Shown piece after piece: positions 1 to 64,000 of a stretch of DNA of 64,000 bases. Each line of letters starts with the position of its first letter. The stretch's first letter is position 1. This stretch comes from Metellina segmentata (lineage: Eukaryota > Arthropoda > Arachnida > Araneae > Tetragnathidae), in NCBI GenBank assembly GCA_947359465.1, contig OX375879.1, forward strand, positions 89,131,578 to 89,195,577. Direction: 5' to 3'. Below the pieces are notes generated by a model. That model saw nothing but the letters and a program-made list of their open reading frames with translations. It searched no databases and was not told where the DNA came from. Made by a program: the position numbers and the translations under genes.

Positions 1-68
1 GCGGACTATACAGCTGAAAGTCACACATATGAAACAGTGTCCACCTACAAAGTCCAATCCAATCCAAT
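1..68 (+). repeat. Dispersed repeat fragment, copy 1
   Basis: This stretch is closely similar to 13550-13617; both contain GGACTATACAGCT and end in AGTCCAATCCAATCCA. It is cut by the window edge. I do not recognise the family. Confidence 0.6.
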
Positions 69-130
69 TCAATATTAAACCGTCTGATTACAGAATTGTT
101 TTACAGCAGCTTATGCATTTTCATAGAAAT

Positions 131-232
131 GAAAACTCAAAAGATCATATCGATCAGATTCATAGTTTCAACTCAAAAGATCATATTTGGTAATTAAACC
201 CAATTTATCTCAAAATATGATCTTTTGAGTTG
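131..232. repeat. Perfect 20-bp inverted repeat hairpin plus a third arm copy
   Basis: The arm CAACTCAAAAGATCATATTT (169-188) is exactly complementary to 213-232 with a 24-nt loop. A third, partial copy of the arm in direct orientation is at 134-150. It looks like a small foldback element; no coding content. Confidence 0.7.
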
Positions 233-836
233 CTACACTGTCCCGAAAAATGAGTGTAAGTACATAAAAATATATTAGAGTCCTACTTTCCCCTCCAATA
301 ATTTTCCAAACTTTCCACCACAATGGTAAACGCGATAGATGCATAAGGATGTACGGAATAGAAGAGACGTAGTTCATCAATAAATGGCAGTAATGAATCG
401 ATACGTTTTTTCCTCCGTTGCTCAATAATTCAATTTTTTTTCTTTTACTGCTAATGCTGATAGAGCAGAGTACCAATGAGTGAAACGCTTACCTATATCA
501 TTTAACGATTTCACTAAAATTGTATGTAAAAAATGAATTGAAATTTATTATACAACAGAATCAATCAACAAAATCTAATTGACATTGAATAGTTAGAGGA
601 GCGACCGAATGTCCACTCGTTCTTTTTCACTTGCTGGATTGCATTCATTTCAGCCTTGAACAGTTAATGACAGGTTTGGAGTTGTCGATTATACTTCTCT
701 CTGATCTCGTTAGTCACAAGGTTGATTCAAAGGACTGGTAAATTTTCCACGACGCTTATACTTAAAGCATTGTACTCTATTTGCACTTCTGGTACAGCAA
801 AGTTTTCTTTTCCTTTTCTATGGATGGTTGGAGAAT
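233..836. other. No recognisable feature
   Basis: A+T-rich sequence. An 88-codon minus-strand frame at 210-476 overlaps the hairpin and has no recognisable domain. Nothing else supported. Confidence 0.5.
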
Positions 837-1012
837 GAGGTGTCAGTTTAGATGTCGACCTCGTCATCTAACCGCGATTCAAAATTACGAGGTGTTGACC
901 TAACCATCTGAACGTGGTTCAAAATTACGAGGTGTTGACCTCCGCCATTTTTCTCGGGCAGTCCCCAATAGTCGTTGTGCACCAGTATGACGTTAATTCA
1001 ACTACCTATCTT
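837..1012 (+). repeat. SINE body fragment (family 1)
   Basis: Matches the body and tail of the SINE copies at 43 kb. The segment CTCGTCATCTgACCGtGGTTCAAAATTACGAGGTG is present twice in tandem here in diverged form (about 867-946), an internal duplication within the SINE body. The tail is of the older GACGTTAATTCAACTACCTATC type. Confidence 0.7.
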
Positions 1013-2311
1013 TTTTTAATGCTAATTTCATCTTAATTCTTAACTGCTGTGTCCCAAAACCGTCTCGTAACAAGTGTGGAGGGGCCTCTCAGACCTCGCT
1101 CACTAAAGTGCGTATAAAGTTGATTAATATAATATATTAATAAAAGATTCTTTAGATAATTATTATTTATACATTTTAAATTTAGATAATTCAATTCTTA
1201 AAATTAAATACATTTTATATTACTATATAAGCTAAGTAGATTCCATGTCTCTTCAGGCTCAGTTTTCGGACCTAATTTTTCAGTACGTTTCAGCCCAGTA
1301 AACTGTAAAACTATGTTGTGTTTTGGTGTTCTAACGGCACGATTAGGTTTTCCCCCGGGCATCCCATTTGAAGTTATGTAGGAAAGCAAAACTTATCACT
1401 TTTTAATTTGATTTTGATTTACGTTGTTTGTCGGAATCAGTGAGGTTTAGCGTTAAGTATTTTTAAATGCAAACTTATTTTTGAATTCGCATCATTTCTG
1501 CAATTTTATTGTTTCTTGCTTTTTTTTTCTTTGCTTTAAGATTTTTTAAATGTATAACGATACTTAATTTTTATCATTTATAAAGGTTTTTTTTTTTGTT
1601 TATTACTGTTTAATATGATTTTGTTGGAATCAGTGAAGTTGAATTTTTAAAAGCATAACTTTGTCACGGGCAACACCGTGCGGGTATTGCTCTATTTTAT
1701 GGCCATAAAACTAAAACCAACCTAACCACCAAATATGTGATTTTTCTAAATCGTTCTCCACGGGAAAATTATAGCTTAAAGCCCGTATTAAGCGTCGGTA
1801 ATTTACCGGAAATTTGAAGGTCGGAAATCTGTAATCTCTAATTTAGACAGCAAAATGCAACCATGAATTTTTTTATACACTTTTTCTTGAATAAAAATAA
1901 ATTTAATGTTTGGAGTGTTTTCTAGTCCTTCCGGTAGAGTGGCCTCCATGGATCAGTGGATTTGCCACTGCGATAGCAACCTGTGTGTATGTTACAGTTG
2001 ATAAACTGCTGCGATATTTGAAACACGCCGTGAGTATGCTTCCAGAAATATTTCACTCTAGTAATTGTTTTTAAGAATACATATATTTAAGGTTATTTTA
2101 ACAAACAAACATTTTCCTTAGATGATAGAATTGAAATATAGTAATATTTAACTGCTAACCACGTTTATTCATTCAAATTTAAAATTGAGTTAATACTTTT
2201 CACAGCATAAAAAGTTATGGAACTAAAGGACTAAATTAGAAACTTATTTCTAACCTGATTATATAGGTTCAACGCCACAGAAAAATTCTAGCTAGGTTCA
2301 GTTTATTTTCA
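1013..2311. other. No gene; A+T-rich spacer with a Helitron-end-like scrap
   Basis: No supported frame. At about 1666-1690 the string CACGGGCAACACCGTG resembles the 3' hairpin region of the Helitron at 23.9 kb, but no boundaries can be drawn. Confidence 0.4.
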
Positions 2312-2577
2312 CATATCGCACCCCGGCAAGAAAAGTGACACAAGTCAAAAAATAAAAATTTTGATGTAATGTCATTGAAAAATTTGTATGAGGTGCTACA
2401 GCGTGTTATATTACTATTCTATAGAATATAATAAAAGGTACCACCATAAATACTTACCTAAAATTTTAAAAAAAGCTTATACTATTTTAACATAACTTTT
2501 ATGGTATCCTTAAAGTTGATGTTTTTCAAATTCTGCAATTTTGAGTTGCGTCACTTTTCTTGCCGGGTTGCGATATG
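2312..2577. mobile_element. Palindromic MITE (copy 1, full length)
   Basis: A 266-bp element bounded by inverted ends: left CATATCGCACCCCGGCAAGA, right complementary, running into GTGACnCAA on both sides (about 30 bp, few mismatches). No coding capacity. Related copies are at 41091, 41555 and 54495. The superfamily is not evident and no clear target duplication was seen. Confidence 0.85.
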
Positions 2578-2881
2578 ATACGCGCTTTTTAAAAAGAAAT
2601 ATATATTAGAGATATGCATTTCTCACTTTCTTCATTTTTACTGGTAAACTTGGATATGAATTCGTGTATATGATTTTAAGTATGCATTAAAGTCGATCAT
2701 TAAATCCAGTTCAATTCGGGGTGTTTAAGTAATTTTCATTCTTATTAATGTTCAACTTACTGAATAAGCGCTCTTCGTTTCAACCAGGCCTAGTTACTTT
2801 TGACAAGCTACACTTTTCTCGATGGTCTTAAAAATAAACACAAATAAGTAGGTAGGTATGCATTTTAATTAACTTCATACT

Positions 2882-2965
2882 GGTGCAACACAACGAGCTA
2901 TTGACGATGAACTGGGATCAATCCCAACGGGAAAAATCCAAGGACAACACCACGATGAGATGACG
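2882..2965 (-). repeat. SINE 3' fragment (family 1, minus)
   Basis: Carries the complement of the family 1 3' region: GCAACACAACGAGCTATTG, GGGATCAATCCC and the diverged GGACAACACCACG. Confidence 0.65.
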
Positions 2966-3149
2966 ACTAAACACAAATAGAGATTAAAAATAAAAATTAT
3001 TAAGTTCATAGAAGATATTGTTTACCCCAAAGTTCAGAACATAAATATATGTCCATAAAATGCTCGAGAATATTGAGGGTAGCACTTATTTTAAGTGTAC
3101 TTCAATTTTAATTGTTCCACATCAAAAGGTTTTCCAAGTTTTCATCTTA

Positions 3150-3240
3150 CATCTTTTCCTTCGGGATAGATCCTAACCCGTCGCCAATAGCCCATTCTGT
3201 TGCTCCAGTGCGACATTAAATCAACTACTTATCTAACTAC
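3150..3240 (+). repeat. SINE 3' fragment (family 1, plus)
   Basis: TTCGGGATAGATCC through CCGTCGCCAATAGCCC and the GCGACATTAAATCAACTAC tail match the family 1 3' end. Confidence 0.65.
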
Positions 3241-3284
3241 AAAATTCTGCGATAAAAAGAAATATATTTTTTGCCGATCTGTCA

Positions 3285-3540
3285 AAGTTTGAAACTGGAT
3301 CCAACCAAACACCGTCGAGTGTTTGGGAGCTGGTGCGCGTTGAATCTGTCGTGACCTCAAATGTCTTGACGTTGGCGTGGTGTATGAGTTTGGAAAGGCG
3401 ACAGATCATGCGTTGACCTCGTCATTTGACCTTGGTTAAAAAATTGTGTAGCGTCCTTGGAGCTTTCCTTTGGGAATTGATCTTGAACCGTCTCCAATTG
3501 CCCGTTGTGTTGCCCCAATGCGACATTGATTTAACAATAT
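3285..3540 (+). repeat. SINE body (family 1, plus)
   Basis: Runs from the body start (CACCGTCGAGTG, GCTGGTGCGCGTTGAATCTG) through CTCGTCATTTGACC to the GCCCGTTGTGTTGCCCC tail. The tRNA-like head is not recognisable. Old copy. Confidence 0.7.
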
Positions 3541-3649
3541 GTCTACAAAGGTTTCAACTATTATTGATGCGTAATATTTTCTTTGTATCACTATAAAAAA
3601 TTTCCAAAATATAGGAAGATATGTTTTTTAAAACGCTTAATATGACAAC

Positions 3650-4214
3650 TCTACAGTACCTATGCACATCTAAAATCACATACACAAGTGCACTGTGCAC
3701 ATGCAAATAAAATTGTGCACCTAATTTTTTTTACGCTAAAAAAGTTTACGCTAGTTTAAAAAAAGGGTGGGGAACGTATTTTATGTTATTTTGATGTTTG
3801 AACAAAATATTAGTAACGACCTCTCTCGCTCTAAAGAAACTTAATTAAAATTTCTAAGTACACACTATGCGAAAACAAAATCGCTGGGCCGTAACGGGTT
3901 TATACAGGAGGAAGGTTTACTTGTGCCATTGCCACCAGAACTTTCCGATGATCGAAACATTTTCCAGATGGCTCTGTTGAAGCGACTGTCGCGACAACCG
4001 TACGCCGGAGAATTTAGATGTTTAAATATTTTTGGTTACTATCTACTACTAACCTATCTAAACATACCCAACTAACAATGTAGTTTACATTACATTAATG
4101 CTCTTATATTACGTTTTTTTTTTAAATATGCTCCTAAAATATAACCTGTGCACCTAATTTAAAAACTTAGGTGCACGAGGTGCACCTGTATTAAAAAATC
4201 TATTTCGAGGCCTG
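3650..4214. mobile_element. hAT-like non-autonomous element (long form)
   Basis: The left part (AAGTGCACTGTGCACATG, TTGTGCACCTAATTT) and right end (AGGTGCACCTGTATTAAAAA...ATTTCGAGGCCTG) match the short element at 56167-56307. About 400 bp of extra interior is present here. The left terminus is degenerate, so the start is approximate. Confidence 0.6.
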
Positions 4215-5256
4215 TCTTACTTTGAAACATTTTATCTGTGGCGTTTTTCTTTATTTAGGAAAACGTTAAGATTTTTCTAAAAAGTTTAAATTTCCGTCAA
4301 ATGCTTAAGAATAAATTTTAATCCGATTTATTCATCAATTTGAGAGCTTCAATTACACCTGACTGACTCACATCAAACTATTACGTAGTTTAACGGGATA
4401 CTATGGCCACGTTCTTAAGCAATAATTTGAAGAAAAAAAGTGTAAGCCAGAAAGTAATTCGTCATGTGACCTCCGTTTCTCCAGTTCTGAAGTTCATTTA
4501 CAAACCCTTGCATACATTACATGAACTGATGAAACTCAGATCACTGTCGGTTCATTTCCATCGATATTTTTCTCGCTTCCAGTGGCTCATGAAACGGCTA
4601 GTTTTCACACTAGAAAAAAACTGAAAGAATTTCCGAACGATCCGTTCGAATAACTGGTACAACCGGTGCGATTCATTCGAACGTGGCCTATGTTTACAAA
4701 TTTTACCTTGGTTAACAAAACAGCTTTCAAATTCAATGCTGTCAATTAACGATAATATACAATTCACGCTTCTCCAACACTCCAAAAAAGTTTTGAGCAA
4801 TCATGTTTGGTTTTAAACTAGAACTTTAAAATTAATGCATCCTTTATCAGCGCAAATCAAAACGGTTAGTACGTAATTCCGCCAAAATAATTGTGACACT
4901 GATGGTTTCACGCGAGATTGACAAGTTCCATCCGAAACTTTCAAATCAATTTGAAAAGTTAGAAAAAGACTTAAAACCCCCAGACACATTTGCAACATTA
5001 CAAACATTTTTCAGCTTAAGACACTTCAGCTACTGAAAAATTCGCGAATAGTTTCCAACAAAGCGTTACGAACCATTTAACATAGAGCAACATTTATTTG
5101 TGTTATTCCTAAAAAACAAATATTATTCTGTTTTTGTACTAAGAGGTGATAGTAGGAATTACTTTCAGAACAAAAACTGCTTAGTTTTGATTTACATAAT
5201 TTAGATTTTTGTCTGTATTAAGATCTGTATTTGTTTGTGAGGGTCTTGTATTTATA
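4215..5256. other. No supported gene
   Basis: Short overlapping frames on both strands (4403-4624 plus; 4552-4800 and 4813-5007 minus) have no recognisable motif and no matching partner. Otherwise A+T-rich spacer. Confidence 0.45.
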
Positions 5257-5897
5257 TCTATATATATAATTCTCTTACGTGGCACGAAAAAAAGACGTTA
5301 TTTGTAATCGCGTTTTGGCAACACTGTACGATTGTTTGTTTACCGCGAAGTCTCGCACATCGATTGAATTTATAGCGTTATCGGGTGAAATTTTATTGAA
5401 AAAAAAAGGAAATTTTAATGAGCTGTTGCAGTTAGTTTATAATAGAAATCAAAGAAAGCGGAGGATCTTTTCAGGGCCATTTAAAAAACGGTCCTTTTCA
5501 GGGCCAACAATTATAGTTCAACAAGACGAACTTTCGGCAACAAACTCAATGAAAAAGTGTGGGTCGTTTCAGTGCTGGGAAAATGTACACACAAACAACA
5601 TGCTGGGTATTCAATTTCCAAAGCAACGCTCTCATTTCGAGTCAAAATTTGCACAAAGTTTTCATTTGAATTCTGATTTTAGAGATACTGCATATATTTT
5701 TACTGTAATAGAGCAAATTTAGATTTGAAAAACATTTTTTTTGGTAACATATTTTGTAAACAATCCCTTTTGCTAGGACACATGTCTTCATTGATGCGAG
5801 CGAAGCGAGCATAGGTTCGCGCTGCGAACCAATGAGAATTGCGAAGCGATCCTCCGGGGATTGGCGAGCGTTAGCGAGCAGGGGGCAGGCCCCCTAA
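5257..5897 (+). mobile_element. Non-autonomous Helitron, copy 1
   Basis: Starts TCTATATATATAATTCTCTT after an A and ends in CTAA before a T, with a GGGGGC-AG-GCCCCC hairpin right at the 3' end: the A|TC...CTRR|T signature of Helitrons. A 641-bp element with a near-full-length relative at 12746-13410 in the same orientation. The 147-codon frame inside (5279-5722) is not preserved in the second copy and is not called a gene. The element carries histone-type stem-loops at 5463-5505. Confidence 0.85.
5463..5505 (+). promoter_or_regulatory. Two histone-type 3' stem-loops inside Helitron
   Basis: GGTCCTTTTCAGGGCC at 5490-5505 fits the histone mRNA stem-loop consensus (6-bp stem with one U-G pair, UUUC loop). 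A degenerate copy, GGATCTTTTCAGGGCC, is at 5463-5478, 27 bp upstream. The spacer CATTTAAAAAACG resembles the spacer of the array at 45438-45541. The equivalent site in the second Helitron (about 12955-13005) is decayed. Confidence 0.65.
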
Positions 5898-7887
5898 TTC
5901 CTTTTATTTTTATTTCTTTTTTATTTTTGTGTTGCCTTTTGTTACTGTGTAAGCCTCGACAATAAATCTCGTTTCACATGCATCTCATAGGCCTTGTGTT
6001 ATTCAGTCCTGGTTTTGATTAATACACTCCATAAGAAATTTTCTGAGCAAGTCCATATTTTTGTACCATGTTTACAGTTGAATTTCATTAAATTTTGTCA
6101 CTGTGACGAAACATCTTCAGTAAGAAGGTCATATAAAACATTCTCATGTAACATATTGAAAATAATGGTCTCTCCAACGAAACTTGTTAAACGGCCTTAG
6201 TGCAATCCATCATCTTGCAGGAAATCTCGCTTCTCAGACTTCGAAAGTTGCATTCTTTCCCATTAAATAACAAAGCGTGTGCATAATCAAAATACATGAC
6301 GCAATTTAAAGGTTTGAGATGCAGCTGGTAACTCCTCAACTCAGTGCGTTGATATCCTGAATTTATTGACTATCGTAAACATTTTGCAGCTGTTCATGCA
6401 ATAAAGCATCGTCTCTACTGTTTCCCGACAGATGGCACTAGCATATTCCATGATAGCAGCGCGGCATCTTTTAACACGGGTCGCACAATTTCTTTCCTTG
6501 TCAAGCGTGCGATGATGCTGGTACCGCAAGAGAATGGAAATGAATCAAACCTATAAGATGAAGGATATGTGTGTTAAGAATGTCACCTATGACCTCGGAA
6601 ATGGATCCCTGAAATGTAAGGCTCTTTATATTATTTGAATATATATATATTATTTCTGTAAAAATTATTAGATTTTCAGAAGATATTTCTATATAGAGTA
6701 GTATTCTTGAAAATCCTTGGAATTGTTATGAATATAAAGCCCCCCCCACCTAACGATATGCTCAGGACTCTTGAATCCGGGATCGGGGATATCCCCAAGG
6801 TACCGGGACTATAAAGTACGAAAACTTTTTGCAGTGTAATGAGCAATCCGTTTTCCTAGTTTTAAGAGTTTTAAATGTTTTATTGTGTTTATAAAAATAG
6901 GTAAACATGCACCTAAATGAAAAAAAAGACAAGTTTTTGCTTGATATATACTTGACGGAAAAAACATTGCTTGACGGAGCTCGTTTAGATCTAGCACTTC
7001 GCCATAAAAAAACCAAACAACCTCCAATGATGGTTGTTTTGATTTGTGTTCGAGTTAGGAATACTATAAACAAAGAGGATCACGGTGTTAACTCCTGGGC
7101 CTCATAATAACTTCATGGATAGGTCATCCTCAAAAAACCGTTAGAATTAAATATTATAAATAAGTAGTCAAATAATTTTTTAATATAAATAAACAAACAA
7201 AGGAAACATCCAAATCAGGTATGCCAAGTTCTAGGGACGTTCCTCTTCCAAGTTCAAATAAAGAAATACGCTATATGGCTCGAGTTCATTCATCAGAAAA
7301 TGGGGAGCAAAATTTTCGGGGTCTATTGTTTTGTAATTAATTTTTATATATAAATCATGCATTCCATCTCCCTAGTTGAACTCCAAGCTTTACAGTAAGT
7401 TGGTTGGAAAGCATGGAATGTAGAAAGAAAAATCGAAAGTTGTTAAACGAGTAAATTCTTTCGACTGATAAAAGAAACTTAAGAGCAAAATCGGTCTATG
7501 GCCACGTCGGACCATTTTGTTTTTAAACATCTTTGAACGCTAGTTTTTTTAAGAGCTATACTGACGTGAAAAACTAAAGAAACAGTTAAGATTTTCAGCT
7601 GCTACTTCGCAGAGTAGTGACCTGGATCTGTAAAAATGATATAAAAGGTACTTAGGTACATCAATGGTTACTGACCTATTTGCAAAACCAATATTATTAC
7701 AAGATGGTAAGCAAATAGTAAAAAATGTCTTTGAACTGAAATAGTGTGCATTGGGTGCCAGGAGACAGAATCGTAACTGTGAAAACTCTAAAAGGGAAGA
7801 GGTGGTCTTTTGTAAGCTGTGTGGTCATTTCGCAGGTGACTGGTCCCGGCTTTGCACGTATTTGTGTACTGATAAGATAGTTGAATG
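5898..7887. other. No supported gene
   Basis: Only short frames without motifs (for example 5994-6200 plus, 6341-6529 minus, 6762-7073 minus). A poly-C run is at about 6741-6749. No repeat family recognised. Confidence 0.4.
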
Positions 7888-8050
7888 TATGTCACACTGA
7901 AGCATCGGGCAACTGTTGACAATGGTCAGGGATCAATCCCGAAGGGAAAGATCCGATGACAACACGTCGTGGTTTTGAATCAGATGACGATGTCAACACC
8001 TGAACCGGCACCCTACTCTCCAAACTTCAACACCACTCACTGCACGTAAG
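7888..8050 (-). repeat. SINE fragment (family 1, minus)
   Basis: Complement of the body and tail: GGGATCAATCCCGAAGGGAAAG, CAGATGACGA, CACCCTACTCTCCAAACTTC. No head and no target duplication recognised. Confidence 0.7.
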
Positions 8051-8337
8051 TGTTTACCGATAGAGGATGAGGTTTAGGATAAGATACTGCGGGCAGTTAA
8101 ACTCATTTTTGTGTTACAGTCTCTGACGTCACGACTTCAAAATTTCAGTTTTCACTAGCTTTCTACTGAATATCCTCGGTTGAGCAAATCAGCACATGCC
8201 ATTTCATTTAATTTTGAGATTTATCGAAATAATGATTTGCTCAAGTTTTGCACGATGGAGTTTACCCAATGAACTACCATAAGTAAGCAAATATTTTTAT
8301 CTTAATGTTTGTTCTCTTCTAAATTGCTGGCGTATTG

Positions 8338-8518
8338 TGGAAGTCTGGAAAGTGGGGTGCCAGCTCAAGTGTTGACCTCGTTATCTGACCGTCATTCAAA
8401 ATGACGAGCTGTTGTTCTTAAAGATTGTCCCTACGAAATTGATCCCCGACGACCGTCGTGCCAATTGCCCGCTGTGTTGCTCCAGTTGCGGCGTTAATTA
8501 ACTACCTGTCCTAACACA
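8338..8518 (+). repeat. SINE fragment (family 1, plus)
   Basis: GTGGGGTGCCAGCTCAAGTG through CTCGTTATCTGACCG to GTGTTGCTCCAG and the AACTACCTGTCC tail. Confidence 0.7.
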
Positions 8519-9273
8519 TGTCAAATAACTTCTCCTCCCTTATACTTTGTAAATTTGTTTGACCTCGTACTTTTTAAAATGTGTGCTGCCACAAGCGAAT
8601 ATATGAAGTTATGAATGCATATTTTTATGCCCTGAATTGTTCTTTCAAGAATAAATATGCCTCTCATGTAATTTAAAACCAAGTGACAATGTTCGGAACA
8701 CATTGAGACAAATCTTCACACAGCTCTTCTGAATGTACATCTGCTTAAACACGTTTTTAATGCATGACAAGCTCTTTCTGGATAAACGATCATAAATAAT
8801 TGGTCTGAAAGCTTTATTCATTCTTTGAAATGTTTGCTCATATTTCAAAGCCAGAGGATAGAGCACGATTAGGGAGAAAAGGAGAAATTTGCTCCTTATG
8901 CAAACGTCTTTTTCGCTTGAAATATTGATTTATTAATCTGAATATCTTCGACTATTCAACAGGACTTCTACTTTCAACTGGATGAAACCAGATACATTTC
9001 CAGATTTATTGTTCCGACTCGAATGAAAGAATCAAAAAAGACTGTTAGAACTCGCATTCCTATTTGGAAAGTGAATAAATTTTTTCCATTCCTGAATGCC
9101 GCGAAATGTTGTGTTTCATAAATTTCTTCAAATAGCAAGTGATAGCTTTCACCTTTCATTCAAAGTCAGTGTAGATAGAAGAATTCCTCATGATCATACT
9201 TGCTTTTGATATTTTGATTTCTCACCAGTAGTTTACTCTAAGTCCTTTGTTATTTTCAATTTTTTTGGGGGGG
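8519..9273. other. No supported gene
   Basis: Short minus-strand frames (8521-8703, 8645-8866, 8974-9159) lack recognisable domains. Confidence 0.4.
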
Positions 9274-9512
9274 AAGTTGAATTAATGTCGCACTGGAGCA
9301 ACACAATGAGCTATTGGCTGCGGTCCGGAATCTGTCTCGAGGAAAGATCCGAGGACAAACCGTGATTATGAACAACCGTCTGACAACGAGGAAAACACAT
9401 GAGATGTCAACCCACTCTACAAACTTCCACACCAAACCAATGTAATGACATTTGAGGCCAAGACAGATTTAACGTACACCAGCCTCCTTTGTACACGACG
9501 GTCTTAAAGGAA
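9274..9512 (-). repeat. SINE body (family 1, minus)
   Basis: Complement of the 3' tail (GTCGCACTGGAGCAACACAA) through the body start (AACGTACACCAGCC, ACGACGGTCTTAA). It retains the body junction that is shared with the differently headed SINEs at 25075 and 51779. Confidence 0.7.
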
Positions 9513-10984
9513 TACTTTTGGCTGGGTGCGAAACAGAAGAAAGGAAGCGTTTTACTAAGCAAGAAACTTCTGGATATAGAGCTTCTAAAAGTCCTAAAGA
9601 ATATTCGTGAGCGATCGGATAAGTATGAACCAAATGTGAAAAACGTAATGTACAATCTGTGACAATCCCGTGCGATTTATCGGAGGTAAACCAATAACAT
9701 ATGTTTAGATTCTAGTGGTCCAAAAATACGTAAATTTCCACATGCGCCAAAGAGTCCAGAAGCACGTGATGACTTCGTTTGATATTTATACAATTTTTGC
9801 AAAGCTATATCGTCTTAACATTGTTTATCGAATTTAACTGTCAGCCTGCTGAATAATCACAGGTTCGATGGCTGACAACAGCAAATCACTTGCTTAGATA
9901 TAACTTCCGAGTAAGAATCCGTTATTGAACTTAAAAATTGTTTCAGAATGAATTTAGAAGTTCATGCACCAAATCGATATATTATAAAGTGGCATCCTTC
10001 CTGCAAAGATGTGAGGTTTAAATGGTTTTTGAAACGATACATGTATCGGTGTTATTTGTGGCGGAATAAAAGATGTTATTCACCAAGTTATTAAACAAAA
10101 TGTATTCTTCCGAATATGTTGCTTATAATGATCAATATCAATATTCGAGGACTGTGGCTAAGGAGAATTTGAGTTCTTGAGATAGTATGACTAAAAAGCA
10201 AAGAATAACTTTTCTAATTCCAAAATGTCCTTTCATGAGATTGATTTAACCAAGCTGATTTTTTTAACAAACGTTACAGATGAAGAAATTCTATGTATTC
10301 TATAAATTTTTCAGCTACACGAACTTTTCAGCTACTTTGCTACCCTTGTCACACTAGTAAATACGTAAATGATTGATACGTAAAATTGATCAGAGGCATA
10401 AAAGAAACTAGAAGTAAGATAAAATCCCGTCCAATCGTACCAAAATCTGACTGTAAAAAACAGTGTAAACTACATTAATTACAAATCATATTTAAAATCT
10501 AATATTTTTAAACCTAATATTTTTATACCCAATATATATTTTTGTGCAAATATTTTTTAATTCTTTAAAATGGTACAAAAAACTGCAAAATTTCAAAACT
10601 TTCGAAATTTTCATCTGGTTGTTGAAAAAAAAATACGATACCTGAACTAAAATACTTTTTTTTTACTTTTACTGAATTCTTTATAAGTCGATTGTTAAGG
10701 TTTGTGAGTCAGTGTCTATTTATTTGGACTGTTGACGTTTTTATGGGAGGTCAGAGTTTACAGCAAAAATTCTAAAATATAACGTCCGGTAAAAAGCTCA
10801 AGACGTTGAATAAATTATTAAAAAATATATATGCTCATATATTTGACGGTAAGATACAACTTTTACTCCATTACAAATTCAAATTCTCAAAAAACTTTTT
10901 TCGCCGATCTGAACGGCTCACTCTAGCGCACACATTCGTGTCCGAAGCTTTATTTAAAGCTTTAAAATATAACTCTAACATTGA

Positions 10985-11043
10985 ATTAGACTCAGATAAC
11001 ACAGACAATCGGTTAATCGGATCTGGGTAATCAAGAATCTACT
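10985..11043. mobile_element. Possible pogo/Tigger-like terminal fragment
   Basis: The complement reads CAGTAGATTCTTGATTACCC then GATTAACCGATTG, similar to pogo/Tigger inverted ends, and abuts a TA. No opposite end or transposase domain could be tied to it. Confidence 0.35.
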
Positions 11044-11844
11044 GTACAACGAAAAGAAAAAATTTTAAAGTGGTTTTTAACTTAGAAAACAGAGTGATTA
11101 AAGGACAAAAATTCACAATCATCAAAAGCTCCAGAAGTGATCTCGGACGAGATTTTCCGTGTCCAACGTTGGGGATGGGGTTTAAGAAGAGAGTATAACA
11201 AAATAAAAAGGAAAAATATTAAACGATTGCGATGATTCTCGTCCTTTTAATCGATTAGTATATTATTTTTTTAAGTTACACCCTTTTGTATCTTGTTGTT
11301 GTTGACAAAAGACAGACACTTGTCCTTTGTACCTGCTGACCGATTCCTCACGATGCAGATTCGTGTTAAATATTATCATTATCAATTACTTATCCACATA
11401 ACAGGAAAAATGCTTCAAAACTACGCTTCACTATCCCTGAATAACACCAGTAAGGTCCTAAGTGCAAAGTACATATCTAAGCAGCTCAAACATTATTACC
11501 TATCCGAGGCAGTAGAAGTGTGAATAGCAGTGAACTGAGAATCCAAAATCTTCTCGATTGTTTTTAACGATAGTCACACTAAAACTCTTGGGTGCAAAGT
11601 GCATACCAAGATACTCAGCATTTATTACTTTTTCATAGTGATATTTTTGCATTTATTACTTGTTCATAGTGATATTTTTGCATTTACTACTTGTCTATAG
11701 AAATACTATTCCACATTTTATACCCATTATAAAAGTTGTTTTATCTACATCCAACAATTTATTTATTGATATCTTTTTAATGTTTTGTCAAGTTAGCATA
11801 AGCTAACAATCTAATCGTACAAAATGTCACCATCTGTAATTTAC

Positions 11845-11872
11845 ACTGGTGTTCATAAATTAAGGATGAGTT
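11845..11872. mobile_element. Tc1 terminal-repeat remnant
   Basis: ACACTGGTGTTCATAAATTAAGGATGAG is a diverged copy of the inverted terminus of the Tc1-like elements at 32215 and 39946 (CATGTCCATAAATTAAGGAT). Isolated end only. Confidence 0.45.
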
Positions 11873-12631
11873 ATATTTTTAGAGAAAAAATTCCTGAAAA
11901 AAAGGAGGTGTTGATGATGAATGTAATAATTAATTCATTCATCAAGATGAATCTAATAATTAATTCATTCTCAGTGATACTGTGTCACTCGCCGTAACAA
12001 CTAATTACTAACGTGTGTAGACAGTCGAACTCATGAGAACTCATTCAGTAACCAGGCACGCGCTTCGGCTTGTATCACGTTTTAGCAAGCTTGCGCTGTC
12101 ACGTGACTCTAAATATTTTAATTATGCTCAATCAGTCGGTCGTTCCAGTTTCCTATGCCTGTTGCTACCATCAGTGATTTTTCTCCACGCAAGATCAACT
12201 TCCGCGTCAGCAAATTTGCATATTGTACGACCTTCATTTATCGGTGGATTTAACTATTTTAGATTAAAAATTCGCTCCTTTTCATTTCATAGACTACAAA
12301 TAAGCTACACTTTTAAGTGGGAGCAAATTGAAGACAACTTCAAGTACGTTCATTTATCTCGAAATCACTGGCTTGTCGCATATTGAACAGACGCATTTGT
12401 AAGTCAATCGGACGTTTTTCAGTCCAATGTATGCAGGGGGCCTTAAGGTTGGATAGATTCGAAAGACTATTGAACTTATTTATTAGATGTTAGTGATTCT
12501 AAAATCTCCGCCTTGTATGCTTTTACGACAGTTTTAATGCCCACTAAATTCTTTTCTTAATATTTTTTATTTGAAGACTAGAATGGATGGCCCGTTATAC
12601 GACGTGTGTATAACAAAATTTATTTATTATT

Positions 12632-12700
12632 CTAGCAAAATACCCGACCTTACTCGGTTTGAACTGATATACTCCAGATTGAAGAGATGATCAAAATATA
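12632..12700 (-). mobile_element. Helitron 3'-terminus fragment (minus)
   Basis: CTAGCAAAATACCCG reads on the minus strand as CGGGTATTTTGCTAG, the terminal type also seen at 17983 and 41346. The fragment is cut off before or at the next Helitron. Confidence 0.5.
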
Positions 12701-12745
12701 TAATGACATGTCTTTCGTATAGACTAAAATAATATTTTAATACCT

Positions 12746-13410
12746 TCTATATATATATATATATATAATTCTCTTACGTGGCACGCAAAAAAAGACGTTA
12801 TTTATTTTCGCGTTTTGGCAACATTGTACAATTCTTTGTTTATCCCAAAGCCTCGGGCTTCAATTAAATTTATAGCGTTATCGGATGAAATTTTATTGAA
12901 AAAAAAAATTTTTAGTTGAGCTGTTGTAGTAAATAATAGAAATCAAAGAAAACGGAGGATATTTTCATAGTCATTTTAAAAAAAGGTCCGTTTCGGGGCA
13001 AACTATTATAGTTCAACAAGACGCTTGCATTACAACTTTCGACAACAAACTCAATGAAAAAGCGTGGGAGGCTCGAGTACTGGGTAAATGTATACACAAC
13101 CAACATGCTGGGTTTTCAATTTCCAAATCAACGCTCACATTTCGAGTCAAAATTTGCTCAAAGTTTCCATTTGAATTCTGATTCCAGAGGTACTGTAAAT
13201 ATCTTTTCTGAAAAACAGCATAAAATTTAGATTTGAAAAATATTTTTTTGGAATATCATATTTTGTAAACAATTCCTTCTGCTAGGACACATGTCTTCCT
13301 TCATTGATGCGAGCGAGGCGAGCATAGGTTCGCGCAGCGAACCAATGAGGATTGCGAAGCAATCCTCTGGGGGTTGGCGAGCGTTAGCGAGTAGGGGGCG
13401 GGCCTCTTGG
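12746..13410 (+). mobile_element. Non-autonomous Helitron, copy 2
   Basis: Co-linear with 5257-5897: TC(TA)n ATTCTCTTACGTGGCACG start, the same interior, then the GCGAGCGAGGCGAGCATAGG block and GGGGGC-GG-GCC hairpin. The terminal CTRR has decayed to TTGG. The histone-like stem-loop region is mutated. No gene content. Confidence 0.8.
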
Positions 13411-13549
13411 TTCTTTATAATTTGTACAACTTACTTTGGACACAATACCTACACATGCATAGCCTTTCTCTTTATGTGTACTTAAATGTTTTATGTATGG
13501 TATTGTGGCTTGCTCGGCTCTCCCTTATCCCCGAATCTCTCCCGTAAGG
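13411..13549. other. Spacer with short frames
   Basis: No recognisable feature; the 64-70-codon frames here are continuations from flanking repeats. Confidence 0.4.
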
Positions 13550-13617
13550 TGGACTATACAGCTAAAAGCCGCACAGGTGGAACAGTGTCCGCCTACGGAG
13601 TCCAATCCAATCCAGGT
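13550..13617 (+). repeat. Dispersed repeat fragment, copy 2
   Basis: Second copy of the sequence at 1-68. It abuts the Tc1 transposase remnant that follows and could be part of that element's 5' region. Confidence 0.55.
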
Positions 13618-14395
13618 GATCGCATCATTTGTCGACGGCTTCACGACGTGAGACTAAACTTCCGTAAACACGTAGACCGTTACGACGACTGCCTTTAAAA
13701 GCATTACATCGGTGTCGAAGACTGGAATGGTGTCGTGCCAGACGGACATGGGGCGTCAAATGGCATCGAGTGGTCTTCACTGACAAATCCCGCTTCTGTG
13801 TGGGTGGAGACGACTATCGAATCCATTTGTGGAGGCAACGTGGTCATCGCCAAAATTCACGATTTGTTGTGCAGCGTCACTCGTCCAAGAGACCTGATGT
13901 CATAGTGTGGGGTGCAATTGCCTATCATACCAAATCATCTTTGGTATTCTTTATGGACTCTTTGACTGGCCAGCGTTACGTACAAAAAATTTTATAGCAG
14001 CCAGTTACGCTCCCATTCCTGAATTCTCAGATTCACCCGCTTTTTCAACAAGACAATGTTCGACCCCATATTACTGCCGTCTCAAGAGTTTGACTATGAA
14101 ATAACGATATCTTACTATGGCCGGCATACTTACCGGACCTGTCCCCGATCGATAATGTATGATATGGCATTGGACGAGATGTCACCACTTCACCCGTGTC
14201 GCGTAATCTGCTAGAACTACGTGACAGGGTTCAAGCAGCATGGGATGGACTGTCGCAGGATTTCATAAAGAGCCTGTATGACACTATCAAGGCGTTTGGC
14301 ATGCTGCATTAGAAATAAAGACGGTCATACGCCATACTGAATGATACCACTTATTTGAATTTATCTCAATAAAGTTTGCATAGTTCAGTCTCAAA
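13618..14395 (+). pseudogene. Tc1-like transposase pseudogene (element A)
   Basis: Decayed DD34E-type Tc1 transposase. Readable blocks, in order: a helix-turn-helix-side segment (RIICRRLHDVRL), the first catalytic region VVFTDKSRFCVGGDD (usual E after D is K), VIVWGAIAYHTKSSLVFF and SLTGQRYVQKIL, then FQQDNVRPH with the second aspartate, and PDLSPIDNV. In that last block the expected third catalytic glutamate is Asp, and a TGA replaces the following Trp. Several frameshifts separate the blocks. No terminal inverted repeats could be paired. A Tc1-type transposase would act in the nucleus by cut-and-paste at TA; this copy is dead. Confidence 0.85.
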
Positions 14396-15001
14396 TTTTA
14401 GTAATTTACTCATTCATAAGAACTTTACCAACCTTGTAAATTTCATTACTTCTGATAATTCCTTCTGGGAGCAAATTTTTTTGTTCTAGAGTGTCATAAA
14501 AGCTTAAGGCTTGCAAAGTACCAAAAATAGCTCTATACGTAGTACCAAGTAACCCATGCAAAAATGATAACATTATTTTATAAGCCTCGTGAAGAGAAAA
14601 ACATTCAACTATCATTTCAAAAACTTAAACACTGGTGGCTTTCACTCACTATGAACAATTATGTCGATTGAAAATTAAGGTGATTCAAGTATAATATTTA
14701 TTCTCACCATCCGGGAAATTCTGTATTTTGATTCGCATCCCCCCCCCCCAAAAAAAAAAAAACTAATGAGTAGTGACGTACGTTCTATTCTTTGTATACA
14801 ATTAAAATTGCATGCAAGTAAAGAATAAAACGTGATTTAAACAAAGAAAAATTCATAGAGAAGTATCTCTTACATTTATTTAAATATTTCTGTGTTGCTA
14901 CCTCGTCCGGTGGCGTTCCTTTTTTAGAAAATGCCTACAAATGCGTAATCCGTTGAAACATGACCTTGTACGGTGAAGAGAAAAAGTGGAAACGCAGGTT
15001 G

Positions 15002-15003
<2 letters not shown>
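14396..15003. other. No supported gene; homopolymer runs
   Basis: A C-run followed by an A-run at about 14740-14761. A 69-codon minus frame (14406-14615) is unsupported. Confidence 0.4.

Positions 15004-15054
<51 letters not shown>
15004..15054. repeat. (TA)n microsatellite
   Basis: About 25 uninterrupted TA dinucleotides. Confidence 0.97.
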
Positions 15055-15057
<3 letters not shown>

Positions 15058-15675
15058 TTTTAATAGTGAAATAGTGATAATATTCGGTACATGGTTTTTC
15101 TGTATGACTAGCCTATTTCATTTATTTTCAATGCCCACCCTAAATTGTCTTTTAATATACTTTTTCCTGATATTTTACTAAAGATGTTTTGAGGGAATTT
15201 ATTGTTTCTCAGTAAGATAAGAAACTTACTGAGCAGCAATACCACTTGAAAAATGAGATTGAACGTGACTTGAAAGAATGCGTTCGTTATTACATTGAGC
15301 TCATCAATGTATTATCTGAGGAAACATCTGGATTCGTCATGTATCAGTTTCCTCTCCATCTCAACCTTCATTTACCGTAGTGACAAGGCTCTTTTGGTCT
15401 TCTGACAAATACGATTTCGGTAATAAAATTTTTATAGGATAGCTCTGTTTGCGAAAATGGTTTTGTGTCATCTATTAAACATAAGTTACATAAGCCGTTC
15501 TCTTTCCAGAATGATTTCTCTTCTCAGGATTTTATGAAAAACGAAAGTACAGCAAGCGAATAAAGAAGCTGCAGAGGGTTATCTGGCAGCTAGCTTTCTA
15601 GTTTTTTATGACACAAGGGCGATATTTGGCTTAACTGTGCCCAAACAACGTCAAATAAATGGACATACACATGGT
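15055..15675. other. No supported gene
   Basis: A+T-rich; nothing recognised. Confidence 0.4.
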
Positions 15676-15815
15676 ATGGAAGTTTGGAGAGTGGGATGAC
15701 AGTTCAGGTGTTGAACACGTTAACTGAAAATGTTTACGAGGTGTTGCCTTTGAAATTTTCCCCCAATAGCCCGTTGTGTTGTTCTAGTGCAGTAGTCAGC
15801 TAACTCATTAGTCAA
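15676..15815 (+). repeat. SINE fragment (family 1, plus)
   Basis: GGAAGTTTGGAGAGTGGGAT, a decayed middle, then CCCAATAGCCCGTTGTGTTG. Confidence 0.65.
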
Positions 15816-15935
15816 AAGAGTCAAAGTTCAACAGTACAACGATTAAGATTCTTTTTGGAAGCCAAATATCTTTTCAAGAACAATTTTTAAGGAGTCGGTT
15901 TAAACTAGCTACTAGCATTCAATAAAATATCATAA

Positions 15936-17986
15936 TCTATATATATAAAATTCAAATACCACTCACTCACTGACTGATTCATCACTGTATCTCAAGAACT
16001 GTATGCCAAGTCCTAGGAATTTGAAATTTTGCAGGGTGATTCTTCTTATACCGTAGGTGTGCACTAAGAAAGGATTTAGAAAAATTCGAATCCTAAGAGG
16101 CCTAAACTTGACCTAAGGCCTAAGCCAAAAGCAATTTGAAATCGCCATACAAATAACATTGAGTATAAAACGATTGCTGTACGCATCTCAGATTGCTTTA
16201 CCAGTGTTGATCGAAAAACCATTTTCTTAAAACAAATTAAATTATAATGTTCATGTTTGAAACAAATTTTTACTTCTTCCCATGAGGAAAATGATATTTA
16301 TAAATATTTGATTGATGAAGAAACATATTTAGAACATTTAATTTTATAATTACTTAAATTTTATAATGGAGCACGAAAAGCCCAAACGATACTCATCGAT
16401 CATAAAAGCGTAATTTTGCTACTCGGTATCTGGCAACCTCAGAATTGATGTTTAATTTTTTTATTTGATTTATAGTTCTTTTTTTGAGTATTTGAAATTT
16501 GAATTGAAAACGAGATGGTTGCCGTCATATTTGAGGAATCCCCAGTATTATAAATATGTGTTCTTTTATGCTTATAAATCATTGTCTTTATCAATATTGT
16601 TCAAATTTTGTGTCGAATTGTTTTACTTCAGAATATATTCAGGAAGTTGAAAATCAACACGCTAGAACAGATTTTTTTTTCAAAATTCTGACTTTTTTAA
16701 GGATTGGAATTTTGTTTCTGTTTGCATTATGTGTTCCAGTATATTAACTATTCCAGAAATATTATTTAGGAGTCCGATTTTATTTATTTATTTCCTGCAA
16801 AATATCACTAGACATGGGTACTTTCGTGGTGGTATACGTATATTTCCGCTAACTTTCTTTAAATCTTTGGTTGAATACGTAATAGTTTGTAAATAAAAAA
16901 TAAAATAAAATTTACAAATCAAAATATTTTTTAAGTGTGTAATTTGTTATTTTAAAATGACATGAAAAATTTCAAAAATAACTTTTAATAAGATGGGTTA
17001 CGTTAAATTAAAACTGGTAGTCATACTTTGTAGTTCAAAAAAAATTTCAAAATTTTGATACAGCTTTTCATTGAAAGACGATCAAAATGTACTAAATTTC
17101 ATTTGTTTTTCGTGTTTCATGGGTGTTAAAGCTGTAATCCATAGTCAAGTAACTACATTTATCATTCTAAATAGATACGTGCTGTATGTGTGTTGGAGAA
17201 AAGGGAATTTTTAACAAGACTTTGTTGATCTTGGAACAATATCAAATTAAGTAATTTTGAAAAATTGAAATTTTATGTCTTAAGAGACAAAAGGTCGAGG
17301 TTTCTTACTCTATTTATGGAAGCTGTTCTTACGCAACTTAGATGCATGTGAATCGTTCGTTGAAAGTGATTTTCTTTTAGTAAAAGCGCTGTAAAATCAA
17401 CCTTTTGTTTATTAAAAAATTGTTATTGATTGGGTTTAATTTGTCTACGCTGATAAGATGTATTTCTAACAAAAGCTCTGTTATTCCACATGCCACTGAA
17501 TGGAATTTTCTGGGGAAAGTGCCCGTTTGCTTCAAATTAAATTAGTCACGAATGCTGTAACAATTTAATTTACCATCTTCTCATATTGATGATGAAATTC
17601 GAAAATATCGCATACTAGGTGAAAGAATGGCACAATGAAAATATATTCATAGGAAAACTAAATGCAAGACTATCCACCGAAATTTCGCCATTTTTACTGA
17701 AATTGACTGCACGGGAATATTAGTAGTCACTCGAAAACTTAAAATCTACTTCAGCAGAAGTGTGATGAACATGAAATGGTGTATATGGTTGGATATAACA
17801 TATATGCATATTTGCGTCCGAAGTTAATTGTAGAAGCGACGGAGAAGTTAAATTGGTATTAAATTTTTTTCCCGTACACTTAAATGATGCTATCATTTTT
17901 TTATAAAAAATAATTTACGATGACTGATGACTTTTCAATCAACATGTTATTAATTCAACCCGAGCAATGCCGGGTATTTCTGCTAG
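15936..17986 (+). mobile_element. Non-autonomous Helitron (2.05 kb)
   Basis: Begins TCTATATATATAAAATTC after an A and ends CCCGAGCAATGCCGGG-TATTTCTG-CTAG before a T: a 3' hairpin a few nt before the CTRR end, as in Helitrons. No Rep or helicase motifs in any frame; the short frames inside are A+T-rich noise. The CCGGGTATTTnGCTAG terminus recurs at 12632 and 41346, so a related family is present elsewhere in the window. Confidence 0.85.
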
Positions 17987-18535
17987 TAATAATATAAATC
18001 TTATTTATTGACCTTTCAGTGGCAATAATCCTAAAAGTTCTTTAGAACCCGAAGACGAAATAAATGGAACAAAAAGTGAAACTCGCGCTGCGTCATTTAT
18101 GTCACAAGATTCGTGAAGCTATTGATAAAGCTGAAACCAATTTAAGATCTTCGATTCGTTGGTTATATTCGAAGACATTTTGACCTGTCTTTTACTGTTT
18201 TAGCAAACAGTGGTAACTCTTTTTTTGTTTAAGAACTTCTACCTTGTTCTTTAAATTTAAGAATAGCTCTTCGGATGCATTTATAAAACAACTTGAATAC
18301 ATTAATTCAGCTTCTGTGTATGGTTTGCCTCTCTTAGCAATCTCTTTACTAACAATAAAGCTTGCAATATTAGCATTGTTGGAAGGTGATTGCACCTGAT
18401 AATTAAATGCAGAACTTGGTTTTTCTTCACTCTTCTGAATTTCCTCAACTGCTTTCTTCCTCGGATCACCAGCGGGATATTTACTGCCAGCATTTAGGCG
18501 AAATCGATTCGTGATAGAGCCGCACTCAAGTGGCT
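17987..18535. other. No supported gene
   Basis: Short minus frames (18192-18395, 18302-18493) with no recognisable domain. Confidence 0.4.
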
Positions 18536-18598
18536 AAAGAGCCGCGGTTTGCTGACCACTGTTCTAGTGCAACGTAAGTTTAACGACCTACCTGTGTG
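18536..18598 (+). repeat. Possible SINE tail fragment
   Basis: CTGTTCTAGTGCAACG...TTTAACGACCTACCTG resembles the family 1 tail. Very short. Confidence 0.4.
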
Positions 18599-18630
18599 AA
18601 AAAGATAGGAGTGTTTTAGGGGATTGAATA

Positions 18631-19823
18631 CACTATCTACCAATAAGTATTTGGGCACCTGTGATAGAAAAGAAAAACAAAATGTATTCATATTCAATAG
18701 TTGTTAGAGCCTTCACGAGAGGGAATTACAACCTCAACCCTCCGGAGCATGCTTTCCACAAGTCCTTGAATGACGGCTAGTGGTATTTTCTTCCACTTGG
18801 CTTGGAGAAGATATGCAAGTTCCTTCACCTATTTTTGACGGTTGTTGCACCTCTTAATTCGGCGATCCAACTCGTCCTAGATGTTCTCGATAGAGTTCAG
18901 GTCTAGCCTCTGGGCAGGCCAGTCCTTTCGATTAACCCCATTCTCACAATACCAATCCATGGTGGACCTCGCAACATGACAGCTGGCGTTGTCATCCTGA
19001 AAATAACATGGGTCCAACCCATTAAACTGCCACAACGTAGGAAGCACACTGTCATCGAAAATAGTGCAGTATTCCTCTGCGTTGAGATTACCATGAATTT
19101 GGACCAAGGGTCCCAGACCATACCAGGAGAAACAACCCCAGACCATAATTACACCTCCACCGAACTTTACTGTGGGCACAATGCATTCTGGCAGGAGGCG
19201 TTCTCCAGGAAGATGCCATACCCAGACCCTGCCATCCGAACGGTAGAGGGTGAACCTTGATTCGTCGCTCCAAAGAACCCGTTTCGACTGATCTAAGGTC
19301 CATTTTCGATGTGCTCTGCACCACATTAACCGAGCAGCGCTGTTAGACTTTGTGCTCAAAGACCAGCACGACCATGAAAACCAAGCAGATGTGCTTAATT
19401 GAAACAACACTCCCGGATGCCTGTTAAAACTCCTGGAATATGTGGGCCATCGGTTGGGTGCGGTTGTTCCGAATTTCTCAGGATAGCACCCGTCGGTCTC
19501 TGTCTCCCAGTTTTGTGGGTCTGCCGACTCGGGACACATTCCGACAGTCACTGCTCACCTTCCACTTCTGAATCACATACGCCACTGTCGATTTTGGATA
19601 ATTCAGCTCGCTAGATATGTCCCTTAAGGATCGGCCATTTCTGTGGTACCCGACGATTACACCTTTTTCGAAATCAGATAACTCTACACTTCGTGGCATC
19701 TTGCATGTGACTCATGCCAATGTTGTTTCCTACACGATATTTAACAGCGGAGTTCGTGACGAATATTAGAACCGCAGGTATCGTCATTTGCATGGGTGAC
19801 CAAATACATATTGGTAGATAGTG
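18631..19823 (-). mobile_element. Tc1-like element B with both termini
   Basis: Inverted ends of about 31 bp pair with 3 mismatches: left CACTATCTACCAATAAGTAT..., right the complement ending ATTGGTAGATAGTG. The left flank is TA; the right flank is CA, so the second TA has mutated. 1193 bp, normal for Tc1. It contains the transposase pseudogene listed next and directly abuts a truncated Tc1 element of another family at its right end. Confidence 0.9.
18695..19699 (-). pseudogene. Tc1-like transposase pseudogene (element B)
   Basis: The N-terminal frame begins MPRSVELSDFEKGVIVGYHRNGRS at 19699 and holds a homeodomain-like helix-turn-helix (LRDISSELNYPKSTVAYVI). One frameshift at about 19.5 kb leads into the catalytic frame (about 19551-18877): [32 protein letters not shown] and LDLNSIENI, giving an intact D, D and E in a DD34E arrangement. 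TAG then replaces the conserved Trp of the family's ENIWDEL motif (18877), and another in-frame TAG follows about 20 codons later. Family role: cut-and-paste at TA in the nucleus. At least one frameshift plus two nonsense mutations make it inactive, although the ends look mobilisable in trans. Confidence 0.9.
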
Positions 19824-20288
19824 CAGCTGTAAAGTGAAGTCCAAAACACTTGCACTTGGACCTGCATTGTATTGGGTTGTCAGCTAAGCCACTGTCTCAC
19901 TCCGATTTTGCTTTCCCAAGCGGAGAACAGTCTCGGACGTCCTTTTTTTTTATTACGCGTGGACGACCAACACATTGGCGTCTTCTGTAGGGGTCACCGT
20001 CATTTATCCACTTTGCATGAATACTAACAACTGCAGATCGTGAACAACCTACCAGTCGTGCAGTTTCGGTGATACTCGTTCCGAGTCTTCGGGCCATTAC
20101 GATCTGCTCTCTGTCAAATTCGTTTAGACCAGCAGCCTTTCCCATCACTCGCAAAAGTGCAAGAATGTTTACTTACCTTCTCCAGCAGCAGTTAAATACC
20201 ATTATCACTTAATCACGTGCCCTCCAAGTGATCCAGACGACTTCATTGAAAAATGTGGGGATGGTCATAATGTTTTGACTCGTCAGTG
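19824..20288 (-). pseudogene. Truncated Tc1-like transposase, N-terminal half (element C)
   Basis: From 20142 leftwards: [34 protein letters not shown], a Tc1 helix-turn-helix, then [10 protein letters not shown], and after a frameshift TVA-stop-LTTQYNAGPSASVLDFTLQ, running right up to the terminus of element B. The outer end reads (minus strand) ACTGACGAGTCAAAACATTA, a Tc1-type terminal repeat next to TA. No C-terminal half was found beyond element B. Confidence 0.8.
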
Positions 20289-20689
20289 TATGTTCATCTT
20301 CTCTTAACCTAAGAATTCGCCCTTATCCAGACCATTTTTGTAAATACCTTTTGTTGTAAGGGGCGTGGCACAGAATCAATCGAAAATCTTCTGGTAAAAA
20401 CATAATTTCAACATCTTAAAAAACATCAAATGCATTTATATCGAAACTCCAGTTTTTAGCCTGTAGGTTGCAATTTTCATGTTCTTTTTAAAATACTACT
20501 TAACACATTTGCTAAAATAGAAAGTAAATATAAACTGATCTGGTCTTAATTAAGCAACCGATTCAGGAAAATAAGAAAATTCGTATCTTCACTCAAGTGA
20601 ACATTTTACTTTGAGTATGCGAGCCTTTAGATAATCAACTCGCTTTTATTCGTCAATTTGCTCTTAATTGTGTGTGCTATTAATTTTCG
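20289..20689. other. No supported gene
   Basis: A+T-rich spacer. Confidence 0.4.
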
Positions 20690-20870
20690 ACGAGATATCT
20701 CGTCCATCGAGATATGATAAATTTTGCTAGTACTTTACGAGATAGCTCGTCATCAAGATATAGTCGATTGCTTCATGATGACCTGATCAAGATGTGGTCA
20801 GTTTTCTTTTAATGACGAGATATGTCGTCCTAGATGAGGCTGACCAAAATATGGCCAGCTTTGCTAATGA
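20690..20870. repeat. Degenerate tandem repeat with ACGAGATATCTCGT palindromes
   Basis: Three or so diverged units, each carrying an ACGAGATAnCTCGTC palindrome followed by a GATATG/GATGTGG-type segment and TTTTGCTA or similar. Confidence 0.55.
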
Positions 20871-21058
20871 CTAGAAACCTTGTCAAGACGTTAAACACTA
20901 CACGTTAAAACTACATTCAATCCCCAAACAATTATTTTTGTTAATATTCAAAGAAATTTGTGTTAATATTTAAAGAAATTTGTGTTAGTATTTAAATATG
21001 ATAATGAGGTATTTAACAGTCCATCCGTTTTTAAAATGCACGTATCTAAAATCCACAT

Positions 21059-21061
<3 letters not shown>

Positions 21062-21093
<32 letters not shown>

Positions 21094-21142
21094 TAAAAAG
21101 TTTTTTTTTCTTTTCTTTTTTTTTTTTCTTCTTTTTTTTTCA
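21062..21142. repeat. Poly-T / T-rich tract
   Basis: A T run of about 28, then T-rich sequence with few interruptions. The 82-codon frame spanning it is poly-Phe and not a gene. Confidence 0.9.
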
Positions 21143-21299
21143 CAGTACATTTTCTGAAGACAGAATTCGTTACGACATAAAAATATTTTCGTTTTTATCC
21201 GCTTTTAAATGGCTAGTTAGACGCAAATGAATGAAGATATGAAATCGAGGATACTGCACACGTTCAAAAATTTCAAGATAATACTAAATTCGTGCCAAG

Positions 21300-21560
21300 G
21301 TTAAGCGAGAACACATCTGATCTCAATCCAGTTTAGCATATTTTGTGCATTCTCTGACGTCATATTGCACATTGCACAATGCCACCAAGGACCGCAAAAG
21401 ATCTAAGATGTGCTCAAGTATGTAAATAGGACAGCTTGCCACAGGAACTCCTGGACGGCCTTGTGGAAAGCATATCTGTATGTTGTGAGATCTATATTAG
21501 GTTCAGAGGCCAGCATATTCCCTATTAGGTTGCTTTAACTGGCCAAAATAAAAATATTTT
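21300..21560 (+). pseudogene. Tc1-like transposase C-terminal remnant
   Basis: Frame-broken but readable: SDLNPV followed by a stop, then PPRTAKDLRCAQV, LPQELLDGLVES and FRGQHIPY-stop, the usual tail of Tc1-like transposases. No terminal repeat recognised. Confidence 0.7.
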
Positions 21561-23743
21561 TTTTTTACAAAATCAAAAACGTACAATGTATTTACATGGC
21601 CATTATTTTATTTCATAAGTTCAGTGGTGCGCAAATACGTGATCCATTTTCGTTCGATATTTTTAAATCTAATATCTTTTAAAATTAAAAACCCACTTAA
21701 TTGATGTTTCAAGAGACGAAACACCACGCATTCAGTTTATGTCTCTGACTTGTAAAAATTTTGGTTATCGATTGGAAACGAATAGCCCATTTTGAAGAAA
21801 AAGGCAATATGTGAAACCAGCTTTTCGAAATTAGTTCCTATTAAAACAAAATATAGATCTCAATTGGATCCAAAGGATGACTTACGGTTTGCGATTTCCG
21901 ATACATATCCGAACTTAAAAAGCAATTATGAGCTCTTTGCAAGCGCATACCTCACATTGAATTCGTATGATGTAAAGTTTTTTTTAAGTATTTTTCGTTA
22001 AAAAATATTTTTTTTTATACCCATGTGCATAAATAAAAGCATTGCATAAAATAAGGCCATATGCATAAATAAAAGTATAATTGTGTGTTTCATTCAGACC
22101 TCTAATAGAGCAGAAAAATAAGCGCAAATCCCAAAAAGAATTCAACTTTACGTTGACGATTTAAAAAACGTCTATTGTCTATCCAGGGGGACGACAAAAG
22201 CGTATACAAAATGGGAAGGTGGCAGTCGGCAATAAAAGTAGTTTTCGTACCACTGCTTTAGTTCACAGTCGTACTATGAGACATGGGAGTGTTTTTATTC
22301 TATTCCACATAACTTGTGGAATATTTACTTGTCATCTGATGTATGGCTTGTGATTCATCTAGGAATGTATAATCCGTAATGTTTGGATATGTGTGTACTA
22401 CTGAGTTTGAGCAAGGTAAAAAGATTGCGAACCAAGCGACAGGTGCTATTTATCAATAGTAACCAACTTTCCTATATTTCCCGGGAGCTCCCGCATTGGA
22501 GCTAATTTTTTTTTATCCTCCTTTCATTATCCTCCTTTCAAAACATCGATGTTTTGTTGTCGATGTCGCATCCCTAGTACCAAGCTGCATTGAAACGACG
22601 TCGAAAACGCTATCAAACTGTATAATCAAAAGGTTTTAATGTCATATTTTCACTCGCTTTAGAGTAGTCCGTATTTAGATTACATAGTTCTCAAGGAACC
22701 CGGTTGTTGCGATATTCTAACGCAACAGTAATTCCATTTATTACCTCCTCTATATGGATACGCTTGGCCAGATATTGTCCTTGCGCCATGAAACCCAATC
22801 AACCATCTCTTAGGATACAGAAATTCAGTCATCACGAGCATCATAGGTTCCGAAAAAGAGATGAGATGACGGATTGGTCTTGAGGAAAGTCCCGTATCTA
22901 ACGACATAAAGATGATGTTCCGATTTGATATCTGAAAGTGTCGGTCATTTAAATGTTTACACTTGACTTCAGAGAGGTTCAAACCGGTCTGTCATATGAC
23001 CTGTACATTAGCAAACTGAGATTAAATTATCGGAAGGATAAAATGCCTGAAATATATGGTGGATTACTTGTCCGTCGGACACTTATTTACGGTATTTTTT
23101 CTAAACTAGTGATAAAGTTATCTGATGTAAGTACTTGTGTACGTAAAGATGTCAGGGTTATCGTGCTGTGATGTCTGATTCCTATTTCTTTTTAAATCAT
23201 CTTCAGAAAATTACATTTCATTATTTTACTCAATTTCGCGTATTATAAAAGACTACATTGTGTGGGAAATGGCACCCGTCCGTATCACATCTGTCCAATG
23301 CAAGAGCATAGAACTGTTCAAATTTACTGTTCCACCCTACCTTTCCATCATTGATACTTGAGCTAGCTTTCAGATCTCAGCATGTCGAAAAGAGATTTTG
23401 TCGTCCTCGTTGACAATACTGCGCAACGGACAATAGCTTCCTGTCAGCTCTTAGATCGACTCGATAGTAGTTAAGCATTACAAAATTTTACGTTGTATGA
23501 TTTGATGGCAGTCTATTTACTGTGACGACTGTCTGTTATAGCCCCTGTGTAGTGAAAAATGACCGTCGAGTGACAAACTAAACCAATAACAGGGATACTG
23601 ACTGTGTCATGAAGTAGGAAAAGTCATCACTTAGAATTTCAAAAGTTGTTTCAGTGAAAAAAATTTGTTTTTCACTAACTTTACATTGCTTATTACCAGT
23701 CCATTCAAACAATATTTTTTTGTCGATTCCTAAGCAACTATAT
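21561..23743. other. No supported gene
   Basis: Weak frames (22680-22982 minus; 22953-23171 plus) without motifs. Mostly unique-looking sequence. Confidence 0.4.
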
Positions 23744-23852
23744 CAGATTCCCTTGGTGATTGATCCCGGACCGTCACCAATGGGCGCGGATCGTCACAAT
23801 AGACCATTGTGTCGCTCAACTGCTACTTTAAAGTCTTTAAGCCATTGCCCCA
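23744..23852 (+). repeat. SINE 3' fragment (family 1, plus)
   Basis: GGTGATTGATCCCGGACCGTC is present, with the downstream CCGTCnCCAAT segment partly duplicated, then CCATTGTGTCGCTCAACTGC. Confidence 0.6.
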
Positions 23853-23899
23853 GCAGCTATACATGCTATTAAGGGATGCTTAATAGCATGTATTATTAA

Positions 23900-24862
23900 C
23901 TAGCCAGCACGGCGTTACCCGTGACAGTTCTTTTCGCGGGGTCAGGTGTGACCACTGCTCGCTAACCCCCGATGATTGCTACGAATTCCCATTTGGTTTG
24001 CGAAGTAAACGAAACGGGAATTCGTAGCCTATTGGATAACAGTCATTACGGCGTTACCTGTGGTGTTTGCTTACCTGCCAAAATCGAATTGCGAAGAGAT
24101 CCAATCGGCGTGACGTCACATTCTGTTGCGAAAATATAAATATTTAATTGAAATATTATTTATAAAAGAAATTTCAACGTATAAGGTATCTATCATGTGT
24201 AAAATTTTCCACAGATTTCAAATCAGTTAAAAATTTTGTTCTATCTTTAACGATCGCTGAGATAGAAAAAAGCACTGAAGAACGACAGTCATAACTATCA
24301 TTTATTTTGCTTCATTCGAATCCGTTTCTCAGGATATCAAAATGAATTAATCTCGAATAAAACGAAGGTCAATCATCGCTACGGCGTTCGTAATGGAAAA
24401 AATATAAAAGTTTCACTTTAAAAATTATCTATTTAAAGAAAATCTTATTTTTAGGTATCGATCTAATGTGATATTTCCCGCATATTTCGAATGCTTTAAA
24501 ATTTTTACTTTGTCTTTAACGATCTATGAGATAAAAAAAAACTACATATATATAGTTAAAACTTTATTTGTTTTTTTAGTCTGCTGACAAATCGTTCCTC
24601 CGCAAAATGAAACGGAAAAGGTAAATTTAAAATCTGTGATCCTTTTTGCTGTTGCCATTCTGAGGAAAACAATAATAATTAAATTCCATTAAATTTATTT
24701 TTAAATGTACTAGATTGAAATTTAAAATTAGGGTGGGATAGAAAAATCGCAAAAAAATCGGACTACATGTGTGCCAAATCCCATTATTGTAAATGTCATA
24801 GATTCGTCAGGACAGTCCACACATACCACACACACGAGCACTCCCTTTTAAAATAGTAGAGA
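23900..24862 (-). mobile_element. Non-autonomous Helitron (minus)
   Basis: On the minus strand it starts TCTCTACTATTTTAAAAGGG, the classic Helitron 5' motif TCTCTACTA, and ends with a CACGG-loop-CCGTG hairpin and CTAG, followed by T. 963 bp. The interior TTTTCCACAGATTTCAAAT... and CTTTAACGATC are shared with fragments at 49.05 and 52.86 kb. No Rep/helicase coding. Confidence 0.85.
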
Positions 24863-25074
24863 AGGATACAACTGTTCCACCCGGCCTACATCTTTCATGA
24901 ATATAGATCGGATGTCAATAGCATAAGTATTGTGGTTCGTTTTGCCAGTTCAGACACAACAGAACTCATCTTGATTGAGCGGTTGCCGTGGTTTCGTAGA
25001 ATTACTCGCACCGCAGATTCGGTTTCTTCCTGGGAGTATTTCTCTCTTCTATGCCAGTAAACCTTCCCTTCCAG

Positions 25075-25450
25075 GGCCTCGTTATCCCGGTTGGTAGAGT
25101 AGCGGTTTATAAACAAGAGTTTCGAGATTGAAACTCTGCCCAACTAAAGACCGTCGTTTGCACGGGGCTGGTGTACGTTAAATTTGTCGGGATCTTAAAT
25201 GTCCTCACGTTAATGTGGTGCGAATGTTAGAGAATGGGGTGCCGGGTCAGGGATTGTTCTCGTCACCTGACCGTGGTTCAATATGACAAGGTCCTTGGAT
25301 CTTTCTTCGGGATTGATCCCGGACCGCCGCCGATGGCAAAGTGTTGGTCCGGTGCGATCTATCTTTCTTGTATGTGTATGTCCATTGTTTCGCCCGTTTA
25401 TGCCAAATTAGCAAATTGTGCCGCAACAACTAACTATAGATCAAGCTGCA
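25075..25450 (+). repeat. SINE with tRNA-like head type 2 (family 1 body)
   Basis: The head has box A-like GGTAGAGTAGCGG and box B-like GAGATTGAAACTC. The usual body follows directly (AAAGACCGTCGT, GCTGGTGTACGTTAAAT, CACCTGACCGTGGTTC, GGGATTGATCCCGGACCG). The head differs from that of the 26.7, 42.9, 43.4 and 54.9 kb copies. A minus-strand 82-codon frame overlapping the head is not a gene. Confidence 0.65.
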
Positions 25451-26691
25451 GATAACCAGCCGTAGCTGTTTTATTCGTATGCTGTATTTTTTTTTTCATA
25501 AAATCGTGAGAGGGGGAAATCATTCTGAAAAGTCAGCGACTGATGTTATTTAATATGGGATGCAAAACCGCTTTCCCAACCGTAACAAAATATATTTGTT
25601 AAATATGTACCTTGGGACGCAAAACTCAACCAACCATTTTTACATATGATAGCTGACTAAGATATTCATACATTTCGAAATGGAGACATGTTTATTGAAT
25701 GTGACACGCGTTTCATTGGGAGGAAAATGAAACGATTAAAATGCGCATTTGTCATCCGTTTTCTAGTAGCATATGTGAATAGGTGTTAGAATTGTCTGGA
25801 TTGTTACATGACAGCTCGCAAAATCTTGTCACTGCTCCTCCTATGATCAAAACAAGACATGGAATTTGAATTGCAACGACGACCAGACCAACTTTTCCCA
25901 AGATTGCGATTACTTTTGCATACATTTTTTGGGGAATCGAGGGAATACGTGTGAATGTTCTTTAATGAAGTGTATGGACAGCTATAGTCAGCAGTTAAAA
26001 CACTCCCAACGGGAACCACCGTGGATCCATGGGTTTGATTTTTGTGCTGTGGGTTGTGGAGGGACCCAGGTTCGATTTGAGTTATTTTATTCGTCTATGT
26101 CAGTACATGTCTCCTCCCTGAGTGTATATCTCTTTGCTGTGTTCATAAAAATTTCCTTGCCTGACGTTGTATGTCGTGTTTGGCGTAGATTGGCCAAATA
26201 TGATGCTTTTGCCATAACAACCCCAAGCCACCCAACCAATCCTCAACATTATTAGAAGCTACCACCCTATATTCGAAGATTTTTAGTTATGTCCACTAAT
26301 CATTTCAAGGAAATGAAAGTTGAAAAATGTGACAATGTCTTCCTGTCAATACATCTCTCTATATTAAAGAAAGTTACCGCCACCACTGCTGCCGCAGGAA
26401 TGAAAGCTGCTCGCCTTTTTTTCCCCTCGGTTCTTAGACGGTTTTCCGATAAAGTACGGATCAGAAAATTACAAAATTGACATGATTTGTTCAAAATTGT
26501 ACGGGGAACAAGACTAATAAGATTTATTTCCGATGCGGCTATTAGTTTAGGGTTACGTGTCAGAGTTGAAAGAGAGAAAATTCTCTTCAGTCGTGATTTT
26601 TTTTTTAAGTACCTATGAATGCGAATTTTTGCTAGACGCCGGGTGTTTTAAGAAATTTCAATTTGGTTCCTGATAATATTTCTTTTTATTT
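25451..26691. other. No supported gene
   Basis: The 129-codon plus frame (25866-26255) and the paired frames at 26289-26494 have no recognisable domain. Confidence 0.4.
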
Positions 26692-26705
26692 CGGGAAAAA
26701 TCGGG

Positions 26706-27027
26706 TAATGGTAATGGTAATTTTAGTTAACGTCGTACTAGAGCAACACAACGGGCTATTGACGACGGTCCGGAATCAGTCCCTTAAGGGAAAGATTCGA
26801 GGACAAAACCTCGTAATTTTGAACCACGGTCAGATGACGAAGGCAACACCTGAGCTGGCACCCCACTCTCCAAACTTCCACGCCAACCCAACGTGAGGAC
26901 TTTCGGCCACGGCAGATTTAAGGTGCACCAGCCGCCTCTACACCATACGTTTACAAACATCCATGCCCGGACCCGGATTCGAACCAGGAACCTTCCGATC
27001 TAGAGGCTAACACCTTAACCACTATAC
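26706..27027 (-). repeat. Full-length young SINE (family 1) with 14-bp target duplication
   Basis: Complete tRNA-derived SINE in minus orientation: a head with a good B box (GGTTCGAATCC on the minus strand), body, and an ATTACC-type 3' tail. CGGGAAAAATCGGG is repeated exactly at 26692-26705 and 27028-27041, giving a target-site duplication of 13-14 bp. SINEs of this type move by LINE-encoded reverse transcription. Confidence 0.92.
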
Positions 27028-27092
27028 CGGGAAAAATCGGGACATTTTCGATTTTTTTTTTTTAACTGTCATATCTATTGGGCAATCCCATA

Positions 27093-28988
27093 TGTAACGG
27101 ACGTATCATTGGGAGATAAAAGCATTTCTCACCTGTACAAAATTCAAATATGTGATTTTTTTTTAAATATTTGTATAGAGGATAACTATCTCTAAAAAGT
27201 ATCACTACTAAACATTTTAATTTAAAAAACAGAAATAGATTTAATACATACTTTAGATGTGTAACGGACGTATCCCTTTAGGGAAAAAATTGTGTCACTC
27301 TGAACACAATTGACAAATCGTCTGATGTTTACAAAGGAAAATAATGAAAATTTGTTTTTTATGAATGAAGAAGATTCAAAGATATTAAAAATGCATAGAT
27401 TTTCTCATTTGTGGACAGTTTGAATTTTTAACAAAGTTTTCAAACTGTAACGGATGTATCATCTTTTGAATTACATACACTGTTTTATGATTACTTATTG
27501 TACAAAATATGTTACAATAAAATTTTACCATAACTAAAAGAAAAATAATAATAATTAAACATTACCATAATAAATAACAGGAAAAATCATAATCTAATGA
27601 AATTTTCAAAATTTAGTGGAACTACACAATAATAAAACATTTTTAGTTAAAAAAATTGTACATTTTAAATAATACATCAAATGTCAATCTAAATTGATTA
27701 TCTATTGATTCATAAATTATGTCTACAGTATCTTCTTCATTCACTACAGAAATGTCAACATTTTCTGGCCAAAAAAAATTTTGTCCAAGTCCTTTTTTTT
27801 TTTTTTAATTTTACTCTGATTGAACTATGGACTGAAATCACTTGTCCCACAAATTCTTTTTTTTTGTTTCCCTTTTCTGTAGTTAGTTTTATAATGATCC
27901 ATGAGCAGAAAGTTATACTGTCATTACTGGATACAGATTTATATTGGTCGGCTGCATTTTTGTTAACTTTTTCAGAAAATGTTTTTGATCTAAAGTGAAA
28001 AGGAGTTCCAAATTTTCTAGAACTTTCTGAAACATACACAATATTTTTCGAATTTGCTATTACACTGTGGAGTGAGTGAGTCTTTGGAATTGTTCGTAGG
28101 CCTTTAAATCGCTCGTTTAAGTTGTTAATGTTGATTTCATTTGTTTTTTTTTTACACACAAAGATTATATTTGTTTTCTGAGTGTTTTCCCTGAGCACAG
28201 TAACAAAATTTTCTGCATTCAGAATTGTTAATTGTCTTGATTTAATTTTTTGCCACATTTGAAAGTTCACTTGGCCACCTACACCATCAAGTGCGTCTAT
28301 TCCATGGGATGTGGCGAAGAAACGCCAGTTGAGTTGAACTTCAAAATCTTCTTCTATATATGTAATATTGAGCAAAATTAAACATCTGTTTGAAATTTTG
28401 TGAAGCACCATCTGAAAATATATTAACTTCCTTTAACTTAGGAAGTTTAGTCTTCAAGTCTTTAATTATTGCTTCATGGAAAGAATGGACTGCATATTTA
28501 TCATGTTGCATGTAGTTAGATATGATGGCATATGATTCAACAGTTCTGCATGGTAACCAGCAATGTAAATAGTGACCGCAGTAAAATTAAATAAACTCAC
28601 CTTTTTGTCAATAATTCAACATCTTATCTAACAAGAAAAACTTGTGTTTCAATTTCAATATCATCACAACAAATATTCCATTTGGGTTTGCCAGATTTGA
28701 ATTTTAATTTGTCGCCAAATAATAAAAAAAGGACAACTTGTCAATTCAAGTATTAGATAGTAAAGATAAGGCACAAATTGTCTTTTTCCTGATAAAAAAA
28801 AATAATTTCCACTTCAATTTTTTGTACTTAATATTGTCCTTTTATACATTAATAATTTTTTATTCTTAAATCAACATGGCAACTTTTTTCCTTTCAAATT
28901 TGTAGAACCACTGCCCATGTAATACAAATGATATGTTTGCTACACAGTAGTGATACGTCCGTTACATATCAATGATACGTCTGTTACA
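27093..28988 (-). mobile_element. DNA transposon with inverted clusters of a 17-bp repeat
   Basis: TGTAACGGACGTATCAT occurs in plus orientation at 27093, 27260 and 27446 (last one GGATG) and in the opposite orientation at 28951 and 28972. The clusters enclose the transposase pseudogene on the minus strand. This looks like subterminal transposase-binding repeats. True ends were not found. Confidence 0.6.
27655..28570 (-). pseudogene. Transposase-like pseudogene, SDGA / FFATSHG family
   Basis: Minus strand. The first readable segment is TVESYAIISNYMQHDKYAV, then VNIFSDGASQNFKQMFNFAQYYIYR. A frameshift near 28.35 kb leads into DFEVQLNWRFFATSHGIDALDGVGG, then NFVTVLREN, IIFVCKKK, LRTIPKTHS and FVGQVISV. 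A second frameshift at a poly-T run (about 27.79 kb) leads to FWPENVDISVVNEEDTVDII. The order SDGA, FFATSHG-x4-DG-GG, FWP-EED is one I associate with poorly classified animal DNA-transposon proteins, possibly Sola-like; the superfamily name is unsure. Conserved acidic residues (SDGA, DGVGG) could be catalytic. Inactive copy. Confidence 0.65.
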
Positions 28989-30305
28989 CATTTAAAAAAA
29001 TATATTTGCATTAAAAAATATATATTTTTATCTTACATTATTATGCTTGTTGTGTTGTTTCAGTAATATTGAACGTCTATACTTGTAACTAATGTGATCA
29101 GAAAACTTTTTCCCAAAAATTTAATATAAATACTTTCTTTCATTTTTATCAGTTTTTTTTATAGTATACTACCATATCATTACTGGAGATTTAAAAGATT
29201 CGGATATTATATGTTCCTCGATCAGAAATATGGTAATAAATATGATATGCCCAAACCAAGTGCTATAGTAAATTTTTTTTTAACCAACTTTAAATGACTT
29301 CTACATTTATACAAAGGTATATAATTACTATTCGTTGATTGATTCTAATAGCCAGACAAATTACCTTTATTTTGATGTAACATATTCTTTTGCTATTAAT
29401 GGGAAAGCTGAGTCAAATATTTTAGCAGGATCGCAATTCAGCCTGAGAAATATTTTCCCAAAACGACCCGCTTCCTTTACCTCTCTTCTTACGCACTGGC
29501 ATAGCTATTTTAAATGCTCCCAAAAGTTTTCTGATGAAAAGAGGGCATCTTTAAGGTATTAATATTAAAATTTTGTAAAGATGAGAATATCGAATGATGT
29601 GGGTAATATGGAAAAAACTGCAATGTCATGGCAAATAAATTTTGGTGCATCGAGTTCGTGTACGGAACTTATCTGACATGTATTTGAATTGTATTCAAAT
29701 TCCTCTCATGCGTGAGGAATATCCGTTTCGACATTTTCTTTCTAAATTCTTAAACTACTACTCTTTCATGAGATCCATTTAAAATATGGAGATTGAAATG
29801 CTACTTTATTTACCTTGATGTTGCTTGGAAATATAGACATTTTTCTTTACTTCGTGTGCCTTAAGACAATGCTAAAAACAACCTTCATATGAAACTTTCG
29901 TCCGTTTATGAGAACATAATCCATGAGTCCTCTGACGATCTGAAGGCTGCCGTTGCATCGTTGGAAAAGTTACCTGAGAAAAAATATTGATAGTTAGGGC
30001 TAGGAATTTTGACTAAAAAATTGTTTTTAAAAGTGCGCTTATACGAAAGAAAAACTAAAAATATGTGCTATGAAACAAAATTGAACAAAAATGCTCAAAA
30101 TTATTATTTTTATTTCCAAGTAGAACTCTTATTTTCAAAAAGAGGTGCGTGAAACAAATTTAATCTGTTGACTTGCTGTGTAAACGTACTTCTTTTTATT
30201 CAGAAGCCACTTAGGAGCCCATAAAAAAAACAATTAATGTTATCCCTTTTTTTTTTCATCGACATTTGTTTCATTAAAACTTCCCTATAAAAATAACCTG
30301 TTAAA
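28989..30305. other. No supported gene
   Basis: A+T-rich; a 75-codon plus frame (29335-29562) lacks recognisable features. Confidence 0.4.
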
Positions 30306-30307
30306 TA

Positions 30308-31610
30308 TAGAGGCTGTTCACACATTTTTTAGACGATTTTGGTTAGCGGTAATAAAAAATCGTTTGATGCAAAAGAAATAATTGCAGTTGTACTATGTTT
30401 TTAAAAGTCAAAATTATCGTCTGCGGCTTGAGAGGTTTGTTTTTATTCAAAATGGCGTTTTTAATCAAACAGTGGTTCGAAGGCTATGTTTATGCTCTTT
30501 CCGAAGAGAAATATTCATATTCCGTTTTCCAAAAACGATGTGAAAGTCATGGTTTTGTGAACGATCTAAAGCGTCGATAGGTAATATCGTCAACAAAAAA
30601 GGAAAAAAACGTCAAATTGGAGCCTTAAGTGGGACAAAAATTCCAAACAAGTATCCAAGGAAGAAACGGACATCTTCGACTATTGCAAAGGTACGTTGTT
30701 TAATGTTAAAAGAAAATCCCCCTAGTCAAAGGACAGTTGCAAAATCATTAAAATGATCGGTGTCCACTGTAAACAAAATGATAAACGTTGGTTTAATTCT
30801 TAAGAAAGCGAAAAAACGCAATGTGCGATATGCTTTCTCCAAAGCATATCGCTGAACGCAGGACACGCTGCCGAATTCTATATGAGAAACACTTATCCAA
30901 AGAAATATGGAAAAAAATTGTCACAATAGATGAATCATGGGTATATTTAAATGATTGCAGCAAAAAAAGATCAATCTATTATCATAAAAGGGGAAAAAAA
31001 ATTAAGTACATGGTTCACAGAATCGAAAGAAAGTTTTTCTAAGGGATTCATGATTGTTGCTGGTTTTTCATATAATTGCAAGTTAAAAATAAATAGAGTA
31101 ATTAAAAATGTCAAGATTAACTCCAAATACTATCAGGAACATATTTTATCGCCAATTTTTCTGAATGAAATACCATCGCTTTACCCACATTGCCATCAAT
31201 CTGTGGAACTCCATCAAGACAAAGCTAGCAGTCACACATCAAAATCCACTGAAAAAATATTAAAAGAAATGGAACAAAAAACCGGTATCAAGGCCATGCC
31301 CTTCACTGATACCCCTACTAAATCTACCGATGTATCACCTATGAATTTTTGTGCTTTCGGATTTTTAAAATCTGCATTATCCAAACGTCGTCCCACAACC
31401 CTTACAGGACTCTGGAAAGCTGTTCAGGAGGAATGGGATAGAATACCTCTTCTGACACTTCCAAAGGCATTATTATCCTGGAAATTACGGTGTCGAAGGA
31501 TAGTTCAGAATAAGGGCTATCAAATAGAACATTTAAAACATAAGAATTTTATGTAATTTAGTTTTGTGAATGCAATATACACTGTCTAAAAAATGTGTGA
31601 ACAGCCTCTG
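30308..31610 (+). mobile_element. Mariner-type element with TIRs (DD41D group)
   Basis: Ends match as inverted repeats over about 27 bp (AGAGGCTGTTCACACATTTT..., with one change near the tip), flanked by TA at 30306-30307 and 31611-31612. 1.3 kb. Contains the transposase listed next. Confidence 0.9.
30395..31556 (+). pseudogene. DD41D-type (rosa/VISITOR-like) mariner transposase, catalytic Asp to Asn
   Basis: The N-terminal segment (WFEGYVYALSEEKYSYSVFQK) ends at a TAG at 30578. The middle resumes at 30821 (KHIAERRTRCRILYEKHL, VTIDESWVYLND, first Asp) and shifts frame near 31.0 kb. The C-terminal frame runs to 31556 with LHQDKASSHTS (second Asp) and SPMNFCAFGFLKSAL. In relatives the last motif is SPMDF; here the codon at 31344-31346 is AAT (Asn). 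The spacing between second and third positions is 41 residues, which assigns it to the DD41D group. Frameshifts, a nonsense codon and the lost third acid mean no active transposase. Confidence 0.8.
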
Positions 31611-31612
31611 TA

Positions 31613-32214
31613 CAACTTTTTTAAGTTCTCTGTCACACTAAAAGACTATTTTGGTAACACAAAATATACCCGATGAAAGAAAACAAGAATGCAAAAATTC
31701 AACTTACGGTCTTAGATACATTCTGCTTCAAATTGAAAGTTTGAATATTCCTACAAAAACTTTAATGGATTGCTTTTAGTTCGCATTGCAAAATTCATGC
31801 AAAAACTAAAGTCCCATCTTTCTGATGACACTTTTCGATTATTTATTGATATTAGCTTAAAACTAATATGTCAAAGGTTTAAAAGACCTTGATGCACATG
31901 AAAGCAAAAGACATTTACGAAATACCACAATTTTTGATGCACACGTGAGTGTAGTCAACACTCACTTCCAACTGAATACTTAGGAATAGTAGTTGAACTT
32001 GTTAGTGAGACAGATGGATTAATCATAATCGAAAAGAATATTTTTAAAACTCAAATTAATTTCTCTCTTTGGTAGGCGAAGCTAAACTTTTTAGAACCCG
32101 GAGCAAATGAGGCTATGACGCACTCTGTACTAAACAAAATAAACGCATTTAACACTGATATAAAGTAAAATTATGGAAATAATTCGGATAAATACAGTAC
32201 TATTCGTCCCATAT
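31613..32214. other. No supported gene
   Basis: A+T-rich spacer. Confidence 0.4.
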
Positions 32215-33430
32215 CAGTCTCGTGTCCATAAATTAAGGATAATGCCAGCTCCGGCAAATAAAGGTTCAGAAACAAAACAAACGTGACTTATTCATAAAAC
32301 CCATTTATTAAACAAAAGATAAAGAAGAAAAAAGATGTATGATACCATTCATAAAAACTACGAATTTTGCTCAACTGGAGCAATTACAAAAAATATCGAC
32401 CTTACAAAAACTTAACATGACATGGTTGGTATGGTGGTTAATACATTGTATGTCTCCCAGACGATGAAATACAGTTCATACAACGAATAGGCATGCTGAG
32501 GATCAAATTAGCGAGCTGATCTTGGGGAAGATCACTCCACTCAGCAAGCAATGCTCTCCGAAATTCCGGTACACATGTCGGAGGTGGTTGACGGGCTGCA
32601 ACTCGTCGGCAAACCTTGTCTCACACATGCTCTATCGGATTCAAGTCATGTGAGAATGCTGTCCACTCCATACGGGTGATATACTGAGATTCAAGGCATT
32701 CGTTTATAATGTTTGCACGGTGAGGACAGGCGTTGTCATCCATAAACACAAATTCTGCGCCCATGGCACCCCTAAACATACGTACACATTGTTCCAGAAT
32801 GATGTACCGATACATTTGACCTCTCATATTTCCGATTCGAACATGTAGATCTGTTCGGGAGCCCAGTATAATTCTGATGCCTTGAAACTGTCTTACCCGT
32901 GGCTGAAGATAGCTGACGAGAAAGGTCGGATGCTGTGCTCCGTCTGCTTTTTGCAGTTACTGCCGAATTCCGGACGACATTCGGAGTTGTAACTCGGGGG
33001 TGACCTGTACTGTAACGTCTGCTATCATTTCCATCATTTTGGGATCGTTGCCAAAGCCTAGAGATAACATTTTGGGCGATTCCAAGTTCCACTGAAACTT
33101 CCGTCTGACTACGCCCACATTTCAGGCGGCCGATAATTATACCACGTAAAAAAATCATCGACATGCTTCCTCTGTGCCATAACTATTCGGTTGTGCCACT
33201 GAGTGGCTTACAGAACGCTTGTGAACAGTTTTACTTCTTTGCTACCATTCCTTATATACACCTCTCTTGCATCCTCGTCATTGTGACGTACTATCGGCGT
33301 CATCTGATGGCTTCCTGTAATTTGGATATTATTCTTGAAGATGTGTGCGATAATTCTACAGGTGAAATTTTTACTTTAGAGTTCGATTTCCGTGTGATTC
33401 TGAATTATCCTTAATTTATGGACATGAGTG
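32215..33430 (-). mobile_element. Tc1-like element D1, internally deleted
   Basis: Ends carry GTCCATAAATTAAGGATAAT and its complement; the right end is CATGAGTG next to TA. Transposase pieces are on the minus strand. The helix-turn-helix/GRPR half (33164-32830) is followed after a few residues by MDDNACPHRANI (second Asp) and HDLNPIEHV (Glu). The central part with the first catalytic Asp is missing, so it is non-autonomous. A relative with a larger deletion is at 39946-40774. Confidence 0.85.
32621..33164 (-). pseudogene. Internally deleted Tc1-like transposase (D1)
   Basis: The frame from 33164 gives MSMIFLRGIIIGRLKCGRSQTEVSVELGIAQNVISRLW (helix-turn-helix), then TGHPRVTTPNV (GRPR-like hook) and LSRQLSSATGKTVS. 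A second frame from 32827 gives MRGQMYRYIILEQCVRMF, FVFMDDNACPHRA, FSHDLNPIEHV, ending at TGA in place of Trp. About 80-100 residues usual between these blocks, including the first DDE Asp, are absent. Inactive. Confidence 0.85.
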
Positions 33431-34379
33431 TAGTTTGAATAGTAAATTATTGATCCCAATATTAATTTTTAATTGCCAAGAGTGTTAAAGACTCATCATT
33501 ATGGTCTCCAAGACAAAAGTAAAGTCGCCCCCCCCTCTAGTTTTGTATTCTGTAGTGAGAAGCTAATTTGATAGCCTAGTCTCTTTTCTGATTAGTGCGG
33601 TTGCAGGTAATGTGTCGTATGGTGTCCTGGTGACGAGGACGCACAGAAATACACTCATCGAAAATTAACACAAAATTTATTGTTAGCGTAACACTATGAT
33701 ATTCAAGGCCGCAATGGATCTGCGCCTATCTGACAATATTGGCTATGCCTAGGACGGACGTCCTGATTCTGACCCGGATGGTCGTCTGGTAGCACAGCCT
33801 GTGGCTACCAAAAAGTCTAGGCTGCAAAGGATCTGTCCCCTGGCCTATCTGCCGCTAACGGCAAAGTCTGCCTTGGCTTGAGGCTTCCAGGTGTTTGCGT
33901 CCAAACAGGGACAAGGTCGAAGTTTTTGTGGTAATCTGTCGATCGATGATGGTGAAAATTAATGAAAATCCTCTTCGGCTCGGCTTCGTGTGAGATAAAT
34001 CTGTGTTTACCCCCACGTCCGATGACACGCTTGCATCGTCTTTGTTGGAGGTCATCAATGGCGGTCGAGCCTAAGCGGGTAGCCTCCACGAAGAGAATGT
34101 GGGTGACCGAATGTCACGGTGGCTACATGAAAGGAGGAATCGTCTTTTAAACATTATAGTTCTTTAGATAGAGAGCAAAAAGCATTCACATATGTATATA
34201 ATACTATAAAATACTTCTATGACGAAAGTAATGGCAGCAACAGAAAATTTTTTTTATCCTACGCCCGTCTGTGGCATATGTGCCATCAGTCGACGAGCAG
34301 TCCAAAAAATTATGAAAAGGCAAAAAAGCGAGAATAAAAATTAGCCTCCATGGAGTTGTCTGTAATAAACTCTAAAACA
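33431..34379. other. Unassigned moderately G+C-rich segment
   Basis: 33640-34160 is less A+T-rich than its surroundings and starts with ACACTCATCGAAAATTAACA, which looks like a transposon terminus. The frames (33817-34089 minus, 33962-34150 plus) show no motif I recognise. Probably an unidentified repeat. Confidence 0.35.
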
Positions 34380-35130
34380 ATGGGGTCAGTTCTTGAGGTG
34401 GTCACCGATGGGGTCAAGTCCGGGAAGCGGGCCGACCATGAAAGAGTCTGAACATGACGTAGAAATTCTTGAGCAACTCGATCTGAGTGCGGACGAGCAT
34501 TATCTTGCTGGAAAATTACCCCTGGAAGACTATTTAGGAAAGGCCCCACGTGGGGTCGAAGAATGTCATCAACATAAGGCTGGCCCGTTAAGGTTCCACG
34601 TACCACAATTAGAGTGGACCGGCTATCATAGGCTATGGACCTCGAGACCATTACGCCTGCTGTGCAGGCAGTGTGTCGCGTGACAAGTGGAATTGTACCA
34701 TTCACCAGGGCGCATCCCCACCCGTACGCGGTTATCATCTGTCCCCAAAACGAACCGGAATTCATTACTAAACACCATGTTTTGCCAATCTGTGACATTC
34801 CACGTCGCTCTGGATTGGCACCACTGTGAACGGAGTCGCCGATGTTTCGTTGTTAAAGGCAGTACACAAAAAGGGCGCTTGTATTGCAGATTCGTCTCCG
34901 CAAGGCGTCTGGAAATGGTTTGTAGAACAACTGGCACCCCTACATCTGATTGTATCGTGAAACGAGTCACTGTGTGATCCACGAGCGCTTGCCGATCTTC
35001 GATCTACCTTCGATCCTCTCGCTTCGTCGTCTTCCTGGTCTCTCCAGACCCGGTACGTCGCACGTGGTGTCCTCTACTCCCAACATGTTCTGACGGCACA
35101 CTCCGAACCAACGCCTGTGGTTAGGAGGCC
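34380..35130 (-). pseudogene. Tc1-like transposase pseudogene (element E)
   Basis: Minus strand, in order: LSEFERGLL remnant (about 35.13 kb), VDHTVTRFTIQSDVGV, TISRRLAETNLQYKRP, VTDWQNMVFSNEFRFVLGTDDNRVRV (first catalytic Asp changed to Asn in FSNEFRF, where relatives have FSDESRF), a frameshift, AGVMVSRSIAYDSRSTLIV, GTLTGQPYVDDILRPHVGPFL, FQQDNARPHSDRVAQEFLRH (second Asp intact) and SARFPDLTPS. The third-acid block (PIEHVW) is lost where the sequence diverges. Family: Tc1/TCB1-like, DD34E. Inactive. Confidence 0.88.
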
Positions 35131-35611
35131 CCTCTCAAACTCGCTTAATTGTGAGAAATGTCTTCTCACACGTCTACCTGGCATTCTTCGTTTACTAAAG
35201 TCCTCCTAGAGTCGGATTGTGAACGTCACGTTCTTAAATCTTCCACTATGCGCCGGTTCCACTTCCTGATTGCAGCGATGCTGCAGGGTATGTGGTCATG
35301 CGCATTGGCACCAAAAATGGATCATTTGCATATCGGATCTCACTGTACTTATTTGCAAAGTTTCGCGATTGTAGCTTTCTTCCTTCTTGGTGCGCTATTT
35401 TCAATGTTCTTGAGTGTATTTTACTGTACGCAGAATCAGGCCCATGCTGGCCAGGGGGTCAGGAGGCCGTGTCCCCCTGCGCCCTTTGCCTCAAGAGCCC
35501 TTTTGAAACGAGACATCCACATTTGTAAAAATCTGTGTTTCTCGTGTCTTCACAGGACACCACTTGTTAAAAGTGCAAGTGCACTGTAAATATTCTTACT
35601 TTACGAATTGG
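35131..35611. other. No supported gene
   Basis: A 143-codon plus frame (35158-35589) starts over the degraded Tc1 N-terminal region on the other strand and has one hydrophobic stretch. I find no family and treat it as chance. Confidence 0.4.
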
Positions 35612-36245
35612 GCGCTGCAGTGTATTTACAGGGCTGCCTTAGTTATACAGGTACCTCGAAATTGTAAGGGTGCCACGTTGTTTTTTAGGGCGCCCTTATT
35701 TAAACAGGTACCATGAAATTGTAAGGGCGCCGCGTTGTTTTTTCATTGCGCCTTCAATTAAACGGGTACCTCGAAATTGTAAGGGCACCTCGTTTTTTCA
35801 GGGCGCCCTTAGTTAAACGAGTACTTTGCAATTGAAAAGGTGCCGCGTAATTTTTTGCATGATGCTCTCAGTTAAACAGGTACCTTGAAATTGTAAGGGC
35901 ACTACGTTGTTTTTTCAGGGCACCCTCAGTTAAACCGTTACTTCGAAATTGTAAGGGCGCCGCGTTGTTTTTTCAGGACTCCTTCAATTAAACAGGTACC
36001 TCGAAATGGTAAGGGCACCCTCAGTTAAACGGGTACCTGGAAATTGTAAGTGCGCCGTATTGTTTTTTCAGAGCCCTCTCAGTTAAACAGGTATTTCGAA
36101 ATTAAAAGGGCGCCGCGGTGTTTTTAGAAGGCGCCTTTTGTTAAACGTGTACACTGGCATGGTAAATATCCGTGATTTCCGAGTTGTGCTCTGTAGTGCC
36201 TTTAACAGGTCACCCTTTGTTATACGTGTTATAAATATCCTTGAT
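35612..36245. repeat. About 58-bp minisatellite with GGCGCC hairpins
   Basis: Roughly ten imperfect units with core TTAAACaGGTACCtCGAAATTGTAAGGGCGCC-gcgttgTTTTTTCAGGGCGCCC (shown in pieces; case marks variable bases). GGTACC starts at 35650, 35707, 35765 and 35879, fixing a period of about 57-60 bp. Each unit contains GGGCGCC and its complement about 15 nt apart and can fold. Confidence 0.9.
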
Positions 36246-36959
36246 TCTCAAATTGTTACGGTCGGTGTTTTTAAAGGGGCTCACAGACAGATATAGCAAA
36301 AGCTTCATAATTCATTAAAAGCTAGTTAAGAAGTTTTTATACTATCTCGTGGCGTCCATTTAAAGACTCGATTAAAAAGCACACGATTTTTATGTCTGCA
36401 TGAATTTAAAATTAATTTAATTTACTAATACGGTCTCTGTTGAAGGAATTGGTTTTGAAAACAAAATTAATGATATAATTGTAATACAAATTTTTTTGGA
36501 GAGATACAAAATACCTCAAATGCTTAAAATTACTCGAAAATTTCTGATGGTGTATAAAAAGGGAAGATGAAATCAGGTTTTCTATTCGAGAAAAAGTTTC
36601 TAGTAAAGACACTGTAAGAGCAGCGTTTTTTAATCTAGAAGTGAGGCATCTTTCCTTTGAAGGATTGGGGGGGGAGCCATGAAGAACTTTTATGACCGTT
36701 TATTTCAGAAAAACCAGAAACTTTAAAGGTTTTGAAAATAGTGTATTAAATATCTTAGTTCCTAATCAAGCCATACAACCAACCAACATTCTATAATTTT
36801 ACTTTGGATTGTCATTTAATGGGCTTGTCATGTGGGGTAATTTAAGCCGTTACGTGCCCCCAGACCCACGGTGGCTGTTAGAGGCCCTGACGAGAAATTT
36901 CCATTTATTTACAAAGACGCCTCAAACTAATAATAATAATTTATAACGCCCAGCTAAAG
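36246..36959. other. No supported gene
   Basis: A+T-rich spacer with a G-run at about 36667. Could include the left end of the following hAT element, not identified. Confidence 0.4.
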
Positions 36960-38969
36960 GCAGTACGCTGATGCCAAGAACTTCGGGAAATGGTTTCTAT
37001 ACATTTCTCTGGAACCTTTGGATTCGTTTTTACAAGGTGAACAGAGAAGCAGACGAAAGTTAACAAACTTGAATGATAATTCAATTAACCAAATGGTAAT
37101 TTCTCGGAAAATATGACCCAACTTAAAAAAATAACATTTCGATGCAGTAATAGCTAAAAGTGAACAACTTCATAAGGCTAGAGAAGTTGCCGAGAACAAA
37201 GTAGCGGGAAGAGGAAGTTTTGTCACTTTTCTAAGTAACAACACAATCATGAAAATTATTCAAATCATGGTTGGAAAAATTAAAAAACAACTATAAACAA
37301 GTGTAAAGGAAGCAGTAAAGTTCTCGATTCTAATAGACATTACAATAGACGTTTCGGTCAACGATCAGTGTGCATTTGTAGTGCGTTATGTAAAAGGAGA
37401 TGAAGTATTTGAAAGGATGATGTCTTTAAAATGTGTTACATCAACTACAGCTTTTAACTTCTTTGAAAAATATTTAAAAAGAAGTGGATATGGCAATTGA
37501 AAACTGTGTTTCAAACGCCTTTGATAGAGAATGGAATATGAGTGGACCATTTAATGGTATTACTGCCAAACTATGAGATATAATACCAAATCATATACAT
37601 ACGTGGTGCTATGCTTATGTTTTGAACTTAGTTCTTTCGGACATATTACAGGTTCTGCCCTTTACGATCACTTTTTTGTGTGCTACAGGAAACTCAAGTT
37701 TTCTTGAAAGAATCTCTGAAGAGAAAGCAAAAATATCAGGAGTTAAGCCAAGTTGAAAGCTATTGGGGCTACTCGTTGGCGCAACAAAAGTAATACCTGC
37801 ATAAAATTTTTTGGAAAGATTGATGACTAGGTATCACCTAAGTCGAGAACTTCATCACAGCAACCCCAAAACAATGTTTTTTTTTACGAACTTACTGTTG
37901 CGTTGCATTAGATATATTTATCAACAGAGTTCAATGCCAAAATTAGAAGCGAATGCGTGAGCAATTTTTGATAAATTTACTTCATATGAAATTATTATAA
38001 TAGCTATGATTTTCTTACAGATCTTTAAAGTTACAACTCCCTTGTCGGATTACCTACAAACAAAAAAATTGGATTATGCTCAAGCGTGAGGTCAGTTGAG
38101 TCGGTTGTCTCAAGACTCAAAGATGTTAGAGATAAATTCGAAGAAACTCTACACGCAGCAAAAAATTTTCTCGAGAAGTTAAAAGAAAGAGTGGAGGAAT
38201 CTTCCAATAAAGAATGATTAGAAGATTTAAATATAAACAGTGATTTCGAAAAAAAGGCCACGCAAAATTAAGATGGTGGATTCAGAAAAGTGTGTGGATG
38301 ATAAGGGTAAACATTCACCAAAGGATGAGTTCCGAATTCATACATGTAATAGAATGGTGGATACTATTATACAAACCATGGAAAAAGATTCACAACGCAT
38401 AAAAATCTTTACTAGATATGGGTTTGTTTGATCTTAAAAGATTTGCCTATACTAAATGTGATCAGTTGCCTATAAATGCGCTGGATAAGATCTGCGATTT
38501 GATTCCGTCTTTGAATAAGGGGAAATTAAAAGAAGAAATTATTTCTTTAGTGAATGTTTGGCCTAGTATTTCCAAAAAATTCCTTGGATGAAGATTATAA
38601 TACTGAGTCAAAAGAATATCAACATCCTGAATATGAGAAGGATGACATTTTTACTTCATGCAATTTGAAAAATCAATGTAACAATTGCATCAAGTGTGCA
38701 TTGGGGAAAAAAAGTTGAATTCAATATACAATATATTCAGTCTCCAATATACCGAAATATACAAAATCTGTAAGTATTTACTCACAAAACCACTAACGCA
38801 AGTAATCTGTGAAAGAATGTTTTCGAAATTGAAGTTAATTAAAAATAGACTGAGAGCATATATGACCAATGAAACTGCGGAAGCATTTGTCAACACCATC
38901 GAACCAGATTTTGTAATCAGCAAACTGCGTGAATCCAGTTCCGAAATGAGGCGTCTTCCAGTTCTATGA
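36960..38969 (+). pseudogene. hAT-type (ZMYM1/DUF4371-like) transposase pseudogene
   Basis: Plus strand, heavily frame-broken. At about 37.30-37.48 kb: SVKEAVKFSILIDITIDVSVNDQCAFVVRYV, the DUF4371/RNase-H-like first block. At 38.09-38.2 kb: SSVRSVESVVSRLKDVRDKFEETL. At 38685-38969 an open segment contains LTQVICERMFSKLKLIKNRLRAYM and EPDFV, the C-terminal hAT dimerisation region. Length and order fit zinc-finger MYM-type-1-like hAT transposases. Many stops; inactive. Terminal repeats not confidently found. Confidence 0.8.
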
Positions 38970-39945
38970 GGACACTGAAAAATTTCAAATGAACAAATAA
39001 ATCGACTTTATCCAGTTGATTATAGGATTGTAAGACAGTAGGGACAGCAGGTCTTTATCAAGATCTACTAAATGTTTATAGAAAATTATAGTACATAAAG
39101 TTATTTTATTTTTACATCCATTCAAAAGAAATGTTATTAGGAATTTAATTCTTAGAAAATTACCACTTATTCTAGAATATTCAAATTAATTCATATAAAA
39201 AACAGGTATACTCTTTTTTTGAATTGCTTTAATTTTGGTTACATAAGCTGGGGTTTTAAGTGTTTAAAAGTTAAAATTAAAAGTTTGCAGCAGCTTATCA
39301 GCCAAGACTAACGATATGAAACAATTTTGTTTTTCATGTCTTTGCAAGTTAAGATTGTAAGTTATACACAACCAAAACGGTTATTGTAGAATACAATACG
39401 AAACAACCTCTTACCAAAAAGAAAAAATATATTTTTAAGCATCGAAAACCAGTGGATGTAATTTTTTGTTTGTTTGTTTTTAATGTTTTATGTAAATAAA
39501 TGCAGTCAATTTTGAATCTAAAACATATTTGATCGTCTAATTTACGTATCTTTTTCATAAAACGATAACTTATGGGGATAAATAAATTACGATGTATCAT
39601 AAAAATAAGGCTAATTTAGAAATAAGCATATAATAATTGTAAACAATTTTATATATTTTAAAATAATTTCATTTTTAAATATATTTTATAATACTCGAAA
39701 TTAATAAAAGTGTTTCATGAAGAAATCGTGTTTGATTAGTTATTTATTTCAATTATATTTTTAAATAAGCAAATTTTTACAGTGGTTTTTATAAGAATTT
39801 AGTATTAACTGAAAAATGAAGCATAAGTGTGATTGTAAGTACGAAATTAGAAGACGCCTCTATCATTCCTTGTCCACCTCCCTTCCAAGGCACCCAGCAC
39901 GGGCCTGCACAGAATGCCTTGCTTTATATTTTACAACTGTAACTA
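38970..39945. other. No supported gene
   Basis: A+T-rich; the 83-codon minus frame (39349-39600) lacks motifs. Confidence 0.4.
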
Positions 39946-40774
39946 CCCTCATGTCCATAAATTAAGGATAGTTCAGAATCACACGGAAATCGAACTCTAA
40001 AGTAAAAATTTCACCTGTAGAATTATCGCACACATCTTCAAGAATAATATCCAAATTACAGGAAGCTATCAGATGACGCCTATAGTACGTCACAATGACG
40101 TGGGTGCAAGATAGCTGTATATAGGAATTGTAGCAAAGAAGTAAAATATGAAGGAACCATGAGAGGCTAATTTTTTCGGGACATAATTCTGGAACAACAT
40201 GTACGTATGTTTAGGGGTTCCATCAGCGCAGAATTTGTGTTTATGGATGACAATGCACGTCCTCACCGTGCAAACATTGAAAGCAAATGCCTTGAATATG
40301 GGGATATCACCAATATCGAATGGCCAGCATTCTCACCTGACTTGAATCCGATAGAGCATGTGTGAGACATGCTTGACCGCAAGTTGCAGCCTGTCAACCA
40401 CCTCGTACATGTGTACCGGAAGTTTGGAGAGCATTGCTTGCTGAGTGGAGTGATCTTCCCCAAGATCAGCTCGATAATTTGATCCTCAGCATGCATAGGC
40501 GTTGTACGAACTGTATTTCATCGTCTGGGAGACATACAATGTATTAACCACCATACCAACAATGCCATGTTAAGTTTTTGTAAGGTCGATATTTTTTGTA
40601 ATTGCTCCAGTGAGCAAAATTCGTAGTTTTTATGAATGGTATCATACATACACCATCTTTTTTGTTCTTTATCTTTTGTTTAATAAATGGGTTTTATGAA
40701 TAAGTCACGTTTGTTTTGTTTCTGAACCTTTATTTTCCGCAGCTGGCATTATCCTTAATTTATGGACATGAGTG
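39946..40774 (+). mobile_element. Tc1-like element D2, short deletion derivative
   Basis: Flanked by TA on both sides, with ends CCCTCATGTCCATAAATTAA and the complement ending GGACATGAGTG. The interior keeps only FVFMDDNARPHRANI and FSPDLNPIEHV (then TGA) from the transposase. Shares its ends and outer sequence with D1 (32215-33430) in opposite orientation, but lost almost all of the N-terminal half. Confidence 0.88.
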
Positions 40775-41090
40775 TATTTTAATCGACCCGTGCTATTTTT
40801 TTGGCTTGATTTCAAAATTTTATTTTCTAATTAAAAACATTTGACGATCAAAATCGTTTTCTGCTTATCATAGATTACAGATGATATTATTAGAGAGGTT
40901 TTTTTTTACAATTTTTTAATTGCATTGTTAGTGAAAACATATAAAAATACACGAAAAGAGATAGAAGAGATTATAATACGAGATAAACTACGGGCTCTTG
41001 CGATATAAATAGCCACATAAAAACCGTCTTAACAAACAAAAAGATTACTTTTAAAACATAAAATAATAATGCAATTGAATTGATACTCAA
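40775..41090. other. No supported gene
   Basis: A+T-rich spacer. Confidence 0.4.
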
Positions 41091-41130
41091 CATATCGCAC
41101 CCCGGCAAGAAAAGTGACACAAATAAAAAA
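41091..41130. mobile_element. MITE left-end fragment (copy 2)
   Basis: CATATCGCACCCCGGCAAGA through GTGACACAA equals the terminus of the 2312 MITE. The rest is missing. Confidence 0.75.
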
Positions 41131-41345
41131 ATACTGAAAATGACTTTACTTATATTTTTGAAATGTGGGGTGTTTGATTCCTTTTACTATTGAATGACTT
41201 GTTGAAGGGGTGACTTGGAAGAGTGCCAGCACCGCGACTAATAGTCAATTGTACTGAGATTCCTTTTACTGTACTTTTAATGCACTTAGATTTTGAAATG
41301 CTTTTGTTTCTCGACAAATATTTATTCATTTCATAATTAAATATA

Positions 41346-41460
41346 TTAGCAAAATACCCGAGCTCACTCGGATTGAATTGGGTAAATATAGATTGAAAGT
41401 TACCAAAAAAATAACAACTTTCCTCTTTCGTAGAAAATGTCAAATCTTTTAGTGTAAGAT
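41346..41460 (-). mobile_element. Helitron 3'-terminus fragment (minus)
   Basis: On the minus strand it ends CGGGTATTTTGCTAA then T, like the terminus at 12632. Only a short stretch can be assigned. Confidence 0.45.
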
Positions 41461-41554
41461 CATTTTTAACGCCTTTCCGAAATTTTCATAATTTTTACAA
41501 CCTATTTTGGACACAAATCCTATACAAGCATATCCATCCATGTAATACAGTTCA

Positions 41555-41818
41555 CATTTCGCAACCCGGAAAAAAAAAGTGACACAGGTCAAAAAATAAA
41601 ATTTGAAGTTATGTCATTAAAAATATATATGAGGTGCCCCAGTGTGTCATATTACTATTCTGTAGAATATAATAGACGTTACCGCCATAAATATTTACTT
41701 AAAATTTAAAAGAAGCTTATACGAATTCAATTTTAGTTTTATGGGATCCGTTAAGTTGATGTTACTCAAGTTTCTGCAATTTTGAGTTGTGTCACTTTTC
41801 ATGCTGGGGTGCGATATG
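41555..41818. mobile_element. Palindromic MITE (copy 3, full length)
   Basis: Co-linear with 2312-2577, with both ends present (CATTTCGCAACCCGG... and ...GGGGTGCGATATG). 264 bp. No coding. Confidence 0.85.
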
Positions 41819-42940
41819 CGCGTTTCTCCTATCAATTCAGAGATTTAAAAAAAACTTAGATGCTTCAGTCAATTTTTCAAAACAAAGAACGTTATTTGCT
41901 AGCAAGCATTTCTGATGTTTTGGGTGAATTAGTTTTATAATTTGCATTTAGTTATAACTGTATTTTTTCTGTAACCTATTAAATCATCTCATAAATTGCC
42001 AATAGATGGAAGCACCACCTATTTGAAGCTCTTGTATTGTCATACTAATCTTATATCTATATTTTAATTATTACAAAATTAAGCTATTGCAAAATTTTAT
42101 TCCGCATTTTGTTGTCCTCACTACAAAAAATCCATTTCAGTAACTTAGCATTTGAACTATTTTACCTCACTTTCATGTCAATATTTTCCTCTCTGTAACT
42201 TTAACTCTGAGAATTGACATGGCAATATTTGTAAACAAAAGCGGGCTTATGGGCGTGATGTCTGCTAGATCGGAAGGTTCTTCTCGGTATTTAAGCAAGT
42301 GTGTCTCTTGTTTGTCGTGTTCAAAGTCGATTCGAAGCAGAAAATAGATTATGAACATAAAAGATGACCGTTACTCAAATTTCCAAAGCTAAACAACGTA
42401 TTTTGAGGAAGGATTGCACTCATCAATTGCGACTTCTCTGTTGTGGAATTAGATAATGCTTTGCGTTTTTTAAGTAATGATTACTCTGTAATAATACATT
42501 GTTGTTGTTTTTTATCTCAATTCTGTAAACAGATAATTTGGCAAAAGTTCCGCAGGGCACCTGCTTGGCGATCTTCTCTTTCCGATGGGAGATAACCAAC
42601 CTAATGTTGCAAACTTAAAAGTCGCCAATTGCAGTCGCAATCGCTTATTTTTCTCATAGGGAATAAATAATTCCCTTTTAATGAGTGGGAAGCAATATTA
42701 GGGATTTTATTCCAAGTTTGTTCTTTAAAATGGCGTATTTTTTCGTACTGAAATACGAAGTACAACTTTTTTTTGAACTATAACATATAATTCTGACGGT
42801 TCCCGAAACCAGAATATTTATATGCAATATGCTTATATTAATATATAATGCTTTATTATTTATATATTTTTTAAATACAATATGCTTATATTTTTAAAAT
42901 AAAAGCATTTTTGTAATGCAGATGAATAATTCAATTAATT
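41819..42940. other. No supported gene
   Basis: A+T-rich; the 61-codon minus frame (42173-42358) is unsupported. Confidence 0.4.
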
Positions 42941-43261
42941 ATACGCCGACAGACCGGGATAGTGGTTAGGGTGTTAGCCTCTAGATCGGAAGGTTCCTGG
43001 TTCGAATCCGGGTCCGGGCATGGATGTTTGTAAGCGTATGGTGTAGAGGCGGCTGGTGCACCTTTAATCTGTCGTGGCCGAAAGTTGGGTTGGTGTGGAT
43101 GTTTGTAGAGTGGGGTGACAGCTCAGGTGTTGCCTCGTCATTTGACCGTGGTACAAAATTACGAGGTGTTGTCCTCGAATTCCCTTAAGGGACTGATCCC
43201 GGACCGTCGTCAATAGCACGTTGTGTAGCACTAGTACGACGTTAACTAAAATTACCATTAC
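42941..43261 (+). repeat. Full-length SINE (family 1, plus)
   Basis: tRNA-like head with GATAGTGGTTAGGGTG (box A region) and GGTTCGAATCC (box B), body, ATTACC tail. CAATTAATT flanks both sides (42932-42940 and 43262-43270) as a target duplication. Confidence 0.9.
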
Positions 43262-43417
43262 CAATTAATTTTCCGTAATCAATTGTTATTCTGAATACGA
43301 TAGCGATTGTAAATTTTTATTTCTCAATGCAAATTAGTTTTAATTACGTGAACAAGTGTATTTAAGGCAATCAAACTATACTTATACGAGATTTCTCACT
43401 ATCTCTCAGAATCGGCG

Positions 43418-43738
43418 CCGAACAAACGGGATAGTGGTTAAGGTGTTAGCCTCTAGATTGGAAGGTTCCTGGTTCGAATCCGGGTCCGGGCATGTTTGTT
43501 AGCGTATGGTGTAGAGGCGGCTGGTGCACCTTAAATCTATCGTGGCCGAAAGTCCTCACGTTGGGTTTCTGTGGAAGTTTGGAGAGTGGGGTGCCAGCTC
43601 AGGTGTTGCTTCGTCATCTGACCGTGGTTCAAAATTAAGAGGTGTTGTCCTCGGATCTTTCCCTTAAAGGATTGATCCCGGATCGTCGTCAATAGCCCGT
43701 TGTGTTGCTCTAGTACGACGTTAACTAAAATTACCATT
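43418..43738 (+). repeat. Full-length SINE (family 1, plus)
   Basis: Same structure as the copy at 42941. The flanks ATCTCTCAGAATCGGCG (43401) and ATCTCAGAGTCGGCG (43739) are a slightly diverged target duplication. Confidence 0.88.
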
Positions 43739-44013
43739 ATCTCAGAGTCGGCGTTACTCAAAACAAATTGCTCATAGACTACATGCAATATGAGTTCAAC
43801 TTGAAGTTCATTTCTGCATTGTCCTCAATACTTGAGGAACACATATAAAACCTTTGTAAGATAGATTTATGCAAATACTATGTCATTTGTACCTTACTTC
43901 ATACCGGGATTCGAACGCAGAACCTGTTGAACCGGGGAATTTACTATCGTCTAGTTTTTTAAGAACAATTGTACAGTATTTGTTATTGAGCAGGGAGAGG
44001 TATTTTTCAATTA

Positions 44014-44096
44014 ACGTCGCACTGGATCAACACAACGGGCTATTGGCGACGGTCCGCGATTTATTCTAAAGGGAAAGATCCGAGGACAACACCTCA
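44014..44096 (-). repeat. SINE 3' fragment (family 1, minus), head-to-head with next
   Basis: AATTAACGTCGCACTGGATC through CCGAGGACAACACCTC: the complement of the SINE 3' third. It abuts an oppositely oriented SINE body. Confidence 0.8.
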
Positions 44097-44281
44097 CTTT
44101 GGGTTGGCGAGGAAGTTTGGAGACTGGGGTGCCAGCTCAAGTGTAACTTCGTCATCTGACCTTGGTTCAAAATTACGAGGTGTTGTCCTCGAATCTTTCC
44201 CTTAAGGGATTGATCCCGGACCGTCGTCAATAGCCCGTTGTGTTGCTCTAGTACGACGTTAACTAAAATTACCATTACCAA
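44097..44281 (+). repeat. SINE 3' body fragment (family 1, plus)
   Basis: TTTGGGTTGGCGAGGAAGTT to the ACTAAAATTACCATTACC tail. With the preceding minus fragment it forms a large inverted repeat. Confidence 0.8.
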
Positions 44282-45225
44282 AACATAAAGTTTGGTCCAA
44301 AGATATGAAGTTGTGCGAAAGTTATTTCATAAAATGTGGCCAAAAGTTTGTATAAATCCACAAAAATTGATAGGTTATTGCAGAAGACTTGCTACACTTA
44401 TCTATTAAAATATATGTTTACATGTAAATCCGTCAAAATTATCGTAATTTAAAAATTCATTTTCCATTTAGTTTGATATCAATTAATTTTTAACTGTAAA
44501 ATGTAAAAACTGATTAAAAGACCAATTGTGATGATTATGAAAGTCTACTGTCCCCTTTAAAGTAATGTGATACGCAATTAGAAACCGTACTTTCATTACC
44601 ATCAAATTTTCTTGCATGTTGTAATTAATGGAAAACATGAACGATTTGCTTACTTTTCTTTTATGAATAAATTGATAAAAACTTCTTGCATCATTGTTTT
44701 CCCGGCACAGTGAATATCATCAGAACCATTATCAATGTCGCTTATTATCAATCGAAATGTCGAACCAAGTCGTGATCACCTACATAATTCGAATTTTCAT
44801 TTTTTTTCGTTTTACTATGAATTGTTCTTTATATTGCAGGACAAAACAGATTTAAAATTAGATAAAAAATCATATTTAAATTCAGAGTTAAATCGAATCA
44901 GAACTAATTATCTTTTTACTGTTTTTTTGTATTTTGTTAGAATAATCAGAAAAACAATTCAGAGTTAGCGGTTCATAGGTTAACATTGAATATGTTCGGA
45001 TTAAACTAAGTCATTCTTGGAGGGGAAATTTATGTTCAACTCTTTGATGTTCTTACTCGTTCCATAAAATTCGTATTATGTTCTTTATTCTTTTACCCAA
45101 CAGAATCAATTAGGTGTGTGCTTGATAATCAGTCATTTTAATCAAGATGTTGTGTTAAGATAAAATCAAAGGTTCTAAAGAAATTTTTCGTTTTAGGTTC
45201 AAATATGATAAACTTAAAATTTTTT
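44282..45225. other. No supported gene
   Basis: A+T-rich spacer; a 77-codon plus frame (44735-44968) is unsupported. Confidence 0.4.
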
Positions 45226-45392
45226 ACTTGACACACGCGCGCATTCATGCGTATGCATCACATGTATGGCTTTCATGCGTGAGCATGTATACACGTATGT
45301 TATGCATACGTCTGTATGCATGCTTATAAGTGTATATGTATGATTTTATATGCGTATGCATGCACTTACGTGTGTTTGCGTGTGATATTTTC
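45226..45392. repeat. Alternating purine-pyrimidine tract (Z-DNA-prone)
   Basis: Long runs of GC/AC/AT/GT steps (ACACACGCGCGC..., TGCATACGTCTGTATGCATG..., TACGTGTGTTTGCGTGTG), about 160 bp, lying just beyond the stem-loop array. Confidence 0.7.
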
Positions 45393-45437
45393 TATTTTTT
45401 AATTATTATGGCAAAGGAAAGGACCTTTTTATATGAT

Positions 45438-45541
45438 GGCTCTGAAAAGAGCCGTTTCTTAAATGATGGCCCTGAAAAGGGCCGTTTTTTTTATGATGGC
45501 CCTGAAAAGGGCCGTTTTTTATGATGGCCCTGAAAAGGGCC
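45438..45541 (-). promoter_or_regulatory. Array of four histone-type mRNA 3' stem-loops
   Basis: On the minus strand: GGCCCTTTTCAGGGCC at 45526-45541, 45498-45513 and 45468-45483, and GGCTCTTTTCAGAGCC at 45438-45453. All fit the metazoan histone stem-loop consensus GGYYCUUHUHARRRCC with perfect 6-bp stems, a UUUC loop, an A-rich 5' flank (AAAAAAC) and an ATCAT 3' flank. Spacing is 28, 30 and 30 bp. A decayed fifth half-unit may be at 45415-45430. The first loop begins 24 nt after the stop codon of the transposase gene. The family role is binding of SLBP and 3' cleavage without polyadenylation. I did not recognise a clear purine-rich U7 site. The plus-strand frame made of DGPEKGRF repeats is this array read backwards. 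Confidence 0.85.
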
Positions 45542-45565
45542 TTTTTTGAGATCACGCGTATAGAT

Positions 45566-46495
45566 TTATGGCACAGGATAGTAGATTTTTACGATTTCTA
45601 TAAACTTAGAAAAACAGTCCAAGTTTTGCTTGCGGCATGTTCTTCTCCAAACGTATTCTAATAACCGGTCCGTCATCATTTCTTTTCTAAGGCCGCCCCG
45701 ATTAATTTTCATTTTTAGATCTTTCCAGGATGATTCTATCGTTTGGGTGTGGGCCCCTGTCAGAGGATCTACAAAATTCTGGGAGTGGTTGACGGTTGCA
45801 TGAAAGTATAATCCCGTCCTCCGAAGTCCAGAGTATGCTCTCCACTGGTCACTCATTATGGTAGTTCCTGGAGCAACATGCTTCAAAATTAAGGGCATTA
45901 AAGTTGCTGCATTTCTTCTATTGTTGGGGCAAACTTCAAACCGAATTTCTTTGGTATCCCTCTGAATGAGGCCCAACACCCAAGTCCCTTCCCTCAACCT
46001 ACCAACATGGTACTTCCTTCTTCCTATTTTAGATTCATCAATTTCAACTATCATTCCAGGGCCTCCTAAAAGACTCTGGCCAACTTGGTGGTTGACCACA
46101 AAGTCTGTTAAAATTTCCCTACAGTAGCTGAACCAGTCAGCTACTGTCTCCCGGCTGGTTGTTTCACTCCTGTCCGATGAATTCAAAATTGTCTGATCAT
46201 AAGACAATCCCTGAGTAAAACAAAAAGTAATTTTCATTACCTTTTCCGTGGATAGCTTTGTATTAGCGAACCACGTACCATGCGCCCGTGAGACACTCTC
46301 TTCTCTGCCAGAACGGTGTTTCTTTTGGCATCTGAATATACCCAATCCTTTCCGATTGTCCAGCTTCATTAAATGCCCCTCTGAACAACGCTTCTCCTTG
46401 GGGATCAATCTTTGCGTCTCTAGCCACGAAATACAAGTTCCTCTATCCCGCGTGATCTCCAGCGAAACATGGAAAAAGTCCATGCGAAAAGCCAT
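45566..46495 (-). CDS. IS1595/ISXO2-type DDE transposase (Merlin-like), intact
   Basis: Intact intronless frame of 309 residues. The N-terminus has a zinc-ribbon-like pattern (C37-SEG-H41 ... FRC56-QKK-H60). The middle, about 84-130, is helical. The catalytic ISXO2-like domain follows: EIDES (D153), SDQWRAY (D216), VNHSQNF and IESSWKDLK (E254), with KIGRRKYHVGR and TWVLGLIQR between. Family role: DNA-cleaving transposase of IS1595/Merlin elements, nuclear in animals. It is the longest and only undamaged transposase frame in the window. The ATG at 46495 is the first in frame; a TATA box lies upstream and histone-type stem-loops lie 24 nt after the TAA. No flanking inverted repeats were found, so it may be domesticated or an element with unseen ends. 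Bacterial contamination is unlikely given these flanks. Confidence 0.85.
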   Translation of the reverse strand: MAFRMDFFHVSLEITRDRGTCISWLETQRLIPKEKRCSEGHLMKLDNRKGLGIFRCQKKHRSGREESVSRAHGTWFANTKLSTEKVMKITFCFTQGLSYDQTILNSSDRSETTSRETVADWFSYCREILTDFVVNHQVGQSLLGGPGMIVEIDESKIGRRKYHVGRLREGTWVLGLIQRDTKEIRFEVCPNNRRNAATLMPLILKHVAPGTTIMSDQWRAYSGLRRTGLYFHATVNHSQNFVDPLTGAHTQTIESSWKDLKMKINRGGLRKEMMTDRLLEYVWRRTCRKQNLDCFSKFIEIVKIYYPVP

Positions 46496-46565
46496 CAGGA
46501 AGAAATGTAAACCTTCTCTCTGATATACTCAGAAAATGATTGTAGGAATGCATAATTCACGTTTC

Positions 46566-46572
46566 TTATATA
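46566..46572 (-). promoter_or_regulatory. TATA box of the IS1595-like gene
   Basis: The minus strand reads GGGTATATAAGAAACGTG. It lies 71 bp before the ATG, so initiation about 30 nt downstream (a TCATTTT context near 46538) would give a 5' leader of roughly 45 nt. Confidence 0.6.
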
Positions 46573-46599
46573 CCCTTGTATATCATTTACGTAGACGAT

Positions 46600-47337
46600 A
46601 AATGTTAATCAATATAAACACATTTAATGCAACGCAAACGATAATTTTATAGAAGGTTATTCACTGTAATCCAACACAGACGATATTTTTTACATACAGC
46701 TGTTCATTTAAATGTACCGCTGATTATAATTCTGCATCTGAAAATGTTTTGGTTTGTTTGGGTGGACAATAATGGACAAACTGCACGAAAGGCAAAGCAT
46801 ACAAACTAATAAAAAGTGATGATTTGATAAAAATTAATTGACCACTTGCCTCTGTGGCACCATATGAGTCCAACTGATTGCTATTGCGCTCAAAGCAATT
46901 CCAGCAAAGGAAGTCAAAACAAATAAATAAAAAAATTTGACTGGCATCGCTTGGTTCTTTTTTTAAAATCGGGATAGTTAAAGGATTAAAATCTATTGTA
47001 ATAAATCGTATGAAAAAAAAAATACATTTTTTTTATGTAAAATAAACGCAAGTTAATTGTAAATTAAGCTGTTTCGTTGTCTTGACAGACACACCACTAG
47101 GCCCACTAATTAAAATACGCAATTGTCAAAGGTCCGGCAGTTTCAGCATTCATGACGGATGCGTCGAGCCCCACGAGAAGCGATTGTGTTAGGGAACGAG
47201 AGTTAGTCATGTAGTAGTAGCTCTTTGACAAAGATCTTTTATAAAACTTCTATTTTACCACTGTACAAATTTATCATTTGCATTTTTGTAATTGGCTTCG
47301 ATTTTAAAAAATAGGAAGAAAAATAAGTTTAGTGTGG
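46600..47337. other. No supported gene
   Basis: A+T-rich spacer upstream of the transposase gene. No matching terminal repeat for that gene was found here. Confidence 0.4.
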
Positions 47338-47489
47338 GTAAGACCAGTAGCGTAGCAAGGTCAGGTGGTACCCAGTGCGGAAAATTTCTTTTGTCAAACC
47401 CCATTGAAATTATTAAAAGAAGGAAAAATAAGATTCAACTATACAAGAGTTATTTTCTGGTTTATTTCTTGGTATTGATAAATAAGCAC

Positions 47490-48960
47490 TTAAAAGACTT
47501 ATTTTCCTAACTTCGTTCCCTGCAATTTTTAAAATGACATAATCAAAATCAATTCCTTTCGCTACTTTATTTTCAATTGACAAAATAGCTAATTCAGAGA
47601 GCCAAGCTTTACTCATAATGGACCTAAGATAACATAAGATGATTAATTTTAGTTTTGAAAAACGCATCTCACATGATGCTACTGAAACACATAGTAGTAG
47701 CGCGGCAAGCGCTGGCCCACGAATAGAAGGGAAGAGTGGGGAAAGGGTGACGCTGAAAGGGGAGACGCATGAGAGATGCAAGAAAATCGGCGTAGGAGGA
47801 AGGAAGGCTTCTTTCGAAGTACCAATAATTGTGTGTATTTATCCGTTCAATAAAGTTTCATTTAAGAATGGAAATTGTTTGCTCTACTTGTAAACAAGGA
47901 TGACAATAAGTAGGACGAGATCGCTCGGAGTACTACACAAATAATGTTAACAAGATTCTTCAGGCTAAACTTAGATTTGGTAATTAATTAATTAATTAAT
48001 TTTTCAATTAACGTCGTACTAGAGCAACACAATGGGCTATTTACCACGGTTCGGGATCAATCCACTAAGACAAAGATCCGAGGACAATACCACGCAATTT
48101 TAAACCACGGTCAGATGACCGTAATTCAAAATCGCGTGGTTTCGTCATCTGACGAAAAGTTAGATTTGGTACAGAATCCGAAAGTTCATATTCAACAACA
48201 AACTCTAAAAATCTTATAGAAGATCCTTCCAGAGAATCTTCTTTTGAAACTTGGTTAGCTTGTAGATGTCTTCTTAGTAGTGAAATCTCTCTAAGGCTAT
48301 CATCTACAGAAAGTTCACAGTTTACGATTACGTTCTGTATTAACTGTGGCAGTTAGTCTTCTGAAGTTGTAATCAGTTTCTTGGGCTCGAAAACTACAAA
48401 CCGAGCTGTAATATTTTCCATGTCTTTACTGTCAGTGTCTATTTCTTGATAAAAACCTGTCAATGCACTCCAGCAATGATCTTTCGAATTCTTCATTCAA
48501 TGTAAGTGGTTCTTGAGCCTTTTCTACAGCCATCATTTTCTTCTTTCTAATGATTCTTCTTTTCACTAAAGGAATGTCCGTCTCTTCACAAGTGTTCGTT
48601 GCAAAATACAATGCTTTCTCACGATCTCATTTCTTTTGTCTTTCAAAAATATTTTCAAACTTCTCATTTTGCTAACACTTCTCAAAACGTATCCCAGCAA
48701 TCTGTAGGTATTGTGAGCGTGGTTTACTTCTTCTAAAACACTACTCCAGAAATACAAAAGACATAAGAAAGAAAAATCACATACTGCTGGCAAAAGGGTT
48801 TCTGTGGGATTACAAAGTTCTTCTACGGCATCAACAATCTTCCAGAAATCAGCTTATACAGTCTTTACAGCTTCGTAGTGAGTACTCCATCATGTGATTG
48901 ACAGTCTCTTGACTGTACCTCCAATATTAGTTACTAGCCACTGCGTGGCTAGCCAGGCGT
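47490..48960 (-). pseudogene. hAT/ZMYM1-like transposase pseudogene (C-terminal part)
   Basis: Minus strand. The terminal block (about 47700-47500) reads SCEMRFSKLKLIILCYLRSI, then LSELAILSIENKVAKGIDFDYVI, typical of the hAT dimerisation region. An upstream segment at 48793-48566 (FSFLCLLYFWSSVLEEVNHAHNTY) fits the central helical part. A SINE composite interrupts it at 48003-48175. Multiple frameshifts; inactive. Confidence 0.75.
48003..48175. repeat. Two SINE pieces in opposite orientation (foldback)
   Basis: A minus-oriented 3' piece (AATTAACGTCGTACTAGAGC ... CAGATGACC) is followed at once by a plus-oriented body piece (CGTGGTTTCGTCATCTGAC). The arms ACCACGCAATTTTAAACC and CAAAATCGCGTGGT are near-complementary. 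Confidence 0.7.
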
Positions 48961-49260
48961 TTCCCGTGCCCGTGGTGTTTGTTTGCGAAGCAAACATAAC
49001 GCCTAACACCACGGGCAACGCCGTGATATAAGGTAGTATTCTGGTGAAAAATTTTCCGCAGATTTCAAATCCGCTGAATTGTTTAATCTATCTTTAACGG
49101 TCTTGGAGATAGAAAAAAGAACTGACTTCAGTTAAAAGATTTGTCGTCTGGCTGGAAATTTATTTGTCCGCGCAAAATCAAAGCGGAAATGAAAAAAAAA
49201 AATTATCCGCGTTCTGCGGTTGAAAAAAACTTGGCATACTTCTAAACCCTGACACCCCCC
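48934..49260 (-). mobile_element. Helitron 3' fragment (23.9-kb family)
   Basis: Starts CTAG after an A, with a perfect CTAGCCAC-TGC-GTGGCTAG palindrome, then GTGTTTGTTTGCGAAGCAAAC and the family interior (TTTTCCGCAGATTTCAAATC, CTTTAACGGTC). The TCTCTACTA end is missing. Right edge approximate. Confidence 0.65.
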
Positions 49261-50643
49261 TAGTACAAACTGAAGAGAACACCTAGTACTCTCCACTACG
49301 CACCGTCGAATTCTGCGTTTCTCTGCGTTTATTGACTGAACTTATGTTTTAATACCCATTATAATGATTTATTGAAGTTACTTGTCAAATGCAGTTATCA
49401 AACTGGTTTTAAGCAGGATGTAAAAAATCATGATTTTTTAACAAAATAATCCATTAATCGGATTTATTTTATTTAAATCGGATTTTTTTTTTAAATTTAA
49501 ATCATGAATTTTTATTTAATTTCTGTGGTCCCTATACACTGTTTTTATAATAATTATATATAAATTTGTTAAATAAAAAATTGAGTTTGTGACATGACAT
49601 GCAAACCGATATTTATTTTTAAGTAAACAATCAGAATTTGCGACATGGTAAATCAATATTTGCTTACTAAAATCAGTTTCTTGCATGGTGATACAATTAA
49701 AAAATGAATTTAAAAAATAAATGCAAAAGGTAAAACATTTGCTTAACTTTAAAACACAAGTTGACATCCCTCATAGTTTTTCTTGAGTAAATTACATCAT
49801 CATGTTAACAAATTTATCAGTAAGTGTAAGGACAGACCTAAACTATTGTCTGAGAAGTAGAATAGAGAAATAATCAGACTAAAGAAATTTCGAATAATAA
49901 AACTGCCGAACAGCAATAATAAATGAATTTTCACTTAGTTTTAATTCACATTGGATCTTTCTTCCTGCTGACATTTTAATGGTTATGTGAGTGAAAATGT
50001 ACATTTCTACTCTTTAATTTCTATTGCACATCACAAGAATAAGCTACTGACAAATGCCTCAAAAAATTTTACTTCCCACTTGTGTTTTTTTTTTTGCTAA
50101 TGAAATCAGTCACCCTTTTAGTTTATAATTTTGAATCAAACTTTTGCATACTTCCTTTAAGTGTTTATATTTTGAGTGCTGTTAATCAGGAATGTTTATA
50201 CATTACTCTTCCTGGTATTTAGATTTATGATGTCATGTGTGTTTACATTACCGGTTCCAGTATATAATATATTCTAATAAGTTACAACTGGCAGTTACTA
50301 TCTTTTATAATATCTAGTAATTGACCCAGTTCCCTCTGAGCTGGGTTGTAGCCATTAGTGCTGAAATCACCATGAGAGCAGAAAGATTAAAGCATTTGAC
50401 CACTTCTGTGATTTTCCTATGGTGTATTTACTTACTTATAAAAATGTAAGATTAGTTGTGATTAAAATCATTATTTTAATCGTTGATTTAAAACTTGACA
50501 CCCTGGTTTTAAGTATAATATTTTTTTAAGTCATTCCCATTTTTTAAATAAAAAAAACACCCACATTTTTACCATTTTGACACCCCCGTATGTGATGACA
50601 CCCCGGGCGGCCCCCACCCACCTTCCTACGCCACTGGAAGACC

Positions 50644-51340
50644 ATGGATTTCTCGGCGACAGTTGAAAAGTGTAAAAAACTTGCTTCCGGAGAGGTCACG
50701 GAAGATCATAGAAGTTACATGAACTATTTAAGGACGGATGAAATGCTTCCAATTATTTGACTCTGAAGGTGGGACCTTTAATACCATGGAAAATGCACTA
50801 CTTTCAACTTTTCCGCAAGGTACTGGCTCGTCAACCAGTTTATTTTACACATCTTGTGATGTACTGGAATCCATTTTCTTTCAAAACATTTTCTATTTCT
50901 TTATAAGCGTTTGTTTCGGTTTTTGTAGTCAGCATGTCCATCATGGAAAAATTCAAATCTATGATATTCACTTATTAACATCTTCGTAGCTCCCCCTGAC
51001 CACCAATCACTCATTTTTGACGTAGCATACGTCTTACCTTTCGAAACTGGGGTACCACGCTTAATTTTCAAGCGTCACAAAAAAAGCGTAAGTGCGAAAA
51101 ATTTAATGATTTGAAATTTTCCCCAGATACATAAATGAAAAATATCGCTTTGAAATGATCATTGAACAAAGAATGTTATAAATACTCATAGATCGTGTGC
51201 TGACGTCATCGGCTGATGCAATCGCAGCGCAAAGTTGAGTCGTCACGAAATGCGCACTGCCGATCACATTTATTTAGTCTTGCACCGGCCTTTTTTGTTT
51301 CGTCTCTTTGCGCTTTAAAATAAAAATAGAAATAAAACTT
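50644..51340. other. No supported gene
   Basis: An 83-codon plus frame (50738-50989) has no motif. The sequence at 51180-51300 is less A+T-rich and could be a leader of the repeated segment that follows. Confidence 0.4.
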
Positions 51341-51503
51341 AAATATTTAATACTTGTTTAGATATCAGACTTCAAAGTGGAAATCCCGCAAAAGTTTCAA
51401 AATGTCCAAATATATGCCTTATATAAACGTCAACAGGAAGAATGATCCAGATTCTGATGCTGAGCGTCAACGGGCTCGGCGAGTTGCTGCTCACATAATT
51501 AGT
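51341..51503 (+). repeat. Direct repeat copy 1 with a short conserved-looking frame
   Basis: Similar to 53325-53500, including TTTAATACTTGTTTA, TTTCAAAAnGTCCAAATATATGC and AACAGGAAGAAnGATC. An ATG at 51402 opens MSKYMPYINVNRKND then DAERQRARRVAAHI before a stop at about 51525. It is basic, with no known domain. Confidence 0.55.
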
Positions 51504-51778
51504 CTAGCCACAGACTCCTTTGTGTGAGCTCGACGTTTGAGAACGTGACAGTTCTTTTCGTGGGAGTCACATTGCCCGTGGTGTTGGTTTCAGGGATTAA
51601 GCTACGATAGAATGCGAAAGAAATGGTAACCACTTTCGCAAAAATGCGAATAAAAAATCTTTATGAGCATAAGTTCCAAAAACGGAAGGATTTCGAGGTA
51701 GAAAATCGCTTTTCTATCAGAAGATCGGTTCTTAATCATTTGAGAAAGAATAATAAACGCCGAGAAAGCAATTGTTCT

Positions 51779-52234
51779 GTTGTTGTTGTTGTTTCTAATG
51801 CCTACACTGGCAGACCAGAGGAGTGCCAGGCCCGTAGAAGACGGCAAGAGGCGAGGGGGTGCGCCTTCCATGTTATTGAGCCCCATTGGGAGGAAGTCCG
51901 ACTTTGCTCGGCATACATGACACATCCGTTTTACAGGAAGGTCCCTTTCATACATGCATTCACTCACACATATCGTAATTTAGATACCAATCAGAGGCCG
52001 ATAACCCTCTGATCAGATACCCCCAGAGGTATTGATTTGGTATGGGAACATGGGGGACTTTGTGACCACGACCTATTTAACGTGCCCCAGTCACCATTAG
52101 TGAACACGACGGTCTTTAGCCAGGTCGAAGCGCCGATCTCACAATCATCAGAATTGCAGGCTCCGCCGAGGACAGAACCCACAACCCTTCTGATGCGAGC
52201 CCGACGCTCTAGTGACTGAGCTACCGCGGCTCTT
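51779..52234 (-). repeat. SINE family 2: tRNA head, (AAC)n tail, 11-bp target duplication
   Basis: On the minus strand the head GAGCCGCGGTAGCTCAGTCA contains a box A, and GGGTTCTGTCC is a box B. A body segment related to family 1 follows (AAAGACCGTCGTGTTC, GCACGTTAAAT), then a different 3' half ending GTGTAGGCATTAGAAACAAC with AAC repeats. GCAATTGTTCT flanks it at 51768-51778 and 52235-52245. Frames on both strands here are not genes. Confidence 0.85.
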
Positions 52235-52389
52235 GCAATTGTTCTTAATTCTGTTATTAAAAGAAATAATTCCGATTGAAATATTCCGATCGTATGTTTT
52301 ATAGCTTCGGTGTTTTTTCTGACAATTTTAATAGGGACATTTTAATGCGAATGCTTAGTGTCTATGTGTAACTTTGTGGTCTTAGCACG

Positions 52390-52608
52390 ATGGAAAAGTT
52401 TCTTGTAGCAAAACGCAAACCTGATGAAATAAGCAGCGTTAATGATTGGGACCTCGAAACAAAAAAATTGGGTTTGCCATCTAAGCAGCTAGTGAAGAAA
52501 TGGTGTTCACTGTATGGATGGTTTGAGGTAATATGGGAAGAAAAGTCACCTCTTTTTAAATGCAGGTTTTGCGAACCAGCCAAGAAAAAAAAAATCTGTC
52601 AAGGATAA
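52390..52608 (+). pseudogene. hAT/KIAA1586-like N-terminal fragment
   Basis: A 73-codon frame MEKFLVAKRKPDEISSVNDW ... LVKKWCSLYGWFEVIWEEKSPLFKCRFC. The KW-x-Y-W ... CxxC layout resembles the N-terminal BED/TTF-type finger of KIAA1586-like hAT-derived proteins. It breaks off after the first Cys pair and is surrounded by Helitron sequence. Confidence 0.55.
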
Positions 52609-53324
52609 AGATAAGCTAAGTTTAATTTTTCGATTCTTACATTCACATTTTATCAGTTATTTAGTTGAAAAAATACCGGAACGCACAGTTAAAAGGTTTC
52701 TTAAGGATTCGCTGTCAACACTGTGTAGACTTGTTTACTAGGTCTTTTTAATGCCAACATCTTTGCTTCATTTCTAAACCTTGTTATGGAATTATATGAA
52801 AAGATAATGAGAGGAAATGTTGAGGAATAAATGAGAGAAACCCAAGTAGAGTAAAATTTTCCGCAGATATCTAATCCGTTGAAATTTTCAATATATCTTT
52901 AACGATCCTATTTTTACAAAAAACTAAACAATGCCCGTCAAAATGTTCGCTGTGAAATCGTTTGAGCGGAGACTACGCATTCCCATTTAATTAAGAGCGG
53001 AAGGTGAAAAAATTTGGCATGGTTTCAAAGGCTGACGTCAATAATGACGATTGTGACGTGACGACATGGGGGGAAAATAGAATTCCATTATTTCTTCCAA
53101 TTGCAGGAGCAGGACGAAACTAAGTTCCAAAGTTGAAAAAAACTATTAAATTCATATAAAAATGTTCTAGATTAAATTTTTAAAATTCGCTTCGACTCTT
53201 AAATTGCAAAAAATTCGGACAACCTGTGTGCCAAATCCCATTACTGTATGTACCATAGATTCGTCAGGACTTTGCAGCCAAGAAAGAAACACTTCCTTTT
53301 ATAATAGTAGAGACAATAAGAGAA

Positions 53325-53500
53325 AACTAAATTTTTAATACTTGTTTATATATGGGATTTCAAAGTAAGGAAAATCGCAAAAATTTCAAAACGTCCAAAT
53401 ATATGCATACTAAACACCAGAAGAACTATAAAAAACGTTAACAGGAAGAACGATCAAGAAATGGTGAGTCCAAGACGATCCGCACATTCGATGCTGAGTG
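53325..53500 (+). repeat. Direct repeat copy 2
   Basis: Counterpart of 51341-51503, roughly three-quarters identical by eye. The MSKYMPY-type frame is broken here. Confidence 0.5.
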
Positions 53501-54494
53501 TTAGTGGAGGAAGTTCTTGAAAGAATAGATGTCGCATCTTCAAGATGAACAAATGCCTGATACGTGTGCGTCAAGTACCTCCATCGCTCACAGTTCCACT
53601 CAAATAGCACATCTGTTGACATAAACGTTTTAGAATCAAATGGTGGAACTCTGTTCGAGTCCGTGTATTGCACGAAAGGAATAAATCCATACTATTTAAA
53701 ATAGAAATCAAATTTGTTACTAACACAAAACCTAATAATTTTATTCCCTTGTCGGTTTTTCAGATGCAGAATAGACCAGAATTTCGACAGAGAAACAACT
53801 TTGGGGAAAAACAATTCTCAATCTAAAGTTCGCAAACACAAATTCATCGGAATGCGATAGCGATTGATCTACTCGTCCAGTAATAAAGTGAATCAAAGAA
53901 TATTTTATACGAAAAGTTCTGAATTAGAACAAAAATTCTTAAAATCCAACAAGTTCAACCCTAGAGGTCGATAATGAGACACAACCTTCAACAGCGAGTG
54001 CACCAATTGAGATATATGTGCGCAGCGATGAACATTTAATGTGTGAATTTAAAACAGACTTGTACTAATTTCTTTCACTTTCATTCTTTATATGACCTCA
54101 CTGACATATTCTATGCCTTAAACCTAGCGGCCGTGTCCCGAATCAGCCGTTTTCTTTAATTATTTGTTCAAATCCCAAAGCTGCAAAGTATGTTCAGCGA
54201 TTGAAACTGCATGAACACGAATCTTTTTCAAGTATTGGATGAGGAGGCTAACTTATATAAAAGAAACTTTGACGAAGCTTTTATCAAAGTTGACCATTAC
54301 ACTACCTTATTTCGTCATCAAACTTTTTTTATAAAAGATCTTTGACAAAAAACTTTTATAATGTAATATAATTTCAATATAATTTTGCTCTTATGAAGTT
54401 TATGAACTTCGAAAGCTCATTTAGATGCTGAAATCACAAATAATGAGTGAAATAATTGTTTACCATGAATATAAAGCATTTATATCTAAAAGCA
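53501..54494. other. No supported gene
   Basis: The 87-codon minus frame (53410-53673) has no recognisable domain. A+T-rich. Confidence 0.4.
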
Positions 54495-54637
54495 CATTTC
54501 GCACCCCGGCAAGAAAAGTGACACAACTCAAAATTGTAGAATTTGAGAAACACATCAACTTAAAGAATACTATAAAACTTATATTGAAACATTTATTTTT
54601 TGACCTGTGTCACTTTTTTTGCATGGGTGCAATTTAT
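54495..54637. mobile_element. MITE deletion derivative (copy 4)
   Basis: CATTTCGCACCCCGGCAAGA left end and a decayed right end (GTGTCACTTTTTTTGCATGGG) as in the 2312 MITE. It is in the reverse orientation (its left part matches the right part of the others) and lacks about 120 bp of interior. Confidence 0.8.
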
Positions 54638-54900
54638 AAAAACATGTCAGAAAATGATTTTCTTCTTAAAGCCAAGTAGTCTGAACTATCTAACATTCAA
54701 TCTTTGGAAGGTATTAAGAAAGCCAATTGATACCAGTACATTTTTTATGTAGAATCAAGTCGTTTCAAAATATTCTTAAGGAATTTTCTGAATTGTAGTC
54801 CCTACACACCACAAGAACACGAAACGCACGACAGTAATATAGAACTAAGAATGCTTATTCTGTTAACAAATAGTTTCCACCCTGTCAAATTTCTTAAACT
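54638..54900. other. Spacer
   Basis: Nothing recognised. Confidence 0.4.
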
Positions 54901-54912
54901 TATCAAAAGTAA

Positions 54913-55237
54913 TTGGTAATTTTTAGTTAACGTCGTACTAGAGCAACACAACGGGCTATTGACGACGGTCCAGGATCAATCCCTTAAGTAAAGATCCGAG
55001 GATAACACCTCGTAATTTTGAACCCCGGTCAGATGACGAGACAACACCTGAGCTGGCACCCCACTCTCCAAACTTCCACACCAACCCAACGTGAGGAGTT
55101 TCGGCCACGACAGATTTAAGGTGCACCAGCCGCCTTTACACCATACGCTTACAAACATCCATACCCGCACCCGGATTCGAATCAGGAACCTTCCGATCTA
55201 GAGGCTAACACCTTAACCACTATGCCGGTTAGTCGGC
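54913..55237 (-). repeat. Full-length young SINE (family 1, minus)
   Basis: Complete copy with a tRNA-like head at the right (CCGGATTCGAATC on the plus strand). TATCAAAAGTAA flanks it at 54901-54912 and 55238-55249, a perfect 12-bp target duplication. Confidence 0.92.
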
Positions 55238-55249
55238 TATCAAAAGTAA

Positions 55250-55589
55250 AGTTACTTACAGTGCAGAAGCCTATGACCTCTTGTACGAGAAGCGATTGAT
55301 TTTTGGATGCCCCGGCCCCATTCATAAACGTTTTAAGGAGATTTGGACCTAAAGACTAAAAATATTAGTTGGTCTCTTATTGGTAATATTTGCCTATCCC
55401 GTTGAAAAGACTTTAAACAAAAAAAAAAACAAAAAAAAATGCTCATAAAATATTAAAATGCTCTTAATTCTCAAAAAGTGGTATAAATGAGAAAAATCTG
55501 AAACACATGTCATCAACTTCGGACCTAAGCAGCCTCCAAAAGCGTATGAAGTAAGCGGAATGTTTAATGTGTAAATTAGATACCAATAA
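55250..55589. other. No supported gene
   Basis: A+T-rich spacer with A-runs at 55421-55439. Confidence 0.4.
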
Positions 55590-55750
55590 AATAATAGAAA
55601 AATAAACAAAAGGATAATAAAAATAAAGTAATAGTAATAATTAACAAAAGAATAATAAAAATAAAATAATAGTAATAATAAACTAAAGGATAATAAAAAT
55701 AAAATAATAGTAATAATAAACAAAATAATAATAAAAATAAATTAATAACA
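55590..55750. repeat. A+T-rich tandem repeat
   Basis: About four imperfect units of roughly 50 bp built from AATAATAAAAATAAAATAAT and AGTAATAATAAACAAA. Minus-strand frames (55394-55836) rich in Phe/Leu/Tyr are artefacts of this tract. Confidence 0.85.
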
Positions 55751-56074
55751 GACCTAAAAATAAAAAACAAATTCCAGAAAAATTCGATTATAATTAACGA
55801 CATTTTGCAGGAAAATTCCAGACAAATAAAACTCATTTACTGAGCACCAATTAAAAACTTTTGCATTGAAATAGTCAAACAATCATTCTTAAAAACAAAA
55901 AAAATAGTAAATACTGTTATTTTTTGTTTTATAACAATGTTTGATATTATAAATAAAAAAAGTATGAGTTAAGAAAAACCTCTGACTCGACACTTACAAT
56001 TTTGAATAGTGTCGTTCATGACTAATACCATTTTTGTACACAAACTTTTCAATATTTGGAAAAGGTTGATCGAG

Positions 56075-56330
56075 GTCCTCTAGATCGGAAGGTTCCTAAT
56101 TCGAATCCAGGTCAATGCATGGATATTTGTAAGCGTATCGTGTACCACGTTGTGTTACTCTAGTACAGGGCTCGAAATACCCAGGTGCACTGTGCACGTG
56201 AAAATAAAATTGTGCACCTAATTTTTCCCCGCTAGGCGCACCTGTGCACCTAATAAAAAAACTTAGGTGCACCTTGTGCACCTGTATTAAAAAATATATT
56301 TCGAGGCCTAGTACGACGTTAATTAAAAAT
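56075..56330 (+). repeat. SINE remnant (family 1, plus) interrupted by a MITE
   Basis: The head TCTAGATCGGAAGGTTCCTA with box B TTCGAATCC is fused by an internal deletion to the 3' tail (ACCACGTTGTGTTACTCTAGTAC). The tail is split by the insertion at 56167-56307 and continues GACGTTAATTAAAA. Confidence 0.8.
56167..56307. mobile_element. hAT-like MITE (short form) inserted in a SINE
   Basis: Ends AGGGCTCGAAATA and TATTTCGAGGC are inverted repeats (CAGGG-type hAT terminus). CTAGTAC is duplicated at 56160-56166 and 56308-56314, and the uninterrupted SINE copies elsewhere have it once. The interior is a GTGCACCTAA foldback; a deletion derivative of 3650-4214. Confidence 0.85.
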
Positions 56331-57772
56331 CTCAGTACAATAGACTACTATTCACGGTGCTGGCACTCTTCGGAGTCACCCCCACAAAAAGTCATAATTA
56401 AAAATTACAAAATTATTCAATATTTGGTTCAATCGGAACTAAAAGTGTTCTGGTGAACCTTTACAATCAAAACAGTTATTAATTATAAAAATATATAGAA
56501 AATGACATTTGTGCATCTAAGCTATTCTTTTGTCTCAGAAACTTCAACTATTCCATAAATATCATTTGAGAATTCTCTGTCTACATTTCACTTGAGAAAT
56601 TTTCCATAAGATTGGTATATCATCTTGCCGTGGGCTCAAGTTCGATTCACATCGCAGTCGAGCAACAATGTGTTGGGTCATGTAGGGTCAAGAAAATTAC
56701 TTGAAGGTGATGATTATTTTTTGTAAGTTAATTATTAATATTTTTTCAAAGTTAAAACACAGCGAAATACCTGGGTGATTCATAAAATAATGAAAAAAAA
56801 TTCAGAACAAAAACAGAATTGCCATTATGAGTTTTAACATTGGAATAGTTCAATAAAAGTAACAAGTAGCACAAAAACGCATCGAAAAAAATGAAATATA
56901 TTCACAAACCTTTTTTCCCTAAAAAGGTTTCTTAAAATATCCCTAAATTTACGCTACATCATTATTTATTCAAGAAAACAAACACAAACGATAAGTAGGC
57001 GGAGACAAATGCAAGCGATGCGATTTCTAATATTGTATAAATATCGCCAAAAGAAGTTGAAATAATGATAAATTCTATTTTATTTCATCATGATAAGTAA
57101 AATTTTGTTGAATAGTTTTTTCAATTAGAATTTTTGTATTATGTTCAACTGTTGCTGTTGTGAGTATAAGTTTTGATTTTTTTTTTAATCTACTGTGCCA
57201 CTTTGTTTACAAATTTCCCTGCTATTCTTGAATTTAGATTACACTGTGATATACCTATTGTTCTGAAAACTATCGTAGTTAAAAATGAAGGGTTTTTCAA
57301 ATAAATCGAAACGAATGAATGTTTTCTTAGTTTCGGATTGATGTAATGGTTTTATTTTTACCTTTTTCTAAATGCATATATATTGACATAAATTCATGCT
57401 TTTCCCAAAGGGTTTAACTCTAAATTATAATTTGTATTTATTAAATTGTAAGTACGTGTAAAGAATTTTTATGTTAAAGCATAGTATACTTTTTTAATTA
57501 ATTTTTCCTCATTTTGTTCGTATTATATTAATATTTTCTTATTATATATGTTACTGACATATTTCTTTTTTTAATTCACATTTACAAAACTACTTTTTTA
57601 TCTCCTTTGGTTTTTTTTTTATTTATTTAGTTAATACTGAAATCATCATTTTTGTTGAATTGATTTTAATTTTGTGAGTAAGAATAACTCTTTTTTTTTT
57701 TATTCATTTTCAATAAATTTGAATTGATCTGTGCTTATGAGAAATATATGTATGTCAACTACTCATTTTCAG
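56331..57772. other. Upstream region of the transporter gene
   Basis: A+T-rich with no repeats recognised. The promoter and any noncoding first exon of the SLC26-like gene should lie here or further upstream; no TATA box stands out. Confidence 0.4.
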
Positions 57773-57855
57773 AGAGTACTCTTAGATTACCTGCAGAAAA
57801 TATCCATTGCAAATTATGTGTGATGATCAAAATGAAGAACCATTATTAATCAATG
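57773..57855 (+). CDS. SLC26A11: Transporter exon 1 (5' leader part plus start codon)
   Basis: Follows a ACTCATTTTCAG acceptor and ends before GTACAT. ATG at 57816; an in-frame TAG at 57783 upstream shows that the frame cannot start earlier in this exon. Ends in phase 1 (AAT G), which joins the CT of the next exon as GCT (Ala). The acceptor implies a further noncoding exon upstream. Confidence 0.75.
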
Positions 57856-60800
57856 GTACATTCATATTTTTTATGCACTCTTTATACAATTCATTATTTT
57901 TATTTCGCTATACATTAAATTAGGTAATTGATCGAACCTATTGTCTTCATGTGTCTGTATTTATCATGTCCACTCCTTTAATCTAATTCTTTTTGTGTTA
58001 TAATCCATGAAAAAGTATCTAATTTTACAATGCTACGAGTCCGGATTTACTGATTCACTTAAACATAAATGAACAAAATATTCATAATGGGTTCAGAACT
58101 TACTTTAAACCCTAGATCCTAGTCTAAATTGACTAGTGATTATCCAATCAGATTTTTTTTAATTGCAAAATGTACAATATTTGTCTGGTAGATTAAAATC
58201 TGCATTTCGCTTGGACCAAAAACAAATGAAAATCATTATTTTTTAAAAAAATAATTGGTGAATAAATCAATTATAATTGACATACTTAAATCATAGTCAC
58301 ATATTTGTTGAGTGCATTTATTAAATACCTATTCTGCTTGGGTATTAATGAAGTGATTATGAAATATGTCAATGCATTTAATAGATTAGATATAAAGTAT
58401 ATGCTAAAAGTTTTACCTCTAAAACTTGAAAATTTTATAGCAGAGCATGTAAAGTGAAAGCAACTTTAATACATCCAAAAGCATTGCCATGGATCAGTTT
58501 CTTTTCCCACTGTGCTAGCAACCTGCAAGTTGTAGGCAGCACAGGTTCATTTCCTCCCTGTGCATATTTTTTTTTCTGTGTCAGTAAAATTTTTCTTGTG
58601 TTTGTGTGTTTATTTACTTGATGTTTACTTGTTTGCCCAAATATGGCTCTATAAACCCCAACCAATCATCAATCTTCCCAAAAGTGCTTTTGCAGTTGAG
58701 GTCCACTGCACTGCTATAAAACTAATTGCAGTGGTAGGTACTTTTCACACAGAAATCTCACTTTAAAATTTTGCAGTGACTGAATTTGATAGATGCCACT
58801 ACCCATCACTTAGTTGACTGATTGCCTATTGGGTTGGAGCTTCATTAAGATTACAATTGTACTTCTGCATATAGTCTTGCTATGGTTAATTGTGACCATT
58901 TGAATGTCCTTTTCTTGCCTTTAACAGATTCGAAAGAGAAGCCCTGCAATTTGAAAAAAGGTTAAGCAATAACAAACAGTGAAGCCATGGCAGTAATAGA
59001 AACATGCTGTTATCACTGGCACTGAACAGCTATTGAAGTGGTTTGTATGACATCAGTAATTCTACATGTATTCATTATGAACAGGGCTGTCCTACGATAT
59101 TTGGCGTTTGTCTGCTACTAACAATAATGCAATAACAGAATACTAGAAAAAGTCAATATAGTCAGTCATGTGCTGGTCTCCAGCCATCAAACTGATGATT
59201 TGAATGCAAGCAAAATTGACACCTCAAAAGGCTGGCATCCCGGGGCTATAGTCTATTTAGCCCTGATTATGAACCATCCAAGTGATTAGTGAATGTGATG
59301 TGTCAGATGGACCATCTGGATTATTGGAGAGTAAGTGTACATAACCATCTGCCAGTGATCACTAGCAGAGCATTTGGAGGCAGCAACTTTAGTCTTCAAA
59401 ATATAATTCATTGTTTAGATCTATGACACTGATATACAATAAAAAGCTAATTATTTTAATGATGGAGGAGTAAGTTCCACAGTTTTGTCAACTCTTAGAG
59501 AAGATCAACTTTTAGAACTCTTAGAAACTGTAAGACAATACTAGAAAGTATTTTAAATATGAACTTTGAATTATAACTATGATGTTTTAAAACATAAGGT
59601 TTATGTTTATATATATTATATGTATTCTCTCTGGTATTTGAAATATTTCTTCGTGCTTTTCAGCTGATGCAAAAAGCAATGGTGAAATCGAACCTCTGCA
59701 AACACCCAGAGCTTCTTGCTGCCGAAAGGCAGGAGAATGGTGTTCCAAGAAGTGTACTATCAATCTCTTAAAGAGAAGACTACCCATTACAACATGGCTG
59801 CCAAAATATAACATAGAAGATCTTCAAGGAGATCTTATTGCTGGGATGACAGTAGCTCTCACAGTTATTCCACAAGGCTTAGCACTTGCTTCACTTGCAA
59901 ATTTGCCTCCACAAGTAAATTCTAATTCTTTCTTTTATATTGTATTATTGTACTTTACTGTTGATATGGTTATGAAAAAAACTCATTATGGATTTCAATT
60001 TAACTTTTTTATATTTTTAAAGAAATATACCATTACAAATAAGATTAATCAATCATTTATAAAATGACCATCAAATATAAAACATTTTTATTTTTTAGTG
60101 ATCAAATTATGTTTAGAAAATAAATGAGTATTATAATTATTGGTGCATAATACTGTTATAGCATACAAATAACAATGTTATTTCTGCTCTGTTGAGTTAA
60201 AAGTGTCATTAATCTAGCTGAATTTTAACTCTTATTTTAAGCTCTCAACTGATAAATAATTTATAAATAACACTAAAAAATTTGTAACTGGTACAAGTCT
60301 TTTACTCTGCTATGTACTAACCTTTAGTTGTGATTTAATATTTTTTCAAAAATAAAGACAATCTGATAATAAATATGTTACAAATTATGTTTAAAATAAT
60401 TTTCATGAAATGTTTATTATGCAATCAAATAAAAAATACATGTAGAAGGAAAATTATTTTTAAATATTTTAAATTAGCAATTAAAATAATCTGCATAAAA
60501 AACTTAATTTTTCTTGTAGGATCATCAAATCTTAAAATGTAATAAAACAGTTAGGGCCTATTCACATGTCACCTTAAGCAACATTTCAGGAAATTCCACC
60601 CTTATTTCTCTCTTATTCATAAACAATTAAGGAATGTTCATTGTGATTACAGTTTCAATCAAATCCATTTAGAAATGGTAATAATTTTAACGTACCGAGT
60701 GTGTGACATATTAGACTATAGGTGATTCCATAGTCATATGTATGAATATTAAAGCTCTTCTTTTTTTATAAGTCATGAATACCAATAAATAAGCATGAAT

Positions 60801-62557
60801 TCTTTAAGAACTATTTTTTCCTATTGGCTAAAAATGCAATATCAAAAATATTTTATTTTTTAGTATGGACTTTATACAGCATTTATGGGATGCTTTATGT
60901 ATACCATTTTTGGAAGCTGCCCATATCTTACTATTGGACCTACAGCCATAATGTCTATTATGACAGCGGAACATTCAAATGCCGGTGGAATTACATATGT
61001 TATTTTGATTACTTTCCTGTCTGGTTGTTTACAGCTTATAATGGGCATTCTTAACTTAGGTGAGAAATTTTTATTCAGTTGAGCCTTTCCAGTTTATCAT
61101 TTATGTGTTGAAATGTTAAACTTAAATCATGTATAATCTCTTGAAAGATCTCACAAATCTTAATCTTTATAACAAACAGGAAACTAATAGACCATGCAAA
61201 AATTGTTTTTCAAAAGATTTGAATTTTGTTGAAAACTTTTCCTTTGATCTAAGTTGAGGACCTGAAACTATTGGTTTGTTTCTTTTTCTGGACCACTTAA
61301 AAACAGTGTATGAGAGGTTTTTATACAAAAGCCATTCACCAATCGTTGGATAATTTTTTTTTGTATTTAATGTGTTTTTGCAAAATTAAGTTGATTATTC
61401 CCATTCTGAAAGTGTGAACCATCATAAAAAAAAGTATACATAAACCAAAATCACTATTTTGGAGAATAAAAATATTTTAAGTGCAGTAGTTTTAATTTTA
61501 AAAAATATAGGCAACACATTTTGAAAAAATGTTCCTGTAAATTTTGCCATTCCTCCTTAAACATGAATTCTGAAAAGGTTTTGTGTCTGATAAAAAATAA
61601 TTTTTACTCTTGAATTAAAATTGAAACTGGAAAATATCACATGAAAATGACACTGCTTTTATTGTTTGAATAGATTTTTCATGATTATAGTCTGCAAGAC
61701 AAACCATATAAGTGTTTATTGTAAATAAAATACATGCTTTTTATTTTACATACCGTATCTCAATTATATGTCATGCATGTTTGCATATTTTTAAGCACTA
61801 ATTGGTTTCAAATAATTGAATGGTGGTCTAATGCATGTATGTGAAGATTCTTTAACGAAAGAAAGAGTTTTGAAAAAAAAAATAGAAATGAAAATGATAT
61901 ATTAGTTCTGTTAAATGTTTGTTAAATATTTTTAAATTTTGAATTAAACTCCTGATAATATGAAGTTATGAAGATGACAAAAAGAAAAAGCAGATAAAAA
62001 TATCTTAAAATAAATGTGTAAGCCAGACATTTGCTGGAAAAGAGTTTTAAATGAACTTTTACATCTGATATTACATGCCTAAGATGTTTTTTTCCTTTCA
62101 ATTTTATTTTTTGCAATTAAGTTATTTTGTAAATTTAATATTACATGTCATAAAAGCATACAAATTGCCATGTTTGTATGATTTTGAAATACAGATTTTA
62201 ACCATGATTATTTGGAACCAGATTCTATCAATAACATTTATGTTGTGCTTAAAATTAATTTATGTATTTGAATTATTTTCATCTCAGCTTGTGATTTTGT
62301 ACATGGGATTCGACCAAAGTAAAAAAAAATTGCAAGATGAAAGTTTGTTAATCCTTATCAGCACTTTACGAGTTGCTGCAATGCCTATGTTCTAATTTCA
62401 ATTTTTGGTTCAGTGCCATTCCATGTTTTTTAATTTTCTTCCTTTGTTTTTCTTTTTCTTTTTATATTCAGGATTTCTAGTGACATTCATTTCCTCATCA
62501 GTTGTGAGTGGATTCACTTCTGCTGCAGCCATAACAATTGCTACTACCCAAATAGCT
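57816..62557 (+). CDS. SLC26A11: SLC26A11-like sulfate/anion transporter, 5' part (four exons)
   Basis: Coding exons 57816-57855, 59664-59914, 60864-61059 and 62472-62557 join in phase (1, 0, 1) to 191 codons. The first residues are acidic with a dileucine (MCDDQNEEPLLIN), then LKRRLPITTWLPKYNIEDLQGDLIAG, the first membrane span (VALTVIPQGLALA), the family signature NLPPQYGLYTAFMG across an intron, TIGPTAIMSIMT, LSGCLQLIMGILNLGFL and GFTSAAAITIA. Order and wording match the start of the SLC26/SulP domain, closest to the SLC26A11 (sodium-independent sulfate transporter) branch. It would sit in the plasma membrane or an internal membrane and exchange sulfate, chloride or similar anions. Remaining spans and the cytoplasmic STAS domain lie beyond the window. 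No frame damage seen. Confidence 0.88.
58928..58960 (+). other. Candidate 33-nt microexon in intron 1
   Basis: Preceded by a strong pyrimidine tract and CAG (CTTTTCTTGCCTTTAACAG) and followed by GTTAAG. 33 nt, phase 1 on both sides, open: it would insert (D)SKEKPCNLKK between exons 1 and 2 without disturbing the frame. No transcript evidence available here. Confidence 0.4.
59664..59914 (+). CDS. SLC26A11: Transporter exon 2
   Basis: Acceptor TTCGTGCTTTTCAG, donor GTAAAT. Encodes the Cys/Lys-rich cytoplasmic leader, the RRLPITTWLPKYN segment and the first membrane span up to LPPQ. Phase 1 in, 0 out. Confidence 0.9.
60864..61059 (+). CDS. SLC26A11: Transporter exon 3
   Basis: Acceptor TTTTATTTTTTAG, donor GTGAGA. 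Encodes YGLYTAFMGCFMYTIFG, CPYLTIGPTAIMS and the span ending MGILNL. Phase 0 in, 1 out. Confidence 0.92.
62472..62557 (+). CDS. SLC26A11: Transporter exon 4
   Basis: Acceptor CTTTTTATATTCAG, donor GTATGT. Encodes (G)FLVTFISSSVVSGFTSAAAITIATTQIA. Ends in phase 0. Its last 39 nt are repeated 235 bp downstream. Confidence 0.9.
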
Positions 62558-62983
62558 GTATGTTGGTACTTGCTTGATTAGATAGACCTACTAGGACTAT
62601 TCATAACGTCATATAACATTCATTTTGTTGCTTTATAACAATCATTAAACTTGTAATTAGGCTCTGCAATGGAGAACGAATTTTTATCTACACTTTTTAC
62701 AAATAATTATACACAGATGTCTGCAAGATTAGTTATCTGAAAAGACAGTTTTTTCTGCTTCAGCCATAACAATTGCTACTACCGAAATAGCTGTATGTTG
62801 GTACTTGCTTGATTAGATAAACCTAAAGGGTCTGTTCATAACTTCATATAACATTCATTTTGTTGCTTTACGACAATCCTAAAACTTGTAATTAGGCTCT
62901 ACAAAGGAGAACTAATTTTCATCTACACTTTTTACAAATAATTATTTACAGAAGTCTGCAAGATTAGTTATCTGAGAAGACAT
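62519..62983 (+). repeat. 235-bp tandem duplication including the end of exon 4
   Basis: Unit 1 is 62519-62753 and unit 2 is 62754-62983. By eye about 21 differences in 229 aligned positions and no net indel. Unit 2 repeats 39 coding nt of exon 4 (SASAITIATTEIA) and its GTATGT donor, but not the 5' part of the exon or its acceptor. Confidence 0.9.
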
Positions 62984-64000
62984 AGCTTTTATATTCATCT
63001 TTAGTGTCAAGATATTCACACATACTATTAAACTAATAATTCAATATAGATATATTTTATTGCAGTTCATAGCATGTGAATTACTTTAATGTAATGTTGA
63101 GATTTTATTTTTGTCTTTTGTTACTCATATCATTTGGAATACTCTTTCATTGTTTTAATCCAACTTTACTTGAGTTGCTGTCTGTCTACCTAGTGGTTAG
63201 TACTCTTCAAGGGCACATTCAGGATATCAATCTTTTGGGTCTTCATTTTTATCCTAAGCTCTTTATTTGGGTTTGACTTTAAAATGTCTTTAAAGTATAG
63301 ACTAGTTTCAGATTGCCTTACCTAGAGACAGTTTTGGTGTGTTACCTGGAGACCAGTTTTAAAGTGATTATCCAAGACTGTATTGAAAGAGAAAATAGGC
63401 CCTGATCCAATTTGTCCTTGAAAAAAAAATTAAAGTAAATTGATCAACCAAATCAATCTTTTTAACTCATGATATGTGTGTTCCTGAGTTCTTTCTATGT
63501 TAATAAACTTGAGAACAAAGTTAAAGTTAATCATTTTCTTTTATCTATATAAGACAAACAAAAGTAATATTTTGCTTGAATAAAATTGTCACCCAATTTC
63601 AAGTTAGCTATCTTATTTATGCTAATTTATAACAGAATGGGTTGTGTTTTATATCTGTATGTTTGTTGGTGCTGGCATCACATGCCAAAATAACAATATT
63701 TTTTTCATGAAACTAATTTTTTGCCTAGTTAAAGTAATGTAGTGAATAAGCCCAACCTATTCACTTATAAATTAATATAGACCAATTCAATCAATCAGTG
63801 AGGATTAAAAGGAAGTCTGAAATCCTAACTACCGTATATTTTAGAAATGGTAATGTGAAAAACAACCCGTTACTACTCCCAATCACCGAAAGCATGTATG
63901 ATAAAGGTCCTTCTCTTTGATACCTGATCTCTCTTTATACGTAGCTATTAAGGACTACAAATAAGGTGAATTTTGATTTCTAAGTAAAGGTTATTTGCAT
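62984..64000 (+). other. Intron sequence of the transporter gene (presumed)
   Basis: No further SLC26 exon could be recognised; the expected next residues (a helix after the QIxxLLG position) were not found. A 66-codon frame (63076-63276) is hydrophobic but has no family match and no clear splice borders. Confidence 0.4.

Follow-up and report, generated by a model that had tools for sequence, protein, structure and literature searches.

The window, i.e., the whole stretch of 64,000 nucleotides of Metellina segmentata DNA that was analysed, holds an intact transposase gene of the IS1595/Merlin type within a large transposon copy, a tandem array of histone-type stem-loops (SLs) in the predicted 3′ UTR of this gene, and two copies of a non-autonomous Helitron family with SLs of its own (Table 1). 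The preliminary description had reported four perfect 16-nt hairpins, three of one form and one variant, 28-30 nt apart on the minus strand, the first of them 24 nt after the TAA of an intact 309-residue IS1595/Merlin gene and in sense with it, and all of this was confirmed by the coordinates. It had overlooked the two SLs of the first Helitron copy (5463-5478 and 5490-5505). Two further regions of the window were recorded in passing: ORFs at 18877-19551 and 30951-31556 resemble, by eye, pieces of Tc1/mariner-type transposases, and a 58-bp tandem repeat at 35610-36102, with units of the form GGGCGCC...TTTTTTCAGGGCGCC, looks vaguely like an SL.

Table 1. Features of the window discussed in the text, by position.
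Feature	Position	Strand	Remarks
Non-autonomous Helitron copy with two SLs	5257-5897	+	5′ TC, 3′ hairpin, CTAA before T
Helitron SL, imperfect (5/6 pairs)	5463-5478	+	GGATCTTTTCAGGGCC; one mismatch to the pattern
Helitron SL	5490-5505	+	GGTCCTTTTCAGGGCC; AAAAAAC before and AACA after, much like host histone genes
Second copy of the Helitron family	12754-13412	+	decayed SLs; right end approximate
Merlin-type transposon copy, family A	42540-57065		left end intact; alignment with other copies stops at ~57065
Left terminal inverted repeat	42540-42572	+	begins GGCAAAAGTTCCG
Tandem array of histone-type SLs, predicted 3′ UTR	45418-45547	minus	Tandem Repeats Finder: period 30, 4.5 copies
SL4	45438-45453	minus	GGCTCTTTTCAGAGCC; 29.0 bits in Rfam Histone3, the highest of the four
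SL3	45468-45483	minus	GGCCCTTTTCAGGGCC
SL2	45498-45513	minus	GGCCCTTTTCAGGGCC
SL1, first in the transcript	45526-45541	minus	GGCCCTTTTCAGGGCC; starts 24 nt after the transposase stop
Transposase ORF, intact, 309 aa, IS1595/Merlin type	45566-46495	minus	TAA at 45566-45568; Pfam PF12762

The predicted transposase matches Pfam PF12762 (DDE_Tnp_IS1595) at 3e-16 and 60.2 bits, where the cut-off is 27. In a 14-row alignment E254 is invariant and D153 and D216 are kept in at least 90% of the rows; we take these two aspartates and the glutamate to be the DDE positions. Among database proteins the best match, 50% along the entire length, belongs to the spider Oedothorax gibbosus, and one relative was found in viral contigs. 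Genome-wide we counted at least 134 matches to the transposase, a lower bound in that 128 of 1298 candidates were scored. Among the matches listed, seven copies span all 309 residues at 96-100%, six of them without stops, and there are many open-frame copies of other Merlin families at ~38% identity to the transposase of the window.

Three other copies of the transposon align with the window in pieces at 91-99%, starting at 42537-42540 and extending over 42540-48459 (L009), 42538-57025 (L010 with L014) and 42537-57065 (L011 with L015). The L011/L015 copy is complete and measures 15,312 bp by coordinates. Its terminal repeats begin GGCAAAAG and agree in 31 of the first 33 positions, and the copy is flanked on each side by GCGTGTTA, a perfect target duplication of 8 bp (one copy tested). 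A terminal-repeat scan with up to 9 mismatches did not find a right terminal repeat for the window copy. By these sequence features, namely the IS1595-type DDE transposase, the GG-starting terminal repeats and the 8-bp target duplication, the element of the window is assigned to the Merlin superfamily, with repeats and duplication taken from the L011/L015 copy, the window copy showing its left end alone.

The SLs of the array start 30, 30 and 28 nt apart, all four have six of six pairs, and their loop letters are those of the host H4 and H2B genes. Read on the plus strand, every repeat of the array shows a GC-rich hairpin with a T-rich run after it. The window contains six matches to the SL at no more than two mismatches, where 0.35 were expected and none of 100 shuffles reached six, and in the 200 nt behind the transposase stop not even one SL was obtained in 100,000 mononucleotide shuffles. 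RNA folding of the array gave z = -6.45, with all four SLs kept in the predicted fold, and the pattern GGCYCTTTTCAGRGCC occurs 500 times in the genome (1.665 Gb), as against three times for the reversed pattern. The shuffles, the folding z and the genome count against its reversed control rule out a chance origin of the array. Inspected by eye, the array showed no histone downstream element. Signals of the polyadenylation type follow the transposase stop at 165 nt (ATTAAA, the weaker one) and at 479 nt (the nearest AATAAA).

To learn which signals the host uses, we read its own histone genes. Of 78 matches to H4, 35 lie together in a single stretch of C9, and H4 clusters stand on C9, C53, C6 and C126. 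With histone clusters in a genome of 1.67 Gb, a bacterial or viral origin of the window is ruled out. We read one histone repeat unit (L102) and, for five further H4 genes (L103-L107), the region of the 3′ end. The H4 and H2B genes carry GGCCCTTTTCAGGGCC and an H1-like gene, so labelled by eye from its lysine-rich end, carries GGCTCTTTTCAGAGCC, while H3 has GGCCCTTCTCAGGGCC, H2A GGCCCTTTTAAGGGCC and one divergent H4 gene GGTTCTTTTCAGAACC; the SL is single in each gene and follows an A-rich stretch. The Merlin SLs are thus letter for letter those of the host H4/H2B and H1-like genes and are likewise preceded by an A-run. The earlier claim that the hairpins are of the histone type therefore stands in this host, whose histone genes end in identical 16-mers after an A-run. 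The change from C-G to T-A pairs in the fourth hairpin, which had been read as compensatory and as a sign that the stem is kept up, loses its weight as independent evidence: SL4 equals another SL of the host, and because the host itself uses both versions the change is not accepted as proof of selection. The distance from stop to SL is 24 nt in the transposase gene as compared to 34 nt in one host H4 gene, and the 3′ flanks differ (ATCATAAAA in Merlin versus AACAAATT in the host).

A default Rfam scan of the window gave no hit at all, because all four SLs (23.9, 24.0, 24.1 and 29.0 bits, the first three being SL1-SL3) fall under the family cut-off, the RF00032 gathering score of 34. The same model gave 38.2, 35.5, 32.8, 32.3, 29.8, 27.0 and 26.6 bits for seven SLs of the host, so that in this species the cut-off does not separate histone SLs, only two of the seven reaching it. 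SL1-SL3 score below every one of these, and SL4 lies within their range (26.6-38.2). The Merlin SLs of the window and of L009-L011 together scored 23.5-29.0, most of them near 24. Two Helitron SLs obtained 30.1 and 31.1 bits, and SLs at L036 and L025, two loci described below, 26.0 and 31.3. The SLs of the array, then, are described here as matching the histone SLs of their host and as possibly functioning similarly, not as RF00032 members by Rfam's rule.

As for the machinery, the SLBP RNA-binding domain was found at one host locus (E 2.7e-24, over the curated cut-off) and in none of 14 control genomes. A search for U7 snRNA gave no match in the host, nor in any of its 14 controls, and by eye no obvious downstream element of the AAAGAG type was seen in the host histone genes. 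Two side observations concern the histone loci. No SL matched the pattern within ~300 nt behind three dispersed H4 genes (L105-L107), so that the H4 genes of this host seem to be of two kinds, with and without an SL at the end. The histone repeat unit also contains a 5S rRNA gene (L102:3973-4091, Rfam 111 bits).

The array is part of the transposon, not of the window alone. Five full-length copies of the seven listed were read behind the stop (the window, C4:123767366, C4:124685441, C8:29693803 and C11:47942676), and all five carry it, with three GGCCCTTTTCAGGGCC and one GGCTCTTTTCAGAGCC each, which rules out an oddity of the window. The transposase ORF of C4:124685441 has one TGA; those of the other four are open. 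A frameshifted copy of family A (L011) has two SLs only, the second imperfect. In sub-family B, represented by three copies (L077-L079), roughly the first half of the transposase is missing through an internal deletion and a stop interrupts the rest, so that this sub-family is ruled out as a source of transposase. In the two copies in which both SLs could be read, each SL lacks one pair; in the third copy the first SL is shortened. The copies are 93-99% identical to each other, and their spread thus went on with imperfect SLs, although they encode no intact transposase themselves.

The preliminary description had proposed that the transposase mRNA could end like a histone mRNA and be expressed in S phase, a proposal which the present results support in part, and had made it depend on homologous genes carrying the stem-loops. 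This held for the five full-length copies of the same family, but one related Merlin family at 38% identity (C5:9719636-9720505), the sole one read among the many families at that level, lacks an SL in the 117 nt that follow its stop, and the array is hence not general to Merlin. Within family A, four copies compared are 98.5-99.0% identical in the coding sequence and 99.3-99.8% downstream, too alike for their perfect SLs to show selection. The difference between perfect SLs in the five full-length copies and imperfect ones in the deleted sub-family does point to a function, on few lineages, and the loss of pairs in sub-family B is what would be expected if constraint ends with the gene. An SL of the form GGCCC..GAGCC is common to L011, sub-family B and L036; it could represent an imperfect ancestor whose pairing was regained in family A, or it could have arisen by repeated deletion hybrids.

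Most of the dispersed SLs examined belong to the Helitrons. Elements of this class begin with TC, end in a 3′ hairpin with CTRR and insert between A and T, and these hallmarks were read by eye both in the element at 5257-5897 and in a consensus of 21 copies. This consensus starts with TC and finishes with CTAG, and it contains two SLs at a distance of 27 nt, of which the first is imperfect. We fetched 86 SL sites singly from the first 100 of the 500 places listed (C1-C5); these 100 come first in contig order and are hence not a random sample, and they lie outside the H4 clusters of C9, C53, C6 and C126. The Helitron family, recognised by a match of at least 150 nt to the Helitron copies of the window, accounts for 81 of the 86 sites (26/28, 37/40 and 18/18; L001-L008, L016-L034 without L025, 37 of L037-L076, and L084-L101). 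The other five comprise three of Merlin sub-family B, one divergent array (L035/L036) and one that is neither (L025). Twelve further listed places make up four arrays (L009-L012), of which L012 resembles the Helitron form by eye. As the loci were chosen by the SL itself, the conservation of the SL in them is biased.

The SL region of the Helitron consensus, AAAAAACGGCCCTTTTCAGGGCCAACAATT, resembles the 3′ end of host histone genes, and the likeness of the flanks suggests that a histone 3′ end was captured. The Helitron SLs lie inside non-coding elements, away from any visible gene 3′ end, and since this is where most of the examined sites are, an SL in a transposon need not be the 3′ end of an mRNA.

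Two other contexts are of interest as leads only. At L036:4720-6112 (minus strand) a 366-aa ORF is followed, 41 nt behind its stop, by a divergent SL array that is in sense with it; the array and ~130 nt of its 3′ flank are 77% identical to positions 45307-45547 of the window. The ORF is unrelated to the transposase, has no Pfam domain above cut-off and found no database homologue at E 0.001. At L025:880-1110 (minus strand), outside Helitron and Merlin, a short open frame is followed by a single perfect SL together with several weaker CCCTTTTCA motifs, and the peptide upstream of them matched nothing in Pfam or PDB; the locus may be that of a host gene whose 3′ UTR contains SLs of the histone type.

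We tentatively favour a histone-type 3′ end on the transposase mRNA, formed and timed by the host SLBP, as the most likely function of the array, on the grounds of its position and strand, of the letters that it has in common with host SLs and of the SLBP domain gene in the host. The array would have arisen from a histone 3′ UTR that was captured and then multiplied in tandem. Host SLBP would bind it, and transposase transcripts would lack a poly(A) tail and be most abundant in S phase, such that transposition coincides with replication; several SLs might compensate for weak flanks or for a weak downstream element. A bolder version extends to both elements: two unrelated classes of mobile DNA, Merlin and Helitron, would have taken over the histone 3′-end signal of the host in tandem, and Merlin would make a poly(A)-less, SLBP-dependent transposase mRNA and so jump during replication, when sister copies serve repair and gain. 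We regard this combined scenario as speculative and rather doubtful.

A serious rival, close behind the histone-type 3′ end and itself a real possibility, is that the array is an inert passenger, a piece of histone 3′ UTR captured by mobile DNA, possibly via the Helitron, and multiplied by slippage with no role in transposase expression. The predominance of a non-coding Helitron family with a histone-like SL region among the dispersed sites agrees with this, as do the varying number of SLs (two in L011 and sub-family B, four in the full-length family-A copies read) and the lack of a selection signal in recent copies. A passenger would, however, not be expected to stand just behind the stop and in sense, nor to be perfect in all full-length copies read and imperfect in the deleted derivatives read, and the divergent array at L036 is likewise found just after a stop, in sense, behind an unrelated reading frame.

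It is rather improbable that the mRNA is instead polyadenylated downstream, with the SLs serving as SLBP sites within the 3′ UTR for cell-cycle stability, export or translation. The tandem arrangement, the absence of a recognised downstream element, the ATTAAA and AATAAA signals and the retention of all four SLs in the predicted fold would fit such an mRNA; yet the host histone genes read carry single SLs, and single histone SLs form the mRNA end in animals. A role of the hairpins at the level of DNA, or as a terminator for transcription of the opposite strand, is very unlikely: both bearers are DNA transposons and the plus strand does read as hairpin and T-run, but any histone SL that follows an A-run automatically shows a T-run on its opposite strand, the array would match host SLs letter for letter, down to the loop, by coincidence, intrinsic terminators of the hairpin and T-run kind are bacterial, and the tandem pattern had one match in contigs of prokaryote genomes and none in viral contigs.

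To our knowledge, the histone SL is in animals essentially private to replication-dependent histone genes, and among the papers listed by our literature search, with most subscription literature outside its scope, none was found to describe a transposon with a histone SL. If used, an SL behind the transposase would by simple means link transposition to S phase and escape the control that depends on poly(A), and with an SL-bearing transposon the timing of DNA transposons could be tested directly. Even if inert, SLs spread by Helitrons would mislead motif-based counts of histone genes or of SLBP targets.

Compared with the 3′ stem-loop of histone mRNAs (RF00032; SLBP), the array has the host's 16 letters, an A-rich 5′ flank, the sense orientation and a start 24 nt after the stop in common. 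It differs in having four SLs in tandem where histone mRNAs have one, in sitting behind a transposase, and in its different 3′ flank with no downstream element seen; it misses the Rfam cut-off, as do five of the seven host SLs, three of its four SLs scoring below all seven. Merlin elements, relatives of IS1016/IS1595, are characterised by an IS1595-type DDE transposase, GG-starting terminal repeats and a target duplication of 8 or 9 bp, and the present element is like them in having the DDE_Tnp_IS1595 protein, GG-starting repeats and 8-bp duplication described for the superfamily (PMC8101967). Its size of 15.3 kb and the histone-type SL array in its predicted 3′ UTR set it apart from the described Merlins; the words "histone", "stem-loop" and "hairpin" do not occur in the main text of that paper (PMC8101967). 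Caenorhabditis Helitrons are reported to spread heat-shock elements, a host regulatory motif (PMC6927752), and the Helitron family described here similarly carries a motif of host regulatory type to many places. Its motif differs from the heat-shock elements in that it is an RNA processing signal, is present in tandem and also occurs in a Merlin element unrelated to the Helitron.
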